From: Sphingopyxis sp. LC81
GTDB lineage: Bacteria > Pseudomonadota > Alphaproteobacteria > Sphingomonadales > Sphingomonadaceae
Length of the DNA: 64,000 nucleotides
NCBI RefSeq assembly: GCF_000756375.1
Contig: NZ_JNFD01000028.1
Coordinates: 1-64,000 of the forward strand
Direction of reading: 5' to 3'
Under the pieces are notes generated by a model. The model saw only the letters and a list, made by a program, of their open reading frames with translations. It searched no databases and was not told the origin of the DNA. Every line of letters begins with the position of its first letter. Within the stretch, counting starts at the first letter, position 1. Made by a program: the position numbers and the translations under genes. Shown here piece after piece: positions 1 through 64,000 of the stretch.

Positions 1-1106
1 AAGCCACTCGCAAGGCCGACGCCGCGGGTCACTGGCGCTTCTCGGCGCCGAAGAAATATGGCGGCAAGGACGGCAGCAACCTCTGGATGGCGGTGATCCG
101 CGAGCACTTCGCGGCGAAGGGGCTGGGGCTCCACAACGACCTTCAGAACGAGCACAGCATCGTCGGCAACTTCCCCTTCGTCGAGATGTTCGAGCAGTTC
201 GCGACGAGCGACGAGCAGAAGGCCGAGTTCATCCTCGGCGGGTTCGAGGGCAAGCGCCGCACCGCGTTCGGGCTCACCGAGCCCGACCATGGATCGGACG
301 CGACGCACATGGAAACGCGCGCCGTGCGCGAGACGCGCGACGGCGTCGACGGCTGGCGGATCGACGGGCGCAAGATGTGGATCACCGGCATGCACAGCGC
401 GACGCACTGCGCGACCTTCTGCCGCACGAGCGGCGACGACGGCGATGCGAAGGGCATCACCTGCCTGCTCGTCCCCACCGGCACGCCCGGCATGACGGTC
501 GACGAGTATCTGTGGACGTTCAACATGCCGACCGACCATCCAAGGATGACGTTCAGCGATGTGTGGGTGCCGGATAGCGCCAGATTAGGCCCCGAGGGCG
601 GCGCGCTCGCGATCGCGCAGAGCTTCGTCCACCAGAACCGCATCCGGCAGGCGGCGAGCTCGCTGGGCGCGGCGGTCTATTGCATCGAGGAGAGCGTCAA
701 ATACGCACGCCAGCGCAAGCCGTTCGGCGAGGCGCTCGCGAAGAACCAGGCGATCCAGTTCCCGCTCGTCGAGCTCGCGACGCAGGCCGAGATGCTGCGC
801 CTGCTGATCCGCAAGACCGCGTGGGACATGGACAACACGCCGCACAAGGAGGTCGAGCGCACCCTCTCCGACAAGGTCAGCATGTGCAACTACTGGGCGA
901 ACCGTCTCGTCTGCGAAGCCGCCGACCGCGCGATGCAGGTCCATGGCGGCATCGGCTACTCACGCCACAAGCCGTTCGAGCACATCTACCGCCACCACCG
1001 CCGATACCGCATCACCGAGGGCGCCGAAGAGATACAAATGCGAAAGGTCGCGGCTTACCTGTTCGGATATATGGGGCCGCGGCGCGAAACGATCGGGAAG
1101 CTGTGA
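1..1106 (+). CDS. Acyl-CoA dehydrogenase, 5'-truncated by window edge
   Basis: Flavoprotein that would desaturate an acyl-CoA at the alpha-beta bond and pass electrons to ETF. The frame is open from the left edge (first full codon at 3), so the N-terminal helical domain is partly missing; about 367 residues remain. Visible family motifs are the middle-domain 'TEPDHGSD', the C-terminal '[16 protein letters not shown]', the '[11 protein letters not shown]' flavin loop and the near-terminal '[10 protein letters not shown]'. An internal ATG at 87 is not a likely start, because conserved sequence continues upstream of it. The stop overlaps the GTG start of the leuC-like gene by 4 bp, so the two are probably co-translated. 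The substrate cannot be told from sequence; the island context suggests a branched or functionalised acyl-CoA. Confidence 0.9.
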
Positions 1107-2515
1107 ACCGACCCCGCACGCTTTACGACAAGATATGGGATGCGCACGCCGTCGCCGAGGATGACGGCGAGACTTTGCTCTATATCGACCTGCACCTGCT
1201 GCACGAGGTGACCTCGCCGCAAGCCTTCGCCGGGCTGGCGGCGGCGGGGCGGGCGGTGCGGCGTCCCGAGCGCGCACTCGCCCTGTCCGATCATAATGTG
1301 CCCACCGCGGGGCAGGCGGCGGGCCCCGCCGGGGTCGCCGATGCCGAAGCGCGCGCGCAGCTCGAAGCGCTGGTCAGCAATACGCGCCATTTCGGGATCG
1401 AGAATTTCCCGATGGGCGATCCGCGCGGCGGGATCGTCCATGTCGTCGGGCCCGAACAGGGACGCTCGCAGCCGGGGATGACGATCGTTTGCGGCGACAG
1501 CCACACCTCGACGCATGGAGCGTTCGGGGCGCTGGCGTTCGGCATCGGCACGTCGGAGGTCGAGCATGTGCTGGCGACGCAGACGATCCGCCAGCGCCGG
1601 TCACGCAACATGCGCGTGACGGTCGACGGCCTGCTCGCGCCGCATGTCCATGCCAAGGATCTTGCGCTCCACCTGCTCGGCGTGATCGGCGTCGACGGGG
1701 CGGGAGGGCATGTCGTCGAATATGCCGGCGAAGCCGTGCGCGCGCTGTCGATGGAGGCCCGGATGACGCTGTGCAATCTCAGCATCGAAATGGGCGCGCG
1801 CGCAGGGCTGGTCGCGCCCGATGCGACGACCTTCGCCTATCTGGCGGGTCGGCCCGCGGCGCCGACAGGGAAGGCGTGGGACGTCGCGCGGGCGCGCTGG
1901 GCGGCCCTCGCAAGCGATGATGCGGCGATATTCGACCGCGAGCTCCGGGTCGACGCGCGCGATGTCCAGCCGATGGTGAGCTGGGGCACGAACCCGTCGC
2001 AGGTTGTCGCGATCGACGGGCTGGTTCCCGATCCGGCCGGGCTGCCGAGCGCCGAAGCGCGCGGAGCAGCTGAGCGGGCGCTTGCCTATATGGACCTCGA
2101 TCCCGGGGCGCCAATCGCCGGTCAGTGGCTCGACCGGGTGTTCATCGGCAGCTGCACCAACAGCCGGATCGAGGATTTGCGCGTCGTGGCAGAGGTCGTG
2201 CGCGGCCGCCGCGTCGCGCCACATGTTCGCGCGATGGTCGTGCCGGGCTCGGGGCTGGTCAAAAGACAGGCCGAGGAAGAGGGGATCGACCGCGTCCTGC
2301 GCGACGCGGGGTTCGACTGGCGCGAGCCCGGCTGTTCGATGTGCGTCGGCATGAACGCCGACCGACTGCAGCCCGGCGAGCGCTGTGCCGCGACGTCGAA
2401 CCGCAATTTCGAGAACCGGCAGGGACGTGGCGGGCGCACCCATTTGATGAGCCCGGCTCTCGCGGCGGCGAGTGCGATTGCGGGCTGCATCGCGGCGCCC
2501 GAAATGCCCGGCTAG
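1103..2515 (+). CDS. leuC: LeuC-type dehydratase large subunit (aconitase family)
   Basis: Large subunit of a 3-isopropylmalate-dehydratase-type enzyme, which isomerises a 2-hydroxy diacid by dehydration and rehydration on a 4Fe-4S cluster. It has 470 residues, normal for LeuC. The GTG at 1103 is chosen because the family N-terminus ('[12 protein letters not shown]') follows directly; it overlaps the preceding stop. Family motifs include '[20 protein letters not shown]' and the cluster cysteines in 'FIGSCTNSR' and 'GCSMCVGMN'. Unusually, its partner leuD lies downstream in convergent orientation rather than in an operon with it, and no leuA or leuB is nearby. Fused in frame with acyl-CoA metabolism genes, it may serve a catabolic 2-alkylmalate-type substrate rather than leucine synthesis; that is inference. 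Confidence 0.88.
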
Positions 2516-2524
2516 GGTCAGACT

Positions 2525-3109
2525 CTAGAGCGCGGCTTCGAACCGCGCGATCGCATCGGCGTGGCGCAGCGTGCGGGCGATGTCGTCGAGCCCCTCCATC
2601 AGGATCCGGCGATCATCGGGATCGATCGCGAAATCGATCACCTCGCCCGACGCGAGCCGTATCTGCTGTGCATCCAGATCGACCTCGACCGGCGCATATT
2701 GGGCAAGTGCGATTTCGTCGCGCAGCCGCGCGCATGTTGCGTCGGGCAGGCGGATCAGCAGCAGGCCATTCTTGCGGGCGTTACCGGCAAAGATATCGCC
2801 AAAGCTTGGCGCGATGACACAGCGAATACCGAAGTCGGTGAGCGCCCACACCGCATGCTCGCGCGACGACCCGCAGCCGAAATTGCGGTCGGCGACGACC
2901 ACCTGCGCACTACGGCATGTCGGCTGATTCAGGATGAAATCGCACCGTTCGCTTCCGTCCGACGCAAAGCGAAGCTCGCGAAACAGATGTTTGCCAAGCC
3001 CCGAGCGGGTCAGCGATTTCATATATTGCGCGGGGATGATCATGTCGGTGTCGACATTGGCGAGCGGCAGCGGGGCCGCAATCGCCTTCATCCGGGTAAA
3101 TTTTTGCAC
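2525..3109 (-). CDS. leuD: LeuD-type dehydratase small subunit
   Basis: Small (swivel-domain) subunit that closes the active site of the LeuC-type large subunit and sets substrate specificity. It has 194 residues, as expected. The GTG at 3109 gives the family start ('QKFTRMKAIAAPLPLANVDTD') and has a GGAGG ribosome site four bases upstream. Motifs seen are 'VDTDMIIPAQYM', 'DRNFGCGSSREHAVWAL' and 'FAGNARKNGLL'. It is transcribed toward leuC with only 9 bp between the stops. A perfect ACTTAG-N4-CTAAGT operator lies 13 bp upstream of its start, so it appears to belong to the MarR regulon of this island rather than to leucine control. Confidence 0.88.
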   Translation of the reverse strand: MQKFTRMKAIAAPLPLANVDTDMIIPAQYMKSLTRSGLGKHLFRELRFASDGSERCDFILNQPTCRSAQVVVADRNFGCGSSREHAVWALTDFGIRCVIAPSFGDIFAGNARKNGLLLIRLPDATCARLRDEIALAQYAPVEVDLDAQQIRLASGEVIDFAIDPDDRRILMEGLDDIARTLRHADAIARFEAAL

Positions 3110-3122
3110 ATCGCCTCCAGTA

Positions 3123-3138
3123 ACTTAGTATTCTAAGT
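3123..3138. promoter_or_regulatory. Putative MarR operator, site A (perfect palindrome)
   Basis: ACTTAGTATTCTAAGT has perfect 6-bp arms around a 4-bp centre. It lies between leuD (minus) and a MarR gene (plus), immediately upstream of the leuD start. The AT-rich block stands out from the GC-rich surroundings, and related sites recur at six other intergenic regions of this island. Confidence 0.7.
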
Positions 3139-3300
3139 AAATGGATCGGCCGATCTTGTCCAACATTATCGCGGGGTTGGAAGGGTGATACGGCGCAAGA
3201 TGGCGATGAAGACAGTTGCCGCGCGAATCTTCGCGTCCTAAGGTTCACGCTTGCGCGGGCCGGTGCCGGGCGCCGGGGATCGCGACAGGGGAGCAGGGTT

Positions 3301-3807
3301 TTGGCAAAGAAAACACAGGATTACCGGCATCCAGCCGAATATTATACCGATCCGGAAAACAGCATCGGCTATCTGGCGCGCGTCGTCTTCCGCTCCTTTT
3401 CGCGGCTGCTCGAGCGCCGCACGCTGACGCACGATGTATCGGCGGGGCAGTGGCGGTTCCTGCGCCAGCTATGGCGCGAGGACGGCATCACCCAGCGCGA
3501 ACTCAGCGAACGCGTCGGCATGCGCGAACCGACGACGGTCGTTGCGCTCAAGGGGCTAGAAAAGGCCGGGCTGATCACGCGCAAGAAGACCGCCGACGAC
3601 CGCCGCAAGACCTTCATTCACCTGACCCCGCACGCGAAAAAGCTCGAACTGATCCTCGCGCCGATGAACGCCGAGATTCACGAGATCGCGACCAAGGGCA
3701 TGACCGACGAGGAGGTCGAGGTGCTGCAGGGGTTGATGCGCCGCGTCATCGACAATCTCGGCGATGAAACGCGCAAGCTTGCGGTGCTGTCCGACATCAA
3801 GGCCTGA
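3301..3807 (+). CDS. MarR-family transcriptional regulator
   Basis: Winged-helix repressor of 168 residues, predicted cytoplasmic and dimeric. The DNA-binding part spans roughly residues 55-115: helix-turn-helix 'ITQRELSERVGMREPTTVVA' followed by the wing signature 'DDRRKTFIHLT'. Translation starts at a TTG preceded by a GGGGAGCAGG ribosome site; no better ATG is in frame. The gene is bracketed by two copies of the palindromic operator (3123-3138 and 3840-3853), which makes it the best candidate for the regulator of the island. MarR proteins in catabolic islands commonly respond to the acyl- or aryl-CoA intermediate; the effector here is unknown. Confidence 0.9.
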   Translation: MAKKTQDYRHPAEYYTDPENSIGYLARVVFRSFSRLLERRTLTHDVSAGQWRFLRQLWREDGITQRELSERVGMREPTTVVALKGLEKAGLITRKKTADDRRKTFIHLTPHAKKLELILAPMNAEIHEIATKGMTDEEVEVLQGLMRRVIDNLGDETRKLAVLSDIKA

Positions 3808-3839
3808 TCGCTTGCATTTGCCGCGCATCCGGACAATAG

Positions 3840-3853
3840 GTTAGTATTCTAAC
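3840..3853. promoter_or_regulatory. Putative MarR operator, site B
   Basis: GTTAGTATTCTAAC has perfect 5-bp arms with the same TATT centre as site A. It lies between the MarR gene and the flavin reductase gene, 20 bp upstream of the latter's ATG, in a position where bound repressor would block its promoter. Confidence 0.68.
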
Positions 3854-3873
3854 TATGTCGTCCGGGAGGGAAA

Positions 3874-4449
3874 ATGACCAGCATCGCCGTTATCGTCGGA
3901 AGCACGCGCGAGGGGTCTTTTAACCGCGCATTGGGCGAAGTCGCCGCGGCCAGCCTCGAAGCGCAGGGGGCAAGCGTGACGCGGGTCGATCTCGCAGCGT
4001 TCGACCTGCCGCTCTATTCGGCGGCGCTGGAGGCAAATGCCTTTCCGCCCGACGCGCTGAAGCTCAAGGCGCTGTTCGTCGCGCAGGACGGCCTGTTGTT
4101 CGTATCGCCCGAATATAATGGCTCGCTGTCGCCGCTGCTCAAGAATGCGATCGACTGGGCCTCGCGCCCGACCGGCGACGAAAACCTTGTCGCGCTGACC
4201 GCCTATCGCGGCAAGGCGGCGGCGATCATGTCGGCGTCGATCAGTCCGTTCGGCGGGCTCCGCGGGCTGATGCACCTCCGCCAGATATTGTCGACGATCC
4301 AGATGCTGGTGATTCCCGAACAGGTGCTGGTGCCGAACGCGCACGCCGCCTTTGCCGAGGATGGCAGCTTGAAGGAACCGCTGCCGGCGTCGCTGGTCGA
4401 AATGACCGCCGGACGGCTGATCGCGGTCGCGAAGGCGCTGTCGGCCTAG
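3874..4449 (+). CDS. NADPH-dependent FMN reductase family protein
   Basis: Flavodoxin-fold protein of 191 residues related to NADPH-dependent FMN and azo/quinone reductases. The N-terminal FMN phosphate loop is 'GSTREGSFNRAL' (residues about 9-20) and the second flavin loop is 'SPEYNGSLSPLLKNAIDW' (about 76-93), both typical. The start ATG has a GGGAGGG ribosome site. It sits directly downstream of operator B, so it should be co-regulated with the catabolic genes. It might supply reduced flavin to an oxygenase or reduce a quinoid or enone intermediate; the sequence does not decide between these. Confidence 0.85.
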   Translation: MTSIAVIVGSTREGSFNRALGEVAAASLEAQGASVTRVDLAAFDLPLYSAALEANAFPPDALKLKALFVAQDGLLFVSPEYNGSLSPLLKNAIDWASRPTGDENLVALTAYRGKAAAIMSASISPFGGLRGLMHLRQILSTIQMLVIPEQVLVPNAHAAFAEDGSLKEPLPASLVEMTAGRLIAVAKALSA

Positions 4450-4458
4450 GTCCTGACC

Positions 4459-4908
4459 CTAGCGGCGCGGGGCGGCGGCAGGGCGGTCGATATTGTCGCC
4501 CCAGTCGGCCTCGAGCGCCGCGAACAAGGCGTCGAACTTGTCCTGTCCCAGCTTGGTCGCGATTTGTGCAGTAAGCTCGTCCATCGAGCGCTGCGCGTCC
4601 TTGCGCATGCGCGCGCCGAGGTCGGTCAGCGACACGATCATGTGGCGGCGGTCGGCGGGGTCGACGTCCATCTGCACGATGCCGAGCTTCACCATCTGGT
4701 TGATCGTGCTGTGGATCGCCTGCCGCGATATGCCCAGATTGCGCGCGATGTCCGACGGGCGCACGATACCGCTGACGATATTCGTCATCACCATCGATTG
4801 CGGGCGGTTGACGTCGGGCCAGCCATGGTCGTGGAGCCGTGCCTGAAGCCCTTCGTCGAGCCAGCAGAAGCGCTGGAAAAGCGCGATGATAAGCTGGTTG
4901 GTGCGCAT
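4459..4908 (-). CDS. MarR-family transcriptional regulator (second)
   Basis: Winged-helix regulator of about 149 residues, counted from the ATG at 4908 (starting 'MRTNQLIIALFQRF'). The frame extends upstream to 5019, but those 37 residues are basic and Ser-rich and would read through operator C, so I do not use them. The recognition region is 'SDIARNLGISRQAIHSTINQ' and the wing contains 'DPADRRHMIVSLTDLG'. It is divergent from the CoA ligase at 5055, with operator C between them. It differs clearly from the MarR at 3301 and may sense another intermediate or act on the same sites. Confidence 0.85.
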   Translation of the reverse strand: MRTNQLIIALFQRFCWLDEGLQARLHDHGWPDVNRPQSMVMTNIVSGIVRPSDIARNLGISRQAIHSTINQMVKLGIVQMDVDPADRRHMIVSLTDLGARMRKDAQRSMDELTAQIATKLGQDKFDALFAALEADWGDNIDRPAAAPRR

Positions 4909-5010
4909 GGACGCGATGATATGCCCCTGTTGCCGGCGGGGTGCCGACGTCCGCAAGCTAGAAGAGCAGGACGAGCGAAGCAAGGCAGAGCGGCGTTGCA
5001 AAGGTAAAAT

Positions 5011-5026
5011 ACTTAGCATACTATCT
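5011..5026. promoter_or_regulatory. Putative MarR operator, site C
   Basis: ACTTAGCATACTATCT matches the left arm exactly and four of six bases of the right arm of the ACTTAG-N4-CTAAGT pattern. It lies in the divergent region between the second MarR gene and the CoA-ligase operon, 28 bp upstream of the ligase ATG. Confidence 0.6.
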
Positions 5027-5054
5027 ATTGTAACGAGAATGGAGAGAGAGTCGC

Positions 5055-6689
5055 ATGGACGGGTTGATGCAGAATGTGCCGCTGACGGTCGACCGGATCA
5101 TCGATCATGCGGCGAACTGGCACGGCGCGCGCGCGATCGTGTCGCGCGATGCCGAGGGGCGCGTCACCCGCTCGACCTGGGCCGACGTCCATGCCGATGC
5201 GAAGCGCGTCTCGAACGCGCTCGCCGCCGAAGGGATCAAGCCCGGCGACCGTGTTGCGACGATGGCGTGGAACGGCGCGCGGCACCTTGCCGCCTGGTAC
5301 GGCGCGGCGGGGATGGGGGTGGTGCTCCATACGCTCAATCCGCGGCTCTTTCCCGAACAGATCGCCTATATCGCGAACCACGCGGGCGATCGGTTGCTGA
5401 TCGCCGACCCGGCGACCGCAGAGTTGGTCGAGCAATTGCTGCCGCAGGTGCCGTCGATCGAGAAGGTGATCTTTTTCTGCGACGCTGCGTCGATGCCGCA
5501 AACCAGCTTTGCCGCGACCGCCTTCGACGACTGGATTGCCGGGCAACCCGCCGAATATGTCTGGGGCGGGTTCGACGAAAATGCCGCGTGCGGGCTTTGC
5601 TATACCAGCGGTACGACGGGGAATCCTAAGGGCGTGCTCTATTCGCACCGGTCGAACTATATTCACGCGCTGATGACCTTGCAGCGCGACGCGCTCGGCC
5701 TGTCGGCGCGCGACACCGTGCTGCTCGTCGTGCCCATGTATCATGCCAACGCGTGGGGCGTCGTCTATTCGGCGCCCGCGGTCGGCGCGAAACTGGTGCT
5801 CCCGGGTCAGCGGATGGACGGCGAAACGATCTATAATCTGATCGAAGAGGAGGGCGTTACTTATTCCGCCGCCGTGCCAACAGTGTGGCAGATGTTGCTG
5901 CAATATATGCAGGAAAATGGAAAGCGCTTCACGACTTTGGAGCGCGTAACGATCGGCGGGTCGGCGTGCCCCGAATCGATCATCCGCACCTTCCGCGACG
6001 ATTATGGCGTCGACGTCATCCAGGGCTGGGGCATGACCGAAACCTCGCCGCTCGGCACGGTGTCGGTGCCCAATGCCGCGGTCGCGGCCAAATCCGACGC
6101 CGAGCAGATGGCGTATAAGCTCAAGCAGGGCCGGCTGCTCTGCGGTCTCGACATGAAGCTCGTCGACGATGCGGGCAACCGCCTGCCGCACGACGGCAAG
6201 ACGCCGGGGCGGCTGATGGTCAAGGGGCCGACGATCGCGGGCGCCTATTATGGCGGCGAGGGCGGTGACGTGCTCGACGCCGAAGGCTTTTTCGACACCG
6301 GCGACGTCAGCACGATCGACGCCGAAGGCTATATGCAGATCACCGACCGCGCCAAGGATGTCGTGAAGTCGGGCGGCGAGTGGATCAGCTCGATCGAGAT
6401 CGAGAATATCGCGATGGGGCATGAGGCGGTCGCCAACGCCGCCGTTGTCGGGGTCGCGCATCCGAAGTGGGACGAGCGGCCGATCCTGCTCTGCCAGTTG
6501 AAGCCCGGCGTCAGCGCCTCCGCCGACGATCTCAAATCCTTTCTCGACGGCAAGATCGCCAAATGGTGGATGCCCGACGACGTGCTGTTCGTCGCGGATA
6601 TCCCGCTGGGGCCGACGGGCAAGATCGACAAGAAGGCGATCCGCGCGGGGCTGGAGGGCTATGAGCTGCCCTTCGAAGTCACCCGCTGA
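5055..6689 (+). CDS. AMP-forming acyl-CoA ligase
   Basis: Activates a carboxylic acid to its CoA thioester through an acyl-adenylate. It has 544 residues, usual for the fatty-acid/aryl CoA ligase family. Motifs in order: ATP-binding loop '[11 protein letters not shown]' (about 182-192), 'GWGMTETSP' (about 322-330), '[10 protein letters not shown]' with the ribose-binding Asp, and C-terminal '[12 protein letters not shown]' with the catalytic Lys. A GGAGAGAG ribosome site precedes the ATG. It is the first gene of a six-gene operon (5055-11726) with spacing of 23 bp or less, and the MarR-type operator C lies just upstream. It is the likely entry enzyme of the pathway. 'VPMYHANAW' resembles medium/long-chain ligases, but the chain cannot be assigned. 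Confidence 0.92.
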
Positions 6690-6712
6690 CATAATCATAA
6701 ACAGGAGAGACG

Positions 6713-7843
6713 ATGATGGACCCGAACGGGATCGAAGGACTGGACGCGCAATTCGTAGGGCTGGCGTCGCCGACCGCGCCGCGTATTCAGGCGGGCGGGC
6801 ATCCGTGCCAGGGCATCTATTGGACCGAGGCGGGCAAGCGGCCAAAGATCGCGATCATCGCCACCCATTATAATGTCGATTTCAAGGAACATTATATCGC
6901 GCCCTATTTCGCGCGGCAGGGTTTCGGCTTCCTCGGCTGGAACACGCGCTATCGCGGGTTCGAGGACCAGTTCCTGCTGGAACATGCGATCCTCGACATC
7001 GGCGTGGGCATGAAATGGCTGAAGGAAGTGGCGGGCGTCGAGCAGATCGTCATCCTCGGCAACTCGGGCGGCGGCTCGCTGATGGGCGCCTATCAGGCCG
7101 AAGCGATCGCGCCGACCTTGACCGATCGCCTGCCCTCGGTCGGGCAGGACGCGCTGGCGCAACTGATCAAGGGCGATCTCTATATCAGCTTCAACGCGCA
7201 CCAGGGGCGTCCCGAAGTGCTCACCGACTGGATGGACGCGTCGGTGATCGACGAGAATGATCCGACCCTCACCGACCCCGAGCTCGACCCGTTCAACCCC
7301 GACAACGGCCCGCCCTATTCGGACGAATTCATCGCGAAATATCGCGCCGGCCAGCGCGCGCGCAACCAGCGCATCACCGACTGGGCGAAGGCCGAGCTCG
7401 CACGGCTCAACGCGGCGGGCATTCCCGACCGCATCTTTCCGATGTTCCGGTGCTGGGGCGATATCCGCTGCGTCGATCCGGCGATCGACCCGTCGGACCG
7501 CAAGCCCAACTGGTGCTATCGCGGCGACCCCGCGACCGCGAACCGCACGCCGAGCATCGGGCGCGCGAACACGATCAAGACTTGGCTCAACATGTGGAGC
7601 CTCGAAACCTCGCCGTGCCAGGGGCAGCCGCACCTCGCCAAACACGACACGCCCGCGCTCGTCGTACAGGGCACCGCCGACACGGGCGTATTCCCGAGCG
7701 ACGCGCGCAAGATCTTCGATTTCCTCGGGAGCAGCGACAAGAAGCTCGAATTGATCCCCGGCGCACATTATTTCGAGGACTCGATCGAAGAACGACAGAA
7801 CGCCGCCGACCTCGTCGGCGCGTGGATTCGGGAGAAGCTGTGA
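6713..7843 (+). CDS. Alpha/beta-hydrolase-fold protein (376 aa)
   Basis: Predicted cytoplasmic alpha/beta hydrolase without a signal peptide. The nucleophile elbow is 'LGNSGGGS' with Ser118. A late 'VVQGTADTGVFPSDAR' holds the probable catalytic acid, and 'PGAHYFED' the catalytic His. The region between (about 170-270) is a long cap rich in Pro, Asn and charged residues, which suggests a specific substrate rather than a general esterase. Two ATGs (6713 and 6716) are possible; the first follows GGAGAG closely. It is the second gene of the ligase operon, ending one base before the kinase start. Because a CoA ligase precedes it, thioester or C-C bond hydrolysis are both possible. Confidence 0.85.
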   Translation: MMDPNGIEGLDAQFVGLASPTAPRIQAGGHPCQGIYWTEAGKRPKIAIIATHYNVDFKEHYIAPYFARQGFGFLGWNTRYRGFEDQFLLEHAILDIGVGMKWLKEVAGVEQIVILGNSGGGSLMGAYQAEAIAPTLTDRLPSVGQDALAQLIKGDLYISFNAHQGRPEVLTDWMDASVIDENDPTLTDPELDPFNPDNGPPYSDEFIAKYRAGQRARNQRITDWAKAELARLNAAGIPDRIFPMFRCWGDIRCVDPAIDPSDRKPNWCYRGDPATANRTPSIGRANTIKTWLNMWSLETSPCQGQPHLAKHDTPALVVQGTADTGVFPSDARKIFDFLGSSDKKLELIPGAHYFEDSIEERQNAADLVGAWIREKL

Positions 7844-7844
7844 C

Positions 7845-8822
7845 GTGACGGCCGACGCCGACATCATCGACGGATTGCGCGCCGCCGGGTTGGTGGGCGA
7901 GGGCGATGTCGTCCTCGAACCGCTGACCGGCGGCGTGTCATGCGACGTGTGGAAGGTCGAGACGCCGGCGGGGCCGATCGTCGTCAAGCGCCCGCTCGAA
8001 CAGCTCCGCGTCGCCGCCGAATGGCACGCGCCGATCGAGCGCGGCCAGAGCGAGGTGCGCTGGCTCCGGCGCGCGCGGGGGGTCGATGTGCGTTCGGCGC
8101 CCGAGGTGCTCGCCGAACTGCCCGGCTATGGCTTCGCGATGCGTTTCCTCCCCGATTGCCCGGTGTGGAAGGACGAACTGATGGCCGGGCGGGTCGACGT
8201 TGGTTTCGCCGCCGCTGTGGGCCGGGGGATTGTCGCTGTCCATACCGCGACAGCGAATAATCCGGGCGATCGCGATGCCTTTCCGAACGACGCGATGTTC
8301 CGCGCGCTGCGCGTCGATCCGTTCCTACTTTTCGTCGCCGAACATGACGCCGAGCTGGCGCCGGTCTTGCGGGCGCTCGCCGACGGCCTCTCGTCGCGCA
8401 AGATCGCGCTCGTCCACGGCGACGTCAGCCCCAAGAATATCCTCGTCAGCAGCGACGGCCCGGTGTTCCTCGATGCCGAATGCGCCGTTTATGGCGACCC
8501 GGCGTTCGACCTTGCCTTCTGCACGACGCATCTGCTGCTGAAGGCGGTGTGGTCGGGCGATGCCCGGATGAACGAAGCGGCGGGCGCCCTCGTTGCGGCC
8601 TATCGCACTGGCATAGACTGGGAGGATGCGGACGCAGTTCTGCTCCGCGCCGGACAACTCACCGCGGCGCTGCTCCTCGCGCGTGTCGAGGGCAAATCGC
8701 CCGCACCCTATCTCACCGACCCCGAACATAAGCGCGTCGTGCGCGATCAGGCGCGGGGGCTGATTGTCGCGCCGTCGCCGATCGACGTGCTCGTCGCCAA
8801 CTGGAAAAGGACTTTTGCATGA
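7845..8822 (+). CDS. APH-family phosphotransferase (small-molecule kinase)
   Basis: Kinase of the aminoglycoside/choline phosphotransferase fold, 325 residues, starting at GTG one base after the preceding stop. Visible motifs: N-lobe 'PIVVKRPLEQLR' with the ATP-binding Lys (about 48), catalytic loop 'LVHGDVSPKNIL' (about 189-200) with its Asp and Asn, and metal-binding 'VFLDAECAVYGDPAFDLAF', which replaces the usual DFG-like Asp motif. Antibiotic resistance is unlikely, because the gene overlaps an enolase paralogue by 4 bp and sits mid-operon in a catabolic cluster. Known metabolic relatives include LvaA of levulinate degradation, acting on a 4-hydroxyacyl-CoA. Another reading is a 2-hydroxyacid kinase feeding the enolase-like enzyme. 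Both are inference. Confidence 0.85.
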   Translation: MTADADIIDGLRAAGLVGEGDVVLEPLTGGVSCDVWKVETPAGPIVVKRPLEQLRVAAEWHAPIERGQSEVRWLRRARGVDVRSAPEVLAELPGYGFAMRFLPDCPVWKDELMAGRVDVGFAAAVGRGIVAVHTATANNPGDRDAFPNDAMFRALRVDPFLLFVAEHDAELAPVLRALADGLSSRKIALVHGDVSPKNILVSSDGPVFLDAECAVYGDPAFDLAFCTTHLLLKAVWSGDARMNEAAGALVAAYRTGIDWEDADAVLLRAGQLTAALLLARVEGKSPAPYLTDPEHKRVVRDQARGLIVAPSPIDVLVANWKRTFA

Positions 8823-10117
8823 CCTCGCGTATCGCCTCCGTCACCGGCCGCCAGCTTTGGGATTCGCGCGGCCGGCCCACCGTCGAGGCCGAAGTCGTGC
8901 TCGAATCGGGCGCGGTCGGGCGCGCGATCGCTCCCGCGGGCGCCTCGCGCGGGGCGCATGAGGCAATCGACCTGCGCGATGGCGGCGAAGCGTTCGGCGG
9001 CTTCGGCGTCAATCGCGCGGTCGCGGGGATCGGGTCGGAGATTGCGAATGCGATCGCGGGCATGGATGCGCGCGATCAGGGAGCGGTCGACGCGGCGCTT
9101 TCTGACCTCGACGGCACGCTGAACAAGGCGCGGCTCGGCGCGAACGCGGTTGTCGCGGTGTCGATGGCGGTGCTCCACGCTGCCGCGGCGGACGCGCGCG
9201 AACCGCTCTGGCGCTATCTCGCCGGGGATCGCAAGGTGCGCGTGCCGCTGCCCGAAATCCAGATTTTCGGCGGCGGGGCGCATGCCGGACGGCGCACCGA
9301 CGTGCAGGATTTCATGGTGATGTGCCCCAAGGCGGGCAGCTTCCGCCGCGCGCTCGAAATCACCGACGATGTCTATCGCGCCGCGGGCAAGCTGATGGAG
9401 GCGAAGGGACCGCTGTCGGGGGTCGCCGACGAAGGCGGCTGGTGGCCGAATTTCGCGTCGAACGAGGATGCGCTGGACACGCTGACGAAGGCCATCGAGG
9501 CGAGCGGGCATCGCGCGGGCGAGGAGGTGTTCATCTCACTCGACATCGCGGCGAACGAATTGGGCGACGCCGACGGCTATAATCTCGCGCTCGACGACGG
9601 GCGCCTGTCGGGCGAAGCGATGGCAGCGCGCATTATCGACTGGGCGAAGCGTTATCCGATCCTGTCGATCGAGGATCCGGCGGGACAGGACGACTGGACG
9701 ACGATGGCGGCGGTCACCGCTGCAATTGGCGAGCAGGTGCAGATCATCGGCGACGATGTGCTCGTCACCAACGCCGCGCGCGTCGAACGCGCGGGCGACG
9801 CGGCGGTGTGCAACGCCGCGCTGATCAAGGTCAACCAGGTCGGCACCGTCACCGAGGCAAAGGCCGCGCTCGACGCCGCCGTCGCGCGGGGCTGGGGCGC
9901 GATCGTTTCGGCGCGCTCGGGTGAGAGCGAGGATGTGACCATCGCGCATCTTGCGACGGGGTGGGACGCGGGGCAATTGAAGGTCGGCAGCTTCACGCGC
10001 TCCGAACGCATGGCGAAGTGGAACGAAATGCTGCGGATCGAGGAAGCGATGGGCGGCGACGCCGAGTTCGCGGGCTTTTCTGCCTTCGCTGGATCGATCG
10101 GCCGGGTAGCGGCATGA
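8819..10117 (+). CDS. Enolase paralogue with altered active site
   Basis: Full-length enolase homologue (432 residues) with the family start ('SVTGRQLWDSRGRPTVE'). The metal ligands are conserved: Asp242, Glu285 ('SIEDP') and Asp312 ('GDD'). Catalytic Lys337 ('LIKVNQVGT'), Glu205 ('ADEGG'), His155 and Lys388 are also present. Two normally invariant positions differ: yeast Glu168 is Asp164 ('VQDFM') and yeast His373 is Ala365 ('SARSGES' instead of SHRSGET). This argues for neofunctionalisation rather than glycolytic enolase. It overlaps the kinase upstream and the D-2-hydroxyacid dehydrogenase downstream by 4 bp each, which suggests one catalytic sequence acting on a phosphorylated hydroxyacid. 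Confidence 0.88.
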   Translation: MTSRIASVTGRQLWDSRGRPTVEAEVVLESGAVGRAIAPAGASRGAHEAIDLRDGGEAFGGFGVNRAVAGIGSEIANAIAGMDARDQGAVDAALSDLDGTLNKARLGANAVVAVSMAVLHAAAADAREPLWRYLAGDRKVRVPLPEIQIFGGGAHAGRRTDVQDFMVMCPKAGSFRRALEITDDVYRAAGKLMEAKGPLSGVADEGGWWPNFASNEDALDTLTKAIEASGHRAGEEVFISLDIAANELGDADGYNLALDDGRLSGEAMAARIIDWAKRYPILSIEDPAGQDDWTTMAAVTAAIGEQVQIIGDDVLVTNAARVERAGDAAVCNAALIKVNQVGTVTEAKAALDAAVARGWGAIVSARSGESEDVTIAHLATGWDAGQLKVGSFTRSERMAKWNEMLRIEEAMGGDAEFAGFSAFAGSIGRVAA

Positions 10118-11034
10118 TCGTCCTTCACGCCCGTCCAAGCCCGGGATTCCGTGACGCGGTCGATGCCATATTCGGTCCCGGTGTGGTGACGCATGTCGAC
10201 GAGGCGGCACCGCTCGATGCGGTTACGCCGGATATCACCGCGCTGCTCCACGTGCTGACCCCTGTGACACCCGAGTTCATCGCGTCGGCGCCGAAATTGA
10301 AGCTGATCCAAAAGCTCGGCGTCGGGGTGAATACGATCGCGCTCGATGCCGCCCGTGACCATGGAGTAGCCGTCTGCAACATGCCCGGCACCAACAGCCA
10401 GGCGGTTGCCGAAATGGCGCTGTCGCTGATGATGGCGGTACTGCGCCGGACCTGCTTCTTCGACACGCGTACGCGCGCCGGCGAGGGGTGGACAGCCGAT
10501 CCGTCCGAACTTGACAGCGTTGGTGAGGTTGCGGGCCGGACCGTCGGGTTGGTGGGCTTCGGCCATTCGGCGCAACTGCTCGCGCCGGTGCTGGCGGCGC
10601 TCGGGGCGAAGGTCGTCTACACCGCGCGCAATCGCCGTGACTGCTCGTATGAATATCGCCCTTTCAACGACTTGATCGCCGAAGCCGATATCGTTTCGCT
10701 GCACATGCCGCTCACCGACGAGACGCGCGCGAGCGTCGATCCGTTCGCGATGAAGAAGGGGGCGGTGCTCGTGAACACCGCGCGCGGCGAACTGGTCGAT
10801 CAGGCGCGGCTGGTCGAGGCGCTGACCACGGGCCATCTGCGCGGCGCCGGGCTCGACGTGTTCGCCGAGGAGCCGCTGCCGCGCGGCAATCCGCTGCTCG
10901 GCTTTCCGAATGTCGTGCTCGCGCCACATATCGCATGGCTCACGCCCGAAACGCTCGTGCGCGGCCTGACGGTGGCGCACGAAAATTGCCGCCGGCTCGC
11001 GGCAGGTGAAACCCTTCTTCATCAGGTGGTCTAA
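10114..11034 (+). CDS. D-2-hydroxyacid dehydrogenase (NAD-dependent)
   Basis: 306-residue member of the D-isomer-specific 2-hydroxyacid dehydrogenase family, interconverting a 2-keto acid and a D-2-hydroxyacid. The ATG at 10114 overlaps the enolase-like stop; the longer open frame from 9961 lies inside that gene and is not coding. The Rossmann loop is 'VGLVGFGHSAQ' (about 142-152). The catalytic residues are Arg in 'NTARGELVD', Glu in 'FAEEPLP' and His in 'APHIAWLTPE'. Fused translationally to the kinase and enolase-like genes, it resembles the arrangement expected for a substituted hydroxypyruvate/glycerate pathway, though 3-phosphoglycerate-dehydrogenase-like chemistry is equally possible. 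Confidence 0.88.
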   Translation: MIVLHARPSPGFRDAVDAIFGPGVVTHVDEAAPLDAVTPDITALLHVLTPVTPEFIASAPKLKLIQKLGVGVNTIALDAARDHGVAVCNMPGTNSQAVAEMALSLMMAVLRRTCFFDTRTRAGEGWTADPSELDSVGEVAGRTVGLVGFGHSAQLLAPVLAALGAKVVYTARNRRDCSYEYRPFNDLIAEADIVSLHMPLTDETRASVDPFAMKKGAVLVNTARGELVDQARLVEALTTGHLRGAGLDVFAEEPLPRGNPLLGFPNVVLAPHIAWLTPETLVRGLTVAHENCRRLAAGETLLHQVV

Positions 11035-11726
11035 TGTCGCTTCCTATTATTTTGATAACCGGCCAGCTTCTGACCGACGCTGTGTGGCAGCCGTTGCTTG
11101 ATGCCTGGGGCGACCGCGAGGTGACCGTTTCCGATAACCGGAGCGACGACACGATCGAGGGATTCGCGCAGCGCCTGCTCGACAATGCGCCGCCGCGGTT
11201 CGCGCTGGTCGCGCACGCGATGGGGGGCTTCGTCGCCTTCGAGGTGATGCGGCGCGCGCCCGAACGCGTCGCGAAGCTCGCTCTCATCTCGACGCTCGCC
11301 TCGGCCGACGGTCCCGCGCAGACCGCGCGGCGGCAGGGCTATATCGACCTCGTCGAAAGCGGACGGTTCGACCAGGTGGTCGAGGAACGCATCCCGATCC
11401 TCTTCCCCGAAGAGAAGCGCAGCGACGCGCGCCTGCTCGGCATCGCGCGGCAGATGGCAGCGGATACCGGCGCCGATACCTTTCTCGCGCAGCAGCGCGC
11501 GATCATGGCGCGCATCGACAGCCGCCCGCGGCTCGGCGAGATCGCGGTGCCGACGTTGCTGATCTGGGGCGAGAGGGACGGCATCACGAGCCGCGCGCAT
11601 CATGACGAGATTCTGGACGCCATCCCGGGGGCGCGGCTCGAGGTCGTGGCGGGCGCTGGGCATCTGCCGACGGTTGAGGCGCCCGAGGTGGTGGTGCCGT
11701 TGTTGACGGAATTCGTGGACGGCTGA
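11034..11726 (+). CDS. Alpha/beta-hydrolase-fold protein with Ser-to-Ala nucleophile
   Basis: Compact (230 residue) alpha/beta-hydrolase-fold protein, last gene of the ligase operon, overlapping the previous stop by one base. The nucleophile elbow reads 'LVAHAMGGF', so the expected Ser is Ala62; the codon gcg at this position is unambiguous. The acid in 'LIWGERDGIT' and the His in 'VAGAGHLPTVE' are kept. Loss of only the nucleophile suggests a non-hydrolytic role such as a lyase, isomerase or binding protein that still uses the His-Asp pair, or a degenerate enzyme. A 25-bp-arm hairpin follows the stop and probably ends the operon. Confidence 0.82.
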   Translation: MSLPIILITGQLLTDAVWQPLLDAWGDREVTVSDNRSDDTIEGFAQRLLDNAPPRFALVAHAMGGFVAFEVMRRAPERVAKLALISTLASADGPAQTARRQGYIDLVESGRFDQVVEERIPILFPEEKRSDARLLGIARQMAADTGADTFLAQQRAIMARIDSRPRLGEIAVPTLLIWGERDGITSRAHHDEILDAIPGARLEVVAGAGHLPTVEAPEVVVPLLTEFVDG

Positions 11727-11734
11727 CATAAGTG

Positions 11735-11797
11735 TTCCCCGGCGAAAGCCGGGGCCCAGTCGGCCCCGCTATGGGCCCCGGCTTTCGCCGGGGAACG
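11735..11797. terminator. Large perfect inverted repeat between convergent genes
   Basis: Perfect 25-bp arms (11735-11759 and 11773-11797) enclose a 13-bp loop. It lies between the convergent ends of the ligase operon and the MetE-like gene, so it can terminate both directions. There is no U-tract. The CCCCGGCGAAAGCCGGGG core looks like a dispersed intergenic repeat as much as a simple terminator. Confidence 0.65.
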
Positions 11798-11807
11798 CCT
11801 CAAAGGC

Positions 11808-12866
11808 CTATTTCAGCTCCGCCCGTACCATCGCGGTCCCGTCGACCATCGCCTTCAGCTTGGCCTGCGAATGCTCGCGGCTGTGATATTTCATCCCGCA
11901 ATCGGGCGCGATCCAAAGCCGTTCGGCGTCAACATAGCGCAGCGCCTCGCGGATGCGCCCCGCGACGATCTCGGGCGTCTCGACCTCGGGGATCGACAGG
12001 TCGAGAACGCCGTACATGATCGTCTTGGTCGGCAGCTCGGCGAGGATCGCGGGGTCGAGCCCGGGCTGCGCGGCCTCGATCGAAATCACATCGATCGCCG
12101 ACGCCTCGAGTTCGGCAAGGAAGTCGTATGCCTTCGGCTTCGGACCCGTCGCCCCCGCGCCATGATGGACCATCGCATAACCGAAGCAGATATGGAGCGC
12201 AGTCGTACCGCCGACGCCGTCGAGCGCGCGGTCGATCGCCTCGATGGCATAGCTGTTTGCCTCGGCGGCGCGCGCCTGCAAATAGGGTTCGTCGAGCTGG
12301 ACGACGTCGACCCCAGCCGCGAACAGATCCTTCACCTCCGCATTGACCGCGTCGGCATAGTCCATCGCGAGCGCCCGCGCGTCGGGATAATAGCCATTCT
12401 CGGCCTGCTGCGTCATCGTGAACGGGCCAGGCAGGGTAAGCTTTACCGGCTTCGTCGAATGGCGGCGGAGGAAGGCCGCATCTTGCGCCTCGATTGGCGC
12501 GACGCGGCGGATCGGGCCCGAAACGAGCGGTACCGGGTTCGCGTTGCCCGTGCGGTCGACCGCCGTGCCATGCTTTTCGCGGTCGATCCCCGAGAGCGCG
12601 GTCGCGAGGCGGTTCGAATAGCTTTCACGGCGCATTTCGCCGTCGCCGACGATGTCGATGCCGAGCTCTTCCTGGTCGCGGATCGCCATCAAGGTCGCAG
12701 CCTCCTGCGCATCGGCGAGCCAAGGTTCGGGGATGCGCCACAGCGTCTCGGCACGCACGCGCGGGGGCAGGCTGGCCTTCAGCCGCTCGCGATCGATCAG
12801 CCAGTCAGGCTGAGGGTAGCTTCCAACGATCGTTGTCGGCAGGATGGGGTGGTCGAACAAGGCCAT
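11808..12866 (-). CDS. Cobalamin-independent methionine-synthase-like core enzyme
   Basis: 352-residue protein equivalent to the C-terminal catalytic barrel of MetE, without the N-terminal duplicate domain. The barrel starts with 'TTIVGSYPQPDWL'. All four zinc-ligand positions are present: His225 and Cys227 ('ALHICFG'), Glu264 ('ISIEAAQP') and Cys323 ('IAPDCGMK'), so thiolate activation should work. Stand-alone MetE-core proteins may use donors other than folate, and the related epoxyalkane:CoM transferases act on epoxides. It shares the operator-D region with a CoA ligase and lies in an island with four GSTs, so thiol-transfer catabolism is plausible. Start uncertain: ATG at 12866 or 12875; the longer frame to 13142 overlaps the ligase gene. 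Confidence 0.85.
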   Translation of the reverse strand: MALFDHPILPTTIVGSYPQPDWLIDRERLKASLPPRVRAETLWRIPEPWLADAQEAATLMAIRDQEELGIDIVGDGEMRRESYSNRLATALSGIDREKHGTAVDRTGNANPVPLVSGPIRRVAPIEAQDAAFLRRHSTKPVKLTLPGPFTMTQQAENGYYPDARALAMDYADAVNAEVKDLFAAGVDVVQLDEPYLQARAAEANSYAIEAIDRALDGVGGTTALHICFGYAMVHHGAGATGPKPKAYDFLAELEASAIDVISIEAAQPGLDPAILAELPTKTIMYGVLDLSIPEVETPEIVAGRIREALRYVDAERLWIAPDCGMKYHSREHSQAKLKAMVDGTAMVRAELK

Positions 12867-12896
12867 TCCTCTCATTTTTAGGCTGGCCAAGCATTT

Positions 12897-12912
12897 GCTT
12901 AGTATTCTATCT
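12897..12912. promoter_or_regulatory. Putative MarR operator, site D
   Basis: GCTTAGTATTCTATCT keeps the TTAG-TATT-CTA core of sites A and B. It lies between the MetE-like gene (minus) and the second CoA ligase (plus), 33 bp upstream of the ligase start. Confidence 0.62.
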
Positions 12913-12945
12913 AATTCAAGTCGAAACGACGATTGGGAGAGCAAA

Positions 12946-14511
12946 ATGATCGATCTGGAGGCCATCCGGACGCTGGCGGATATTCCGGCGGCGCAGGCGC
13001 GCGTGCGGGGGCAGGCGACTGCAGTGAAATTCGGGGAGCGCGAGACGAGCTTTGCCGCGCTCGATGCGCGCTCGAACCGCGTCGGACATGCGTTGATCGC
13101 ATCGGGCGTGGCTCCGGGCGACCGCGTCTCGGCGCTGACCAAGAATCATGACAGCTGGTATCCGCTCTTCTTCGGCACCGCGCGCGCGCGCGCCTGTTTC
13201 GCGCCGATCAACTGCCGCCTCGCGCCCGCCGAAATCGGCTTCATCCTCGGCGATGCCGGTCCGAAACTGCTGTTCGTCGGCGAGGATTTCTTCGACTGCG
13301 CGCTCGCCGCCATTGCCGACCTGGCGACGCCGCCAAGACTGATCGCACTCTATGGCGAGCATCCCGCGTTCGAGCCGTTCGATGCATGGCTTGGCGAGGC
13401 GTCCGACGCGGTGCTCGCCGATCCGCCTGAGCTCACCGATGATGTGCTCCAGCTCTATACGAGTGGGACGACCGGCCTGCCGAAGGGCGTCGTGCTCACC
13501 AACGCGAATTACCGGACCTTCCTGGAGGCCGCGACCGAGGTCGACGGCTTTGCCTATGGCGAGGACGAGACGGTGATGATCGTCATGCCGCTGTTCCACG
13601 TCGCGGGCACCAACGTCAGCTTTTCGGGGCTCGCGCAGGGCGGGCGGCTTGTGCTCGTCAAGGATTTCACGGCGGCCGACGCGGTGCGCATGATGCGCGA
13701 GGAAAATGTCGCGCACGCCTTCCTCGCGCCCGCGATGATCCAGATGATGCTGCTCCAGCCCGATGCGAACAGCGGCGCCTATCCCGGGCTCAAGTCGATC
13801 GCCTATGGCGCCTCGCCGATCGCCGAGGATGTGCTGCGCCGCGCGCGCGCGACCTTTGGCTGCGATTTCGTGCAATTTTACGGCATGACCGAGTCGGCCG
13901 GTGGCGGCTCATACCTGTCGCCGAGCGCGCATGATCTGCCGGGCAAGCTCACCTCGTGCGGCAAGCCCTGGCCGGGCGCCGCGATGGCGATCCTGGGCGG
14001 CGATGGCCGCGAGCTCGGCGAGGGCGAGATCGGCGAGATTGCGATCCGTGGCGGCATCGTGATGAAGGAATATTGGAACCGCGCGAAAGCGACCGAGGAG
14101 ACGCTCGCGGGCGGCTGGCTCCACACCGGCGACGTCGGCTATCGCGACGCCGACGGATTTTATTACGTCCACGACCGCATCAAGGACATGATCGTATCGG
14201 GCGGCGAGAATGTCTATCCGGCCGAGGTTGAAAGCGCGATCATGGGCTGCCCCGGCGTCGCCGATGTCGCCGTGATCGGCGTGCCCGACGACAAATGGGG
14301 CGAAAGCGTCAAGGCGCTGATCGTGCGCGCGGCGGGCGCGACGCTCGATCCCGCCGATGTCGTCGCATGGGCGCGCGAGCGGATCGCCGCGTACAAGATT
14401 CCCAAGAGCATCGAGTTCATCGAGACCTTGCCGCGCAACCCGTCGGGCAAAGTGCTGCGCCGCGAATTGCGCGCGCCCTATTGGGAAGGGCGTGACAGGG
14501 CAGTGGGGTAG
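12946..14511 (+). CDS. AMP-forming acyl-CoA ligase (second)
   Basis: 521-residue CoA ligase; ATG at 12946 with a GGGAGAGC ribosome site. The open frame extends upstream to 12844, but that part runs through operator D. Motifs: 'YTSGTTGLPKG' (about 171-181), 'FYGMTESAGG', 'HTGDVGYRDADGFYYVHDR', 'IVSGGENVYPAEVE' and catalytic Lys in 'NPSGKVLRRELR'. Only moderately similar to the ligase at 5055, so the two probably activate different intermediates or side chains. Its promoter region is shared with the MetE-like gene under site D, and a 12-bp-stem hairpin follows the stop. Confidence 0.92.
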   Translation: MIDLEAIRTLADIPAAQARVRGQATAVKFGERETSFAALDARSNRVGHALIASGVAPGDRVSALTKNHDSWYPLFFGTARARACFAPINCRLAPAEIGFILGDAGPKLLFVGEDFFDCALAAIADLATPPRLIALYGEHPAFEPFDAWLGEASDAVLADPPELTDDVLQLYTSGTTGLPKGVVLTNANYRTFLEAATEVDGFAYGEDETVMIVMPLFHVAGTNVSFSGLAQGGRLVLVKDFTAADAVRMMREENVAHAFLAPAMIQMMLLQPDANSGAYPGLKSIAYGASPIAEDVLRRARATFGCDFVQFYGMTESAGGGSYLSPSAHDLPGKLTSCGKPWPGAAMAILGGDGRELGEGEIGEIAIRGGIVMKEYWNRAKATEETLAGGWLHTGDVGYRDADGFYYVHDRIKDMIVSGGENVYPAEVESAIMGCPGVADVAVIGVPDDKWGESVKALIVRAAGATLDPADVVAWARERIAAYKIPKSIEFIETLPRNPSGKVLRRELRAPYWEGRDRAVG

Positions 14512-14532
14512 TTTTCCGATTGCCACCACACT

Positions 14533-14560
14533 CGTCATCCCCGCTTTCGCGGGGATGACG
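14533..14560. repeat. Intergenic hairpin repeat
   Basis: CGTCATCCCCGC and its exact complement (14533-14544 and 14549-14560) enclose TTTC. It lies just after the ligase stop and may terminate it, but the sequence type looks like a dispersed intergenic palindrome. The rest of 14512-14678 holds only this and the terminator at 14617-14644. Confidence 0.55.
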
Positions 14561-14616
14561 AAGTAAGATATGAATGGCTACCATCGGTCGATAGCCGCCA
14601 GCCCGCCAACCTCCAC

Positions 14617-14644
14617 AAAAAAGAACCCGGCCAAAAGGCCGGGT
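14617..14644 (-). terminator. Rho-independent terminator of the 20110-14679 operon
   Basis: Read on the minus strand, the stem ACCCGGCC, loop TTTT and GGCCGGGT are followed by TC and a run of six T. It lies about 35 bp after the stop of the VOC gene, the last gene of the minus-strand operon. Confidence 0.85.
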
Positions 14645-14678
14645 CCAGGAGGAGTTCCCAGTGTACTTTTGGGAATGT

Positions 14679-15272
14679 CTATTCGGCGGGCACCGGGTTG
14701 CGGCCGGTGATGAAGCCTTCGCGCTTCGTGCCGTCGGCCTGCACCGGATCGTGCGCGACGTCGCTTTCGTCGAATTCCTTGGTCCACGCCGCGAACTCGA
14801 GGCAGACGCCGTCGGGGTCGAAGAAATAGACCGAGCGGACGAAGACGCCGGGGTGAAGCTCGGCCGACGCCTGCATCGGTGAATCATCGTGGTTGAGCAC
14901 CGGGGTGACCTCGATGCCCTTCTCGATCAGGCGGTTATAATAATCGTCGAACTTGTCGGCGCGGACGTTGATCGCGATGTGGTTCATCGACCCGTGCGCC
15001 GACACGAAACTGCCCCGCGTCGGCAGCGCCGCAGGGGCCGAGATGCCCGGGACGGCTTCGGGTGCATCGGGGAACCAGAAGAAGGCGAGGCTGTCGCCAT
15101 TGCCGATGTCGAAAAAGAAATGCTGGCCGCGCCCGCCGGGCAGGTCGATCGTCTTGGTGAGCGGCATACCGAGCGTGTCGCGATAGAATTCGACCGTCCG
15201 CGCCATATCCTTGCACACGAGCGCGAGGTGATTGACCCCGCAGAATTCGAATTCGCTATTTGCTGCAGCCAT
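14679..15272 (-). CDS. VOC-family (glyoxalase/extradiol-type) protein
   Basis: 197-residue protein of the vicinal-oxygen-chelate superfamily with two beta-alpha-beta-beta-beta modules: 'NHLALVCKDMARTVEFYRD' at the N-terminus and 'MNHIAINVRADKFDDYYNRL' in the middle. 'FFDPDGVCLEF' near the end carries the usual Glu metal ligand. Members are glyoxalases, dioxygenases, epimerases or thiol transferases, so the reaction is open. It is the last gene of a seven-gene minus-strand operon and follows a GST by 18 bp, so a glutathione- or CoA-conjugate substrate is plausible. Confidence 0.82.
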   Translation of the reverse strand: MAAANSEFEFCGVNHLALVCKDMARTVEFYRDTLGMPLTKTIDLPGGRGQHFFFDIGNGDSLAFFWFPDAPEAVPGISAPAALPTRGSFVSAHGSMNHIAINVRADKFDDYYNRLIEKGIEVTPVLNHDDSPMQASAELHPGVFVRSVYFFDPDGVCLEFAAWTKEFDESDVAHDPVQADGTKREGFITGRNPVPAE

Positions 15273-15290
15273 GATCCGTCTCCTTGTGGT

Positions 15291-15908
15291 TCAGTGTGCG
15301 TTGACGCTGGGGCGGCTTTTCATCCGCTCGTACCAGCGCACGATGTTGGTGAAGGCGGGATCGATCGGCTGGCCGACCGTCGCGCCGAAATCGAGGAAGG
15401 CGAACAGCATGATGTCCGCGAGGCTGAACGCGTCGCCCGCGATGAATTCGCGCCCTGCGATCTGCGCGTCGAGCCATTTGATCCCGTCCTGCGCCGTGGC
15501 CTTCAGTCCATCGGCGGCTTCGGGCAGGCAGCGCAGCCGCGATTCAAACAGCGGCAGGCCTTCGGCAAAACGGAAACCGTTGGTGAGCGGCTCGCAAATC
15601 TTGAGATCGACGCGGCGCGTCCACATGCGTGTTTTGGCGCGTTCCTCGGGTGTCGATCCGATCAGCGTCGGCTCGGGAAAACGCTCGTCGAGATATTCGC
15701 AGATCGCGGTGACTTCGCAGACGAAGCTGCCGTCGTCGAGTTCGAGCGCGGGGGTCTGACCGGCGGGGTTCACATCGACATTATACGGCGCGCGCCGGTT
15801 CTCGCCGCCGCGCAGGTCGACGCTGACCTCGGCGATTTCGATACCCTTTTCGGCCATGAAAAGCTTCACGACGCGCGGGTTGGGGCCGACGCTATTATAG
15901 AATTTCAT
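15291..15908 (-). CDS. Glutathione S-transferase family protein
   Basis: Two-domain GST of 205 residues. The ATG at 15908 is preferred over an in-frame start at 15935, because it has an AGGAGAGGA ribosome site and begins at the thioredoxin fold ('MKFYNSVGPNPRVVKLFMAE'). 'NPAGQTPALELDDG' with its cis-Pro and 'CEVTAICEYLDERF' (glutathione gamma-Glu contact) mark the N-domain; 'FIAGDAFSLADIMLFAFLD' marks the C-domain. It is clearly different from the three nu-class GSTs of the island. A strong hairpin lies between it and the upstream lactonase gene. Confidence 0.88.
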   Translation of the reverse strand: MKFYNSVGPNPRVVKLFMAEKGIEIAEVSVDLRGGENRRAPYNVDVNPAGQTPALELDDGSFVCEVTAICEYLDERFPEPTLIGSTPEERAKTRMWTRRVDLKICEPLTNGFRFAEGLPLFESRLRCLPEAADGLKATAQDGIKWLDAQIAGREFIAGDAFSLADIMLFAFLDFGATVGQPIDPAFTNIVRWYERMKSRPSVNAH

Positions 15909-15941
15909 TCTGTCCTCTCCTGGTCCTTTTACCATCTTGCG

Positions 15942-15972
15942 GCTTAATCGTCAATTTAGTTGACGATTAAGC
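15942..15972. promoter_or_regulatory. Intra-operon palindrome spanning a stop codon
   Basis: Perfect 13-bp arms, GCTTAATCGTCAA (15942-15954) and its complement (15960-15972), enclose a 5-bp loop that contains the TAA stop of the SMP-30-like gene. No U-tract follows. It could be an mRNA-stabilising or attenuating hairpin between the lactonase and GST genes, or an operator for an internal promoter. Confidence 0.55.
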
Positions 15973-16870
15973 CCGGGCGCGGCCAGCGAACACGATAAAG
16001 CGTCCCCGTGGTCGACGCCGTTATATAGGCATCGCGCCGATCGGCGCCGCCAAAGGCGATGTTGGTGACCCCGAGGTCGGGCAGCGGCACGAACTCCGAC
16101 CCGCCGCCATCGGGGTCGAAAATCGTGATCCCGCCCTCGACCATCGTGCCGACGCAGATGCGCCCGCTCTCCTCGATCGCCATGCTGTCGAGCAGGCGGA
16201 AGGCGGGCGGGGTGCCGACGAAGCGCCCGGGCGCCCACGGTAGGGGCGGGCCGAGTTCGCCGGGCGAGACGATGTCCATCGCCCAGACACGCGCGGTCAT
16301 CGTCTCGCTGACGTAGAGCGTCTTGCAGTCGGGGCAGAGGCCGATGCCGTTCGGCCCCATCATGTCGGCGCGCTGGCGGCTGATCTTCGACCCGTCGGCG
16401 GCGGCATGATAAATCGCGCCATGGTCGCGGCCGGTGTCGCGCACCTGGCCATGATCGGTGAACCAGAAACCCCCGTCGGCATCGAAGACGATATCGTTCG
16501 GTCCCTTGAGCCGCTCGTTCTCGAAACTGTCGTAGAGCGTCGTCACCGCGCCGGTAGTCAGGTCGACGCGCTGGATCGACCCGCACGCATCGGCGTTCGC
16601 GGCGTGACCCGGAAACAGCAGGCCGCCCGCCTCGACCCACTCGAACCCGCCATTGTTGCACACATAGGCGGCGCCGTCGGGCCCGATCGCGAGGCCGTTC
16701 GGACCGCCACCGAGTTCGGCAACGACCGAAAGTTCGCCATCGACGGTGACGCGGGTCAGCGTGCCGCGCGCGATCTCGACGAGCAGCACCGACCCGTCCG
16801 CCATCGGCACCGGGCCTTCGGGAAAGCGAAGTCCCGTTGCGACGACCTCGGGTGCGCCGAAGCCGTTCAT
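15956..16870 (-). CDS. SMP-30/gluconolactonase-family protein
   Basis: 304-residue six-bladed beta-propeller of the SMP-30/lactonase family, predicted cytoplasmic. Metal-site motifs: 'GLRFPEGPVPMADGSVLLVE' with the first Glu (about residue 18), 'LKGPNDIVFDADGGFWFTD' with the central Asn, and 'LLDSMAIEESGRICVGTM' with the late Asp. It would hydrolyse a lactone produced in the pathway. It overlaps the preceding carboxymuconolactone-decarboxylase-like gene by 4 bp, and the pairing of a CMD-like protein with a lactonase suggests ring-derived lactone intermediates; this is context only. Confidence 0.87.
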   Translation of the reverse strand: MNGFGAPEVVATGLRFPEGPVPMADGSVLLVEIARGTLTRVTVDGELSVVAELGGGPNGLAIGPDGAAYVCNNGGFEWVEAGGLLFPGHAANADACGSIQRVDLTTGAVTTLYDSFENERLKGPNDIVFDADGGFWFTDHGQVRDTGRDHGAIYHAAADGSKISRQRADMMGPNGIGLCPDCKTLYVSETMTARVWAMDIVSPGELGPPLPWAPGRFVGTPPAFRLLDSMAIEESGRICVGTMVEGGITIFDPDGGGSEFVPLPDLGVTNIAFGGADRRDAYITASTTGTLYRVRWPRPGLIVN

Positions 16871-17514
16871 CCGTTCGCCGGGCGCGGGGCGCTGAGGAAG
16901 TCGGCGGCGTTGAAGCCTTCGGGCGCCGCGACTTCGACGATCGGATCCTCGCGCGCGTCATATTCCATGCGCAGCGCGCGGGTGATCACCGCATGCATGT
17001 CATAGAGGCAGGTGATGTAGGTGAACTCGAAAATTTGCTCGTCGTTCCAGAAGGTCTTGAGCTTGTCGAACACCTCGAGCGGAACGCGCCCGCTCGCCTG
17101 TGCAAGGCAGTCGGCATAGGCGAGGACGGTGCGCTCCTGCTCATTGTAGCAATCGGCAACCTGCCAATAGGCGATGCCGGCGATCTTCTCCTCGCTGACG
17201 CCGAGGCCGCGAAGCGACTTGCAATGCTGCGAGAAGACAAACTGGCTGCCCTTGACCCAGCCCGCGCGCGTCTGGCCGAGTTCGCGCAGCACCGGATCGA
17301 TCGTGCGTGCCGGGTTTCGATAGACGGCGAAACCCTTGACCGCATGTTCGAAGATGTCAGGCGACAACGCGAAGACCGTCCACCAGTCGCCGGGCGTGCC
17401 GGTCGCGGTGCCGGGCTCGGCGACGGGGTCGCGCTCGCCGAACAGGCGGTTGTAATAAGCGAGGACGGTCTCGTCGGTGACTTCGGACCGGGGAACCTGG
17501 CGCAGGACGGGCAT
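16867..17514 (-). CDS. Carboxymuconolactone-decarboxylase-like (AhpD-fold) protein
   Basis: 215-residue AhpD-fold protein. The core helices are about residues 60-190: 'GWVKGSQFVFSQHCKSLRGLGVSEEKI' carries one Cys preceded by His instead of the CxxC-H pattern of peroxidase members, and 'TVLAYADCLAQASGRV' and 'EFTYITCLYDMHAVITR' follow. The lost second Cys argues against alkylhydroperoxidase activity and for a decarboxylase- or hydrolase-like role. It overlaps the SMP-30-like gene by 4 bp and follows the SnoaL-like gene by 10 bp in the same operon. Confidence 0.8.
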   Translation of the reverse strand: MPVLRQVPRSEVTDETVLAYYNRLFGERDPVAEPGTATGTPGDWWTVFALSPDIFEHAVKGFAVYRNPARTIDPVLRELGQTRAGWVKGSQFVFSQHCKSLRGLGVSEEKIAGIAYWQVADCYNEQERTVLAYADCLAQASGRVPLEVFDKLKTFWNDEQIFEFTYITCLYDMHAVITRALRMEYDAREDPIVEVAAPEGFNAADFLSAPRPANG

Positions 17515-17524
17515 GGCTTACTCC

Positions 17525-17920
17525 TCAGGCGTTCGCAAATTTGCGGAATTCGGCGACGTGCGCGCTGTCGAAATATTCGTCGAGCCGCGTGATCTTGCCA
17601 CCCTCGACCTGGCAGATGATCGCGCAGGGCAGGCGGACCGCGCCGTCGTCGTGGACGCGCTTGCCCTTCAGCACATGCTGCTGGACGAAGCCGCCGGGAA
17701 AGGTGGTCAGCCGGCGCTCGGCATATTCGCGGTCCTTGATCCGTGCGACCATGCCGGTCAGCGTCTGCGCGGTCTGCGCGGGCGTGACGATCAGCTCGTC
17801 GGTGTTGTGCCAGATCTCGGCGTCGGGGGTGAAGCTTCCCTGCATCGTCTCGATGTCGCCCGCCTCGATCGCGTCGAAAAAGCGCTGCGCCATTGCGCGG
17901 ATGTCGTCCTGCTCTGCCAT
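17525..17920 (-). CDS. SnoaL-like / NTF2-fold protein
   Basis: 131-residue cone-fold protein ('RAMAQRFFDAIEAGDIETMQ' helix at the start, 'FTPDAEIWHNTDEL' strand with Trp-His). Such proteins are cyclases, hydratases, isomerases or binding proteins on polyketide- or steroid-like substrates. It lies in the operon between the SDR and the CMD-like gene with 10-bp gaps. No catalytic residues can be assigned with confidence. Confidence 0.78.
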   Translation of the reverse strand: MAEQDDIRAMAQRFFDAIEAGDIETMQGSFTPDAEIWHNTDELIVTPAQTAQTLTGMVARIKDREYAERRLTTFPGGFVQQHVLKGKRVHDDGAVRLPCAIICQVEGGKITRLDEYFDSAHVAEFRKFANA

Positions 17921-17930
17921 GATGCTCTCC

Positions 17931-18818
17931 TTAAGCTTTCGCGCCGAACATGCGGCCGCCGTTGGCAGCGATCAGCCCGTCGATATCGTCACCCCGGTAC
18001 GCCGGATCGGCCGAGGGGCCGAAAGATGCCAGCATATCCTGCGTCACCAGCTCGGCCATCGCCTTCCATTCGGGGTGGGTGAAGATCCAGTAGTCGCCGG
18101 CTTCGATCGCCTGCACGACGCGCGCGCCGATCTTGTCGGGCGACATGCCGCCCGCGAGCACGCCCTGCATCGCCTGGCTCGTTGCCGCCGCCTTGCCGAC
18201 CTCGACCTCTACAGGGCGCAGATCGCGCGTCGTCTCGACGATCCGCGTCGCCGACATGCCGGGCATCAGCACCGAAATATCGACGCAGGTCCCGGCAAGC
18301 TCGTTGCGCAGCGCCATCGCGATGCCGAGGGTTGCATATTTCGAGCTGATATAGGCGACCGAGATCGGCGGCGGCACGATCGCGACCATAGATGAGGTGA
18401 TGACGAGGTGGCTCGGCTCGCCGCTAGCCTTCATGTCGCCGAGGAAGGTGCGGCAGGCATAGAGATGCGCGTGCGCGTTGACCGCATAGTTCCAGCGCCA
18501 GACGTCAGTGTCATATTGCTCGAACGGCCCCGATCCGCCGCCGACCCCGGCGTTGCTGAACAGGATGCGCACCGGGCCGAAATCGCGAGCCTTTGCGCCG
18601 GCAGCGGCCCAGCTGTCCTCGCAGGTGACGTCGAGCTGGAGGCCGATTGCGTTCGCGCCGTCGCTACGCAGCGCTTCGGCCGCGGCATCGGCGCCTGCAC
18701 CATCGATATCGGCGAGAATCACCGATGCGCCCTTGGCAGCGAGCGCCCTGGCGGTGGCAAGCCCAATTCCGCTCGCGCCGCCGGTGATGAAGGCGGTCTT
18801 GCCCGCGACATCGGTCAT
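17931..18818 (-). CDS. SDR-family oxidoreductase
   Basis: 295-residue classical short-chain dehydrogenase. The cofactor loop is 'TGGASGIGLA' (about 12-21), with 'LADIDG' after strand 2 pointing to NAD. Also present are 'NAGVGGG', catalytic Ser in 'VITSSMVA' and Tyr/Lys in 'AYISSKYA'. The C-terminal extension after about residue 240 is longer than in the 250-residue classical forms. It overlaps the MFS gene stop by 4 bp, so alcohol/ketone oxidation may follow uptake directly. Confidence 0.9.
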   Translation of the reverse strand: MTDVAGKTAFITGGASGIGLATARALAAKGASVILADIDGAGADAAAEALRSDGANAIGLQLDVTCEDSWAAAGAKARDFGPVRILFSNAGVGGGSGPFEQYDTDVWRWNYAVNAHAHLYACRTFLGDMKASGEPSHLVITSSMVAIVPPPISVAYISSKYATLGIAMALRNELAGTCVDISVLMPGMSATRIVETTRDLRPVEVEVGKAAATSQAMQGVLAGGMSPDKIGARVVQAIEAGDYWIFTHPEWKAMAELVTQDMLASFGPSADPAYRGDDIDGLIAANGGRMFGAKA

Positions 18819-20110
18819 TCGGCGAAATCTTTCTCAAGGTAACGCGTCATACGATACTGCGCGATGCCAGCGGCCGCGGCGAAGGGCATCAGCGCCATCA
18901 GCGCCCAGCGCAGGCTGCCGTCGCCATATTCGGGCTTCAGACCGTCGCTGACGATCCCCGCGAACAGCGGGCCGAGCCCGAGGCCGATGATGTTGAACAT
19001 AAGCATCAGCACCGCGGCGGCGGTCGCGCGGCTGCGCGGCGGGGTCAAATTCTGCACCAGCGCGAGCGCGGGCGCGACATAGGCGGTGCACGCCGCCATC
19101 GGGATCAGCATCAGCGCGAGCGAGAGCTGCCAGCTGTCGACGAGCAGCGCGGCGATGAAGGTCGGGATCAGAACGGCGGTCGCGAGCGCCGGGATGGTAC
19201 CATAAGCGCGCGCCGACACTTTCGCGCGGTGGCTGACGAGCCAGCCGCCGCCGAGGATGCCGATCCCGAAGGTGATGCCCGCCGCGGGGCCGAAATATGT
19301 CGCCATCGCTTCGAGCGGCATCTTCTGCGTCCGCATCAGGAACGCCGGGATCCAGTTGAGCATGCCATAGCTGGTAAAGGCGGCAAGCCCGCTGCCGATC
19401 ATCACCATGCGTAACGACGGGCGGCGCCAGAACATCGCGAGGCTCTGCGAGAAGGGCAGAGCCTCGTCGGCGGGCTTGTGGGCGTCCATCTGTCCGCGCG
19501 CGGGCTCGCGGACGAGCCAGATCAGGATCGGGGCAACGACGATACCGACGACGCCGATCAGCAGGAAGGCGTTGCGCCAGCCGATGTTCGCAGCGGCCCA
19601 GGCGCCGAAGGTCGCGCCGACGAACACACCGAACGGGCCGTTGAGCGTGAAGATACCGATCGCGAGCGGGCGCTGCGCGGGCGGGTAATAGTCGGCGATG
19701 ACCGATAGCGACGGCGCTGTGCCCCCGGCTTCGCCCGCACCGACGCCAAAGCGCATCAGCGCGAGCTGCCAGAAATTCGATGCGAAGCCGCACGCGGCGG
19801 TGAACCCGCTCCACACGACGCACGCGATGCCGATCAGCTTCACGCGGTTCCAGCGGTCGGCGATCATCGCGACGGGGACCCCCATCGCGGCATAGAAAAG
19901 CGCGAATGCAAGGCCGGTGAGCAGGCCGAACTGCGTATCGCTGAAATCCATTTCGGCGCGGATCGGTTCGACGAGCACCGACAGAAGCTGGCGGTCGACG
20001 AAGTTGATCGTGCCGACCACGAAGAGCATCGCGAGCGCGACGTTGCGGCGCACAGCAAGGCCGCGGTTGGACGCTATGGCGCCTCCATCGAGGGCAGTCG
20101 CCTCTGTCAT
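18815..20110 (-). CDS. MFS transporter, spinster-like
   Basis: 431-residue inner-membrane permease with 12 predicted helices. The first helix 'VALAMLFVVGTINFVDRQLL' and 'GLLTGLAFALFYAAMGVPVA' followed by 'DRWNRVKLIG' (loop 2-3 signature) are typical of spinster-like MFS proteins of sphingomonads. The ATG at 20110 is chosen over a TTG at 20122 because GGAGAG lies at proper distance. It is the first gene of the seven-gene minus-strand operon ending at 14679, and operator E lies about 40 bp upstream. It probably imports the island's substrate or exports a product. Confidence 0.9.
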   Translation of the reverse strand: MTEATALDGGAIASNRGLAVRRNVALAMLFVVGTINFVDRQLLSVLVEPIRAEMDFSDTQFGLLTGLAFALFYAAMGVPVAMIADRWNRVKLIGIACVVWSGFTAACGFASNFWQLALMRFGVGAGEAGGTAPSLSVIADYYPPAQRPLAIGIFTLNGPFGVFVGATFGAWAAANIGWRNAFLLIGVVGIVVAPILIWLVREPARGQMDAHKPADEALPFSQSLAMFWRRPSLRMVMIGSGLAAFTSYGMLNWIPAFLMRTQKMPLEAMATYFGPAAGITFGIGILGGGWLVSHRAKVSARAYGTIPALATAVLIPTFIAALLVDSWQLSLALMLIPMAACTAYVAPALALVQNLTPPRSRATAAAVLMLMFNIIGLGLGPLFAGIVSDGLKPEYGDGSLRWALMALMPFAAAAGIAQYRMTRYLEKDFAE

Positions 20111-20151
20111 CACACTCTCCAAAAACGCACGAGTCTTCCCGTTGCAAAAAT

Positions 20152-20167
20152 ACTTAGGTATTTAAGT
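20152..20167. promoter_or_regulatory. Putative MarR operator, site E
   Basis: ACTTAGGTATTTAAGT has 6-bp arms with one mismatch. It lies between the divergent MFS operon and the SDR at 20219. Confidence 0.65.
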
Positions 20168-20218
20168 TTATCTGTCAATGTGCTTTACGGTAACGGCAAA
20201 ATCGACGGGAGAGAAGAG

Positions 20219-20986
20219 ATGGATATCAGCGGCAAAAGCGCCATTGTGACGGGCTCGGCGGGTGGCATCGGGCGCGCGACCGCGATGATGCTGGCCAGCC
20301 GCGGCGCGGCGGAGATCGCGCTCGTCGACGTCAACGGAGCGGAGCTCGCCGAAACCGCGCGGCTGGTCGAGGCGGCGGGCGCGCGGGCGAGCGTCCACAT
20401 ACTCGACCTGTCGGACATTACCGCAACCGAAGCCTGGTTTCGTGCGCATGGCGATGTCGACATATTGCACAACAATGCCGGGGTCGTGTCGGGCTTGCCG
20501 CAATTCCCCGACGTCGATGCGGCGCGCATCCGCTGGATCATCGACATCAATATCACCTCGCTCGTCGCAGCGACGCAGATTGCGGTGCAGGCAATGCGCC
20601 AGCGCGGCGGCGGAGTGATCGTCAACACCGTGTCGACGGTGGCGCTCGGCACGGGTTTCTATGACGCGATGTACGCGACGACCAAGGCGGCGGTGATGAT
20701 GTTCACCCGCTGCTGCGCGCCGTTGAAAGAGGAATGCAACGTCCGCGTCGCGGGCATGTTGCCGGGGTTGGTCGACACCCCGATCCTCGACACGACCGGC
20801 GCGGGCGGCAAGTCCGAATGGATGGAGGCGGTGCTTGCGAACAACGAGGCGTGCCGGCCCGAGGATATTGCTGGGGGCGTTATGGCGCTGATCGAGGACG
20901 ATAGTCTCGCGGGCGGTGATTGGGTCGCGGTGCGGCGGCTCGGCGGCAAGGTCGAATATCAGTGGGGTCACGCCGATACTATGTAG
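20219..20986 (+). CDS. SDR-family oxidoreductase (second)
   Basis: 255-residue classical SDR. The ATG at 20219 has a GGGAGAGAAGAG ribosome site; the upstream in-frame extension is not needed. The cofactor loop is 'TGSAGGIGRA' (about 11-20), 'VDVNG' follows strand 2 (NAD type), then 'HNNAGVV', catalytic Ser in 'NTVSTVALG' and 'MYATTKAAV' with Tyr and Lys. It is divergent from the MFS operon across operator E and appears to be transcribed alone. It likely oxidises a hydroxyacyl intermediate, as in beta-oxidation-like steps; specificity unknown. Confidence 0.9.
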   Translation: MDISGKSAIVTGSAGGIGRATAMMLASRGAAEIALVDVNGAELAETARLVEAAGARASVHILDLSDITATEAWFRAHGDVDILHNNAGVVSGLPQFPDVDAARIRWIIDINITSLVAATQIAVQAMRQRGGGVIVNTVSTVALGTGFYDAMYATTKAAVMMFTRCCAPLKEECNVRVAGMLPGLVDTPILDTTGAGGKSEWMEAVLANNEACRPEDIAGGVMALIEDDSLAGGDWVAVRRLGGKVEYQWGHADTM

Positions 20987-21103
20987 GCCCCTCCCGCTTG
21001 CGGGAGGGGCAGCGAGACTTGCGAGCTCGCTCGCTAGTCGCAGAGGAGTGGGCAAACGATAGGGTGCTGGCCCACCCCCAACCCCTCCCGCAAGCGGGAG
21101 GGG
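20987..21103. repeat. Paired hairpin repeats between convergent genes
   Basis: Two hairpins, 20987-21010 (arms GCCCCTCCCGC, loop TT) and 21082-21103 (arms CCCCTCCCGC, loop AA), flank about 70 bp. Their arms are also complementary to each other, so alternative pairing is possible. The block separates the convergent SDR and GST genes and likely ends both transcripts; nothing coding is seen in it. Confidence 0.6.
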
Positions 21104-21111
21104 AGCAGATG

Positions 21112-21822
21112 TCACCGCGTCGGCGCTTCCAGCATATTCTTCCCGAACAGGTTCGACCATTGCTCCTCGGTCAGCACCGGGCGCGCGCTCGATAGGTTCG
21201 CGGCGTTCTTGACGTCGGTCCCTGCCATCACCGCGGGTCGCTCGCCGATCCGCGCAAACCAGTCGGCGACTGCGGGATAATCATCGAGCGTCAGCCCGAT
21301 CGCGCGGATCGCCCGCGTCCACGGCCATGCCGCGATATCGGCGATCGAATATTCCTCGGCCAGATAATCGGCCTCGCCGAGGCGGCCATTGAGCACGTGG
21401 AGCAGCCGCAAGGTCTCGTTGCGATAGCGTTCGACCGGATAGGTCTGCCCTTCGGGCGCATAGCGGATGAAATGATGCGCCTGTCCCTGCATCGGGCCGA
21501 AACTCGCCATCTGCCACATCAGCCATTGCTGCGCCTGACTGCGGCGGCGCGGGCTTTCGGGGAGCAGCTGCCCGCTCTTTTCGGCGAGGTAGAGCAGGAT
21601 CGCGCCGCTCTCGAACACCGGCAGCGGCGCCCCACCGCCGATCGGGTCATGGTCGACGATCGCGGGCAGGCGGCCGTTCGGATTGATCCGGCGATATTCG
21701 GGGGTGAGATGATCCCCTTCGAGCATGTTCATCGCGAGCAATCGGTGCGGCAGCCCGACCTCTTCGAGCATGATCGAAACCTTGTGGCCGTTGGGCGTGG
21801 GTGTGAAATAGACGTCGATCAT
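21112..21822 (-). CDS. Nu-class (YfcG/YghU-like) glutathione transferase
   Basis: 236-residue GST of the nu class, recognised by 'TPTPNGHKVSIMLEE' at the active site (Asn/Thr in place of catalytic Tyr/Ser), 'NPNGRLPAIVD', 'FESGAILLYLAEKSG' and the class-typical 'GPMQGQAHHFIRYAPEG'. Nu-class members act as disulfide-bond reductases, and in sphingomonads as glutathione lyases in aryl-ether cleavage. It is one of three nu-class paralogues in this island (also at 24815 and 25544). It lies downstream of the TonB receptor in the same direction, possibly with a 26-codon ORF between. Confidence 0.88.
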   Translation of the reverse strand: MIDVYFTPTPNGHKVSIMLEEVGLPHRLLAMNMLEGDHLTPEYRRINPNGRLPAIVDHDPIGGGAPLPVFESGAILLYLAEKSGQLLPESPRRRSQAQQWLMWQMASFGPMQGQAHHFIRYAPEGQTYPVERYRNETLRLLHVLNGRLGEADYLAEEYSIADIAAWPWTRAIRAIGLTLDDYPAVADWFARIGERPAVMAGTDVKNAANLSSARPVLTEEQWSNLFGKNMLEAPTR

Positions 21823-21828
21823 CGCGCT

Positions 21829-21909
21829 TCACCCCTTCACACAGGTCACGACCGCGATCGCCGCTTCCCTTTTGAGGAAAGCTTCGATCGCGGCCGATCC
21901 CTGGGACAT
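21829..21909 (-). CDS. Possible 26-residue peptide between TonB receptor and GST
   Basis: Small open frame 'MSQGSAAIEAFLKREAAIAV...' ending 6 bp before the GST ATG. It could be a coupling peptide or the remnant of a longer gene. No strong ribosome site and no recognised family; support is weak. Confidence 0.2.
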   Translation of the reverse strand: MSQGSAAIEAFLKREAAIAVVTCVKG

Positions 21910-21920
21910 CGAATTCGAAC

Positions 21921-24185
21921 CTAGAACTTGATCCCGGCCTCGACCGAAATGTTGCGGGTGGGTTCGAGATAGAGGATCGCGCGCGGGGCCGCGGTGATCG
22001 GCGCCGGCAGGTTGAATGCGCTGCCGATCGTTTTCTCGTTGGTCAGATTTTTGCCGACGAGCGCGACGTGCCAGCGGTCGTCCTGGTCGGCCAGCTGAAC
22101 GCGAAGGTCGAGCTTCGCATAGCCGCGCTGGACACCGAAGATCGGGCTCTGGTTGTCCGAATTGAAATATTTCGACCGCGCCGACGCGACGCCCGTGATG
22201 TCGAACTTCAGATCGCTCGACAGGTCGAACCGCGCGTGTGCCGTGACGCTACCCGTGAACTTCGACGAATAGGCAACGGGGTAACCGGCCAGGTTATTGT
22301 TCGCGACGTGGTTCGGTTGCGTCCGATCGGTCTGCGCGGGATTGCAAACCGACAACGGCTGGCTGGCGAGGCAGGCCGCGCCGGGATAGTCGTCATATTT
22401 GATATCCGAATAGGCGGCCGACGCGCTGATGTCGAAATTGGGGATCGGGTAGATGCTGAGCGATCCTTCGACGCCCTTCGACGTTGCCGCGGCGGCATTG
22501 CCGGTCAGGTAGCTCGAGATCGCGGGCTGATACACCGAAACCTGCAGGTCCTTGAACTTCGTGTGATAGGCGGAGACGTTCGCGACGACCTTGCCGTCGA
22601 ACAGTGTCGATTTGATGCCCGCCTCGAAATTCTCCGACCGTTCGGGCTCGAACGAGAAGGTCGCGCTTGTTGTGCCGAGTGTGTTCGAGACGAAACCGCC
22701 CGACTTCGAACCGCGGCCCCAGGTCGCGTAGGCCATGATGCGCGGCGCGATGTCGTACTGCAGCGTCACCGACGGATCGACATTGCCTTCGCTGATCGAA
22801 CCCGTGGCGCTGGAGATCGGACGCAGCGCGAAGGGGCCGTAGACGAGCCGCGAGGCGAAACTGCCGTCCTTCTTCGTGTGGCTGTAACGCAGGCTGCCGA
22901 TCGCGCGGAACGCGTCGCTGATGTTGAACGTCGCCTGGCCAAAGACCGACCAGGATTCAGCCTTCTGCCTGAACAGGCTGTCGATACGGCCGAAATAGTT
23001 GAGCGCCGCGATGTTGAAGCCCTGAAATTGCTCCAGCGTGTAATCGGACTTGTCGTAATAGGCGCCCGCGATGAATTCGACGGTCTTGCCCGTCGGCGAC
23101 AGGATGCGAATTTCCTGCGAAATCTGGTCGAAACGTTCGGGGAAGGCGTTGTAGACCGAATTGGCTGTGATCGCTCCGCCGCGGTTCGGGATCGTCTGGT
23201 CGAAGCCGTTGACGATCTTCGACTTGAACCAGCTATAGCCGGTGACCGAGGTCAGCGTGAAATCGCCGAGCGCGAGGTTGCCGACGCCCGAGATCATCAC
23301 CGACTTGTTGTTGTTCCCCTCGTCGCCGAGTGCCGAGCGCTCGAGATAGCGCGTGGTCTGCGGATCCTGGCCGCTGGTCAGCGGGCTCGATACGGTGATG
23401 CCGCCGATGACTTCGCGGTTTCCGTACTCGACCTTCGCGGTGTAATCGAAATTGTTCGACGGCTCCCACTTCACGGTCAGGCGCAGCAGCTGCGACTTGA
23501 TTTCGGGGTCGTCGTGATCGGTCGCGCGGTTATAGATATAGCCGTCCTGGTTGACGATCTTGTACGCGAAGCGCGCGCCGAGCGTGTCGCTGATCGGCCC
23601 TGACAGATAGCCCGAGAAATCGGTGCCCTTGTGGTCGAAGTTGTAAAGGCCGGTGATTGCGCCTTCGAAATCCTTCGTCGGACCTGCCGACACGACGCTG
23701 ACCGCACCCGCGGCGGTGTTCTTGCCGAACAGCGCGCCTTGCGGACCGCGCAGCACTTCGACACGCGCGAGGTCGAAGAAGGGCGCCTGCGCCTGCCGGT
23801 TGCGGCCGGCATAGATGCCGTCGACATAGAGCGAGACCGACTGGTCGAACGCGAAGTTCGCCGGCGGCGAACCGAAGCCGCGGATATAGATGACGTCGTT
23901 GCCCGCGGTAGACTGGACGAAGACGTTCGGCGTGTAGTTCATCACCGCCTTGATATCGCTGGTGTTGAACTCGGCGAGCTTGGCGCCGCTCACGACTTCC
24001 ATCGAAATCGGCACGTTCTGCAGATTCTGTTCGCGCTTTTGGGCGGTCACGATGATTTCGTTGGCGTTGCTGTCGTCGACGTCCGCCGTGTCCGCGGGGG
24101 CTGCCTGCGCCATCGCTGGCGCGGCATTGGCAAGCATCGCGATCGCCGCCACGCCGGACAGCAGGAACTGGTTATGCGCCTTCAT
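21921..24185 (-). CDS. TonB-dependent receptor (catabolic island)
   Basis: Outer-membrane active transporter of 754 residues. Signal peptide 'FLLSGVAAIAMLANAAPAMA' ends near residue 26. TonB-box/plug region: 'EIIVTAQKREQNLQNVPIS', then 'VEVLRGPQGALFGKNTAAG', the sphingomonad-type plug motif. The C-terminal strand ends in aromatic Phe ('SVEAGIKF'). The ATG at 24185 follows GGGAGGG; upstream in-frame codons reach the operator and are not used. It is divergent from the DUF3237-GST pair with operator F between, so uptake is co-regulated with catabolism. The ligand is unknown, presumably the island's substrate or its conjugate. Confidence 0.93.
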   Translation of the reverse strand: MKAHNQFLLSGVAAIAMLANAAPAMAQAAPADTADVDDSNANEIIVTAQKREQNLQNVPISMEVVSGAKLAEFNTSDIKAVMNYTPNVFVQSTAGNDVIYIRGFGSPPANFAFDQSVSLYVDGIYAGRNRQAQAPFFDLARVEVLRGPQGALFGKNTAAGAVSVVSAGPTKDFEGAITGLYNFDHKGTDFSGYLSGPISDTLGARFAYKIVNQDGYIYNRATDHDDPEIKSQLLRLTVKWEPSNNFDYTAKVEYGNREVIGGITVSSPLTSGQDPQTTRYLERSALGDEGNNNKSVMISGVGNLALGDFTLTSVTGYSWFKSKIVNGFDQTIPNRGGAITANSVYNAFPERFDQISQEIRILSPTGKTVEFIAGAYYDKSDYTLEQFQGFNIAALNYFGRIDSLFRQKAESWSVFGQATFNISDAFRAIGSLRYSHTKKDGSFASRLVYGPFALRPISSATGSISEGNVDPSVTLQYDIAPRIMAYATWGRGSKSGGFVSNTLGTTSATFSFEPERSENFEAGIKSTLFDGKVVANVSAYHTKFKDLQVSVYQPAISSYLTGNAAAATSKGVEGSLSIYPIPNFDISASAAYSDIKYDDYPGAACLASQPLSVCNPAQTDRTQPNHVANNNLAGYPVAYSSKFTGSVTAHARFDLSSDLKFDITGVASARSKYFNSDNQSPIFGVQRGYAKLDLRVQLADQDDRWHVALVGKNLTNEKTIGSAFNLPAPITAAPRAILYLEPTRNISVEAGIKF

Positions 24186-24251
24186 CTTCACCCTCCCATA
24201 GAGCTTATCGTCGCGGTCCCGGAAAGCTTCCGATCCGTCAATCTGATTGAC

Positions 24252-24267
24252 CCTTAGTATACTAATG
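24252..24267. promoter_or_regulatory. Putative MarR operator, site F
   Basis: CCTTAGTATACTAATG contains a perfect 12-bp palindrome TTAGTATACTAA (24254-24265). It lies between the divergent TonB receptor and DUF3237 genes. Confidence 0.68.
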
Positions 24268-24306
24268 GTTTTATGCTTGTCCATAGGCAGGAAGAGGATT
24301 CGCATT

Positions 24307-24813
24307 ATGAACGAAGAAAATACGCAGACCACCCCGGTCGCACTCGCGACGCGGCATCTGTGCACCGTCGAGTTCGAGGTGGGGGGCGGGATCATCGGCA
24401 TCGGTGCGTCGCCCTTCGGCGATCAGCGGCTCGGCTATATCAGCGGCGGCCGGTTTTTCGGTCCGCGTATCAATGGTATAGTTTTGCCCGGCGGCGGGAA
24501 CTGGTCGCGTGGTGGGCGGCTGGGCGACGATGCTTCGGTCGGCACCTTCGATGCCCGCGCGGTGTGGCAGACCGACGAGGGCGAGCTCATCTACCTCAGC
24601 TACACAGGCCGCAACATCATTCCCGACGATGTGCGCGCGACGTTTGCCGATCCCGCCGTCCCCGACGCCGACCCGTCGCGCTATTATCTGCGAATCGCAC
24701 CCGTGTTCGAAACCGCGAGCGCCAAATATGGCTGGCTCAACGGCGTGCTCGCGGTCGGCGTCGGCGAGCGCACCGATTTCGGGGTGCGCCATGTGATCCA
24801 CGAGGTGCTGTGA
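24307..24813 (+). CDS. DUF3237-family protein
   Basis: 168-residue protein matching the DUF3237 beta-barrel pattern: 'GDQRLGYISGGRFFGPRINGIVLPGGGNW', 'YLSYTGRN' and 'WLNGVLAVGVGER' near the end. The ATG at 24307 is used; the frame open from 24247 begins inside operator F. DUF3237 proteins recur beside aromatic and terpenoid catabolism genes in proteobacteria, without an assigned reaction that I can state with confidence. It is one base upstream of a nu-class GST, so the two are likely translated together. Confidence 0.82.
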   Translation: MNEENTQTTPVALATRHLCTVEFEVGGGIIGIGASPFGDQRLGYISGGRFFGPRINGIVLPGGGNWSRGGRLGDDASVGTFDARAVWQTDEGELIYLSYTGRNIIPDDVRATFADPAVPDADPSRYYLRIAPVFETASAKYGWLNGVLAVGVGERTDFGVRHVIHEVL

Positions 24814-24814
24814 A

Positions 24815-25540
24815 ATGATCGACCTCCATTATTCGGCGACCCCGAACGGCCAGAAGATCGCGATCATGCTTGAGGAAATCGGCGAACCCTACCGCATCAT
24901 TCCCTATGACATTTTCGACGGCGACCAACTGACCGCCGCGTTCGGGCGCATCAACCCGAACCACAAATTGCCCGCGATCGTCGATCAGGATCCGGCAGGC
25001 GGAGGCGACCCGATCACCATATTCGAGTCGGGCGCGATCCTGCAATATCTCGCCGAAAAGAGCGGGCGCTTCCTGCCCGCGTCGGGCGCGGCGCGCGCGG
25101 CGACCTTGTCATGGCTGACCTGGCAGGTGGCGGGACTCGGACCGATGGGCGGACAGGCGAGCCATTTCATGCGCTATGCGCCGGCCGGGCAGGACTATGC
25201 GGTCGAACGCTATACGAAGGAAGTGAAGCGCCTGCTCACTGTGCTCGAAAAGCGGCTGGAGAAAAGCGCCTATGTCGCGGGTGACGATTATACGATCGCC
25301 GACATGGCGATCTGGCCGGGTCGAGCTTCCGCATTCGTAATGGGGATGGGGCTGGACGAATGGCCCGCGATGCATGGCTGGTTCGAACGGATCCGCGGAC
25401 GCCCGGCGGTAGCGCGTGCGATGGCGCGTGAGGATCTGAAGGCGCCGGCCAAATATGTCGGCCGCCACCAAAAGCTCGACGACAAGGAATGGTCGAACAT
25501 GTTCGGTGCCGCGAACCATGCGGCGGTTGCGAAGGACTGA
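24815..25540 (+). CDS. Nu-class glutathione transferase (second)
   Basis: 241-residue nu-class GST with 'SATPNGQKIAIMLEE', 'NPNHKLPAIVD', 'FESGAILQYLAEKSG' and 'GPMGGQASHFMRYAPAG'. It is the second paralogue in the island, close to the one at 21112 in motif pattern. It begins one base after the DUF3237 stop. The nearest promoter is at operator F. It converges on a third paralogue that ends 3 bp away. Confidence 0.88.
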   Translation: MIDLHYSATPNGQKIAIMLEEIGEPYRIIPYDIFDGDQLTAAFGRINPNHKLPAIVDQDPAGGGDPITIFESGAILQYLAEKSGRFLPASGAARAATLSWLTWQVAGLGPMGGQASHFMRYAPAGQDYAVERYTKEVKRLLTVLEKRLEKSAYVAGDDYTIADMAIWPGRASAFVMGMGLDEWPAMHGWFERIRGRPAVARAMAREDLKAPAKYVGRHQKLDDKEWSNMFGAANHAAVAKD

Positions 25541-25543
25541 ACG

Positions 25544-26248
25544 TCAGCGCTTTGCGTGCTGGCGGTCGCCCCACAGGATCGCGCGATGCTCGTCAGTGAA
25601 ACCGGTGAGCCCGCCCTCGATCGTCTCGGCGCGCGCGACGCCGACGGTCATGCCTTCGGCGACCGCGGGGCGTTCGAGCATCGCGGCGCCCCAGCGATCG
25701 ACATTGGGGAAACGCCCGGCCTTTTCGATCAGCTGGCGGCGCAGATAGGGCAGCGTCGCCATGTCGGCGATCGTATAGTCGTCGCCCGCGAGCCACGCGG
25801 CCTCGCCCAGGCGCTTGTCGAGCACCATCATCAGCCGGTCGACCTCGCGGCTGTAGCGCTCGATCGCATATTCGTGCCGATCCTTGGCATAGTGCGAGAA
25901 ATGCACTTCCTGCCCGAACATTGGGCCGACGCCTGACACCTGGAACATCAGCCATTGCCAGCAGATCGCGCGCTTCACCGGATCGGCCGGCATGAAGCGC
26001 CCGCTCTTTTCGGCGAGATAGAGAAGGATCGCGCCGGTTTCCCACAGCACGAACTGCTTGCCGCCGGGACCTTCGTCATCGACGATCACCGGCGTCTTGT
26101 TGTTCGGGTTGAGCGCGAGGAACTCGGGCGTCAGCTGATCTCCCGCGAGGATGTCGATATATTCGAGCCGCCATTCGAGCCCCATTTCGAGAAGTGCGAT
26201 CGCGATCTTGCGCGCGTTGGGGGTGGGGCCACCATAGAGCGTAATCAT
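25544..26248 (-). CDS. Nu-class-like glutathione transferase (third)
   Basis: 234-residue GST related to the two nu-class genes but more divergent: 'GGPTPNARKIAIALLE' has Ala in place of the usual Gly after Asn, followed by 'NPNNKTPVIVDDEG', 'WETGAILLYLAEKSG' and 'GPMFGQEVHFSHYAKD'. It starts 4 bp after the CaiB-type gene stop, forming a two-gene operon under operator G. A glutathione step coupled to a CoA-transferase reaction is suggested by this pairing only. Confidence 0.86.
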   Translation of the reverse strand: MITLYGGPTPNARKIAIALLEMGLEWRLEYIDILAGDQLTPEFLALNPNNKTPVIVDDEGPGGKQFVLWETGAILLYLAEKSGRFMPADPVKRAICWQWLMFQVSGVGPMFGQEVHFSHYAKDRHEYAIERYSREVDRLMMVLDKRLGEAAWLAGDDYTIADMATLPYLRRQLIEKAGRFPNVDRWGAAMLERPAVAEGMTVGVARAETIEGGLTGFTDEHRAILWGDRQHAKR

Positions 26249-26252
26249 CGCG

Positions 26253-27416
26253 TCAGGCCTCCCGTCCGAGCCAGCGTTTCAGCACGTCGGCGCTGTCCTG
26301 CCCGACCGTCAACGGAGCAGGGCGGCGCACGCTGCCCGGCGTCGCCGACAGTTTGGGAAACACCCCCTGCATCGTGACTTCGCCGAACTCGGCATCCTCA
26401 ACCGTCACCAGCGCATCGCGCGCAGCGAAATGCGGGTCGTTCAGCATGTCTTCTGCATCGAAGACGCGGCCCGCGGGAACGCCCGCCTCGACCATCTTCG
26501 CTTCGAGTTCGGCGATCGTCAGCGTGCTCGTCCATTCGCCGATCAGCGCGTCGAGCTCCTCCTGCCGCACGCCCCGCGCGCGGTGCGTCGCATAACGCTC
26601 GTCGCTGGCGAGTTCGGGGCGCCCCATCGCGGCGGCGAGGCGCGCGAAAACCCCGTCCTGATTGGCGCCGATCAGATATTCGCCGTCCTTGCACGGATAG
26701 ACATTCGACGGCGCGATCGCGGGCAGCGTCGACCCGGTGCGGCGGCGCTTGGTGCCGCTCGCCGAGTAATCGGACACGGTCGATTCCATCACCTGCAGCA
26801 CCGCTTCATAAAGCGCCGAATCGACGATCTGGCCTTCACCGGTCTTGCTGCGGTGGTGGAGCGCGGCGAGTGCGCCCATGCATCCGTAAGTGGCGGCGAG
26901 CGTGTCGCCGATCGACACCCCCATGCGTGCGGGCGGGAGGTCGGGATAGCCGACGATGCCGCGCCACCCGCCCATCGCCTCACCGATGCCGCCGAAACCC
27001 GCGCGTGCGGAGTAGGGGCCGGTCTGGCCATAGCCCGACACGCGCACCACGATCAGCCCGGGATTCGCCTTGCGCAGCTCGGCGGGGTCGAGATTCCATT
27101 TTTCGAGCGTGCCGGGACGGAAATTCTCGATCAATATGTCGGCCTTGGCGATCAGCTCGCGCGCGAGTGCCTGGCCTTCCTCCGACCGCAAATCGACCGC
27201 GACCGAATATTTGTTGCGCGCGATCACGCGCCACCAGCTCGGCTTGTCGCCCTGGCCCCAGTTGCGCATCTGGTCGCCGGTCTCCGGCGGTTCGAGCTTG
27301 ACGATCTCGGCGCCCATGTCGCCGAGGAGCTGGCCGCAGAAGGGGCCCGCGATCAGCTGCCCCATCTCGACCACCCTGATGCCTTCCAGCGCGCCCCCGC
27401 TGCCCGTCTCGCTCAT
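26253..27416 (-). CDS. CaiB/BaiF (class III) CoA transferase
   Basis: 387-residue class III CoA transferase or racemase, moving CoA between carboxylic acids via an aspartyl-CoA anhydride. Family motifs: 'LEGIRVVEMGQLIAGPFCGQLLGDMGAEIVKLEPP' region at the start, 'ILIENFRPGTLEKW', 'VSGYGQTGP' and 'GVSIGDTLAATYG', which carries the expected catalytic Asp. The ATG at 27416 has an AAAGGA site; a longer frame to 27464 is less likely. It shares operator G with the HMG-CoA-lyase-like gene. Alpha-methylacyl-CoA racemases belong to the same fold and cannot be excluded. Confidence 0.9.
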   Translation of the reverse strand: MSETGSGGALEGIRVVEMGQLIAGPFCGQLLGDMGAEIVKLEPPETGDQMRNWGQGDKPSWWRVIARNKYSVAVDLRSEEGQALARELIAKADILIENFRPGTLEKWNLDPAELRKANPGLIVVRVSGYGQTGPYSARAGFGGIGEAMGGWRGIVGYPDLPPARMGVSIGDTLAATYGCMGALAALHHRSKTGEGQIVDSALYEAVLQVMESTVSDYSASGTKRRRTGSTLPAIAPSNVYPCKDGEYLIGANQDGVFARLAAAMGRPELASDERYATHRARGVRQEELDALIGEWTSTLTIAELEAKMVEAGVPAGRVFDAEDMLNDPHFAARDALVTVEDAEFGEVTMQGVFPKLSATPGSVRRPAPLTVGQDSADVLKRWLGREA

Positions 27417-27475
27417 ATCGTTCCTTTCGCGGCCGACTCTGGTAAGACGACCTGCCTCGCCCATGGCCTTTGTAT

Positions 27476-27491
27476 ACTTAGAATGCTATGT
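27476..27491. promoter_or_regulatory. Putative MarR operator, site G
   Basis: ACTTAGAATGCTATGT keeps the ACTTAG arm and a CTAtGT right arm with one mismatch. It lies between the divergent CaiB-type and HMG-CoA-lyase-like genes. Confidence 0.6.
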
Positions 27492-27534
27492 AATTTTCAA
27501 CCTGCTAAATGACTCGGGATAATCGGGACGCAAG

Positions 27535-28437
27535 ATGTTGAAAAATCATGCTGTAGAACTGGTCGAGGTCGGCCCGCGTGACGGGCTGCAGAATGAAGCG
27601 GCGATCGTGTCGACCGCCGACAAGCTGGAGTTGATCCGCCGCGCGATCGACTATGGTGTCCGGCGTATCGAGGTGACGAGCTTCGTCAATCCCAAGAAGG
27701 TGCCGCAGCTCGCCGACGCCGAGGAGCTGGTCGCGATGCTGCCCGAATGCGACGATGTCACCTGGATCGGCCTCGTCCTCAATCGCCGCGGCGCCGAGCG
27801 CGCGCTCGCCACCGGGCGGATCGACGAGCTGGGCGCGGTGTGCGTGACGAGCGACAGCTTTGGCATCCGCAACCAAGGCCAAAACTCTGATGAATCGCTC
27901 GCCGCCGCGATGGAGATCGTCGGCTTGGCAAAGGCGGCGGGGCGCAGCGGCCAGATCACCATCGCGACCGCCTTCGGCTGCCCGTTCGAAGGCAAGGTCG
28001 CAATCGATCGCGTCGTCGAGATGGCGAAGCGCGCCGCCGACGTAGCCCCACGGGAAATTGCGCTCGCCGACACAATCGGCGTCGGCGTGCCCGCGCAGGT
28101 TTCCGAGATGGTGGGACGCGTGCGCGAAGCCGTCGGCGAACTGCCCGTGCGCGTCCATTTCCACAACACGCGCGGCACCGGCATCGCCAATGTCTGGGCG
28201 GCTGTAGAGGAAGGCGCGGTGACGGTCGACGCGTCGCTCGGCGGGCTCGGCGGCTGCCCCTTCGCGCCCGGCGCGGCGGGCAATGTCGCGACCGAGGACG
28301 TGATCTACATGCTCGAACAGAGTGGCATCGAAATGGGTATCACGCTGCCGCAGGTCGTCGAGGCGGCGGGATGGCTTGCCGGTGTGATGGGGCGTCCCTT
28401 GCCCGCGATGGTCAGCAAGGCGCCCGCCTTTCCCTAG
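27535..28437 (+). CDS. Hydroxymethylglutaryl-CoA lyase family protein
   Basis: 300-residue TIM-barrel lyase that would cleave a 3-hydroxy-3-methylacyl-CoA into a ketone or acid plus an acyl-CoA (acetyl-CoA for HMG-CoA). Key motifs: 'VEVGPRDGLQNE' with Arg15 and metal-binding Asp16, 'RIEVTSFVNPKKVPQ', metal His pair in 'RVHFHNTRG', and the catalytic Cys loop 'GGLGGCPFAPGAAGN'. All canonical residues are kept. A branched (methyl-substituted) carbon skeleton is therefore likely among the pathway intermediates. Divergent from the CaiB-type gene under operator G; its stop overlaps the convergent transporter's stop by 4 bp. Confidence 0.9.
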   Translation: MLKNHAVELVEVGPRDGLQNEAAIVSTADKLELIRRAIDYGVRRIEVTSFVNPKKVPQLADAEELVAMLPECDDVTWIGLVLNRRGAERALATGRIDELGAVCVTSDSFGIRNQGQNSDESLAAAMEIVGLAKAAGRSGQITIATAFGCPFEGKVAIDRVVEMAKRAADVAPREIALADTIGVGVPAQVSEMVGRVREAVGELPVRVHFHNTRGTGIANVWAAVEEGAVTVDASLGGLGGCPFAPGAAGNVATEDVIYMLEQSGIEMGITLPQVVEAAGWLAGVMGRPLPAMVSKAPAFP

Positions 28438-29345
28438 AAGGTCGCGAGCAGCGCCATCACGACCCCGCCGACGACGAGCAGCAGCCCCGCGACCTCGTGC
28501 CAGCGCACCGGCTCGCGCAGATAGAAATGCGCGAAGCCGATCGTGAACACGACCTCGACCTGCCCGACGATGCGCACCAGCGCCGCCGGCGCCGCGGCAA
28601 AGCCGATATACCAGCACGCCGAGCCGAGCGCCGACAGCAGCCCGACCTGACTCGAGTTCCGCCATGTGCGGCAAACCGCGCGCGCGGTGTCGCGGTCGCG
28701 CAGCAAAACCCAAGCAAGGTGCAGCGTGGTCTGGATCGCCATCACGACCACGAGCGTGACGAGCGCCGAACCGATCAGGTCGACGCCATCGAGTTCGGCG
28801 GTCGCAAGCTTCACCGCGATCGCGGCGAGCGCGAACATCGACCCCGCGCCGAGCCCGCACAGCGCCGCGGGCTGGCCGAGCGCGCGCCATATCTCGCGCC
28901 CCGAAACCCCGCGTCCGGCCAGCGCGAGTACCAGCACACCCGTGACACCCGCAACGATCCCGATCCATGCTAGCAGCGGCAGCCGCTCGCCTAGGAACAG
29001 CGCGGTGACGAGCGCCGCCTGCACCGCTTCGGTCTTCGAAAAGGCGGTGCCGACGACGAACCCGCGATGCCCGAACGCCATGATGAGCAGGATCGTCCCC
29101 GCCATTTGCGTGATCGCCCCGGCGACGGCGAAACCGGCGAAAGCCCCGCCGAACGCCGGGATCGCATCGTGCTGGATCGTCAGCCACGCCGCGGCGAAAA
29201 CCAGCGCGAAGGGAAGGCCGTACAGATAGCGCACCAGTCCCGCGCCGCTGATGCTGAGTTCGGCGCGAAGCCGCTGCTGGAGCGCGGTTCGCCACGCCTG
29301 GAACAGGCCGCCGAACAGCGAGGCGGGAAGCCAGATCGGATTCAT
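28434..29345 (-). CDS. DMT/EamA-like inner-membrane transporter
   Basis: 303-residue protein with about ten hydrophobic segments arranged as two repeats, as in the drug/metabolite transporter superfamily. The ATG at 29345 has GGGAGGA at good distance; the upstream extension is hydrophilic and not used. The final repeat ('VGQVEVVFTIGFAHFYLREPV') matches EamA. The substrate is unknown; efflux of a catabolic intermediate is one option. A half-operator (29421-29426) lies about 75 bp upstream. Confidence 0.85.
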   Translation of the reverse strand: MNPIWLPASLFGGLFQAWRTALQQRLRAELSISGAGLVRYLYGLPFALVFAAAWLTIQHDAIPAFGGAFAGFAVAGAITQMAGTILLIMAFGHRGFVVGTAFSKTEAVQAALVTALFLGERLPLLAWIGIVAGVTGVLVLALAGRGVSGREIWRALGQPAALCGLGAGSMFALAAIAVKLATAELDGVDLIGSALVTLVVVMAIQTTLHLAWVLLRDRDTARAVCRTWRNSSQVGLLSALGSACWYIGFAAAPAALVRIVGQVEVVFTIGFAHFYLREPVRWHEVAGLLLVVGGVVMALLATF

Positions 29346-29420
29346 GCGATCCTCCCGCTCTGCCTGTTTTTCCCGACTCGCCCCGCGCTGTGCATGCCGC
29401 CCCATGCAATAGTTTTATTG

Positions 29421-29426
29421 CTAAGT
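29421..29426. promoter_or_regulatory. Half-site of the MarR operator (site H)
   Basis: CTAAGT, one arm of the operator, occurs in an AT-rich block between the divergent transporter and acyl-CoA dehydrogenase genes. The second arm is poor, so this is tentative. Confidence 0.3.
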
Positions 29427-29518
29427 ATATGGCGTGCACCGATCGCTGCCCCCGACCTGTTACGCCAATCAGCTAGACCCGCGGCGTGGCAAGTTGCAGG
29501 ATAGGTGCGGGAGAGCAA

Positions 29519-29554
29519 ATGACGCACATATATACCGCCGGGCCGGCGAACTGA
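29519..29554 (+). CDS. Possible 11-residue leader peptide
   Basis: ATG with a GGGAGAGCAA ribosome site encodes MTHIYTAGPAN and stops one base before the ATG of the acyl-CoA dehydrogenase. The dehydrogenase itself lacks a clear ribosome site, so translational coupling through this mini-ORF is plausible. Confidence 0.35.
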   Translation: MTHIYTAGPAN

Positions 29555-29555
29555 C

Positions 29556-30578
29556 ATGGCCGAACTCGACCTGCCGCTTTCGGACGAGCAACAAATGTTG
29601 CGCGATAGCATCCAGCGCTTCCTCGCCGACAATTTGCGCCCCGGCTGGCGCGAGCTTTCGGAGTCGCTCGGGCTAGCGGGCCTCGCGCTGCCCGAAAGCG
29701 CCGGCGGTTTCGGCGGCGGTCCGATCGACATCGCCGTCGTGATGGCCGAGCTGGGGCCGGCACTCGCGGGCGCCGACTGGCTTTCGCACGTCGCGGCGAC
29801 GGCGCTGCTGGCGCGGGTCGTACCCGATCATCCGGCGCTGACTGATTTCGCGGTGGGTGGCCGCCGGATCGCCATCGTCTGCACGGCTTCGACCGCAGCG
29901 ATGCCTGTGGTCGACGGCGAGCTGGCTCGCGGCAGCGCGGCGCTGGCCGCGGGTGCAGCCGAAGCCGATTTGCTTCTCCTCGCGAGCGACGAGGCGTTGC
30001 TGCTCATCCCCGCCGATGGCGACAAGGTCGAACAGCGGCATCGCATCATGCACGACGGCAGCGTCTCGGCAGACCTTGCCTTCACGCTCAAGCCCGGCGA
30101 CACCACTTCGCTCGCGAGTGGTGACGCCGCGCGCCTGTGGGCCGACTATGCGAACGACCTGATCCTCGCGGCGCGCTGCGCCGAGGCGGTCGGGCTGATG
30201 CAGCGCATGATCGCCGACAGCATCGATTATCTCGGCCAACGGACGCAGTTCGGCACGCCGATCGGCCGTTTCCAGTCGCTGCGCCACCGCGCGGCCGACA
30301 TGCAACTCGCGGCGATGAAGGCGGCGGCGCTGACCGAGGAAGCGATCCTTGCGGTCGATCAAGACCGCGCCGACCGCGCACAGGCGGTCAGCGCCGCTTG
30401 CATCGAGGTCGGCGACGCGGTGCGCATCGTCGGCGAAAGCGCGGTGCAGATCCATGGTGCGATGGGGCTGACCGAAGAGCTCAACCTCGGCGGCCATTTC
30501 AAACGCGCGCTCGCGATTGCGGCGGCATTCGGTCCGCGCGCCGGTCATCTTGCGCGTTTTGCCGGGGCGGCTGCCTAA
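29556..30578 (+). CDS. Acyl-CoA dehydrogenase family protein, short form
   Basis: 340-residue acyl-CoA-dehydrogenase-fold protein, shorter than the usual 380 and degenerate in the middle domain (about 100-200, Ala-rich, no TEPxxGSD motif). The C-terminal part keeps 'RTQFGTPIGRFQSLRHRAADM' and 'GAMGLTEELNLGGHFKRALA'. Such short proteins often pair with a full-length partner in a heteromeric dehydrogenase, as in steroid side-chain FadE alpha2beta2 complexes. A full-length partner lies convergently at 30575-31705. The pairing is inference. Confidence 0.85.
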   Translation: MAELDLPLSDEQQMLRDSIQRFLADNLRPGWRELSESLGLAGLALPESAGGFGGGPIDIAVVMAELGPALAGADWLSHVAATALLARVVPDHPALTDFAVGGRRIAIVCTASTAAMPVVDGELARGSAALAAGAAEADLLLLASDEALLLIPADGDKVEQRHRIMHDGSVSADLAFTLKPGDTTSLASGDAARLWADYANDLILAARCAEAVGLMQRMIADSIDYLGQRTQFGTPIGRFQSLRHRAADMQLAAMKAAALTEEAILAVDQDRADRAQAVSAACIEVGDAVRIVGESAVQIHGAMGLTEELNLGGHFKRALAIAAAFGPRAGHLARFAGAAA

Positions 30579-31705
30579 CCCAGCATCGTCCTTGCGATCA
30601 GGTCGCGCTGGATTTCGTTCGATCCGGCGTAAATGGTCGCCGCGCGGTCGTTGAGATAGCGCGGCACCGCGACCGCCAGCTCGGCGGGCGTCTGCCCGTC
30701 GGCGTCGGCCCATGCGGCATGGCCCGCAACCTCGCACGCCAGCGCGTCGATGCGCTGCGCGGTTTCGGTGCCGAGTATCTTCAGCGCCGACGCGTAAAGT
30801 GCTGTGCTACCGCCAACGCCGCGCATCGCCTTGAGTTCGAGTGCTTGCAGCGCCTTCAGCGTCACCGCCTCGCGGTCGAGCTGCGCGCGCAGCACCGGTT
30901 CGATGTCGTCGCGGGCGCGCAGCCGTTCGAGGCGGCCGATCAGCCCCGGCGCATATTTTCCGCCGCGCTCGAAGGTCAGCAGATGCTTCGCGACCGACCA
31001 GCCTTCATTCTCTTCGCCGAGCCGGTTCGCCTGCGGGACGCGGACATCGTCGAAGAAGACCTGATTGAATTCATGGTCGCCCGCGAGCGTGCGGATCGGT
31101 TCGACTATGATCCCCGGCGTCGCCATGTCGAGCAGCAGGAAGCTGATCCCCGCCTGCGGCTTGCCTTCGTTCGACGTGCGGACAAGTGCGAACATGCGGT
31201 TGGCGAAATGCGCGTGCGTCGTCCAGATCTTCGACCCGTTCAGGATATAATCGCCGCCATCGGGCACCGCGCGCAGTTGCAGCGCGGCCAGATCTGACCC
31301 CGCGCCGGGCTCCGAAAAGCCCTGGCACCAATAATCCTCGCCCGACAATATGCGCGGCAGATAATGGGCGCGCTGTTCGGCGCTGCCATAATGCATGATC
31401 ACTGGCGCGACCATCTTGAGGCCCATCGGCGCCAAATTCGGTGCGCCGGCCTGCGCGCATTCGGCGGCGAAGATATAGCGCTCGATCTCGCCCCATCCCG
31501 GGCCGCCGAATTCGGCGGGCCAGTCGGGCGCTGCCCAGCCTTTGGCATGGAGGATGCGCTGCCACGGCAGCGAGATGTCGGGATCGATAAAGACGCTTGT
31601 CGCACGCGCCGCACCGCGGCGGATATCGTCGGGCAGATGCGCGGAGAGGAAGGTGCTCACCTCATCGCGAAAGGCGGTCAGCGCCGGGTCGTTCAGCATG
31701 TCCAT
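30575..31705 (-). CDS. Acyl-CoA dehydrogenase (full-length partner)
   Basis: 376-residue acyl-CoA dehydrogenase with an intact middle domain: 'WCQGFSEPGAGSDLAALQ', 'YILNGSKIWTTHAHFANRMF' and C-terminal 'NDRAATIYAGSNEIQRDLIARTMLG'. The ATG at 31705 or 31699 begins the family N-terminal helix; the longer frame to 31903 runs into the LuxR gene. It is convergent with the short dehydrogenase (stops overlap by 4 bp), so co-regulation must come from two promoters. Likely acts on a branched or bulky acyl-CoA. Confidence 0.88.
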   Translation of the reverse strand: MDMLNDPALTAFRDEVSTFLSAHLPDDIRRGAARATSVFIDPDISLPWQRILHAKGWAAPDWPAEFGGPGWGEIERYIFAAECAQAGAPNLAPMGLKMVAPVIMHYGSAEQRAHYLPRILSGEDYWCQGFSEPGAGSDLAALQLRAVPDGGDYILNGSKIWTTHAHFANRMFALVRTSNEGKPQAGISFLLLDMATPGIIVEPIRTLAGDHEFNQVFFDDVRVPQANRLGEENEGWSVAKHLLTFERGGKYAPGLIGRLERLRARDDIEPVLRAQLDREAVTLKALQALELKAMRGVGGSTALYASALKILGTETAQRIDALACEVAGHAAWADADGQTPAELAVAVPRYLNDRAATIYAGSNEIQRDLIARTMLG

Positions 31706-31754
31706 GCCCCGGACTTGTAGGTCGCGGTGAGGCGGGGCCAAGCTGGCACCTGCG

Positions 31755-32501
31755 TCAGGCCGCGCGCGCGCCGACGAAGCCGAGTCCCGCGGCGATCTGG
31801 ATCGACTGCGCGCGCCCGGTCGCGCCGAGCTTTGCCGCGGCGTTGCGCAGGTGGAACCGCACCGTCGACACCGACAGCGACAGGATGATCCCGATCTCGC
31901 CATCGGTCTTGCCCGCCGCCGCCCAGCGCAGGCACTGGACCTCGCGGCGGGTCAGCGTCTGCGGCACGGTGGCGTTGCGCGGGCGGTCGCGCGCCTCATT
32001 GTGCGTCGCAACAAGCTTGAGCGCGAGATTGTGCAAGTCGCCGGCGTGCTTTGCGAACAGCGGCTCGACCCCGACGGGTTCGCGCGAGCACCAGAAGACC
32101 GCGCCGACCAGCCCGCGCGGCAGGTGGACCGGCGCGATGATCGCTTCGCCGAAATTAGGCGTGTTCTTCGCCTGCGAGCAGTCGACCTCGTCAAGTAGGC
32201 GCGTCGATCGCCATGTGCCGAGGCGGCCGTCGCTGTAATAAAAGGGTTCGGCGACGAGCCGTGCGGCGGTCAGAAAGGCCAGCTGCAACGCCAGCTTGCG
32301 GTCGCGCCAATAGGCATAGCTCGGGTCGACCCAGCGAAAGCTGGTTTCGGCATAGGGACGGCCTTCGGCGTCGCTCATCGGTTCGGGGTCGCCCAGGTCG
32401 GCCTGTGCCGCGACGAAGGGCAGGCCGATCGCGTCGCCCGCCGCCTGCACCGCCGCAATCAGCGCCGGCATTTCGGCCCAGCATTCGCGCTGATGATCCA
32501 T
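31755..32501 (-). CDS. LuxR-type regulator with autoinducer-binding-like domain (solo)
   Basis: 248-residue regulator. The N-terminal 170 residues resemble an autoinducer-binding domain ('ETSFRWVDPSYAYWRDRKL', 'RLGTWRSTRLLDEVDC'); the C-terminal GerE helix-turn-helix is 'TLTRREVQCLRWAAAGKTDGEIG' through 'VSTVRFHLRNAAAKLG'. No LuxI-type synthase is in the window, so this is a solo that may bind a non-AHL ligand. The ATG at 32501 follows GGAGGG. It is divergent from a TonB receptor, with a 16-bp lux-box-like palindrome between. Confidence 0.88.
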   Translation of the reverse strand: MDHQRECWAEMPALIAAVQAAGDAIGLPFVAAQADLGDPEPMSDAEGRPYAETSFRWVDPSYAYWRDRKLALQLAFLTAARLVAEPFYYSDGRLGTWRSTRLLDEVDCSQAKNTPNFGEAIIAPVHLPRGLVGAVFWCSREPVGVEPLFAKHAGDLHNLALKLVATHNEARDRPRNATVPQTLTRREVQCLRWAAAGKTDGEIGIILSLSVSTVRFHLRNAAAKLGATGRAQSIQIAAGLGFVGARAA

Positions 32502-32523
32502 GACCCGCTTTTCCCTCCACATC

Positions 32524-32539
32524 CTGACACAGGTGTCAG
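32524..32539. promoter_or_regulatory. Lux-box-like palindrome
   Basis: CTGACACAGGTGTCAG has perfect 7-bp arms with a 2-bp centre. It lies in the divergent region 23 bp from the LuxR start and about 105 bp from the TonB receptor start. A LuxR-type dimer site is the natural reading. Confidence 0.6.
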
Positions 32540-32642
32540 CTTGTCCGCCCGGCCGCAATTCTATGTTCTGCCATTGTCCGGTTTCGCGCGACGCTCGCAC
32601 AAAGACGAGTTCGGCGACAAGCTGTTTGAGGGAGGATGGATG

Positions 32643-35093
32643 ATGAAAGCAATGCGTATTTTCTTGGGTGCGGGCACGGCGATCGGTCTGGTTATTGCGG
32701 CACCGGCCTTCGCAGCCGAGGAAACCGCCGCCGACACGGTCGCGGCCGAAGGCGACATCATCGTCACCGCGCAGCGCCGCGCCGAATCGATGAACGACGT
32801 CGGCATGGCGATCCAGGCGGTCGATGGCGCGACGCTCGAAAACCTCCGCGTCACCGACATGCGCGACCTGACAACGGTGGCGCCGAGCTTCACCGTTTCG
32901 CAAAGCTATCAGGGCGTGCCGACCTATACGCTGCGCGGAATCGGCTTCAACACGATCAACCTCTCCTCGACCTCGACCGTCGGTACTTACGTGGACGAAG
33001 TCGCCTATGCCTATCCGATCATGAATACCGGGCCGGTGATGGACCTCGAACGCGTCGAAGTGCTCAAGGGGCCGCAGGGCACGCTCTATGGCCGCAACAC
33101 GACCGCGGGCCTGATCAACTTCATCACCGCCAAGCCGACCGACAGCTTCGATGCCAGCATCAAGGCCGACCTCGGCAATTATCAGACGTACAACATCGGC
33201 GGCCATATCTCGGGCCCGCTCGGCGAAGGCATCGCCGCGCGCATCGCGTTCCGCAGCGAGAATAGCGACAAGGGTTGGCAGGTCAGCAACACGCGGGGCG
33301 AGCGGCTCGGCGAGGTCGAGAAATATGGTGTGCGCGGGTCGCTCGCGATCGACCCGGCGCCGGGCACGCATTTCGACCTGTCGGTCACATATTGGCGCAA
33401 CAAGTCGGACACCGTCGCGGGGCAGGGGATCGGCTTTACCCCGGCGACAAACCCCGTCGGCGGCACCAGCAATTCACGCTTCTTCAACGCGCCGGGGCTC
33501 GCGACGTACCTCGCGAACAATTTTCCGACCAAGGCGAGTCAGGCCGACTGGGCGCCCGAGGCGAATCGTTCGGCCGATATCGGCACCGGCACCGGCCTCG
33601 ACGGGCCGCTCGCCGAGGACAATCGCTTCTGGGGGCTGAAGCTGCGCTGGGATCAGGATCTCGGCGAGACGATGAAGCTTGTCTCGCTCACCAGCTACAA
33701 CGACTTCAAGCGCAACGCACTCTCCGACTGGAGCGGCGCGCCGTTCGAAATCCTGCTTCAGAACACCGTCGGGCGGATCAAGAGCTTTGCGCAGGAGCTG
33801 CACGTCGAGGGCGAGGCCGGCGCGGTGAACTGGCTGGTCGGCGGCTATTATGCGAACGACCGCATCATCGATTCCAACCGCACCTTGCTCGGCCAGAATG
33901 CGAATGTCGGGCTGATCCGTGCCGCCGGGGCGCCGCTGCTCGCCAGCCCGATCTTCAACTCGGGCGGTTATACCCCGCTGCAACTCAGCCAGGCTTTCCG
34001 TACCTATGAGGATTTCGGGCGCATCCGCACCAAGACGTGGAGCATTTTCGGTAACGCCGATGCCGAACTGACCGACCAGCTCAAGCTGACCGTCGGCGTT
34101 CGCTACACCGAGGACAAGCAGCGCTACAACGGCTGCTCGCGCGACTTCAACGGCAATATGTTGCCGAACGTCAATGTCGTGAACCGCGCGCTCTATCTGC
34201 AAACCTATGGCGTGCTCGCGCCGCAGATTTCGCAGGGCCAGTGCAACACCTTCGACCCCGCGACGGGCCGGTTTGGGGAAGTCCAGTCGCTGCTCAAGGA
34301 AAACAATGTCGCCTGGCGCGTCGCGCTCGACTGGTCGCCGAACGACGACACCTTGCTCTACGCGTCAGTGTCGCGCGGCTATAAATCGGGGACGACGCCG
34401 ATCAACGCCGCGAACCTTGCGCGGCAGAATGCGCCGGTGAAACAGGAAAAGCTGACCGCCTACGAAGTCGGCGTGAAGGCAACGCTCGCCGACCGCGCGG
34501 TGCAGGCCAATCTCTCGGCCTTCTATTACGACTATGCCGACAAGCAGATCAGCACCTACTTCGCCGATCCGATCTACACCGCGCTGTCGCGGCTCGACAA
34601 TGTGCCCGACAGCGAGGCTTACGGCGTCGAGGGCGAGCTCACGATCCGCCCGGCGACGGGGCTGACGATCGCCGCCAACGCGCTGTACCTCAAGACGCGG
34701 ATCAATAATTACAACGGCACCAACGCCGCGGGGCGACCCGAGAATTTCGACGGGGCGGAGTTCATCTATAGCCCCAAATTCCAAGGCAGTCTGACGCTCG
34801 CCTATGACACGCCGGTCAGCGACACGGTCAACCTGACCGGCGCGATCAGCGCGCGTTACCAGAGCAAGTCGAACACGATCTTCGAGGATCTCGATCTCTA
34901 CAAGGTCGATGCCTATGGCACGGTCAACGCGAGCCTTGGCCTGAAAGACGAAAGCGGCTGGTCGGTGTCGCTATGGGCGAAAAACCTCTTCGACAAATAT
35001 TATTGGTCGGCGGTCGCCAGCAATGCCAACGTCGTCGTGCGTTTCGCTAATCAGCCGCGAACCTATGGCCTGACTTTGGGTTATGACTTCTGA
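32643..35093 (+). CDS. TonB-dependent receptor (LuxR-linked)
   Basis: 816-residue outer-membrane receptor. The signal peptide ends at 'APAFA' near residue 23. Plug motifs: 'DIIVTAQRRAESMNDVGMA', 'LRGIGFNTINLSS', 'VEVLKGPQGTLYGRNTTAG'. The C-terminus ends 'GLTLGYDF', a proper terminal beta strand. Tandem ATGs at 32640 and 32643 follow GGAGGA; the second has better spacing. Nine bp downstream begins the DUF2236 oxygenase, so ligand uptake and oxidation may be coupled and controlled by the LuxR solo. The ligand is not deducible. Confidence 0.93.
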   Translation: MKAMRIFLGAGTAIGLVIAAPAFAAEETAADTVAAEGDIIVTAQRRAESMNDVGMAIQAVDGATLENLRVTDMRDLTTVAPSFTVSQSYQGVPTYTLRGIGFNTINLSSTSTVGTYVDEVAYAYPIMNTGPVMDLERVEVLKGPQGTLYGRNTTAGLINFITAKPTDSFDASIKADLGNYQTYNIGGHISGPLGEGIAARIAFRSENSDKGWQVSNTRGERLGEVEKYGVRGSLAIDPAPGTHFDLSVTYWRNKSDTVAGQGIGFTPATNPVGGTSNSRFFNAPGLATYLANNFPTKASQADWAPEANRSADIGTGTGLDGPLAEDNRFWGLKLRWDQDLGETMKLVSLTSYNDFKRNALSDWSGAPFEILLQNTVGRIKSFAQELHVEGEAGAVNWLVGGYYANDRIIDSNRTLLGQNANVGLIRAAGAPLLASPIFNSGGYTPLQLSQAFRTYEDFGRIRTKTWSIFGNADAELTDQLKLTVGVRYTEDKQRYNGCSRDFNGNMLPNVNVVNRALYLQTYGVLAPQISQGQCNTFDPATGRFGEVQSLLKENNVAWRVALDWSPNDDTLLYASVSRGYKSGTTPINAANLARQNAPVKQEKLTAYEVGVKATLADRAVQANLSAFYYDYADKQISTYFADPIYTALSRLDNVPDSEAYGVEGELTIRPATGLTIAANALYLKTRINNYNGTNAAGRPENFDGAEFIYSPKFQGSLTLAYDTPVSDTVNLTGAISARYQSKSNTIFEDLDLYKVDAYGTVNASLGLKDESGWSVSLWAKNLFDKYYWSAVASNANVVVRFANQPRTYGLTLGYDF

Positions 35094-35101
35094 AGGAGCG
35101 A

Positions 35102-36004
35102 ATGACGGTGGTGCGTGCGCCGATGCAGAGTGAATATCTGGGGACGGCGATCGATTTCGCCGCGCCGCTCGGCGAGCCCGCGCTGCTGGCGCCCGACAGC
35201 GTCCAGTGGCGCATCTACAAAAACCCGATCGCGCTCGGCATCGGCGGGATCGCCGCGGTGCTGCTCGAATTCGCCGAGCCGCGCATCCGGTCGGGGGTGT
35301 GGGACCATTCGACCTACAAGGCCGACCCGATCGGCCGCTCGCGCCGCACCGGACTCGTCGCGATGCTCGCCTGCTACGGCCCGGCGAGCAGCGCGAAGGC
35401 CGTCATCGGGCAGGTCAACCGCATGCACGGCAAGGTGAAGGGCGAGACGCCCGGTGGCACCAGATATCGCGCGCTCGACCCCGTGCTGCTCGACTGGGTT
35501 GCCGCAACCGCGTCCTATGGCTTCCTGATGGCTTACGACCGCTTCGTCCATCCACTCAGCGACGCCGACAAGGACCGCTTCATGGCCGACGGCGACGCGA
35601 TCGGGCGCGAGTTCGGGGCGCGGCATACGCCGCCGACGGTGGGCGCGTTCATGGCGATGATGGACGAACTCGAACCGCGCTTCGAACCGCATCCGATCAT
35701 CTTCGAATTCCTCGACATTATCCAGTCGGGCCGCGCGGCGCCGGGCGTGCCGCGATTCCTGCATCGTGCGATCGCGCGCGCGTCGGTGTCGCTGCTTCCC
35801 GGGCATATCCGGCGCAAGCTGGAACTCGGCCCGCGCTATGATCTGACGCGGCTCGACCGCACCGCATTACGGATCGCCGGCCGGCTTGCCGACCGTCATA
35901 TCGATCGCACCGCGCCGCATTGTCAGGCCAGCGTCCGCCTCGGCCTGCCGCATGATTTCCTTTTCAAATCACCCGCCGAGCAGCGGCGCTTGCTCGCCGC
36001 CTAG
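35102..36004 (+). CDS. DUF2236 oxygenase (MpaB / latex-clearing-protein type)
   Basis: 300-residue cytoplasmic protein of the DUF2236 family, which includes fungal MpaB and the rubber oxygenase Lcp, heme enzymes that cleave isoprenoid double bonds. Conserved signature: 'VWDHSTYKADPIGRSRRT' (about 68-85), followed by helical 'DPVLLDWVAATASYGFLMAYDRFV' and 'GREFGARHTPP'. No signal peptide, so unlike secreted Lcp it would act inside the cell. It lies 8 bp after the TonB receptor. Isoprenoid or other alkene cleavage is a family-based guess. Confidence 0.8.
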   Translation: MTVVRAPMQSEYLGTAIDFAAPLGEPALLAPDSVQWRIYKNPIALGIGGIAAVLLEFAEPRIRSGVWDHSTYKADPIGRSRRTGLVAMLACYGPASSAKAVIGQVNRMHGKVKGETPGGTRYRALDPVLLDWVAATASYGFLMAYDRFVHPLSDADKDRFMADGDAIGREFGARHTPPTVGAFMAMMDELEPRFEPHPIIFEFLDIIQSGRAAPGVPRFLHRAIARASVSLLPGHIRRKLELGPRYDLTRLDRTALRIAGRLADRHIDRTAPHCQASVRLGLPHDFLFKSPAEQRRLLAA

Positions 36005-37698
36005 CTGCAGCGATTAAAGCCGGCGCCGCGCACCGCGCGCCCAGGCGTCGCGCCGCTATGCTCGCCGTTCCGCAACACGCCAACGCCGTTGACGAACACG
36101 TCACGAACCCCGACCGAATATTGGTGCGGCTTCTCGAAGGTCGAGCGGTCGCCGATGGTCGCCGGGTCAAACACCACAACGTCAGCATAATAGCCGGGCT
36201 TCAGCGCCCCGCGATCCTTGATGCCCAGATTGGTCGCGGGCAGGGTGGTGAGCCGGTACACCGCCTGTTCGAGCGGGATCAGCTTCTCGTCGCGGACATA
36301 ACGGCCGAGCAGCCGCGCAAAGTTGCCATAGGTGCGCGGGTGCGACCCCGATTTCAGGAAGACACCCTCGGTCGCCTGCGACGCGGCGTCCGACCCGAAG
36401 CTCATCCATGGCAGCTGGACCTGCTTGCGCACATTGTCCTCGGACATCAGGAAATAGACGGTGCCGACGCGCGAGCCATCCTCGACGACGAGGTCCATCG
36501 CGGTTTCTTCGGGGCTTTTGCCGCGCATCGCCGCAACCTCGGCAAGCGTCTTTCCGGTCAGCGGTTTCAGCGCGTCATTCTTGAACCCCGACAGGATCAT
36601 CTTGTCGGCGCCCGCGCCGAAATAGAGATTTTCCCAATTGCTGCCGGGCTTCTTCATTTCTTCGGCGACGCGCGCGCGGATCGCGGGGTCTTTCAGCCGC
36701 TTGATCCACTCCTCGAGCCCGCCCGCCTGCACCCACGTCGGCATCGCGGCATCGAGCCCCGTCGCGCCGGCGGTATAGGTGTACATGTCGGTCGTGATCT
36801 TAAGCCCTTCGGCCCGCGCGTCCTCGATCTTTTTCACGATCGTATCGAGCTTGCCCCAGTTGCTACGCCCCGCCATCTTGAGGTGATAGATTTCGGCGGG
36901 CGCGCCCGACCGCCGCGAAATGTCGATCAGCTCGTCGACGGCTTCCTCGATCCGGTCGCCTTCGGAGCGCATATGGCTAATATACATGCCGCCGCATTTC
37001 GCGGCCTCGCTGGTCAGCGCGACAAGCTCGTCGGTTTCGGCATAAGATCCGGGCGCGTAGATGATCGAACTGCCGACCCCCATCGCGCCCTCGTTCATCG
37101 CCTGCTTCACCAGCGCGCGCATCCGGGCGAGCTGTTCGGGCGTCGGGTCGACATCGCCTTCGCCCAGCTCATGGACGCGCACGGTCGCAGCGCCGATGAA
37201 GCTCGCGACATTGGTCGAAACGCCGCGCTTTTCGAGCCAGGACAAATAGTCGCCGAGGCTGGTCCACTCGATCGGAAATTTGATGTCGCCCTGCCGGTCG
37301 GTTTCCAGCGCCTTCATCGTCGCGTTCACCGGCCCCATTGACCAGCCTTCGCCCATTACCTCCAGCGTGACGCCCTGGCGGATATCGCTCTGGCTCTTGG
37401 GGTCGGCGATCAGCGACTCGGTCGCCCAGCTCAGCATGTTGATGAAGCCCGGCGCGACCGCCATGCCCTTCGCCGCAACCTCGGTCTTCGCGGTGCCGTC
37501 GACTTTGCCCACCGCGACGATGCGGTCGTCCTTGATCGCGACATCGCCGACGACGGGTGCCTTGCCCGACCCATCGTAGATCGTCCCGCCGCGGATGATG
37601 AGGTCGTAGGCGGGCGCCTGTGCGGCCACCGGCACGGATACCAGCATCGAACTGCAAAGCAGTAGGAAGGACGGTGCGACGCGCCGGTGGGATGCCAT
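36001..37698 (-). CDS. D-aminoacylase-like amidohydrolase, exported
   Basis: 565-residue member of the N-acyl-D-amino-acid deacylase branch of the amidohydrolase superfamily, with a signal peptide cut after 'VPVAAQA' (about residue 27). It would release D-amino acids in the periplasm. The second-half metal ligands are present (His242 in 'YISHMRSE', His272 in 'EIYHLKMAG', Asp in 'FGSDAAS'). The first HxH is replaced: 'PGFINMLSWA' gives Leu89 and Trp91. The Cys96 position of the Alcaligenes enzyme is Glu ('MGEGWS'). This matches a mononuclear or different-metal subgroup. It follows the XRE-cupin gene by 23 bp in one operon. Confidence 0.85.
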   Translation of the reverse strand: MASHRRVAPSFLLLCSSMLVSVPVAAQAPAYDLIIRGGTIYDGSGKAPVVGDVAIKDDRIVAVGKVDGTAKTEVAAKGMAVAPGFINMLSWATESLIADPKSQSDIRQGVTLEVMGEGWSMGPVNATMKALETDRQGDIKFPIEWTSLGDYLSWLEKRGVSTNVASFIGAATVRVHELGEGDVDPTPEQLARMRALVKQAMNEGAMGVGSSIIYAPGSYAETDELVALTSEAAKCGGMYISHMRSEGDRIEEAVDELIDISRRSGAPAEIYHLKMAGRSNWGKLDTIVKKIEDARAEGLKITTDMYTYTAGATGLDAAMPTWVQAGGLEEWIKRLKDPAIRARVAEEMKKPGSNWENLYFGAGADKMILSGFKNDALKPLTGKTLAEVAAMRGKSPEETAMDLVVEDGSRVGTVYFLMSEDNVRKQVQLPWMSFGSDAASQATEGVFLKSGSHPRTYGNFARLLGRYVRDEKLIPLEQAVYRLTTLPATNLGIKDRGALKPGYYADVVVFDPATIGDRSTFEKPHQYSVGVRDVFVNGVGVLRNGEHSGATPGRAVRGAGFNRCS

Positions 37699-37721
37699 CA
37701 GTTTCTCCGTGATCTGGGGTG

Positions 37722-38345
37722 TCAGCCGTGCAGGCTCATCAGGCTGTCCATCAGCCCGTCGTCGGCGCTTGAGCAGACGCCGAGAACCAGCGCCTCCTCA
37801 TATCCCTCGGCGACGACATAGGCGTGGCCCATCGACGAATCGAGATAGATGCCCTGACCGGTTTTCAGCGCGACCGGGTCGTAGAATTCGGTGTGAATCT
37901 CGACCTCGCCTTCAAGAACGAAGATGAATTCCTCACCCTGATGTCGGACGAGATCGCCGAATTCGCGGGCGCTGTGCGCGCGGATCCGCGTGATGATCGG
38001 GATCATCCGCTTTTGCCGCAGGTCGGTGCAGAGATAGTGATAATCGTAATTGTCGGTGGTGACGCGCACCGCCTGGTCGATCGTGCCGACGCTGCGACGG
38101 CCGGTCACGCGCGGCGAACTGTCGCCTTCGTCTTCGGCGAACAGGTCCGACATGCGGATGTTGAGTCGCTGGCTGAGCTGCTGGAGCTTGTCATAGCTCA
38201 GCGTCAGCCGGTCGTGCTCGACCTTCGACAATGTCGAGACCGGGATGCCCGATTTCGCGCTCATTTCCTTGAGCGTCCAGCCGTTTCGCGAGCGAATGCT
38301 CTTCATCACCGTGCCGAGCGTTGGCGGGGCTCCGCGATCAGCCAT
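37722..38345 (-). CDS. XRE-family regulator with cupin domain
   Basis: About 207 residues. The N-terminal helix-turn-helix (about 10-65: 'WTLKEMSAKSGIPVSTLSKVE') binds DNA; the C-terminal cupin (about 125-190: 'VRHQGEEFIFVLEGEVEIHTEF' ... 'DSSMGHAYVV') binds a ligand. This is the usual layout for regulators of amino-acid and D-amino-acid genes. Starts at 38345 (MADRG) or 38357 are possible. It is divergent from the serine hydrolase operon, and the likely sites it controls are the two similar promoters at 38365 and 41496. Confidence 0.88.
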   Translation of the reverse strand: MADRGAPPTLGTVMKSIRSRNGWTLKEMSAKSGIPVSTLSKVEHDRLTLSYDKLQQLSQRLNIRMSDLFAEDEGDSSPRVTGRRSVGTIDQAVRVTTDNYDYHYLCTDLRQKRMIPIITRIRAHSAREFGDLVRHQGEEFIFVLEGEVEIHTEFYDPVALKTGQGIYLDSSMGHAYVVAEGYEEALVLGVCSSADDGLMDSLMSLHG

Positions 38346-38364
38346 TAATTTTTCCATTCCATAT

Positions 38365-38393
38365 TTGACAATTTTCCAATCAGGATCATTATG
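38365..38393 (+). promoter_or_regulatory. Promoter with shared operator-like spacer (copy 1)
   Basis: TTGACA (38365-38370), 17-bp spacer and ATTATG (38388-38393) form a good sigma-70 promoter reading toward the serine hydrolase at 38488. The spacer ATTTTCCAATCAGGATC closely matches the spacer of the promoter at 41496, which suggests a common regulator site. Confidence 0.6.
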
Positions 38394-38487
38394 TCCCTAT
38401 CGGGCCAACAGATGTTGGTCCCTTGGTAAGGGGTCGCGCGGCTTGCTGCAAGATGTGACAGGCCACGACAATGAAAAGGGGAAAGCG

Positions 38488-40467
38488 ATGCGTTTCATCC
38501 GAAAGGCGATGATTGGGCTGGCGGCTTTTGCCGCGCTGCCGCTGGCGGCGCAGGGGCCTGTGCCTGCACCGACCGTAAAGAAAGCCGAAGCTGCCGCGGT
38601 TCCGGTTGCAAAAACCGCCGCAGCGCCGGTCGCGCTCGACGCCAAGGATCTTGAGGCTTGGCTCGACGGCTATCTGCCCTATGCGCTCGAACGCGCGCGC
38701 ATTCCGGGCGCGGTCGTCGTCGTCGTGCGCGGCAATCAGGTCGTGCTCCAAAAGGGCTATGGCTTCGCCGACGTCGCTAAGCGCGCGCCGGTCCTGCCCG
38801 AGACCACGCTGTTCCGTCCCGGATCGGTGTCGAAGCTCGTCACCTGGACCGCGGTGATGCAGCAGGTCGAGGCGGGCAAGATCGACCTCGACAAGGACGT
38901 CAACGCCTATCTCGATTTCAAGATTCCGCCCTTTGAGGGCAAGCCGGTGACGATGCGCAACATCATGACGCACACCGCGGGTTTCCAGGAATCGATCCGC
39001 CATCTGATCAGCAGCGATCCCAAAGCGGTGATGACGCTGAAGAAGCAGATGCCGCTCGCGCTGCCCGACCGCGTCTTCGCGCCCGGCACGACGCCCGCCT
39101 ACTCGAACTATGCGACCGCGCTCGCGGGTTATATCGTCGAGCGGGTGAGCGGCCAGGATTTCGACGATTATGTCGACAATCATATCTTCAAGCCGCTGGG
39201 CATGGCGCATTCGACCTTCCGCCAGCCTCTGCCCGCCAATCTCGCGCCGCATATGGCAAAGGGCTATCCCGACATCACGCAAAAGGCGAAGCCGTTCGAG
39301 ATCGTCGTCCCGGCACCCGCAGGCAGCCTGTCGGCGAGCGGTGCCGATATGGGCAAGTTCATGATCGCGCACCTGGGTGACGGCGCGGGCCTCATGAAGC
39401 CCGAAACCGCGAAGCAGATGCATGATTTCAAGGCGCCCGGCGTCGGCCCGCTCAACAGCATGGCGCTCGGTTTTTACGAGCAATGGGTAAACGGCCACCG
39501 CGCGATCGCGCATGGCGGCGACACTGTGTGGTTCCATAGCTATCTGTGGCTGTTCCCAGACGCCGACATCGGCGTCTATATCTCGATGAACAGCGCGGGG
39601 ACGCAGGGCGACGCGGGCGCGATCCGCAGCGCGTTGTTCCATAAATTCGCCGATCGTTATCTGCCGGGTGCCGACAAGCCGGGTCAGGTCGATGCGAAGA
39701 CCGCCAAAGAACATGCGCAAATGATGGTCGGCCATTATGTCAGCAGCCGTGGCAGCTTCACCAATTTTGCGAGCCTGTTCGGTCTGCTCGGCCAGTTGAC
39801 GATCTCGTTGACCGAGGACGGCAAGATCACGCTGCCGGCGCTCGACGGCCTTGGTGCAGGCGCACGCGACTGGGTCGAGGTCGAGCCCTTCGTATGGCGC
39901 GACACCGGCACCGGCGAGCGTGTTGCCGCCGAGGTCAAGGACGGCCGCGTCGTGCGCTGGAGCGTCGACGGCGGTTCGCCCTTCATGGTGTTCGAACCCG
40001 CCCCGGCGAGCGTCAATGCCGCGTGGCTCAATCCGGCGCTAATCTTCGCCTTCGGCATCATCCTGCTCGCGGCGCTGGCGTGGCCGGTGCGGGCGCTGGT
40101 ACGCCGCAACTTCAAGACGGACTTCGCGCTCGAGGGCAAGGCGCGCCGTGCTTACCGCCTGTCGCGCGTCTTCGCCTGGCTCGCGATCGGCGCGCTCGCC
40201 GGGTGGATCGGGCTGATCGCGGCCTTCTCGGCCGATATCGGCAGCCTCGGCGGCCCGCTCGACTGGCTGATCCACCTGCTGCGCATCCTGACGCCGCTCG
40301 CCGCCTTCGGGCTGCTCGCGACGGCGGGCTGGCACTTGTGGCTCAGCATCAAGGACAAGCGCCGCTGGACGATGAAGCTTGGCGCGGTGCTGCTGATCCT
40401 CGCCGCGCTGATCCTCGTCTGGGTGACGCTCGTCTTCCATCTCTATGGCTTCGGAATGGTCTATTGA
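38488..40467 (+). CDS. Serine hydrolase (class C beta-lactamase/DD-peptidase fold) with C-terminal membrane domain
   Basis: 659 residues. A signal peptide (to about 21), then a penicillin-recognising serine hydrolase domain with 'PGSVSKLVTW' (SxxK), 'PAYSNYATAL' (YxN) and 'IAHGGDTVW' (HxG). After a linker come four hydrophobic segments (about 505-655, e.g. 'PALIFAFGIILLAALAWPV'), anchoring it in the inner membrane with the catalytic domain outside. Candidate roles are D-aminopeptidase, D-amino-acid amidase or peptidoglycan peptide hydrolase, favoured by neighbours. Its stop overlaps the DgcA-like ATG by one base (TGATG). Confidence 0.87.
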   Translation: MRFIRKAMIGLAAFAALPLAAQGPVPAPTVKKAEAAAVPVAKTAAAPVALDAKDLEAWLDGYLPYALERARIPGAVVVVVRGNQVVLQKGYGFADVAKRAPVLPETTLFRPGSVSKLVTWTAVMQQVEAGKIDLDKDVNAYLDFKIPPFEGKPVTMRNIMTHTAGFQESIRHLISSDPKAVMTLKKQMPLALPDRVFAPGTTPAYSNYATALAGYIVERVSGQDFDDYVDNHIFKPLGMAHSTFRQPLPANLAPHMAKGYPDITQKAKPFEIVVPAPAGSLSASGADMGKFMIAHLGDGAGLMKPETAKQMHDFKAPGVGPLNSMALGFYEQWVNGHRAIAHGGDTVWFHSYLWLFPDADIGVYISMNSAGTQGDAGAIRSALFHKFADRYLPGADKPGQVDAKTAKEHAQMMVGHYVSSRGSFTNFASLFGLLGQLTISLTEDGKITLPALDGLGAGARDWVEVEPFVWRDTGTGERVAAEVKDGRVVRWSVDGGSPFMVFEPAPASVNAAWLNPALIFAFGIILLAALAWPVRALVRRNFKTDFALEGKARRAYRLSRVFAWLAIGALAGWIGLIAAFSADIGSLGGPLDWLIHLLRILTPLAAFGLLATAGWHLWLSIKDKRRWTMKLGAVLLILAALILVWVTLVFHLYGFGMVY

Positions 40468-41471
40468 TGGCGACGCAAAGCATAAAGGAATTGACGCTCG
40501 ACCTTCGGGTCGAGCGTTTTCCCTATCACCAGCCGTTCCGTATTTCGGGGCATGTCTTCACCGAAACCGCGCTGCTCGTCGCCGAGCTTTCGGACGGGAC
40601 GCATGTTGGGCGCGGCGAGGGCGCCGGGGTCTATTATCTCGGCGATGACATCGACCATATGCTGGCCGAGGCGACGCGCGTGCGCGGCGCGATCGAAGAC
40701 GGCGCGACGCGTGACGATTTGCAACAGCTCCTCCCTCCGGGCGGGGCGCGCAACGCGCTCGACTGCGCCTTCTGGGATCTTGAGGCCAGACAGACGGGAA
40801 CTCCGGTCTGGAAACTTGCCGGGCTGAGCCCTCCCAAGGCGCTGCGCTCGACCTTGACGCTTGGTGCCGACCGCGCGGAGGCGATGGCGAAAGCCGCGCT
40901 CGCGATCGACCCGGACGCCCCGGTCAAGGTCAAGCTCACCGGCGACCTTGCCGATGATATCGCGCGCGTCGTCGCGATCCGCACCGCGCGGCCGCACGCG
41001 TGGATCGGGGTCGATGCCAACCAGGGCTATGACGTCGCGACCCTCGCCGAATTGCTGCCCGTGCTGGTGTCGGCGCGCGTCGCGCAGCTCGAACAGCCGC
41101 TGAAGCGCGGGCGCGAGGCCGATCTCGACGGCCTCAAGCGGCCCTTGCCGTTCGTCGCCGACGAAAGCGCGCTGTCGCTCGCCGACACTGCCTCGCTCGT
41201 CGGCCGGTTCGACGTGGTGAATATCAAGCTCGATAAATGCGGCGGGTTGACCGAGGGGCTGGCGATCGCGCGGCAGGCGAAGAAGCTCGGCCTCGACGTC
41301 ATGGTCGGCAATATGATGGGCACCAGCCTGTCGATGGCGCCCTCCTGGCTCGTCGGCCAGCTTTGCGACATCGTCGACCTCGACGGGCCGACCTTTCTCG
41401 CGCGCGATCGCGATCCGGGCGTCAGCTATCGCGACGGCCTGATCCATTGCCCGCCCGAAATCTGGGGATGA
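40467..41471 (+). CDS. dgcA: Dipeptide-epimerase-type enolase-superfamily racemase (DgcA-like)
   Basis: 334-residue member of the muconate-lactonizing/dipeptide epimerase subgroup. Catalytic lysines lie in 'PVKVKLTGD' (KxK) and 'NIKLDKCGG'; metal ligands are Asp in 'GVDANQGY', Glu in 'QLEQPL' and Asp in 'FVADES'. The late 'DLDGP' is the dipeptide-recognition DxD. Such proteins are annotated as L-Ala-D/L-Glu epimerases. In the D-glutamate route reported for marine proteobacteria a homologue (DgcA) racemises N-acetyl-D-glutamate and pairs with DUF1611 DgcN, which is also present here (44910). Which substrate applies is undecided. The ATG overlaps the previous stop. Confidence 0.85.
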   Translation: MATQSIKELTLDLRVERFPYHQPFRISGHVFTETALLVAELSDGTHVGRGEGAGVYYLGDDIDHMLAEATRVRGAIEDGATRDDLQQLLPPGGARNALDCAFWDLEARQTGTPVWKLAGLSPPKALRSTLTLGADRAEAMAKAALAIDPDAPVKVKLTGDLADDIARVVAIRTARPHAWIGVDANQGYDVATLAELLPVLVSARVAQLEQPLKRGREADLDGLKRPLPFVADESALSLADTASLVGRFDVVNIKLDKCGGLTEGLAIARQAKKLGLDVMVGNMMGTSLSMAPSWLVGQLCDIVDLDGPTFLARDRDPGVSYRDGLIHCPPEIWG

Positions 41472-41495
41472 TGACAAATATATGTCCTAAATGGG

Positions 41496-41524
41496 TTGAC
41501 AATTTTCTGATTAGGACAATAGTC
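41496..41524 (+). promoter_or_regulatory. Promoter with shared operator-like spacer (copy 2)
   Basis: TTGACA (41496-41501), 17-bp spacer and ATAGTC (41519-41524) lie upstream of the M19-like gene. The spacer ATTTTCTGATTAGGACA matches that at 38371-38387 in most positions. An additional GTCCTAA (41484-41490) is inverted relative to TTAGGAC (41511-41517), so a dimeric operator straddling the -35 is possible. Confidence 0.6.
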
Positions 41525-41555
41525 TAAATTGAAACTATAAAAGAGGGAGGTTGGG

Positions 41556-42698
41556 ATGACGGCGTCGTTCCAGATTACGCGCCGCGCGGCACTCGCGGGC
41601 GTGGTGGGTATCGCTGTGTCGGCGCCGATGATCAACCGGGGTGCCTATGCCTTTGCCGCGGCTCCGGGGAAGAGCTACTCGCGCCGCGCGGTCGATCTGG
41701 TCGCCTCGTCGCTCGTCATCGACATGCTCGCGCCGCTCAAGATCACGCTCGACGCAAATTATATCGCGCACCGGCTGACCGACGCCGAAGCCGCCGAGTT
41801 CCGGGCATCGGGCATCACCGGCTTTCACAACGCTTATGGCCTTGGCGGCCCCAACGCAAAGGCGCAGGCGCTCGAATTCCTCGCCGGGTGGCAGGGCTTC
41901 GCCGGGCGCAACAGCCATGTCTTCACGCTTGTGGATACGGTGCAGGATCTCGACAGGGCCAAGGCCGACAAGAAATGTGCGGTCATCATGGGCATCCAGA
42001 ATGCCGAGCATTTCGAGAAGATCGAGGATGTCGCGCTGTTTCGCCGCCTCGGCCTGCGCTGCGCGCAGCTCACCTATAACACGCAAAACCTGATCGGGTC
42101 GGGCAGCACCGAACGCGTCGACGGCGGGGTCAGCGATTATGGCGCCGCGATCATCGCCGAGATGGAAAAGCAGCGCATGCTCGTCGACGTCTCGCATTGC
42201 GGCGACAAGACGACATTGGACGCCATCGAAATCGCCAAGGGGCCGATCGCGATCACGCACAGCAACGCCCGCGCGCTCGTCGACCACCCGCGCGTCAAGA
42301 CCGACGCGGCGATCAAGGCGCTCGCGGCGAAGGGCGGGGTGATGGGGATCACCGGGGTCCGCATGTTCGTTCGCACGAGCGACCCGACCAATGTCGGGCA
42401 TATGGCCGACCATATCGACCATGTCGCGAAGCTGGTGGGTATCGACCATGTCGGCATCGGCTCGGACGCCGACCTGCACGGCTATGACGATATGAAGCCC
42501 GACGAATATGCTCTGCTCAAGGGCAGCTACAAGGGCAGCTACGCCTTTCGCGACAAGATCGACATCGATGGCTTCGACCATCCGCTCAAAACCTTCGATC
42601 TCGTCGAGGAGCTGATCCGCCGCAATTATTCGAACGAAAACATCCGGGCCGTGCTCGGTGGCAATTTCCGCCGCCTGCTCGCCCAAGTCTGGGGGTAA
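41556..42698 (+). CDS. M19 dipeptidase-family protein lacking first metal motif, Tat-exported
   Basis: 380-residue renal-dipeptidase-fold protein with a Tat-like N-terminus ('ITRRAALAGVVGIAVSAPM'). His ligands of the second metal half are visible ('VDVSHCGDK', 'AITHSNAR'), and 'IGSDADLHGYDD' matches the late Asp region. The expected N-terminal GHxD motif reads 'VIDMLAPLK' (residues 54-62), so both ligands are lost. The bridging-Glu region 'GIQNAEHFE' is also changed. It may be a single-metal peptidase, a lyase, or a distinct activity. GGGAGG precedes the ATG. It heads the TonB receptor-DgcN-transporter operon. Confidence 0.83.
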   Translation: MTASFQITRRAALAGVVGIAVSAPMINRGAYAFAAAPGKSYSRRAVDLVASSLVIDMLAPLKITLDANYIAHRLTDAEAAEFRASGITGFHNAYGLGGPNAKAQALEFLAGWQGFAGRNSHVFTLVDTVQDLDRAKADKKCAVIMGIQNAEHFEKIEDVALFRRLGLRCAQLTYNTQNLIGSGSTERVDGGVSDYGAAIIAEMEKQRMLVDVSHCGDKTTLDAIEIAKGPIAITHSNARALVDHPRVKTDAAIKALAAKGGVMGITGVRMFVRTSDPTNVGHMADHIDHVAKLVGIDHVGIGSDADLHGYDDMKPDEYALLKGSYKGSYAFRDKIDIDGFDHPLKTFDLVEELIRRNYSNENIRAVLGGNFRRLLAQVWG

Positions 42699-42702
42699 GA
42701 CG

Positions 42703-44889
42703 ATGAAACAGGGACTCTTTATTGCAGCAAGCATCGCCGCGGTCGTCGCCGCTATGCCGGCGCAGGCGCAGGACGCTGCCGCCGTCGAAACGAGCGGCGA
42801 AATCGTCGTGACCGCGCAGAAACGCACGCAGAATGTGCAGGACGTGCCGATCTCGATCGCCGTCGTCAGCGGCGAGGCGCTGCAGGAACAGGGCTCGGCT
42901 TCGCTCGTCGACTATGCGGGCTACGTCCCCGGCATGAACGTCAGCAACAGCGGCACGCCGGGGCAGACAACGATCACGCTGCGCGGCGTCGCGCCGCTCA
43001 ACAATAGCCAGACCGTCGGCATCTATCTCGACGACGCGCCCGTGGGGTCGAGCGCGATCTATAACCGCGCCGGGGCGTTCACGATCGACCTCATGCCCTA
43101 TGATCTGCAACGGATCGAGGTGCTCAAGGGCCCGCAGGGCACGCTCTATGGCGCGAGCTCGATCGGCGGCCTGGTGAAATATGTCACCGTCCAGCCGAAC
43201 ACGAACGCGTTCAGCGTCAAGGCGGGCGTCGAAGGTTTCGCGATCAAGGGCGGCGACGGGCTCGGCTGGGGCGCGCAGGCGATGGTCAATGTGCCGATCG
43301 TCCAGGACAAACTCGCGGTCAGCGGCAGCTTTGCCTGGCGCAGCACCCCGGGCTGGGTCGACAGCGTCAATAATGCCGCGCTGAAGGACCAGAATGATTA
43401 TGAACAGCGCGGCGGCCGCGTCGCGCTGCTGTGGACGCCGACGCCCGATCTCAACGTGAAGCTGGCGGGCATCTGGCAGTCGCTCGATTCCGAAGGCAAT
43501 GGTCTTTATGCTGCCGACCTCACCGGCCGGCGGCTCGGCGACGGGCGCTCGTACAATAATTTTGTCCCCGAATCCTTCGACGTCGATCTCGACTATTATT
43601 CGGCGACGATCGACTATGATTTCGGCGCCGCGACGCTGACCTCGGCAACGACATACAGCAAGACGCAGAGCGCGCAGGTGCAGGACACGAGCTATGCCTT
43701 CGGCGTACTCTTCCCGCTGCTCACCGGCGGCGCGATTCCTCCCGGTATCACGCCCTTCGCGCTCGACCTCGGCCTCAAGAAATGGACGCAGGAGGTGCGG
43801 CTCGCCTCGCCGAGCGGCGGACGTTTCGAATGGCTGATCGGAGGTTTCTTCACCGACGAGAAGACGAGCAATTCGCAGCTTGTCCGCTCGTTCGACATGG
43901 CGGGTAACCCGATCGCACCGCTCGATCCGCTCGCGACTGTCGGCTTGCCCGCGACCTACAAGGAATATGCGGTCTTCGGCAACGCGACCTTCAAGCTCAG
44001 CGAGCAGTTCGAAATCACCGGCGGCCTACGTTGGGCGCGCAACGAACAGACCTTCCGCCAGATCAGCTCCGGCGCGATCGTGCCGCAGGCCGACGATCCG
44101 GGCGCATCGTCCGAGGATGTCTTTACCTATTCGATCAGTCCGCAGTTCCACATCAACGAAGACGCGATGCTCTATGCGCGTCTCGCCACCGGCTATCGTC
44201 CGGGCGGCCCGAACGTCATCGTTCCCAACGTGCCGCCGACGGTCGATGCCGATCGGATGAAAAACTATGAGATCGGACTGAAGGCCGATTTCGCGGATCG
44301 CATGGTCTCGGTCGATGTCGCGCTCTTCTTGATGGATTGGACCGACATCCAGGTCGTGCGCTCCTTCGGCGGCGTGTCGGGCGGCGCCAACGGCGGCAAG
44401 GCGCGGAGCAAGGGCGTCGAGGGCAGCTTCGCGCTGCGTCCGACGCCCGGCCTGACGATCAGCGCGACGGGCAGCTATACCGACGCGGTGCTCAGCGAGG
44501 ATGTGCCAGACATCAGCGGGGTCGACGGCGATCGCCTGCCCGCGGTGCCGAAGTTCAGCGGTGCGCTGCGCGCCGATTATGAATTCGAACTTGGCGGCGG
44601 CAACAAGGGCAGCTTCGGCGTCGGCGTCCGCCACGCGAGCAGCCGCCTGTCGCTGGTCGAAAGCGATCCGCTCGTCGCGCGCGCCAAGCCCTATACGTCG
44701 GTCGATCTCAATGCGTCGGTGACGTTGGGCGATCACTGGACAGTGCGTGCTTATGCCCGCAATCTGCTCGACAATAAGGGAGAGATGGCGCGGTCGACGA
44801 TGGCCGACGGGCTCAACCGGCCGAGCTTCCTCGCGATCTCGCCGCTGCAGCCGCGGACGATCGGCGTTGCGCTCGACATGGCCTTCTGA
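42703..44889 (+). CDS. TonB-dependent receptor (D-amino-acid/peptide island)
   Basis: 728-residue outer-membrane receptor starting 4 bp after the M19-like stop. The signal peptide ends 'AAMPAQAQ' near residue 22. Plug: 'EIVVTAQKRTQNVQDVPIS', 'ITLRGVAPLNN', 'IEVLKGPQGTLYGASSIGG'. It ends 'GVALDMAF'. Position between an exported dipeptidase-like protein and DgcN-like enzyme suggests it imports a D-amino-acid-containing peptide or peptidoglycan fragment; this is context only. Confidence 0.93.
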   Translation: MKQGLFIAASIAAVVAAMPAQAQDAAAVETSGEIVVTAQKRTQNVQDVPISIAVVSGEALQEQGSASLVDYAGYVPGMNVSNSGTPGQTTITLRGVAPLNNSQTVGIYLDDAPVGSSAIYNRAGAFTIDLMPYDLQRIEVLKGPQGTLYGASSIGGLVKYVTVQPNTNAFSVKAGVEGFAIKGGDGLGWGAQAMVNVPIVQDKLAVSGSFAWRSTPGWVDSVNNAALKDQNDYEQRGGRVALLWTPTPDLNVKLAGIWQSLDSEGNGLYAADLTGRRLGDGRSYNNFVPESFDVDLDYYSATIDYDFGAATLTSATTYSKTQSAQVQDTSYAFGVLFPLLTGGAIPPGITPFALDLGLKKWTQEVRLASPSGGRFEWLIGGFFTDEKTSNSQLVRSFDMAGNPIAPLDPLATVGLPATYKEYAVFGNATFKLSEQFEITGGLRWARNEQTFRQISSGAIVPQADDPGASSEDVFTYSISPQFHINEDAMLYARLATGYRPGGPNVIVPNVPPTVDADRMKNYEIGLKADFADRMVSVDVALFLMDWTDIQVVRSFGGVSGGANGGKARSKGVEGSFALRPTPGLTISATGSYTDAVLSEDVPDISGVDGDRLPAVPKFSGALRADYEFELGGGNKGSFGVGVRHASSRLSLVESDPLVARAKPYTSVDLNASVTLGDHWTVRAYARNLLDNKGEMARSTMADGLNRPSFLAISPLQPRTIGVALDMAF

Positions 44890-44909
44890 GCGAATTGGAG
44901 TTGGACAAG

Positions 44910-45950
44910 ATGAACGCGCCTATCGGCAGGCTGGAGGGCAGCCTGACCCTGCCGCAGCCTTATTTGCTGTTCCTCGGCGACACGACCAATGCGAGCTATG
45001 CCAAGACCGCCTTTGGTCTTGCCGACTGGGCGGGCGATCGCTGCACGGGCGAATGGGCGATCGACGGCTGCACCGTTTCGACCGGCCTGCCGCGCCTGTC
45101 GCCCGCCGACGCGCGCGCGGCGGGAGCGCGCTCGCTCGTGATCGGCGTCGCCAATCAGGGCGGCATCATCGGCGCATCCTGGGTCGCCGTGCTCGTCGAG
45201 GCGATGGAGGCGGGGCTCGATATCATCAGCGGGCTTCACACCAAGCTGACGAGCGTTCCCGCGCTCGTCGAGGCGGCTGCGCGCACGGGGCAGCGGCTCA
45301 TCGACATTCGCACCCCGCCGCCCGCGATACCGGTGGGGACGGGGCGCAAGCGCACCGGCAAGCGGCTGCTGACCGTCGGCACCGACTGCGCGCTCGGCAA
45401 GAAATATACCGCGCTCGCGCTGCACCGCGCCTTTGTGGCGCGCGGCCTCGATGCCGATTTTCGCGCGACCGGCCAGACGGGCATCATGATCGCGGGCGGC
45501 GGCATGCCGATGGACGCGGTGATCTCGGACTTCGAGGCGGGTGCGGCGGAAATGCTCAGCCCCGACGCGCCCGATAATCATTGGGATGTCATCGAGGGGC
45601 AGGGGTCTATCTTCAACCCCGCCTATGCCCCGGTGTCGCTAGGCCTGCTCCACGGCAGTCAGCCGGATGTGTTCGTCGTCTGTCACGACCCGACGCGCAG
45701 CGTGATCCTCGGCATGGAAAGCTTCGCCTTGCCTTCGGTGGAAGAGGTCATCGACATGACGATCCGTCTCGGTAGCCGGACCAATCCCGCGATCCGCTGT
45801 GGCGGTGTCAGCTTCAATACGTCGAGCTATGACGCGGACGAAGCCGAGGCGCTGATGGCGGCCGAACGGCATCGGCTGGGACTTCCGGTCGCCGATCCGA
45901 TTCGCGGCGGCGCGGCGTTCGACGCGCTCGTCGAAAGCATTCTCGCGTGA
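44910..45950 (+). CDS. dgcN: DUF1611 protein, DgcN-like D-glutamate N-acetyltransferase
   Basis: 346-residue DUF1611 protein with an N-terminal alpha/beta domain ('FLGDTTNASYAKTAFGLADW') and a P-loop-like 'VGTDCALGKKYTALAL' (about 153-168), then 'RATGQTGIMIAGGGMPMDAV' and 'VIEGQGSIFNPAYA'. In marine proteobacteria DgcN is reported to acetylate D-glutamate for racemisation by DgcA. Both partners occur here in neighbouring operons. The ATG at 44910 is used; a TTG at 44895 is possible. Its stop overlaps the transporter's GTG start by 4 bp, which supports an uptake link. Confidence 0.82.
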   Translation: MNAPIGRLEGSLTLPQPYLLFLGDTTNASYAKTAFGLADWAGDRCTGEWAIDGCTVSTGLPRLSPADARAAGARSLVIGVANQGGIIGASWVAVLVEAMEAGLDIISGLHTKLTSVPALVEAAARTGQRLIDIRTPPPAIPVGTGRKRTGKRLLTVGTDCALGKKYTALALHRAFVARGLDADFRATGQTGIMIAGGGMPMDAVISDFEAGAAEMLSPDAPDNHWDVIEGQGSIFNPAYAPVSLGLLHGSQPDVFVVCHDPTRSVILGMESFALPSVEEVIDMTIRLGSRTNPAIRCGGVSFNTSSYDADEAEALMAAERHRLGLPVADPIRGGAAFDALVESILA

Positions 45951-47086
45951 GTGTGGGCGAGACGGGCGGCGGGTCGAGCTGGTTTCAGCGCTACCTGCTG
46001 CCCGGATTTGCGCTGAAGGCCGTCATCATCGGAGGCGGCTATGCGACCGGGCGTGAGCTGGCCGAATATTTCGTGCCGTCGGGGCCATGGGGCGGGCTGT
46101 CCGCGATGCTGCTCGCGACCTTGATCTGGAGCATTGTCGCGGCACTGACCTTCGCGCTCGCGCTCAAACTCGGCGCCTATGATTATCGTAGCTTTTTCAA
46201 GGGGCTTCTTGGCCCCGCCTGGGTCGCATTCGAGGTCGCCTACATCATCTTCGTCGTCCTGATTCTCGCGGTGTTCGGCGCTGCGGCGGGCGCGATCGGC
46301 GCGGCGACCTTCGGTTGGCCCGAACTCGCGGGCGTCGTCCTGCTCGCGGTATCGATCGTCGCGGTCACCGCATGGGGCACCGGCGCGGTCGAGCAGATGT
46401 TCAAATATGTCTCGATCCTGCTCTACGCCGTCTACGGGCTGTTCCTGATCCTCGCGCTCGCCAGTTTCGGCGGGCTGATCGGGCAGGGATTCGCGAACGC
46501 GCCGCCGCCGTCGGGCAACTGGATGGCGGGCGGGCTCACCTATGCCAGCTATAATATCGTCGGCGCGGTGGTGATCCTGCCCGTGCTGCGGCACCTGAGG
46601 CACCAGCGCGATGCCGTCGTCGCGGGGCTGATCGCGGGGCCGCTGTCGATGCTGCCCGCGATCCTCTTCTTCGTCGCGATGATGGCCTTTTATCCCGCGA
46701 TCGGTGACGAGACTTTGCCGTCGGACTTCCTGCTCCGTCAGATGACGGTGCCGGGCTTCCATATCCTGTTCCAGGTGATGATCTTCGCCGCGCTGCTCGA
46801 AAGCGGGGCAGGCTCGGTCCATGCGATCAACGAGCGCATTTCGGGCGCGATCGAGAGCCGCGGTCGCCCGCCGCTCTCAACCGGCGCGCGCGCGATCATC
46901 GGCGCGGTGATCCTTACCGGCTGCATGTTCGTCGCGGGCGAGATCGGCCTCGTCGACCTGATCGCGAGCGGATACCGCTTTCTCGCCTGGCTGTTCCTCG
47001 CGGTGTTCGTCCTGCCGCTACTCACCATCGGGACTTGGCGCCTGCTGCGCCCGTCCACCGCTCCCCATATGGAGGCTTTGCCATGA
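45947..47086 (+). CDS. YkvI-type LeuT-fold membrane transporter
   Basis: 379-residue inner-membrane protein with about ten helices. The first, 'LLPGFALKAVIIGGGYATGRELAEYF', carries the unwound-helix 'GGGYATGRE' pattern of LeuT-fold YkvI proteins; later come 'WGTGAVEQMFKYVSILLYAVYG' and 'MIFAALLESGAGSVHAINERI'. It begins at GTG overlapping the DgcN-like stop by 4 bp and overlaps the next serine hydrolase ATG by 4 bp. A role importing glutamate, D-amino acids or dipeptides is suggested by position; no substrate is proven. Confidence 0.83.
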   Translation: MSVGETGGGSSWFQRYLLPGFALKAVIIGGGYATGRELAEYFVPSGPWGGLSAMLLATLIWSIVAALTFALALKLGAYDYRSFFKGLLGPAWVAFEVAYIIFVVLILAVFGAAAGAIGAATFGWPELAGVVLLAVSIVAVTAWGTGAVEQMFKYVSILLYAVYGLFLILALASFGGLIGQGFANAPPPSGNWMAGGLTYASYNIVGAVVILPVLRHLRHQRDAVVAGLIAGPLSMLPAILFFVAMMAFYPAIGDETLPSDFLLRQMTVPGFHILFQVMIFAALLESGAGSVHAINERISGAIESRGRPPLSTGARAIIGAVILTGCMFVAGEIGLVDLIASGYRFLAWLFLAVFVLPLLTIGTWRLLRPSTAPHMEALP

Positions 47087-48654
47087 AACGCCTGCTTGCC
47101 CTGTCGCTGATGCTGTCGGTCGCCGTGCCTGCATGGGCCGAACCGCCCGCCGATATCGGCGAAAGCGTCGAGACGCTGCGCAAGAAGGTCGGCGCCGCCG
47201 GCGTGTCGATCGCGATCGTCGAGGACGGAAAGACCACGCTGTCGCGCGGCTGGGGTGTGCGCAAGATCGGCGATCCGGCGCCGGTCGATGAACAGACGAT
47301 CTTTCAGACCGGCTCGACCGGCAAGGCGATGACCGCCGCTGCGCTCGCGATCCTCGTCGACGAGGGCAAGATCGCGTGGGACGATCCCGTCATCAAGCAT
47401 ATGCCCTGGTTCCGCATGTATGATGCGTGGGTGACGCGCGAAATCACGATCCGCGACCTGCTCGTCCACCGCAGCGGGCTCGGGCTGGGGCAGGGCGACC
47501 TGATGTTCGTGCCGCGCACGCACCTCACGCGCAAGCAGACGGTCGAGCGCGTCGCCTATCTGAAGCCGCAGACGAGTTTCCGTTCGGCCTATGCCTATGA
47601 CAATATCCTCTACGCCGTTGCCGGCCAGCTGATCGAGGAAGTCACCGGGCAAACATGGGAGGACTTCATCCGTGCGCGCGTGCTCCGCGCGGGCGGGATG
47701 AACAACGCGACGAGCGACAGCGAAGACCGCTTCCGCATCCCCAATCGGTCGTGGCCGCACGCGCGGCTATCGGGCGCGCTGCGCGGCCTCGGCCCGCAGG
47801 CGGCGCTCAACGAACGCGACGAACTCGGCCGCAACGGTGCGCCGGCGGGCGGGCTCGCGCTCAGCGCCGACGACATGGCGGCGTGGCTCAAGATCCAGCT
47901 CGCGCATGGCGCGCTGCCGGACGGCAAGCGGCTGTTCAGCGAGAAGCAGGCGGCTGAGATGTGGGCGCCCGTCACGCCGATGCCAATCTCGCCGCTTCCC
48001 GACCAGCTCAAGCCCGCGCAGCCAACGCAGCAGGCCTATGCGCTCGGCTGGCAGGTGCAGGATTATCGCGGCCACCGCATCATCCAGCATGGCGGCGGGG
48101 TCTTCGGGTCGATCACGCGCGTCGTGATGATCCCCGACAAGAATGTCGGTTTCGCGATCATGATGAACAGCGAGGACAGCGGCATGCTGCTCGGTCTCAC
48201 CTATGATTTGCTCGACCATTATCTGGATCAGCCCGACTATGGCTGGATCCAGAAATGGGAGGATTGGTATCAGTCGCGGCTCGCGGGCGGGGTCGAGTTT
48301 CTGAAACAGTCCAAGGCGTCGCCCGCGAAGTCGGGGCCGTCGCTCGCGCTCGCGGGCTACGCCGGGCGTTACCGCGACCCATGGTATGGCGACATCGTCG
48401 TCGGATCGAGTGCGAAGGGTCTCACGATCGATTTCACCTCGACACCGCGGATGGCGGGGCGGCTCAAACATTGGCAATATGACAGCTTCGTCACCGAGTT
48501 CGACGACCCGGCGATCGAGCCAGCCTATGTGACCTTCGCGCTCGACGCCGAAGGCAAGATTACCGGCGTGACGATGAAGGCGGTGAGCAAGATCGCCGAC
48601 TTCAGCTGGGATTATCACGATCTCGACCTGAAGCCCGTGGAGGACAAGAAGTGA
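47083..48654 (+). CDS. Exported serine hydrolase (class C beta-lactamase fold)
   Basis: 523 residues with a signal peptide ending 'PAWAEP' (about 19). Motifs: 'TGSTGKAMTA' (SxxK), 'YAYDNILYAV' (YxN as Tyr-Asp-Asn) and 'IIQHGGGVFG' (HxG). A C-terminal beta domain (about 425-520: 'YAGRYRDPWYGDIVVG') resembles the lipocalin-like domain of D-aminopeptidases. No beta-lactam resistance context; D-amino-acyl peptide hydrolysis in the periplasm fits the neighbours. The ATG at 47083 overlaps the transporter stop; its stop overlaps the lipoprotein dipeptidase start. Confidence 0.86.
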   Translation: MKRLLALSLMLSVAVPAWAEPPADIGESVETLRKKVGAAGVSIAIVEDGKTTLSRGWGVRKIGDPAPVDEQTIFQTGSTGKAMTAAALAILVDEGKIAWDDPVIKHMPWFRMYDAWVTREITIRDLLVHRSGLGLGQGDLMFVPRTHLTRKQTVERVAYLKPQTSFRSAYAYDNILYAVAGQLIEEVTGQTWEDFIRARVLRAGGMNNATSDSEDRFRIPNRSWPHARLSGALRGLGPQAALNERDELGRNGAPAGGLALSADDMAAWLKIQLAHGALPDGKRLFSEKQAAEMWAPVTPMPISPLPDQLKPAQPTQQAYALGWQVQDYRGHRIIQHGGGVFGSITRVVMIPDKNVGFAIMMNSEDSGMLLGLTYDLLDHYLDQPDYGWIQKWEDWYQSRLAGGVEFLKQSKASPAKSGPSLALAGYAGRYRDPWYGDIVVGSSAKGLTIDFTSTPRMAGRLKHWQYDSFVTEFDDPAIEPAYVTFALDAEGKITGVTMKAVSKIADFSWDYHDLDLKPVEDKK

Positions 48655-49841
48655 AGCGTTTCGCCATTCTGCTGACCGCAACCGCGCTGACCGCTTGCTC
48701 GCCGGGCGGCGATAAGCCCAAAGCGCCCGAAGCGCCGCTGCACAGCCGGATGCTCGTGCTCGACACGCACCTCGACACCCCGCTCCATTTCGAGCGCGCG
48801 GGCTGGAGCTTCGCCGACCGTCACGCACTCGCCGAAGACATGGCGCAGCTCGACATCCCGCGGATGAAGGACGGCAACCTCGATGGCGGATTCTTCGCCA
48901 TCTACACCGACCAGGGACCGCTGACGCCGAAGGGCTATGCCGACGCGCTCGCCTTCGCGCGAAAGCGGTCGGACCTGATCGATCGCACCATTGCGAAATA
49001 TCCGGATGCGATCGCGCCCGCGCTGACCGCGGCCGACGCGCTGCGGCTCAACAAGGAAGGCAAGCTGATCGCCTTCAAAGCGATGGAGAACAGCTATCCG
49101 CTCGGCGAAGACCTGTCGCTGCTTCAGGAGTTCTACAGCAAGGGCCTCCGCCTTGCAGGGCCGGTGCATTCGAAAGATAATCAGTTCGCCGACAGCGCGA
49201 CGGGCGAGGGGCGCTGGAAAGGGCTGAGCCCGCTCGGCAAGCAATGGGTCGCCGAGATGAACCGTCTCGGCATCGTCATCGATGCGAGCCATTCGTCCGA
49301 CGCGGCGTTCGACCAGATATTGGCGCTGTCCAAATATCCGATCCTGCTCTCGCACTCGAGCCTGCGCTCGGCCTATGACCATCCACGCAACCTCGACGAA
49401 GGGCGGCTGAAGGCGCTTGCGGCGAAGGGCGGCGCGATGTGCATCTCGACGATCTTCATGTCGGAAATGAACATGTCGCCCGCGCGCGCCGAACTGTTCG
49501 GCAAATATGAACGGATCGGCCAGATCACGCCTGCCGAGCAGGCCGATCTCAACCGCCAGTGGCGCGAACTCGACAAGACCGAGAAGCTCTGGGCGGCCGA
49601 TTTCGACGCCTATATGAAGATGGTGCTGCGCGCGATCGAGGTCGGCGGCGTCGACCATATCTGCTTCGGCGCCGACTGGGACGGCGGCGGCGGCCTGCCG
49701 GGCATCGAGGATATTTCGGCGCTACCCAAGGTCACCGAACGGCTGAAGGCCGCGGGCTATTCGGACGCTGATATCGAAAAGATGTGGAGCGGTAATATTC
49801 TGCGCGTGCTGGCGGCACAGGGGGAACGGTCGGCGCGCTAG
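48651..49841 (+). CDS. M19 membrane dipeptidase, lipoprotein
   Basis: 396-residue dipeptidase with complete M19 motifs, in contrast to the homologue at 41556: 'LVLDTHLDTPLHFE' (His-x-Asp), 'IAFKAMENSYPL' with the bridging Glu, 'IVIDASHSSDAA' and 'ILLSHSSLRSAYDHPRN'. A lipobox 'LTAC' at residues about 14-17 after a hydrophobic signal predicts a lipoprotein. It starts at GTG overlapping the previous stop by 4 bp. It would cleave dipeptides, often with a D-residue at the C-terminal side, in the periplasm. It is the last gene of the dgcN operon. Confidence 0.9.
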   Translation: MKRFAILLTATALTACSPGGDKPKAPEAPLHSRMLVLDTHLDTPLHFERAGWSFADRHALAEDMAQLDIPRMKDGNLDGGFFAIYTDQGPLTPKGYADALAFARKRSDLIDRTIAKYPDAIAPALTAADALRLNKEGKLIAFKAMENSYPLGEDLSLLQEFYSKGLRLAGPVHSKDNQFADSATGEGRWKGLSPLGKQWVAEMNRLGIVIDASHSSDAAFDQILALSKYPILLSHSSLRSAYDHPRNLDEGRLKALAAKGGAMCISTIFMSEMNMSPARAELFGKYERIGQITPAEQADLNRQWRELDKTEKLWAADFDAYMKMVLRAIEVGGVDHICFGADWDGGGGLPGIEDISALPKVTERLKAAGYSDADIEKMWSGNILRVLAAQGERSAR

Positions 49842-51175
49842 GCGCGGAAGCTTTTGGGGTCGATCCCGAGCTTCTGCATCTTGTCGTAGAGTGTCTTTCG
49901 GGGAAGCCCCAGCCGCGCCATCGTCTCGGCGATATTGCCGCGCGTTTGCGCCATTGTGTCGTGGATGATCGTCGCCTCGAACCGGCGCACCCGCTCGGCG
50001 AGCGGCGCGTCGGCGGGCATCGCCGACAGGCCGGGATCGGACGGCAGGTCGAGCACGACGCTATAGGCGAAATTCTTGAGCTCGCGGACGTTGCCCGGCC
50101 AGTCATGCTCGACGAGATGGCGGCGGATGCCGTCGTCGATCCGGAACCCCGCCATTCCCATCTTCGCCGCGGCTTCGTCGAGGAAGAAGGCGAAGGTCTG
50201 CGGAATGTCGGAGCGGCGTTCGCGCAGCGGCGGGATACGCAGCTTCACGACGTGCAGCCGGTAATAGAGATCCTCGCGGAAATCACCACTGCGCACCGCA
50301 CCCATCAGGTCGGTCTTGGTCGCCGCGACGACGCGCAGATCGACGGGTTCGGGCGCGCTGGCGCCGATCGGCTGGACCTCGCGCTCCTCGATCACGCGCA
50401 GCAGCTTCGCCTGCACCGAGGGATGCATCGTATCGATCTCGTCGAGGAACAATGTGCCGCGATGCGCGCTACGGATCCGCCCCACCTGACCGAGCTTGCC
50501 GCTGCTCCGGTCGATGAGGTCGCTGCCGAACAGCTCGGCCTCGGCCAGCTCCTGCGGCAGCGCCGCGCAGTTCACCGCAACCAATGATGCCGGGCTCCTC
50601 CGACTCTGGCGGTGGAGCATATGCGCGACGAGTTCCTTGCCGGTCCCCGTCTCGCCTTCGATCAGCACATCGATATCGGCCTGCGCGAGCTGCGTAATCG
50701 TCTCGCGCAGCCGGACCATCGCCGGGCTTTCGCCGATCAGCGGGCTGTCGATCGCCGCCGCCGCCGCTGTCAGCCGCCGGTTGTCCAAGATCAGCGCGCG
50801 GTGCGCGAGCGCGCGGCGCGCGATGCCGACGAGATGATCGGCGGCAAAGGGCTTGGCGAGGAAATCGAACGCGCCGTCGTGGAGCGCGCGCACCGCCATC
50901 GCTACATCGGCGTGGCCGGTGACCAGGATGACGGGGATGTCGAGATCGATCGCGTGGATCGCCGCGCGCAGTTCGAGCCCGTCCATCCCGGGCATGCGGA
51001 TGTCGGTGACGACGATCCCGGAGAAGCCGGCTTCGATGCGCGGCAGCACGCTCTGGGCGTCGGGAAATGCCTCGACCGCAATGCCCGCGAGGTCGAGCGT
51101 CTGGACATTCGCCTCGCGTAGCGCCGCATCGTCGTCGACGAAGAAGATCGTCTGCTCGCCGGTAAAAAAGCTCAT
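49838..51175 (-). CDS. dctD: DctD-like NtrC-family response regulator lacking GAFTGA
   Basis: 445 residues: receiver domain with phospho-acceptor Asp58 ('VVTDIRMPGMDG'), AAA+ domain with Walker A 'GETGTGKE' (174-181) and Walker B 'GTLFLDEID', and a C-terminal Fis-type helix-turn-helix ('AETMARLGLPRKTLYDKMQKL'). After 'ELFG' the sigma-54-contact loop GAFTGA is replaced by 'SDLIDRSSGK'. It may therefore not activate RpoN-polymerase and could work with sigma-70. It overlaps the dctB stop by 4 bp. Likely regulates the dctA symporter transcribed divergently beyond dctB. Confidence 0.88.
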   Translation of the reverse strand: MSFFTGEQTIFFVDDDAALREANVQTLDLAGIAVEAFPDAQSVLPRIEAGFSGIVVTDIRMPGMDGLELRAAIHAIDLDIPVILVTGHADVAMAVRALHDGAFDFLAKPFAADHLVGIARRALAHRALILDNRRLTAAAAAIDSPLIGESPAMVRLRETITQLAQADIDVLIEGETGTGKELVAHMLHRQSRRSPASLVAVNCAALPQELAEAELFGSDLIDRSSGKLGQVGRIRSAHRGTLFLDEIDTMHPSVQAKLLRVIEEREVQPIGASAPEPVDLRVVAATKTDLMGAVRSGDFREDLYYRLHVVKLRIPPLRERRSDIPQTFAFFLDEAAAKMGMAGFRIDDGIRRHLVEHDWPGNVRELKNFAYSVVLDLPSDPGLSAMPADAPLAERVRRFEATIIHDTMAQTRGNIAETMARLGLPRKTLYDKMQKLGIDPKSFRA

Positions 51176-52968
51176 GCCGGCCTCAACGTCAGGCGGAACC
51201 CCGCGCCGCCGAGCGGCGAGGGGATCAGGGTCAGCGTGCCGCCAAATTCGGCCATGATATCGCTCGCGATCGCGAGCCCAAGGCCGAGCCCGTCGGGCCG
51301 CCCGGTGACAAAAGGCGTGAAGAGCTGCGGCAACAGTTCGGCGGGAACGCCGGGGCCATTGTCGCAGACGTCGATATGGACGGGGTCGCGGCCGTGCGTG
51401 CGGAGCGCAATGCGTGCATCTTTCACGCCTTGCACCGCGTCGACCGCATTTTGCAGCAGGTTGACGAGCACCTGTTCGAGCCGGACGCGGTCGGCATGCA
51501 CCGCCGCAGCGGGATTTTCGATTGCGATGTCGAGCGCGATGCCTTGCGCGCGCAGCCGGTCGCCGATCAGGAGCAAGGTGCCGTCGACCGCCGACTGCAC
51601 CGCTACGGGGCCCAGCGGGGTGGGCTTACGGCGCGCGAAGTTGCGCAGTTCGTTGGTAATCGCGCCGACGCGTGCCGTGAGTTCGACGATGGTCTCGAGG
51701 TTGCCGCGCGCCTTGTCGGCCTGCGCGCGTTCCAGATAACGCAGGCTGTTCTCGGCAAAGGTGCGGATCGCGGCGATCGGCTGGTTGATTTCGTGCGCGA
51801 CGCCCGCGGTGATCTGGCCGATCGAGCCCAGCCGGCTCGCCTGTGCCAGCTCCTCGCGCGCGGCGCGGTAGCGGTGGTCGGTTTCGGTCTGCCGCTCGGA
51901 CGCGAGGCGCAGTTCGTCGTTCGCGGTGCGCAGGTCGCGGGTGCGCGCGGCGACTTCGCGTTCGAGCGCTTCGTGCGCGGCCTGGCGCAGCGTCTGCCGC
52001 TCGACGACACGGAGCAGCGTGATGATCGCCGCGCCGACGAGGATCAGCAGGACGAGGAACGCGACGCGCGCGGTGGCATTGGCGCTCGCGCGTGCAGGCT
52101 CGGCGGGCTGGAGCAGGCGGAGCGTGCCGCCGGGAAAGGAGACGCGCTCGTTGGCTTCGCGGAACAGGTCCGCGCCGACGCGAACGCCGCCATCGACGCG
52201 GTCGACCGGCAGTGGATCGAGGCGTGCGTCGCCATAGCTGCGCGTCGCGCGAAGCCGCTGCTGCGTCGCGGCCGAAATCGGAGCGAAAGAGCGGAAGCGC
52301 CAGCGCGGCTCGCTGCTCATCACGACGATCCCCGCCGCGTCGGTGACGAGCGTCGCCGCGGCCGAATCGGCCCAGCGGCTTTCGAGCTTGTCGAACTCGA
52401 CCTTGAGCACGATCACGCCAAGCTGGCGCCCCCCGACATCGACGCGGCGCGCGAGGTAGAGCCCAGGGCGTCCGCTCACCGTGCCCAGCGCGAACAACTC
52501 GGCCTCGCCGCTGCGCATCGCGCCCTGGAAATAGGGCCGGAATCGGTAATTCTCGCCGACGAAGCTCGTCGGCGCGCGCCAGTTGCTCGCCGCGATCGTC
52601 ATGCCATCGGCGTCGATGACATAGATCACCGTGGCGTCGGTGCGCGCCGCAAGCTGTTCGAGTTCGCGATCGAGCCGCCGCGACGCGGCATCGCTCTTGT
52701 CAGCGAGTGCGGCGCGCACATCGGGGAATTCGGTGAGCACGCGCGGGAGCAGGCGGAATTTTTGCAGCTCGCTTTCGAGCAGGCTCGCGTGCGCGCGTGC
52801 ATTTTGTCGCGCCTCGACGTCGGCCTGCGCGCTGGCGCGTCCTTCCGCCCATTGTGCGAGGCCGAGCGCCGCGACGAGCAGGATCGCCAGCCCCACCGCC
52901 ACCGCGACGAACAGGCGCCGGCGGTTGGCGTGGGGACCGATCGGGGACGACTCGCTCTGCAAGGGCAT
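51172..52968 (-). CDS. dctB: DctB-like sensor histidine kinase
   Basis: 598 residues. The N-terminal helix (about 20-40, 'LFVAVAVGLAILLVAALGLA'), a periplasmic double-PAS/Cache sensor (about 45-290), and a second helix ('VAFLVLLILVGAAIITLL') frame an extracytoplasmic dicarboxylate sensor as in DctB. A coiled-coil linker follows, then H-box 'GVAHEINQPIAAIRTFAEN', N-box 'NLLQNAVDAVQ' and G-boxes 'DNGPGVP' and 'GLGLGLAIASDI'. The ATG at 52968 is used; a longer frame to 53757 overlaps dctA and is not real. It forms an operon with dctD. Confidence 0.9.
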   Translation of the reverse strand: MPLQSESSPIGPHANRRRLFVAVAVGLAILLVAALGLAQWAEGRASAQADVEARQNARAHASLLESELQKFRLLPRVLTEFPDVRAALADKSDAASRRLDRELEQLAARTDATVIYVIDADGMTIAASNWRAPTSFVGENYRFRPYFQGAMRSGEAELFALGTVSGRPGLYLARRVDVGGRQLGVIVLKVEFDKLESRWADSAAATLVTDAAGIVVMSSEPRWRFRSFAPISAATQQRLRATRSYGDARLDPLPVDRVDGGVRVGADLFREANERVSFPGGTLRLLQPAEPARASANATARVAFLVLLILVGAAIITLLRVVERQTLRQAAHEALEREVAARTRDLRTANDELRLASERQTETDHRYRAAREELAQASRLGSIGQITAGVAHEINQPIAAIRTFAENSLRYLERAQADKARGNLETIVELTARVGAITNELRNFARRKPTPLGPVAVQSAVDGTLLLIGDRLRAQGIALDIAIENPAAAVHADRVRLEQVLVNLLQNAVDAVQGVKDARIALRTHGRDPVHIDVCDNGPGVPAELLPQLFTPFVTGRPDGLGLGLAIASDIMAEFGGTLTLIPSPLGGAGFRLTLRPA

Positions 52969-53028
52969 GTGCGGATTATTGCACAAATTTCTGGGGACGT
53001 ATGCGGTATTTCGCACAAACTCGAAGCT

Positions 53029-53076
53029 ATGTTGAGCGCTGCGTTCATCATATTCAAATAATAACAATATGTTGAG
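53029..53076. promoter_or_regulatory. Direct repeats in the dctB-dctA intergenic region
   Basis: ATGTTGAG occurs at 53029-53036 and again at 53069-53076, exactly 40 bp (about four helical turns) apart. GCACAAA also recurs at 52981 and 53013. This AT-rich region separates divergent dctB and dctA and may hold DctD binding sites. Confidence 0.35.
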
Positions 53077-53187
53077 TGAATATCCTGTGGCGTTTGACCC
53101 TGCTTCCATCGCGCCTCTATTTTCAGCCAAAGGCCGGGAAACACCCCGGTCCGCGTCGAGCCGGACGCAAAATATGGGGAGAGGCTG

Positions 53188-54534
53188 GTGGCAGCCACGA
53201 TCGACATGAATGCGGTGCACGTGCCGGCCAAGTCCGGGCCGTGGTGGTCGCATCTCTATGTTCAGGTGCTCGCGGCGATCGCCGGCGGCGTGCTGCTCGG
53301 CCATTTCTGGCCTGACGTCGGCGTCCAGCTCCAGCCGCTCGGCAAGGGCTTCATCGACCTCGTCAAGATGATCATCGCGCCGGTGATCTTCCTCACCGTT
53401 TCGACCGGCATCGCATCGGTCGGCAGCGGCAAGACGCTCGGCCGCCTGACGGCAAAGACCTTTGCCTATTTCCTCTTCTTCTCGACCCTCGCGCTGATCA
53501 TCGGGCTGATCGTCGCCAATGTGGTCCAGCCGGGCGCGGGGATGAACATCGACCCGGCGACGCTCGATCCGAATGCGGTCGCCAAGATCGCCGAATATGA
53601 CGCGAAGGCGCACGACACCTCGCTCGTCGGCTTCCTGCTCGCGATCATTCCGACGACCTTCGTCTCGGCGCTGACCTCGGGATCGATCCTGCAGGCGCTG
53701 TTCGCTGCGATCCTGTTCGGCGTCGCGCTGTCGCACACCGGTGCCGCCGGCGCCCAAGTGCTCGGCATGCTCGAAAAGCTTTCGAGCGTCTTCTTCTATC
53801 TCGTCGGGATGCTGATGCGCTTCGCACCGATCGGCGCATTCGGCGCGATGGCCTTCACCATCGGCGAATATGGCGTGGAATCGCTCGTCAATCTCGGCGC
53901 GCTGATCGCGACTTTCTATCTGACTTCGATCCTGTTCGTGGTCGTGATCCTTGGTTCGGTCGCGCGGCTCTGCGGCTTCTCGATCTTCCGGCTGATCGCG
54001 TACCTCAAGGCCGAGCTGTTGCTCGTGCTTGGCACCTCGTCGTCCGAGGCCGCGCTGCCGAGCCTGATGGAAAAGCTCGAGAAAGCGGGCTGCGCCAAGC
54101 CGGTGGTCGGCATGGTCGTACCGACGGGCTACAGCTTCAACCTCGACGGCACGAACATCTATATGACGCTCGCAGCGCTGTTCGTCGCGCAGGCGACGGG
54201 CGTCGACCTCAGCCTCGGCGATCAGGTCGCGCTACTGCTCGTCGCGATGGTGAGTTCGAAGGGCGCGGCGGGGGTCACCGGCGCGGGCTTCATCACGCTC
54301 GCCGCGACGCTGACCGCGGTCCCGACCGTGCCCGTCGCGGGGCTCGCGCTGATCCTCGGCATCGACCGCTTCATGAGCGAGTGCCGCGCGCTGACCAATT
54401 TCATCGGCAATGCGCTCGCGGCGATCGTCGTCGCGATGTGGGAAAATGCGCTCGACCGCGATGCGCTGAACCGCGCGCTCAGCGGCGAGCCCGCACCGCT
54501 CGCGGCGCCGCCGGTCGAGACCGACAGCGATTGA
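53188..54534 (+). CDS. dctA: DctA-type dicarboxylate:cation symporter
   Basis: 448-residue member of the dicarboxylate/amino-acid:cation symporter (DAACS) family. Family motifs include the Ser-rich hairpin '[20 protein letters not shown]', '[22 protein letters not shown]' and '[20 protein letters not shown]'. It starts at GTG 53188, or possibly ATG 53206. It is divergent from dctBD. C4-dicarboxylates are the family norm; related proteins carry glutamate or aspartate, so in this island a D-glutamate or product role is possible. Confidence 0.92.
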
Positions 54535-54576
54535 GATCAACAAGACACAAAAATTCAAACAATAAAATTGGGGAGA

Positions 54577-57500
54577 ATGATGATGAGGCGCAGTTTTGGA
54601 ACAATGCTTCTGGCGAGTACGGCGATTTGCCTTCTCGCAGGTGCCCCCGCACAGGCCCAAACGGCCGAAACCGATCCGGCTGCTGAAACCGCCGATGCCA
54701 ATGAGCCGCAACCCGATGGCGAAACCACCGGCGATATCGTCGTCGTCGGCACGCGCATCGAGGGCGCGCGCGTTACCGAGGCGCTACCGGTGGTCGTGGT
54801 CAATCAGGACAAGCTCGACGCGATCGGCGCGGTCAGCGGCGACGAACTGATCCGCAACATCCCGCAGATGGGTGACGTCAGCTTCAACCCCGGCAACAAT
54901 GCGCAGACCAGCAACGCGGCGCGCGGCGACGTCGGTTCGGTCAACCTGCGCTCGCTCGGAGTCGGCAACACGCTGGTGCTGCTGAACGGCCGCCGCATCG
55001 TCACCCACCCCGCCAGCCAGGGCCTGTCGGACACGGGCACCGTCCCGGTACTGAGCTATAACTCGAACGCGATCCCGACGACCGGGCTGCAGCGGCTCGA
55101 AGTCCTGCTCGACGGCGCCGCCGCGCTCTATGGCTCGGATGCCGTCGCGGGGGTCGTCAACACGGTGCTCAAGGACAATTACGACGGCCTGAGGATGCAG
55201 GCGCAATATGGCGGCGCCGAAGGCACGCACCTGCGCGAATTCCAGGGCAATATCCTTGCCGGCAAGAGCTTCGACCGCGGCAATATCACCCTCTCGTTCG
55301 AATATACCGACCGTACGGCGCTGCGTGCCGAGGATCAGGATTTCACCGCCTCGGCCAACCTCCGTCCGCTGTTCGCTGACTATCCCGAATTCGCCGACTC
55401 GCTGACCCCCGACGCGCGCGCGACGCGTGGCGCCTGGCCGGCGCTGCAGGTCCCCGTCACCGGCGGCCGGCCGCGCCGCGGCACGACGAACCTCACCACC
55501 GCGGCGGGGTCCTTCACCGTTCGTCCGACCCGCCTCGGCGGCTGCACGCAGGCGCTGACCGCCGACCTCTGTCTCGTGAACACCGCGCTCGCGACGAACA
55601 ATGCCTTCCGCGACCTGCGCTATGACACGGCGGTCGGGACGACCGTGATGCCGAGCGTCAAACGTTACAACGCCTTCATCAACGGCCACTACGACCTGAC
55701 CGACGATCTGACTTTGTTCGGCGAGTTCGGCTATTACCGCTCGAACACGACGCGCATCCAGCCGCCGGTGATCAACCTCAACCAGATCTGGATCCCGGCG
55801 AGCAACTATTACAACCCCTTCGGCGCGACGACGATCAATGGCCAGCCCAATCCCAATCGCATCCCGGGGCTCGTCAACGTGCCCGCCGCGGGCCTGCCGG
55901 TGCTGCTCACCACCTATCGCTTCGTCGATACCGGGCCGCAGGCGGTGAAGGTCTCGGGCGAGCAGCTGCGCGGCCTGATCGGTGTGCGCGGCGAGGCTGC
56001 AGGCTTCAAATGGGACAGCGCCTTCGTCTATTCCGAAGCCTCGGCGGTCGACAGCAGCCTCGCGGTGCGCAGCTCTGCGCTCCAGCGGAGCCTCGCGCTC
56101 GCGACTCCTGATGCGTACAACCCGTTCAACGGGGGCTGCATCGACAGCCTCAGCTCGGGCGATTGCACCCCCAGCTCGCAGGCGGCGATCGATGCGATCA
56201 CCTTCCAGCTTCGCCGCGCCTCGAAAACCACGCTGACGATGGGCGACTTCCGCGCCTCGCGCGCCGACCTGTTCGCCTTGCCCGGCGGCGACGTCGGCGT
56301 CGCCTTCGGCCTCGAAGTGCGGCGCGAGACGCAGCGCGACGACCGCGATTCCGCCGTCGACGGATCGAGCCCCTTCGTCGATGCCGTTTCGGGCGCGGTG
56401 ACGATCAGCGACGCCGCGGCGGTCAGCGATAACCCCGATACCTATGGCAAGCGCACCGTCGCCGCTGCCTACGCGGAACTCGCGGTGCCGATCGTGTCGG
56501 AAGAGATGAATATCCCGCTCGTCCGGCGTTTCGACGTGCAGCTCGCCGGCCGCTACGAACATTATAGCGATTTCGGCAGCGTCGCCCGGCCGAAGGTCGC
56601 CGCGGCGTGGGACGTCGTCGACGGCTTCCGCCTGCGCGGTTCCTTCTCGCAGGGTTTCCGCGCGCCGAACCTCGAACAGGTCAACGCGGTCGAATATGCG
56701 CGCCTCGCGACCAGCCAGGATTTCCTGCGCTGCGAGGTTGACCTTCGCGCCGGGCGGATCGCCAATTTTACCCAGTGCGGGAACAATGTCGGCTATTCGC
56801 GCCGCGTCTCGGGCAATCCCGATCTGAGGCCCGAAAAGAGCACAAACTATAACCTCGGCGCGGTGTTCGAGCCGACCTTCATCCCGTCCGACCTCGGCCG
56901 CATGACCTTCACCGTCGACTATTGGTCGATCAAGCAAAAGGGCATCGTCGGCATCCTCGGCAACGACACCGCGGTGGCGCTCGACTATCTGCTCCGCCTT
57001 CAGGGCTCGTCGAACCCCAATGTCATTCGCGATGCCGCCAATGCCGACGATATTGTCAGTTTCGCGGGCACGGGGATCACGCCGGTCGGCCGGATCACGA
57101 CGGTGCGCGACCAGTTCATCAACCTGCAGCCGCAGACCGTCCGCGGGCTCGATTTCGCCTTCTACTGGCAGTCGCCCAAGACGGACGTCGGCAAGTTCGA
57201 TTTTTCGGTGAACGCGACGCGGTTGCTCAAATTCTCGCGTGCGCCGGGCGACGCCGTCGACCAGCTCGTCGCCGCGCGCGAAGCCGGCGACATCAACGCC
57301 GCGACGCCCTTGCCCGAGACGCAGAATCTGATCGAAGCCAACGGCCGTCCGAAATGGCGCGGCACCGCGTCGCTCACATGGTCGCTCGGGCAGTTCCAGG
57401 TCGGCGCCTTCGCGCGCTACACTGGTGCGGTCGACGAAACGGCGTTCGTCGATGCCGACGGCAACCCGTGGCGCGTCAAGTCGCAGGTCACCGGCAATCT

Positions 57501-57675
57501 CTATGCGCAGGTCCGCGTCAAGGATGCCGGGGGTCTTGGCGGCGACATGCGCTGGCGCGTCGGGGTGCGCAACATCACCAACGAAAAGCCGCCGCTTTCG
57601 TCCGAGGGTTATCTGGGGTCGCTCTACAGCCCCTATGGCCGCTATTGGTACACCTCGGTCACCACGGAGTTCTGA
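54577..57675 (+). CDS. TonB-dependent receptor (large, oligopeptide-type)
   Basis: About 1032 residues, the largest receptor in the window. Three ATGs (54577, 54580, 54583) follow GGGGAG; the signal ends at 'AGAPAQAQ'. It differs from the other three: plug motifs 'IVVVGTRIEGARVTEALPV', 'NLRSLGVGNTLVLLNGRRIV' and 'VEVLLDGAAALYGSDAVAGV' match the family often linked to peptide or large-ligand uptake in sphingomonads and xanthomonads. It ends 'GRYWYTSVTTEF'. It follows dctA by 42 bp and precedes an SGNH hydrolase by 1 bp. Confidence 0.93.
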   Translation: MMMRRSFGTMLLASTAICLLAGAPAQAQTAETDPAAETADANEPQPDGETTGDIVVVGTRIEGARVTEALPVVVVNQDKLDAIGAVSGDELIRNIPQMGDVSFNPGNNAQTSNAARGDVGSVNLRSLGVGNTLVLLNGRRIVTHPASQGLSDTGTVPVLSYNSNAIPTTGLQRLEVLLDGAAALYGSDAVAGVVNTVLKDNYDGLRMQAQYGGAEGTHLREFQGNILAGKSFDRGNITLSFEYTDRTALRAEDQDFTASANLRPLFADYPEFADSLTPDARATRGAWPALQVPVTGGRPRRGTTNLTTAAGSFTVRPTRLGGCTQALTADLCLVNTALATNNAFRDLRYDTAVGTTVMPSVKRYNAFINGHYDLTDDLTLFGEFGYYRSNTTRIQPPVINLNQIWIPASNYYNPFGATTINGQPNPNRIPGLVNVPAAGLPVLLTTYRFVDTGPQAVKVSGEQLRGLIGVRGEAAGFKWDSAFVYSEASAVDSSLAVRSSALQRSLALATPDAYNPFNGGCIDSLSSGDCTPSSQAAIDAITFQLRRASKTTLTMGDFRASRADLFALPGGDVGVAFGLEVRRETQRDDRDSAVDGSSPFVDAVSGAVTISDAAAVSDNPDTYGKRTVAAAYAELAVPIVSEEMNIPLVRRFDVQLAGRYEHYSDFGSVARPKVAAAWDVVDGFRLRGSFSQGFRAPNLEQVNAVEYARLATSQDFLRCEVDLRAGRIANFTQCGNNVGYSRRVSGNPDLRPEKSTNYNLGAVFEPTFIPSDLGRMTFTVDYWSIKQKGIVGILGNDTAVALDYLLRLQGSSNPNVIRDAANADDIVSFAGTGITPVGRITTVRDQFINLQPQTVRGLDFAFYWQSPKTDVGKFDFSVNATRLLKFSRAPGDAVDQLVAAREAGDINAATPLPETQNLIEANGRPKWRGTASLTWSLGQFQVGAFARYTGAVDETAFVDADGNPWRVKSQVTGNLYAQVRVKDAGGLGGDMRWRVGVRNITNEKPPLSSEGYLGSLYSPYGRYWYTSVTTEF

Positions 57676-57676
57676 T

Positions 57677-58606
57677 ATGAAACACGGGCACGGCATCTGG
57701 TTCCTGATCGGCGCTGCCGCGCTCGCCGTCGCGCCGGCGGCAACGGCAAAGGAGAGCGCGCCCGCGCCGACTGCCGCCGGCGCGACTTCCTCTGTCCCAA
57801 CGAAAGCGGCGCCGAAGACGATCCTGTTCATCGGCAACAGCTTTACGCAGGGGGCGCATTCGGCGGCGCGCAACTGGCGCGCGGGGACGGTCACCGACCT
57901 CAATAATGCGGGCTATGGCGGCGTGCCCGCGCTGTTCAAGCTGTTCGCCGAGCAGGCGGGGCTCGACTATCGGGTCAGCCTCGAAACGCAGGGCGGCAAG
58001 TCGCTGGGCTTTCACTATGACGAGCGGCGCCAGCTCTTCGACCGGTCGTGGGACATCGTCGTGCTGCAGGAATTCAGCACGCTCGACCGCGCAAAGCCCG
58101 GCGATCCCACGGACTATATGCGCAATGTCGGCCGGCTCGCCGCGCTGTTCAAGGCGCGTAATCCGGCGGTCGATATCCGCCTCGCGGCGGCATGGACGCG
58201 CGCCGACCAGACCTATAAGTCCGGGGGCCATTGGTACGGAAAGCCGGTGACGGCGATGGCCGATGACCTCCGCGCCGCGGCCGACCGCGCACGATCCGTT
58301 AATCCGTCCGTGGCGGGTGTCGTGCCGGTCGGCCAGGCATGGAACCGCGCGATGGCGGACGGCGTCGCCGATCCCAATCCCTATGACGGGATCGGTTACG
58401 GCCAGCTCGATCTTTGGGCTTACGACCATTATCACGCCAGCGTCGCGGGCTATTATCTCTCGGCGCTCGTGACCTTCGGCGCGATCACGGGCATCGATCC
58501 CACGACGCTCGGGCCTAAGGAAAAGGGTGCCGACGAACTCGGGCTTTCGGACGCCCAGGCCGCCGCGCTCCAACGCGTCGCGCGCGATACGCTCGCGAAC
58601 GGATAA
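57677..58606 (+). CDS. Exported SGNH/GDSL-like hydrolase
   Basis: 309 residues with a signal peptide ('WFLIGAAALAVAPAATA', cut near 25). Block I is 'ILFIGNSFTQGAH' with the nucleophile Ser; later 'DLWAYDHYHASVAGYYLS' holds the Asp-x-x-His pair. It would hydrolyse an ester or acetyl group in the periplasm. It starts one base after the TonB receptor stop, so they form an operon that ends at the hairpin 58629-58680. Target is unknown; deacetylation of a cell-wall fragment or imported ligand is possible. Confidence 0.82.
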   Translation: MKHGHGIWFLIGAAALAVAPAATAKESAPAPTAAGATSSVPTKAAPKTILFIGNSFTQGAHSAARNWRAGTVTDLNNAGYGGVPALFKLFAEQAGLDYRVSLETQGGKSLGFHYDERRQLFDRSWDIVVLQEFSTLDRAKPGDPTDYMRNVGRLAALFKARNPAVDIRLAAAWTRADQTYKSGGHWYGKPVTAMADDLRAAADRARSVNPSVAGVVPVGQAWNRAMADGVADPNPYDGIGYGQLDLWAYDHYHASVAGYYLSALVTFGAITGIDPTTLGPKEKGADELGLSDAQAAALQRVARDTLANG

Positions 58607-58628
58607 CCGGGTTTCAGGAAAACGGGGG

Positions 58629-58680
58629 CTCGGCAAGCCCCTCGGCCGCCAATTGGCCGGTGGGCGAGGGGCTTGCCGAG
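58629..58680. terminator. Hairpin after SGNH gene
   Basis: Perfect 16-bp arms CTCGGCAAGCCCCTCG (58629-58644) and complement (58665-58680) with a 20-bp loop; no T-run. It follows the receptor-SGNH operon and probably ends it. The rest of 58607-58824 shows nothing coding. Confidence 0.6.
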
Positions 58681-58824
58681 GCGTTCGTTTCGGGCCGCGG
58701 TCGAAGGATGACTCGCCCATCCCCGGTTCCGATGGCAAGCTCGGCTCCACACGCTTCGGCCGGTGGCTCAAACGTCGCGCGCCGCTGAAGAAACAGCCGT
58801 CAGCGATCCAAGGGGGAGACTATA

Positions 58825-59250
58825 ATGCTCAAGTCGATTTGTATCTGGACCGCCGTCATCCTCGGCATCGGCGCCGACGCGAACGCGCTTTTCATGCTCT
58901 GGTCGCCCGCCGACTGGTATCTCGCGGTCCCGGGCGTCACGACGACCGGCCCGTTCAATCAGCATTTCATCCGCGACATCGGGCTCATCTACCTTTTCGT
59001 CGGCACGGCGCTCCTCGTCGGCGCCTTTCGCCCGCAATATCGTGTGCTGCTGTGGATGAGTGCGACGCTCTGGCTCTGCGGCCATGCGCTCTTCCACTTC
59101 TGGGAGGTCGCGGTCGGCATCTGCGGTCCTTCGGCCCTCGCGCGCGATTTCGCGGGGGTCACCTTGCCCGCGATTCTGACAGCATTGCTGAGCATCTGGG
59201 CCGTCGCCGACGCGCGGCAGGAGCGGACGCGCTCCGCCTCCCTATTATAA
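58825..59250 (+). CDS. Small four-helix membrane protein, unknown function
   Basis: 141 residues with four hydrophobic segments: 'ICIWTAVILGIGADANALFM', 'IGLIYLFVGTALLVGAF', 'LLWMSATLWLCGHALFHFWE' and 'LPAILTALLSIWAV'. Conserved-looking His-Phe and Asp residues lie at helix ends. It resembles small DoxX/DUF4345-like proteins but I cannot assign a family. A GGGGGAG ribosome site precedes the ATG. Confidence 0.65.
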   Translation: MLKSICIWTAVILGIGADANALFMLWSPADWYLAVPGVTTTGPFNQHFIRDIGLIYLFVGTALLVGAFRPQYRVLLWMSATLWLCGHALFHFWEVAVGICGPSALARDFAGVTLPAILTALLSIWAVADARQERTRSASLL

Positions 59251-59407
59251 TCCTCGCAGGAAACCCGGGCAACGCCTTCGCGGGGCATAGCCAGGCTGGC
59301 GGAACGAACCGCCGCTCCAAGCGTCCAATAGGCGCCCGTTTCTGATGGAGGCGGGCGTGCTCGGCTATTGCGGCCGCAGGACATTTGCGATCAGGCCGGA
59401 GGATCGG

Positions 59408-59923
59408 ATGCAGGCGCTGGAAGGACTCGACGCCAAGCCATCGCACCAACGTCTGTGGGATAGGCACGCAAGCCCGATCTCGATCCTCGTCCTTGGCGGC
59501 CTGTTGCTGGCGGCGGGCCTAGGCCTCGCCGGTGGGCAGCCAAGCCCGCCGCGTACCGTCGATTTCGGCGATGCGCGCCTGACGGTGAAAACGCCGACGA
59601 CTATCCGCAACGGCGAGTTTTTCGAAACTGACATCACTTTGACCGCGGACGCTCCGCTCGATGACGCGGTGGTGGCGGTAACTCCAGCGCTCTGGCACGA
59701 CATGACCGTCAACACGATGATCCCGGCGCCCGCCGAAGAAAGCTTTGAGGACGGCCGCTTTCATTTTTCTTATGGCCCGCTGGACGCCGGCGATAGCCTT
59801 CACATCAAGATCGATGGCCAGATCAACCCGCCGCTGTTCGCGGGGACCACAGGTGACATTGCGGTCTTCGACGGCAAGCGGCGCATTGGCACAATGCCGC
59901 TTTCGATCCAGGTGCTGCCCTGA
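59408..59923 (+). CDS. Single-pass membrane protein with beta domain, unknown
   Basis: 171 residues. The ATG at 59408 has GGAGG upstream; the longer frame to 59345 is less likely. One membrane helix ('ISILVLGGLLLAAGLGLAGG', about 25-44) is followed by a beta-rich outer domain (about 50-170) with 'FETDITLTADAPLDDAVVAV' and 'GDSLHIKIDGQINPP'. No family recognised. Its stop overlaps the DUF421 ATG by one base, so they likely work together at the membrane. Confidence 0.75.
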   Translation: MQALEGLDAKPSHQRLWDRHASPISILVLGGLLLAAGLGLAGGQPSPPRTVDFGDARLTVKTPTTIRNGEFFETDITLTADAPLDDAVVAVTPALWHDMTVNTMIPAPAEESFEDGRFHFSYGPLDAGDSLHIKIDGQINPPLFAGTTGDIAVFDGKRRIGTMPLSIQVLP

Positions 59924-60405
59924 TGGATATCGTCCTTCGCGCCACGGTGATGTTCTTCATCCTGTTCCTGCTGATCCGGCTGCTCGGCAAGCGCGAGCTC
60001 GGCCAGATGACGCCGTTCGAATTCGTCGTGCTCGTCGTCCTCGGCGACCTGATCCAGCAGGGTGTGACGCACAACGACTTCAGCCTGACTGGCGCGACGC
60101 TCGCCATCTGTACCTTCGCCTTCTGGGCGCTGGTGCTTAGCTGGACCGCCTATCTGTTTCCGCGTGCCAAGGATTTGCTCGAAGGCGCGCCGCGCGTGAT
60201 CGTGCGCGACGGCGAAATCGTGACCGAAAATCTGCGGCGTGACCGGCTGACGCGCGACGAGATATTGTCCGAAATGCGGCTCGCGGGGATTGGGCGGATG
60301 GCCGACGTCGCATGGGCGATCCTCGAGCCGCAAGGCAAGATGAGCTTCATCAAGAAGAAAGACGGCGCGTCGCCGCAGCAGGATCGCGAGGACCCCGCGA
60401 ACTAA
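59923..60405 (+). CDS. DUF421 (YetF-type) membrane protein
   Basis: 160 residues: three N-terminal helices with 'LIRLLGKRELGQMTPFEFVVLVVLGDLIQQ' and a C-terminal cytoplasmic DUF421 domain containing 'RVIVRDGEIVTENLRRDRLTRDEI'. These match YetF/YcaP proteins of unknown or envelope-stress-linked function. Overlaps the preceding gene by one base and is convergent with the patatin gene by 4 bp. Confidence 0.85.
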   Translation: MDIVLRATVMFFILFLLIRLLGKRELGQMTPFEFVVLVVLGDLIQQGVTHNDFSLTGATLAICTFAFWALVLSWTAYLFPRAKDLLEGAPRVIVRDGEIVTENLRRDRLTRDEILSEMRLAGIGRMADVAWAILEPQGKMSFIKKKDGASPQQDREDPAN

Positions 60406-62327
60406 TAGATCGGGGTGATCTGCATTAGCGGAAGCGGGCGCGGCGTCCCGTCGCTGAGGTCGGGGCCAAGGTCGTCCCATTCCTCGCCGCGCGACACCAG
60501 GTCGGCGAACAGATTCTGAGCGGCGGTTTGCGTCTCGGCCGACCGGAATTTATACGAAACCGGTGGCGGCGTTCCCGTGCGCACCGTCGCAAAGGCCGCC
60601 TCATAGGCCGGGATCGGGGGCACGACTTTCGCGCTCGCCGCAATCCGGATCGTATAACGCTGCAGTCCCGAGGCGACGTTCCGCCATCGCACCCAATAAT
60701 GATTGTCGAACGAGAATTGGTAGAGGCGTTCGCCGGCGACCGTGCCTTTCAGCGAAATGCTGTCCAATATGTCCTGCGACATGTCGAGGTTCATGCCGCC
60801 CTCGACCTTGTCGAGCGCGACATGGACGATCCGGTCGCGTTGGCCGGGCGCGCGCGATTGCAACAGGTCGCGCCAGTTCTGCATCGTGCTGATGATCCCG
60901 AACACGAAGCCGGACACTTCGGCCAGCGCGAGCGGCCGGGCGATCGAGCTATAGCTGCGTTGCCAGCCGCGATTGTTGTGCAGCGGAAGCCACACCGCGG
61001 CCTCGGCCTCGTCCCGCGGATTGCGGGGTTCGGGGTTCTCGACCTGCGGATCGTCGCTGCTTTGGGGATAGACGAGGTTGATCGCGAACGTCGGCCAGCG
61101 CGGCAGTGGCGCGTCGAACAGGTGGAGCGGAAAATTGCTCGAAACGCCGCCGTCGGAAAACCAGCAGATGCGAAAGCCCTCGATCAGCGACAGCGGCGCC
61201 TCGCCGCCGGTGGCCAGACTGTCGGTGCTCTGGCTCAGCGTCGTCTCCTTGGCGTCCCCGCCGTCATCGAGCGTTTCTCCTTCGGTCTCGCTGCGGAGCG
61301 TTCGCTTCCCGACGGGCTCGTGGAGCGGCACCGCGCTGATCAGCAGCGGAAAGCTGAGGCTCATCCGCATCGCCACCAGCACGGGCATCCGGCCCTTGCC
61401 GGGCAGGCGGAAGTAATCCTTCTCCCCGACCCGATCGGGCGACCCCGCCATCGCCACCATCGCGTCCACGACTGGCTTGGGGAACAGCAGGTCGAACTCC
61501 TCGCGCAGGAACCAGAAGGACGCGTCGGTAAAGGGCAGTGTCCGCGGCTCGTGATGCGAGACACCCGTCGTGATCATCTGGAGCGAGATCGCCGTTTCGG
61601 TGTTCGGCTCACCGGGGTAGCGCGGCGCGGCCCAGAGATCGTCGAACAGCAGGGGCTTGGCGATGTCCTTGCCCGACAGCGATTGCAGGACCTCGTGCAG
61701 CCATTCGGTCAGCGCCGGCTTGCTATCCTTCCGCACGCTCAGGCCCGAACAAAGCCCGAGCAGATTGCGCCGCGTGACGCGCGCAACACGCAAAACGGCG
61801 GCAATCGCGGCGCCGAGATAGGCGCATATCGCCGACGGCAATAGCACCGCGGCAATTCCGGGCGCGCCCGCAAGCCAGTAACCGCCCGTAAGGAACAGGC
61901 CGAGCAGAAGCAGCGCTTCGAGGGGCGCGATCGCCACCACGGCTACCGCAGCCGCCAAGGCTTTCCGCAGCATGCTCGCATTCCCGGCGAGGGTAACGAT
62001 CAGGCGATAGGCGTTCCGCCCGCCACGCGCGGGCTGGAAGAGGCCGAAGATGAAGCCCTCTGACGAAAGTTGCGCCGCTATGCGCTCAAGACCGGCAAAA
62101 CCGAGCGTTGGGGGGCAGGGTGCCGTCGATCCCGATGCGACATGCTTGCGGTCGCCCAGCGCCGCCGCCGCGGTGGCAGCCGCGGCGATCGCGCCGGCCG
62201 ACGTCCCACCGATATTCTTGAACCGGAAATCGCGCGCGAGCGCCAGGACGGCGTTGGGATAGACGATCCCGCTCGTGATGCCGCCCTTCATCACCAGGTC
62301 GCAATAGCGGGTGGCTGTTTGGCTCAT
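60402..62327 (-). CDS. Patatin-like phospholipase with membrane segments
   Basis: 641 residues. Catalytic Ser in 'GGTSAGAIAAAAT' (about 40-52) and catalytic Asp in 'CWFSDGGVSSNFPLHLFD' (about 392-409) form the patatin dyad; an oxyanion-type 'VMKGGITSGIVYPN' is at the N-terminus. Two hydrophobic helices (about 125-175) anchor it in the membrane between these halves. It would hydrolyse phospholipid or other acyl esters. It is divergent from the penicillin-binding protein. Confidence 0.86.
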   Translation of the reverse strand: MSQTATRYCDLVMKGGITSGIVYPNAVLALARDFRFKNIGGTSAGAIAAAATAAAALGDRKHVASGSTAPCPPTLGFAGLERIAAQLSSEGFIFGLFQPARGGRNAYRLIVTLAGNASMLRKALAAAVAVVAIAPLEALLLLGLFLTGGYWLAGAPGIAAVLLPSAICAYLGAAIAAVLRVARVTRRNLLGLCSGLSVRKDSKPALTEWLHEVLQSLSGKDIAKPLLFDDLWAAPRYPGEPNTETAISLQMITTGVSHHEPRTLPFTDASFWFLREEFDLLFPKPVVDAMVAMAGSPDRVGEKDYFRLPGKGRMPVLVAMRMSLSFPLLISAVPLHEPVGKRTLRSETEGETLDDGGDAKETTLSQSTDSLATGGEAPLSLIEGFRICWFSDGGVSSNFPLHLFDAPLPRWPTFAINLVYPQSSDDPQVENPEPRNPRDEAEAAVWLPLHNNRGWQRSYSSIARPLALAEVSGFVFGIISTMQNWRDLLQSRAPGQRDRIVHVALDKVEGGMNLDMSQDILDSISLKGTVAGERLYQFSFDNHYWVRWRNVASGLQRYTIRIAASAKVVPPIPAYEAAFATVRTGTPPPVSYKFRSAETQTAAQNLFADLVSRGEEWDDLGPDLSDGTPRPLPLMQITPIY

Positions 62328-62436
62328 GTCATCGCTCTCCGGATGGGCGGGCTTTTCCCTTTATTACCCCGGCGCGCCAGTCAAGTCGCTGTCCTTCTTG
62401 ATGAATAGGTCCGATCGAGCGCACCAGATAACGCAA

Positions 62437-62465
62437 TTGCTTATGCTGTGTTGGGGTTGTAATAC
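62437..62465 (+). promoter_or_regulatory. Putative promoter of the penicillin-binding protein gene
   Basis: TTGCTT (62437-62442), 17-bp spacer and TAATAC (62460-62465) give a good sigma-70 match. Transcription would begin only a few bases before the ATG at 62477, which lacks a ribosome site, so a near-leaderless mRNA is possible. Confidence 0.4.
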
Positions 62466-62476
62466 GGGCGCTGCGC

Positions 62477-64000
62477 ATGAAATGGTTCCGTAAACCCGAA
62501 GGCCCCGATCCCACCCTCGCCGCGACGCCGGGTGGCCCGTTCGCCGATATAGCAGCCCCGCCGCCGCCCATTGAACCCGAGACACGCGGGCGCAAATGGA
62601 TGCGCCGCATCTCGCGCGGCTTTGCGATCTTCGCCGTGGCTTTCATCCTGCTCGTCGGCTGGCTCGCGCTCACCGCACCGCTCTCGAAATCGCTCGAGCC
62701 GATCGCGCCGCCGCAAATCACCTTGCTCGCATCTGACGGCACCCCGATCGCGCGCATCGGGGCGATCGTCGACACACCCGTGAAGGCGGCGGATTTGCCT
62801 AAGCATGTGACCGGCGCCTTCCTCGCGATCGAGGACCGGCGCTTCTATACGCATTGGGGCGTCGATCCGCGCAGCATCGAGCGCGCCGTCTGGAGTAACC
62901 TCACCGGCGGGCGCACGCAGGGCGGCAGCACGATCACGCAGCAGCTCGCGAAATTCACCTTCCTGACGCCCAAACGCACGCTCGGTCGCAAAGCGCGCGA
63001 GGCGCTGATCGCCTTCTGGCTCGAAGCTTGGCTCAGCAAGGACGAGATCCTCGAACGCTATCTTTCGAACGCCTATTTCGGCGACAACACCTATGGCCTG
63101 CGCGCCGCCTCGCTCCATTATTTCTATCGCCAGCCCGAGAAGCTGACCCCGGCGCAAGCGGCGATGCTCGCGGGACTGGTACAGGCGCCGTCGCGCCTCG
63201 CGCCGACCAAAAATCCCGACCTCGCCGAAAAGCGCATGAAGCTGGTGCTGAACGCGATGGTCACGACGGGCTATCTCACCGAGCAGGAGCGGAAGGCGCT
63301 GCGCACCCCGCGCATCGACGTGCGCAGCCGCAACACGCTGCCCACCGGCACCTATTTCGCCGACTGGGCGCTGCCCGCGGCGCGGAAATTGAGCGACGTC
63401 GGCTATTCGCGCCAGACGATCGCGACGACGCTCGACGCGCGGTTGCAAGGCGTCGCGCGCCGCGTGACGGGGCGCGCGGGGCTGGGCAAGGCGCAAGTCG
63501 CGCTCGTCGCGATGCGCCCGAATGGCGAGGTCGTCGCGATGATCGGCGGCAAGGATTATGCCGCATCGCCCTTCAACCGCGCGACGCAGGCGCGGCGCCA
63601 ACCCGGTTCGACCTTCAAGCTCTTCGTCTATCTTGCCGCGCTGCGCGCCGGTTGGGACCCCGACGACATGATCGACAACAGCGCGATCGAGACCGGCTCC
63701 TATCGCCCCAAAAATTCGGGCGGCGCCTATTCGAAGGAAATCAGCCTCGAAGACGCCTTCGCCTCGTCGAGCAATGTCGCTGCGGTCCGCCTGCTCCGCG
63801 AAATCGGCGACGACAAGGTCATCGACATGGCGCGCGACCTCGGCGTCACCGCGCCGATGGCCAAGGGCGATCCCAGCCTCGCGCTCGGCACGTCGAGCAT
63901 GACCTTGCTCGAACTCACCGCTGCCTATGCCGCGGTTGCGGCGAACAGCTATCCGGTCGAACCGCACGCGTTCGAGGCCGAGGAAAAGGGCTGGTTCGAA
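62477..64000 (+). CDS. Class A penicillin-binding protein, truncated by window edge
   Basis: Bifunctional peptidoglycan synthase; 508 residues are visible and the frame is open at the right edge. Order: cytoplasmic tail, one membrane helix ('FAIFAVAFILLVGWLALTAP', about 49-68), a GT51 glycosyltransferase with catalytic Glu119 ('FLAIEDRRFYTHWGVD') and 'GGSTITQQLAKF', then the transpeptidase with Ser378-x-x-Lys381 ('QPGSTFKLF') and 'ASSSNVAAV'. No OB-type insertion is seen between the two, unlike PBP1A. The ATG at 62477 opens a long conserved frame, so large minus-strand ORFs here are shadows. Divergent from the patatin gene. Confidence 0.93.
   Translation, partial: MKWFRKPEGPDPTLAATPGGPFADIAAPPPPIEPETRGRKWMRRISRGFAIFAVAFILLVGWLALTAPLSKSLEPIAPPQITLLASDGTPIARIGAIVDTPVKAADLPKHVTGAFLAIEDRRFYTHWGVDPRSIERAVWSNLTGGRTQGGSTITQQLAKFTFLTPKRTLGRKAREALIAFWLEAWLSKDEILERYLSNAYFGDNTYGLRAASLHYFYRQPEKLTPAQAAMLAGLVQAPSRLAPTKNPDLAEKRMKLVLNAMVTTGYLTEQERKALRTPRIDVRSRNTLPTGTYFADWALPAARKLSDVGYSRQTIATTLDARLQGVARRVTGRAGLGKAQVALVAMRPNGEVVAMIGGKDYAASPFNRATQARRQPGSTFKLFVYLAALRAGWDPDDMIDNSAIETGSYRPKNSGGAYSKEISLEDAFASSSNVAAVRLLREIGDDKVIDMARDLGVTAPMAKGDPSLALGTSSMTLLELTAAYAAVAANSYPVEPHAFEAEEKGWFE

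Follow-up and report, generated by a model that had tools for sequence, protein, structure and literature searches.

The closest described relatives of the genes studied here are DgcN and DgcA (EC 2.3.1.312 and 5.1.1.25 in the excerpted text of PMC11747546), a pair that converts D-Glu into L-Glu (excerpt of PMC10845958) and, in the available part of PMC12363236, serves acidic D-amino acids and their amides. The locus that we analyzed in Sphingopyxis sp. LC81, within a window of 64,000 nucleotides, shares with this route a DUF1611 acyltransferase, an enolase-superfamily N-acyl amino acid racemase, and the catalytic residues. However, both of its enzymes fall under the equivalog cutoffs and each lacks two conserved arginines, an XRE-cupin regulator and a YkvI transporter stand where the canonical pair has a LysR regulator and an SDF symporter, and exported hydrolases and a TonB-dependent receptor surround it. 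The scheme that we propose for this island would also resemble the N-succinylamino acid racemase route, reportedly described by Sakai et al. in 2006 for aromatic and hydrophobic D-amino acids and including an M20-type hydrolase, in that a D-amino acid is acylated, its N-acyl form racemized, and the product deacylated. The acyltransferase of that route is GNAT related (excerpt of PMC8762209), whereas the island has a DUF1611 protein in this role; no GNAT acyltransferase, N-acyl-L-amino acid hydrolase, or dedicated deacylase was found among the ten proteins scanned. L-Ala-D/L-Glu epimerase (AEE; 1jpd, Escherichia coli) has its fold family and catalytic residues in common with the island DgcA, which nevertheless lacks Arg24 (replaced by Gly) and Arg53 and scored 230.5 bits against the epimerase equivalog NF011708 (cutoff, 343). 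Among the literature matches listed, titles and abstract openings did not describe the island type, which is weak evidence of absence.

The S12, M19, TonB-receptor, DgcA-like, DgcN-like, and YkvI-like genes that a sequence-only reading had placed at 38488-49841 were all found there, forming an eight-gene operon (Table 1) in a bacterium of soil and water. The D-aminoacylase homologue that it had counted among them exists but lies beyond that interval, on the minus strand, and neighbors the operon together with a divergent XRE-cupin regulator. Genes of the operon overlap or almost touch, except for a gap of 84 bases 5' of the first M19 gene (M19a). Chance clustering could be ruled out, as much of the gene set was found again around relatives; in Rudaea and in three proteobacterial metagenome-assembled genomes (L188, L194, and L202), mostly the same set appeared in altered order. 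The neighboring DctBD and SDF symporter genes (49838-54534) were rejected as members of the system on their linkage counts, since DctB was near 1 of 48 full-span island loci and SDF also near 1, the window itself, while DctD lay 3' of the island in 8 of 80 named loci (the best 80 of 533). Plasmid carriage was likewise dropped, the two matching plasmid records covering short parts alone (6% and 2% of the query).

Table 1. Features of the island and its flank in the window
Feature	Position	Strand	Basis or remark
D-aminoacylase-like amidohydrolase, exported	36001..37698	-	1m7j/1rjp similarity; HxH metal motif missing
XRE-type HTH + cupin regulator	37722..38357	-	Domain match; divergent from operon
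Operator-like element copy 1, TTGACAATTTTCNRATNAGGA	38365..38385	+	Between regulator and operon
S12 serine hydrolase SH1	38488..40467	+	S12 domain, signal-type N-terminus
DgcA-like racemase, enolase superfamily, island type	40467..41471	+	NF042940, 360.1 bits
Operator-like element copy 2	41496..41516	+	Inside 84-base gap 5' of M19a
M19-family protein M19a	41556..42698	+	Tat-like N-terminus; variant metal center (IDMLAP, QN)
TonB-dependent outer-membrane receptor	42703..44889	+	Domain match
DUF1611/DgcN-like acyltransferase, island type	44895..45950	+	NF041892, 444.8 bits
YkvI-like inner-membrane transporter, LeuT fold	45947..47086	+	Predicted structure
S12 serine hydrolase SH2, exported, with DUF3471	47083..48654	+	Domain match
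M19 dipeptidase M19b, predicted lipoprotein (LTAC)	48651..49841	+	2rag, 413.5 bits

Linkage was counted by tblastn because simple gene calling overlooks some genes that overlap a neighbor, such as DgcA. Comparisons of island and canonical loci leave out 19 of 105 tree rows (8 "other" and 11 "mid"), and 14 of the DgcN matches listed were left unfetched, mostly the weakest ones (four with one in-frame stop and one with three). A wide sample of canonical loci numbered 57, with DgcA recovered from all but one; as one of its genes (L232) is the same as one of the family-level set (L090), counts of distinct proteins allow for the overlap. Several of the 80 named loci came from one genome, and in eight of them, DgcN was identical to that of other fetched loci.

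Neither enzyme reached its equivalog cutoff, the DgcN homologue scoring 444.8 bits against NF041892 (cutoff, 480) and the DgcA homologue 360.1 bits against NF042940 (cutoff, 400), although both fell not far short. The same genome carries a canonical dgcN-dgcA pair of adjacent genes (C6), which has a LysR regulator and an SDF symporter to itself, and this is the sole pair above both cutoffs (514.6 bits for DgcN and 431.6 bits for DgcA). The island DgcN-like gene has an alternative start, an ATG at 44910. The enolase-superfamily catalytic residues are kept in the window DgcA (K154, K156, D183, E209, D232, and K254), and all six, together with the DLD aspartates, were invariant across 40 island and 29 canonical copies. 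The putative pocket looked different. The counts at its positions are not independent, because the change amounts to about one event per tree, but Arg46 of DgcN was present in 56/57 wide-sample and 29/29 family-level canonical copies (84 of 85 distinct proteins) and Arg272 in 57/57 and 29/29 (85 of 85), versus 0/57 island copies for each; in DgcA, Arg at positions 28 and 57 (Arg24 and Arg53 of AEE) was found in all 84 distinct canonical copies (56/56 and 29/29 at each position) and in 0/40 island copies at either position, K or R at position 31 in 55/56 and 28/29 versus F in 40/40, and His236 in 56/56 and 29/29 versus 0/40. The window itself has A46 and L272 in DgcN and G28 and Y57 in DgcA. 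Among the left-out rows, position 46 was R in 8/8 "other" and 0/11 "mid," position 272 was R in none of either (0/8 and 0/11), and three "other" loci (L094, L096, and L112) had a DgcA with Arg24. We take Arg24 of AEE to bind the substrate side chain and the DLDGP aspartates to bind the amino group of the dipeptide; by extension, the remaining missing arginine of DgcA, as well as Arg46 and Arg272 of DgcN, would be side-chain binders. Island and canonical DgcA formed separate clades even without the two pocket loops, and the island DgcN copies were also a clade apart. Island DgcA has a new arginine, Arg214 (36/40 copies), expected on the active-site face, which could be another way to bind an acid.

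Gene neighborhoods also differed between the two types. Full-span island loci had YkvI (35/48 versus 0/28 canonical loci), S12 (42/48 versus 6/28), M19 (30/48 versus 1/28), and XRE-cupin (37/48 versus 0/28) homologues nearby, while LysR (at least 40%) was near 25/28 canonical and 0/48 island loci, and an SDF-type symporter was near 18/28 canonical loci versus the window alone among the 48. DgcA and DgcN homologues were paired in 33 of the 48; at the other 15, including the C42 locus of this genome, DgcA was not found within 9 kb. A Xaa-Pro-dipeptidase-like gene was not island specific (7/48 versus 3/28). A leucine-dehydrogenase-class gene was near 6/56 island and 0/29 canonical loci, which alone is not significant (Fisher p = 0.09), and near 15 of the 80 named loci (in part the same as the 56); the link was confined to limited lineages, and the Sphingopyxis copy (77%) is unlinked to the island. 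The operator-like site gave four matches with up to 3 mismatches in the 4.4-Mb genome, all at its three island-type loci (with 2 mismatches at C2 and 3 at C42), versus none for the reversed sequence used as a control, and it recurred at 38/56 island, 2/11 intermediate, and 0/29 canonical loci. The XRE-cupin protein would bind this site, and regulator and shared site together would join the three loci into one regulon.

The YkvI-like protein had no Pfam or NCBIfam match at an E value of 0.001, and its predicted structure (mean pLDDT, 88.2) matched LeuT-fold transporters, the best Foldseek hit being a bacterial asc transporter (6f2g; E value, 2.2e-06; TM score, 0.70 by query length). A POT (oligopeptide, di/tripeptide) symporter was near 13/56 island and 0/29 canonical loci, with homologues of ca. 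35% identity also near 4/11 intermediate loci. The TonB-dependent receptor diverged strongly between islands that are otherwise alike. Among the hydrolases, M19b, SH1, and SH2 keep the catalytic motifs of their families: SH1 has all three S12 motifs (SxxK at 113, YSN at 205, and HGG at 342) and four predicted membrane helices at its C terminus, SH2 has SxxK and HxG plus a YDN read straight from the sequence, and the metal ligands of M19b (HxD, E, H, H, and D) are intact, as in 21/21 rows of at least 45% identity. In contrast, M19a (nearest solved chain, 2i5g) lacks the HxD and E ligands in 23/23 rows of at least 45% identity, and we did not keep it as a classical dipeptidase. The D-aminoacylase homologue resembles the enzyme of 1m7j/1rjp (252.5 bits), but GFINMLSW replaces GFxDxHxH, so that the HxH of the first barrel strand, present in 25/25 canonical rows, is missing here as in most island rows (6/28 have it). 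Because key metal ligands are missing, the activity labels of both proteins are weak; they may lack their namesake activities.

Taken together, the evidence supports the proposal that the genes make up one system for uptake and release of peptides and D-amino acids around DgcN- and DgcA-like enzymes, and on balance we favor, with modest confidence, a peptide-utilization regulon that releases, imports, N-acylates, and racemizes nonacidic, probably hydrophobic D-amino acids. For this pathway, we infer the substrate, acyl donor, localization, and direction of flow as follows. The TonB-dependent receptor would bring peptides with D-residues into the periplasm, where the exported S12 hydrolases and M19b, possibly also M19a and the D-aminoacylase-like protein, would cut them; YkvI, in some relatives along with the POT symporter, would carry the products into the cytosol. 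There, the free D-amino acid would be N-acylated by the DgcN homologue, the DgcA homologue would interconvert the N-acyl-D and N-acyl-L forms, and a postulated housekeeping deacylase would yield the L-amino acid. The chemistry would be that of DgcN-DgcA, with a probably nonacidic, likely hydrophobic side chain.

The sequence-only reading had instead seen an extension of the D-glutamate route. On this view, the island enzymes would acetylate D-Glu and racemize N-acetyl-D-Glu, which would call for side-chain recognition by other means, and the exported hydrolases would free D-Glu from muropeptides. The nearest named families are indeed DgcN and DgcA, the catalytic residues are intact, Arg214 is new, and in 26 of 39 island-type genomes, the loci that were fetched (some weaker copies were not) did not include a canonical DgcN. 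Against these points stand the arginines missing from both enzymes in their separate clades, the canonical pair with its own LysR and SDF elsewhere in the genome, the lack of an SDF symporter around the 47 full-span islands besides this one, and the peptide and leucine-type accessory genes of some relatives. We therefore consider a full route for D-glutamate or other acidic D-amino acids improbable and D-Glu an unlikely substrate of the island; poly-gamma-glutamate or muropeptides as the source found no specific support.

Another explanation, to which we also give a low probability, is that the DgcA homologue acts as a dipeptide epimerase, turning imported L,D- into L,L-dipeptides for ordinary peptidases, with DUF1611 acting otherwise in peptide handling. 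The enolase subgroup does contain dipeptide epimerases of varied specificity (excerpt of PMC13338154), and some islands have a POT symporter or a DgcN with no DgcA nearby; but the DLDGP aspartates kept in the island DgcA are kept by canonical DgcA as well, the DgcA model fits better than the epimerase one, and the common pairing of DgcA and DgcN is that of the N-acetylation route. Given the conserved lack of standard metal ligands in M19a and the loss of HxH from most island D-aminoacylase homologues, these proteins may take unusual substrates, and receptors differ among related islands, which would suit some other amide or peptide-like substrate (for example, a peptide antibiotic or an N-acyl amino acid) with D-amino acid conversion incidental. 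This we find very unlikely, as the core enzymes are nearest to D-amino acid families and some of the relatives likewise have peptide transporters and members of peptidase families.

A broader and more tentative extension of the peptide-utilization reading, possible in our view though short of probable, is that a modular, multicopy regulon for peptides containing nonacidic D-amino acids, analogous to polysaccharide utilization loci, exists in sphingomonads and in some gammaproteobacteria. In it, exchangeable outer-membrane receptors and exported hydrolases would feed a respecialized DUF1611 acyltransferase and N-acyl amino acid racemase, through which hydrophobic D-amino acids would become usable. 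D-Amino acids belong to the pool of organic matter that turns over slowly. If the proposal is true, DgcN-DgcA chemistry would extend beyond acidic D-amino acids, the blanket annotation of dgcN as D-glutamate catabolism would be wrong throughout one clade, which surveys based on dgcN counts could misassign, and sphingomonads would own dedicated loci for D-residue peptides with varying receptors.

The sequence-only reading had noted a gene cluster here, and this was borne out, since eight plus-strand genes form a single compact unit in the order SH1 (S12 serine hydrolase), DgcA-like racemase, M19a (M19 family), TonB-dependent receptor, DUF1611/DgcN-like protein, YkvI (inner-membrane transporter), SH2 (S12) and M19b (M19). 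Several starts and stops overlap, and the only large gap, of 84 bases, comes before M19a. In simple pattern and hydropathy tests the hydrolases showed signal-type N-termini (Tat-like in M19a, a lipobox in M19b), and four membrane helices were predicted in the C-terminal part of SH1, which suggests that the hydrolases are exported; DgcN and DgcA had no export-type signal in these tests. Among the best 80 of 533 named loci, the nearest (e.g., Sphingopyxis sp. H053 and Root154) carried a 97% identical DgcN homologue, placing the window in Sphingopyxis. The two-component and symporter genes directly 3' of the island are probably unrelated to it.

Features of the island, its flanks and related loci
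Feature	Coordinates	Strand	Remark
D-aminoacylase-like gene	36001-37698	minus	
XRE-cupin regulator	37722-38357	minus	divergent from operon
Eight-gene operon	38488-49841	plus	
M19a	41556-42698	plus	
TonB-dependent receptor	42703-44889	plus	
DctB/DctD and SDF symporter	49838-54534		also directly 3' of island in 8 of the best 80 of 533 named loci (L123-L126, L132, L134, L137, L141)
Lone DgcA-like gene, contig C39 of the window's genome (G000)	L013:10265-11257		Arg24 present; second loop island-like (VYYLGED)
Class-A-beta-lactamase-like gene (PF13354, L061 copy)			near 9/56 island loci (L031, L036, L037, L041, L043, L045, L048, L061, L073)

We searched 249 genomes of the same family, 66 of which had DgcN matches (E 1e-30), and fetched 100 DgcN neighbourhoods. 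The DgcN tree (105 sequences) separated its 29 canonical members (the D-glutamate pair type), all with an Arg24-type DgcA nearby, from the rest by a branch with an SH-aLRT of 100%. The core island group (57 sequences, fork support of 96) had a DgcA without Arg24 nearby in 41 cases and no DgcA nearby in 16. A DgcA tree built without the two pocket loops repeated this split (canonical clade, 99; island group of 40 rows plus 3 others, 98 SH-aLRT). The island type occurred in 39 fetched genomes, 13 of them also with a canonical copy. Three genomes (G085, G201 and G242) had seven DgcN-family matches each, including further clades with other neighbours.

As a wider control, 57 DgcN loci that score above the cut-off were taken from searches at phylum and class level (one duplicates a family-level locus). 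The DgcA position of Arg24 in the E. coli Ala-Glu epimerase, which presumably binds the glutamate side chain, was Arg in 56/56 wide-sample and 29/29 family canonical sequences, and Arg53 followed the same pattern. Position 31 was Lys/Arg in 55/56 and 28/29, respectively, versus Phe in 40/40 island sequences. Along similar lines, DgcN Arg46 (56/57 wide, 29/29 canonical) and Arg272 (57/57 and 29/29) are both present in the solved homologue 7xrj. With none of these four arginines found in any island sequence (0/40 DgcA, 0/57 DgcN), the earlier D-glutamate interpretation probably fails. Since the DgcA metal and base residues were invariant in both groups and the replacing residues were themselves well conserved, the island pocket looks like the product of re-specialisation rather than decay. 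A new Arg214 on the presumed active-site face (36/40 island DgcA) speaks against this reading of the pocket.

The window's genome held four DgcN-family and four full-length DgcA-family matches, and only an adjacent pair on contig C6, next to a LysR-type regulator and an SDF-type symporter, passed both NCBI cut-offs (NF041892, 480 bits; NF042940, 400 bits), which also weighs against D-glutamate as the island substrate. A second island on C2 comprised a regulator, two SH1-like hydrolases, DgcN (70%), YkvI (68%), DgcA (63%), and D-aminoacylase-like and Xaa-Pro-dipeptidase-like genes. A third locus on C42 had DgcN (71%), M19a (62%) and S12 genes, with DgcA absent from the 20-kb stretch. All SH1 homologues of at least 43% identity in this genome lay at the window, C2 and C42 loci (next best, ≤34%). 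No DgcN was present in the fetched stretch around the lone DgcA-like gene on C39.

In order to compare neighbourhoods, homologues within 9 kb were counted at full-span loci (48 island, 28 canonical; Fisher tests). The XRE-cupin regulator (37/48 versus 0/28), YkvI (35/48 versus 0/28), SH1 at ≥40% (35/48 versus 0/28), any S12 (42/48 versus 6/28) and M19 (30/48 versus 1/28) were island features, whereas LysR at ≥40% (0/48 versus 25/28) and the SDF symporter (1/48 versus 18/28) were canonical ones. Not island-marking were TonB receptors of any kind (37/48 versus 18/28, p = 0.29), Xaa-Pro-dipeptidase-like genes (7/48 versus 3/28), DgcA (33/48 versus 28/28) and D-aminoacylase homologues, which were commoner at canonical loci (24/28 versus 23/48). 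Among the best 80 of 533 named relatives, SH1 was kept in 76, YkvI in 73, SH2 in 71, DgcA in 69 and the regulator in 67. Rudaea and proteobacterial MAGs (L185, L188, L194 and L202) kept largely the same set in a different order, which argues for a functional link among the genes. The receptor varied among otherwise similar islands (L123-L164): among 39 named islands whose DgcN was ≥80% identical, receptor identity was 83-93% in 23, 51-60% in 4 and 33-40% in 12, as if it had been exchanged.

One sequence, TTGACAATTTTCNRATNAGGA, occurs both between the regulator and SH1 and in the promoter gap of M19a; alignments of 49 and 31 named relatives, respectively (51 tried), showed it conserved at ≥80%. 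Allowing ≤3 mismatches, it occurred four times in the whole genome: two copies are in the window, one lies upstream of the second island, on C2 (2 mismatches), and one lies on C42 between M19a and the receptor (3 mismatches); the reversed pattern gave none genome-wide, and shuffles averaged 0.01 in the window. At the same threshold, the site was present in 38/56 island, 2/11 intermediate, 0/8 other (the last two outside the main DgcN groups) and 0/29 canonical loci, with exact copies at 15/56 island loci. The shared site would place the window, C2 and C42 loci in one regulon. Part of its conservation may be promoter sequence, given the TTGACA promoter-like hexamer inside it.

Several activity labels were weak. 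M19a lacked the HxD and E ligands in 23/23 rows (nearest solved chain, 2i5g), while M19b kept its metal ligands in 21/21. In the M19a subgroup, IDMLAP and QN stand where the metal ligands usually are (23/23 rows, small variations included). HxH was present in 25/25 canonical but only 6/28 island D-aminoacylase rows, and the chemistry of the island versions may therefore be different. YkvI matched transporters of the LeuT fold, headed by amino-acid carriers but including metal and nucleobase carriers, a fold that fits amino-acid uptake with no pointer to specificity.

Some island loci also carried an oligopeptide:H+ symporter (13/56 versus 0/29 canonical; L042 copy, TIGR00924 276.5 bits, cut-off 130.2), an Lrp-type regulator (9/56 versus 0/29) and a leucine-class dehydrogenase (6/56 versus 0/29; 15 of the best 80 of 533 named loci, partly the same). 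The L026 dehydrogenase scored 270-296 bits against PDB leucine dehydrogenases, whereas the top glutamate dehydrogenase reached 91; among NCBIfam models it matched tryptophan dehydrogenase best (283.7, cut-off 600). The dehydrogenase link was not significant alone (p = 0.09), and the copy in the window's genome lies away from the island. Published work describes a role of dgcN in the use of acidic D-amino acids and their amides (PMC12363236) and also documents a racemase route with an acyltransferase that forms the N-acyl derivatives of D-Phe, D-Tyr and D-Trp (PMC8762209). Together, these genes and published specificities favour a D-amino acid that is non-acidic and probably hydrophobic as substrate. 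The best reading of the island is a co-regulated system of the DgcN/DgcA type, re-specialised for peptides that contain non-acidic D-amino acids.
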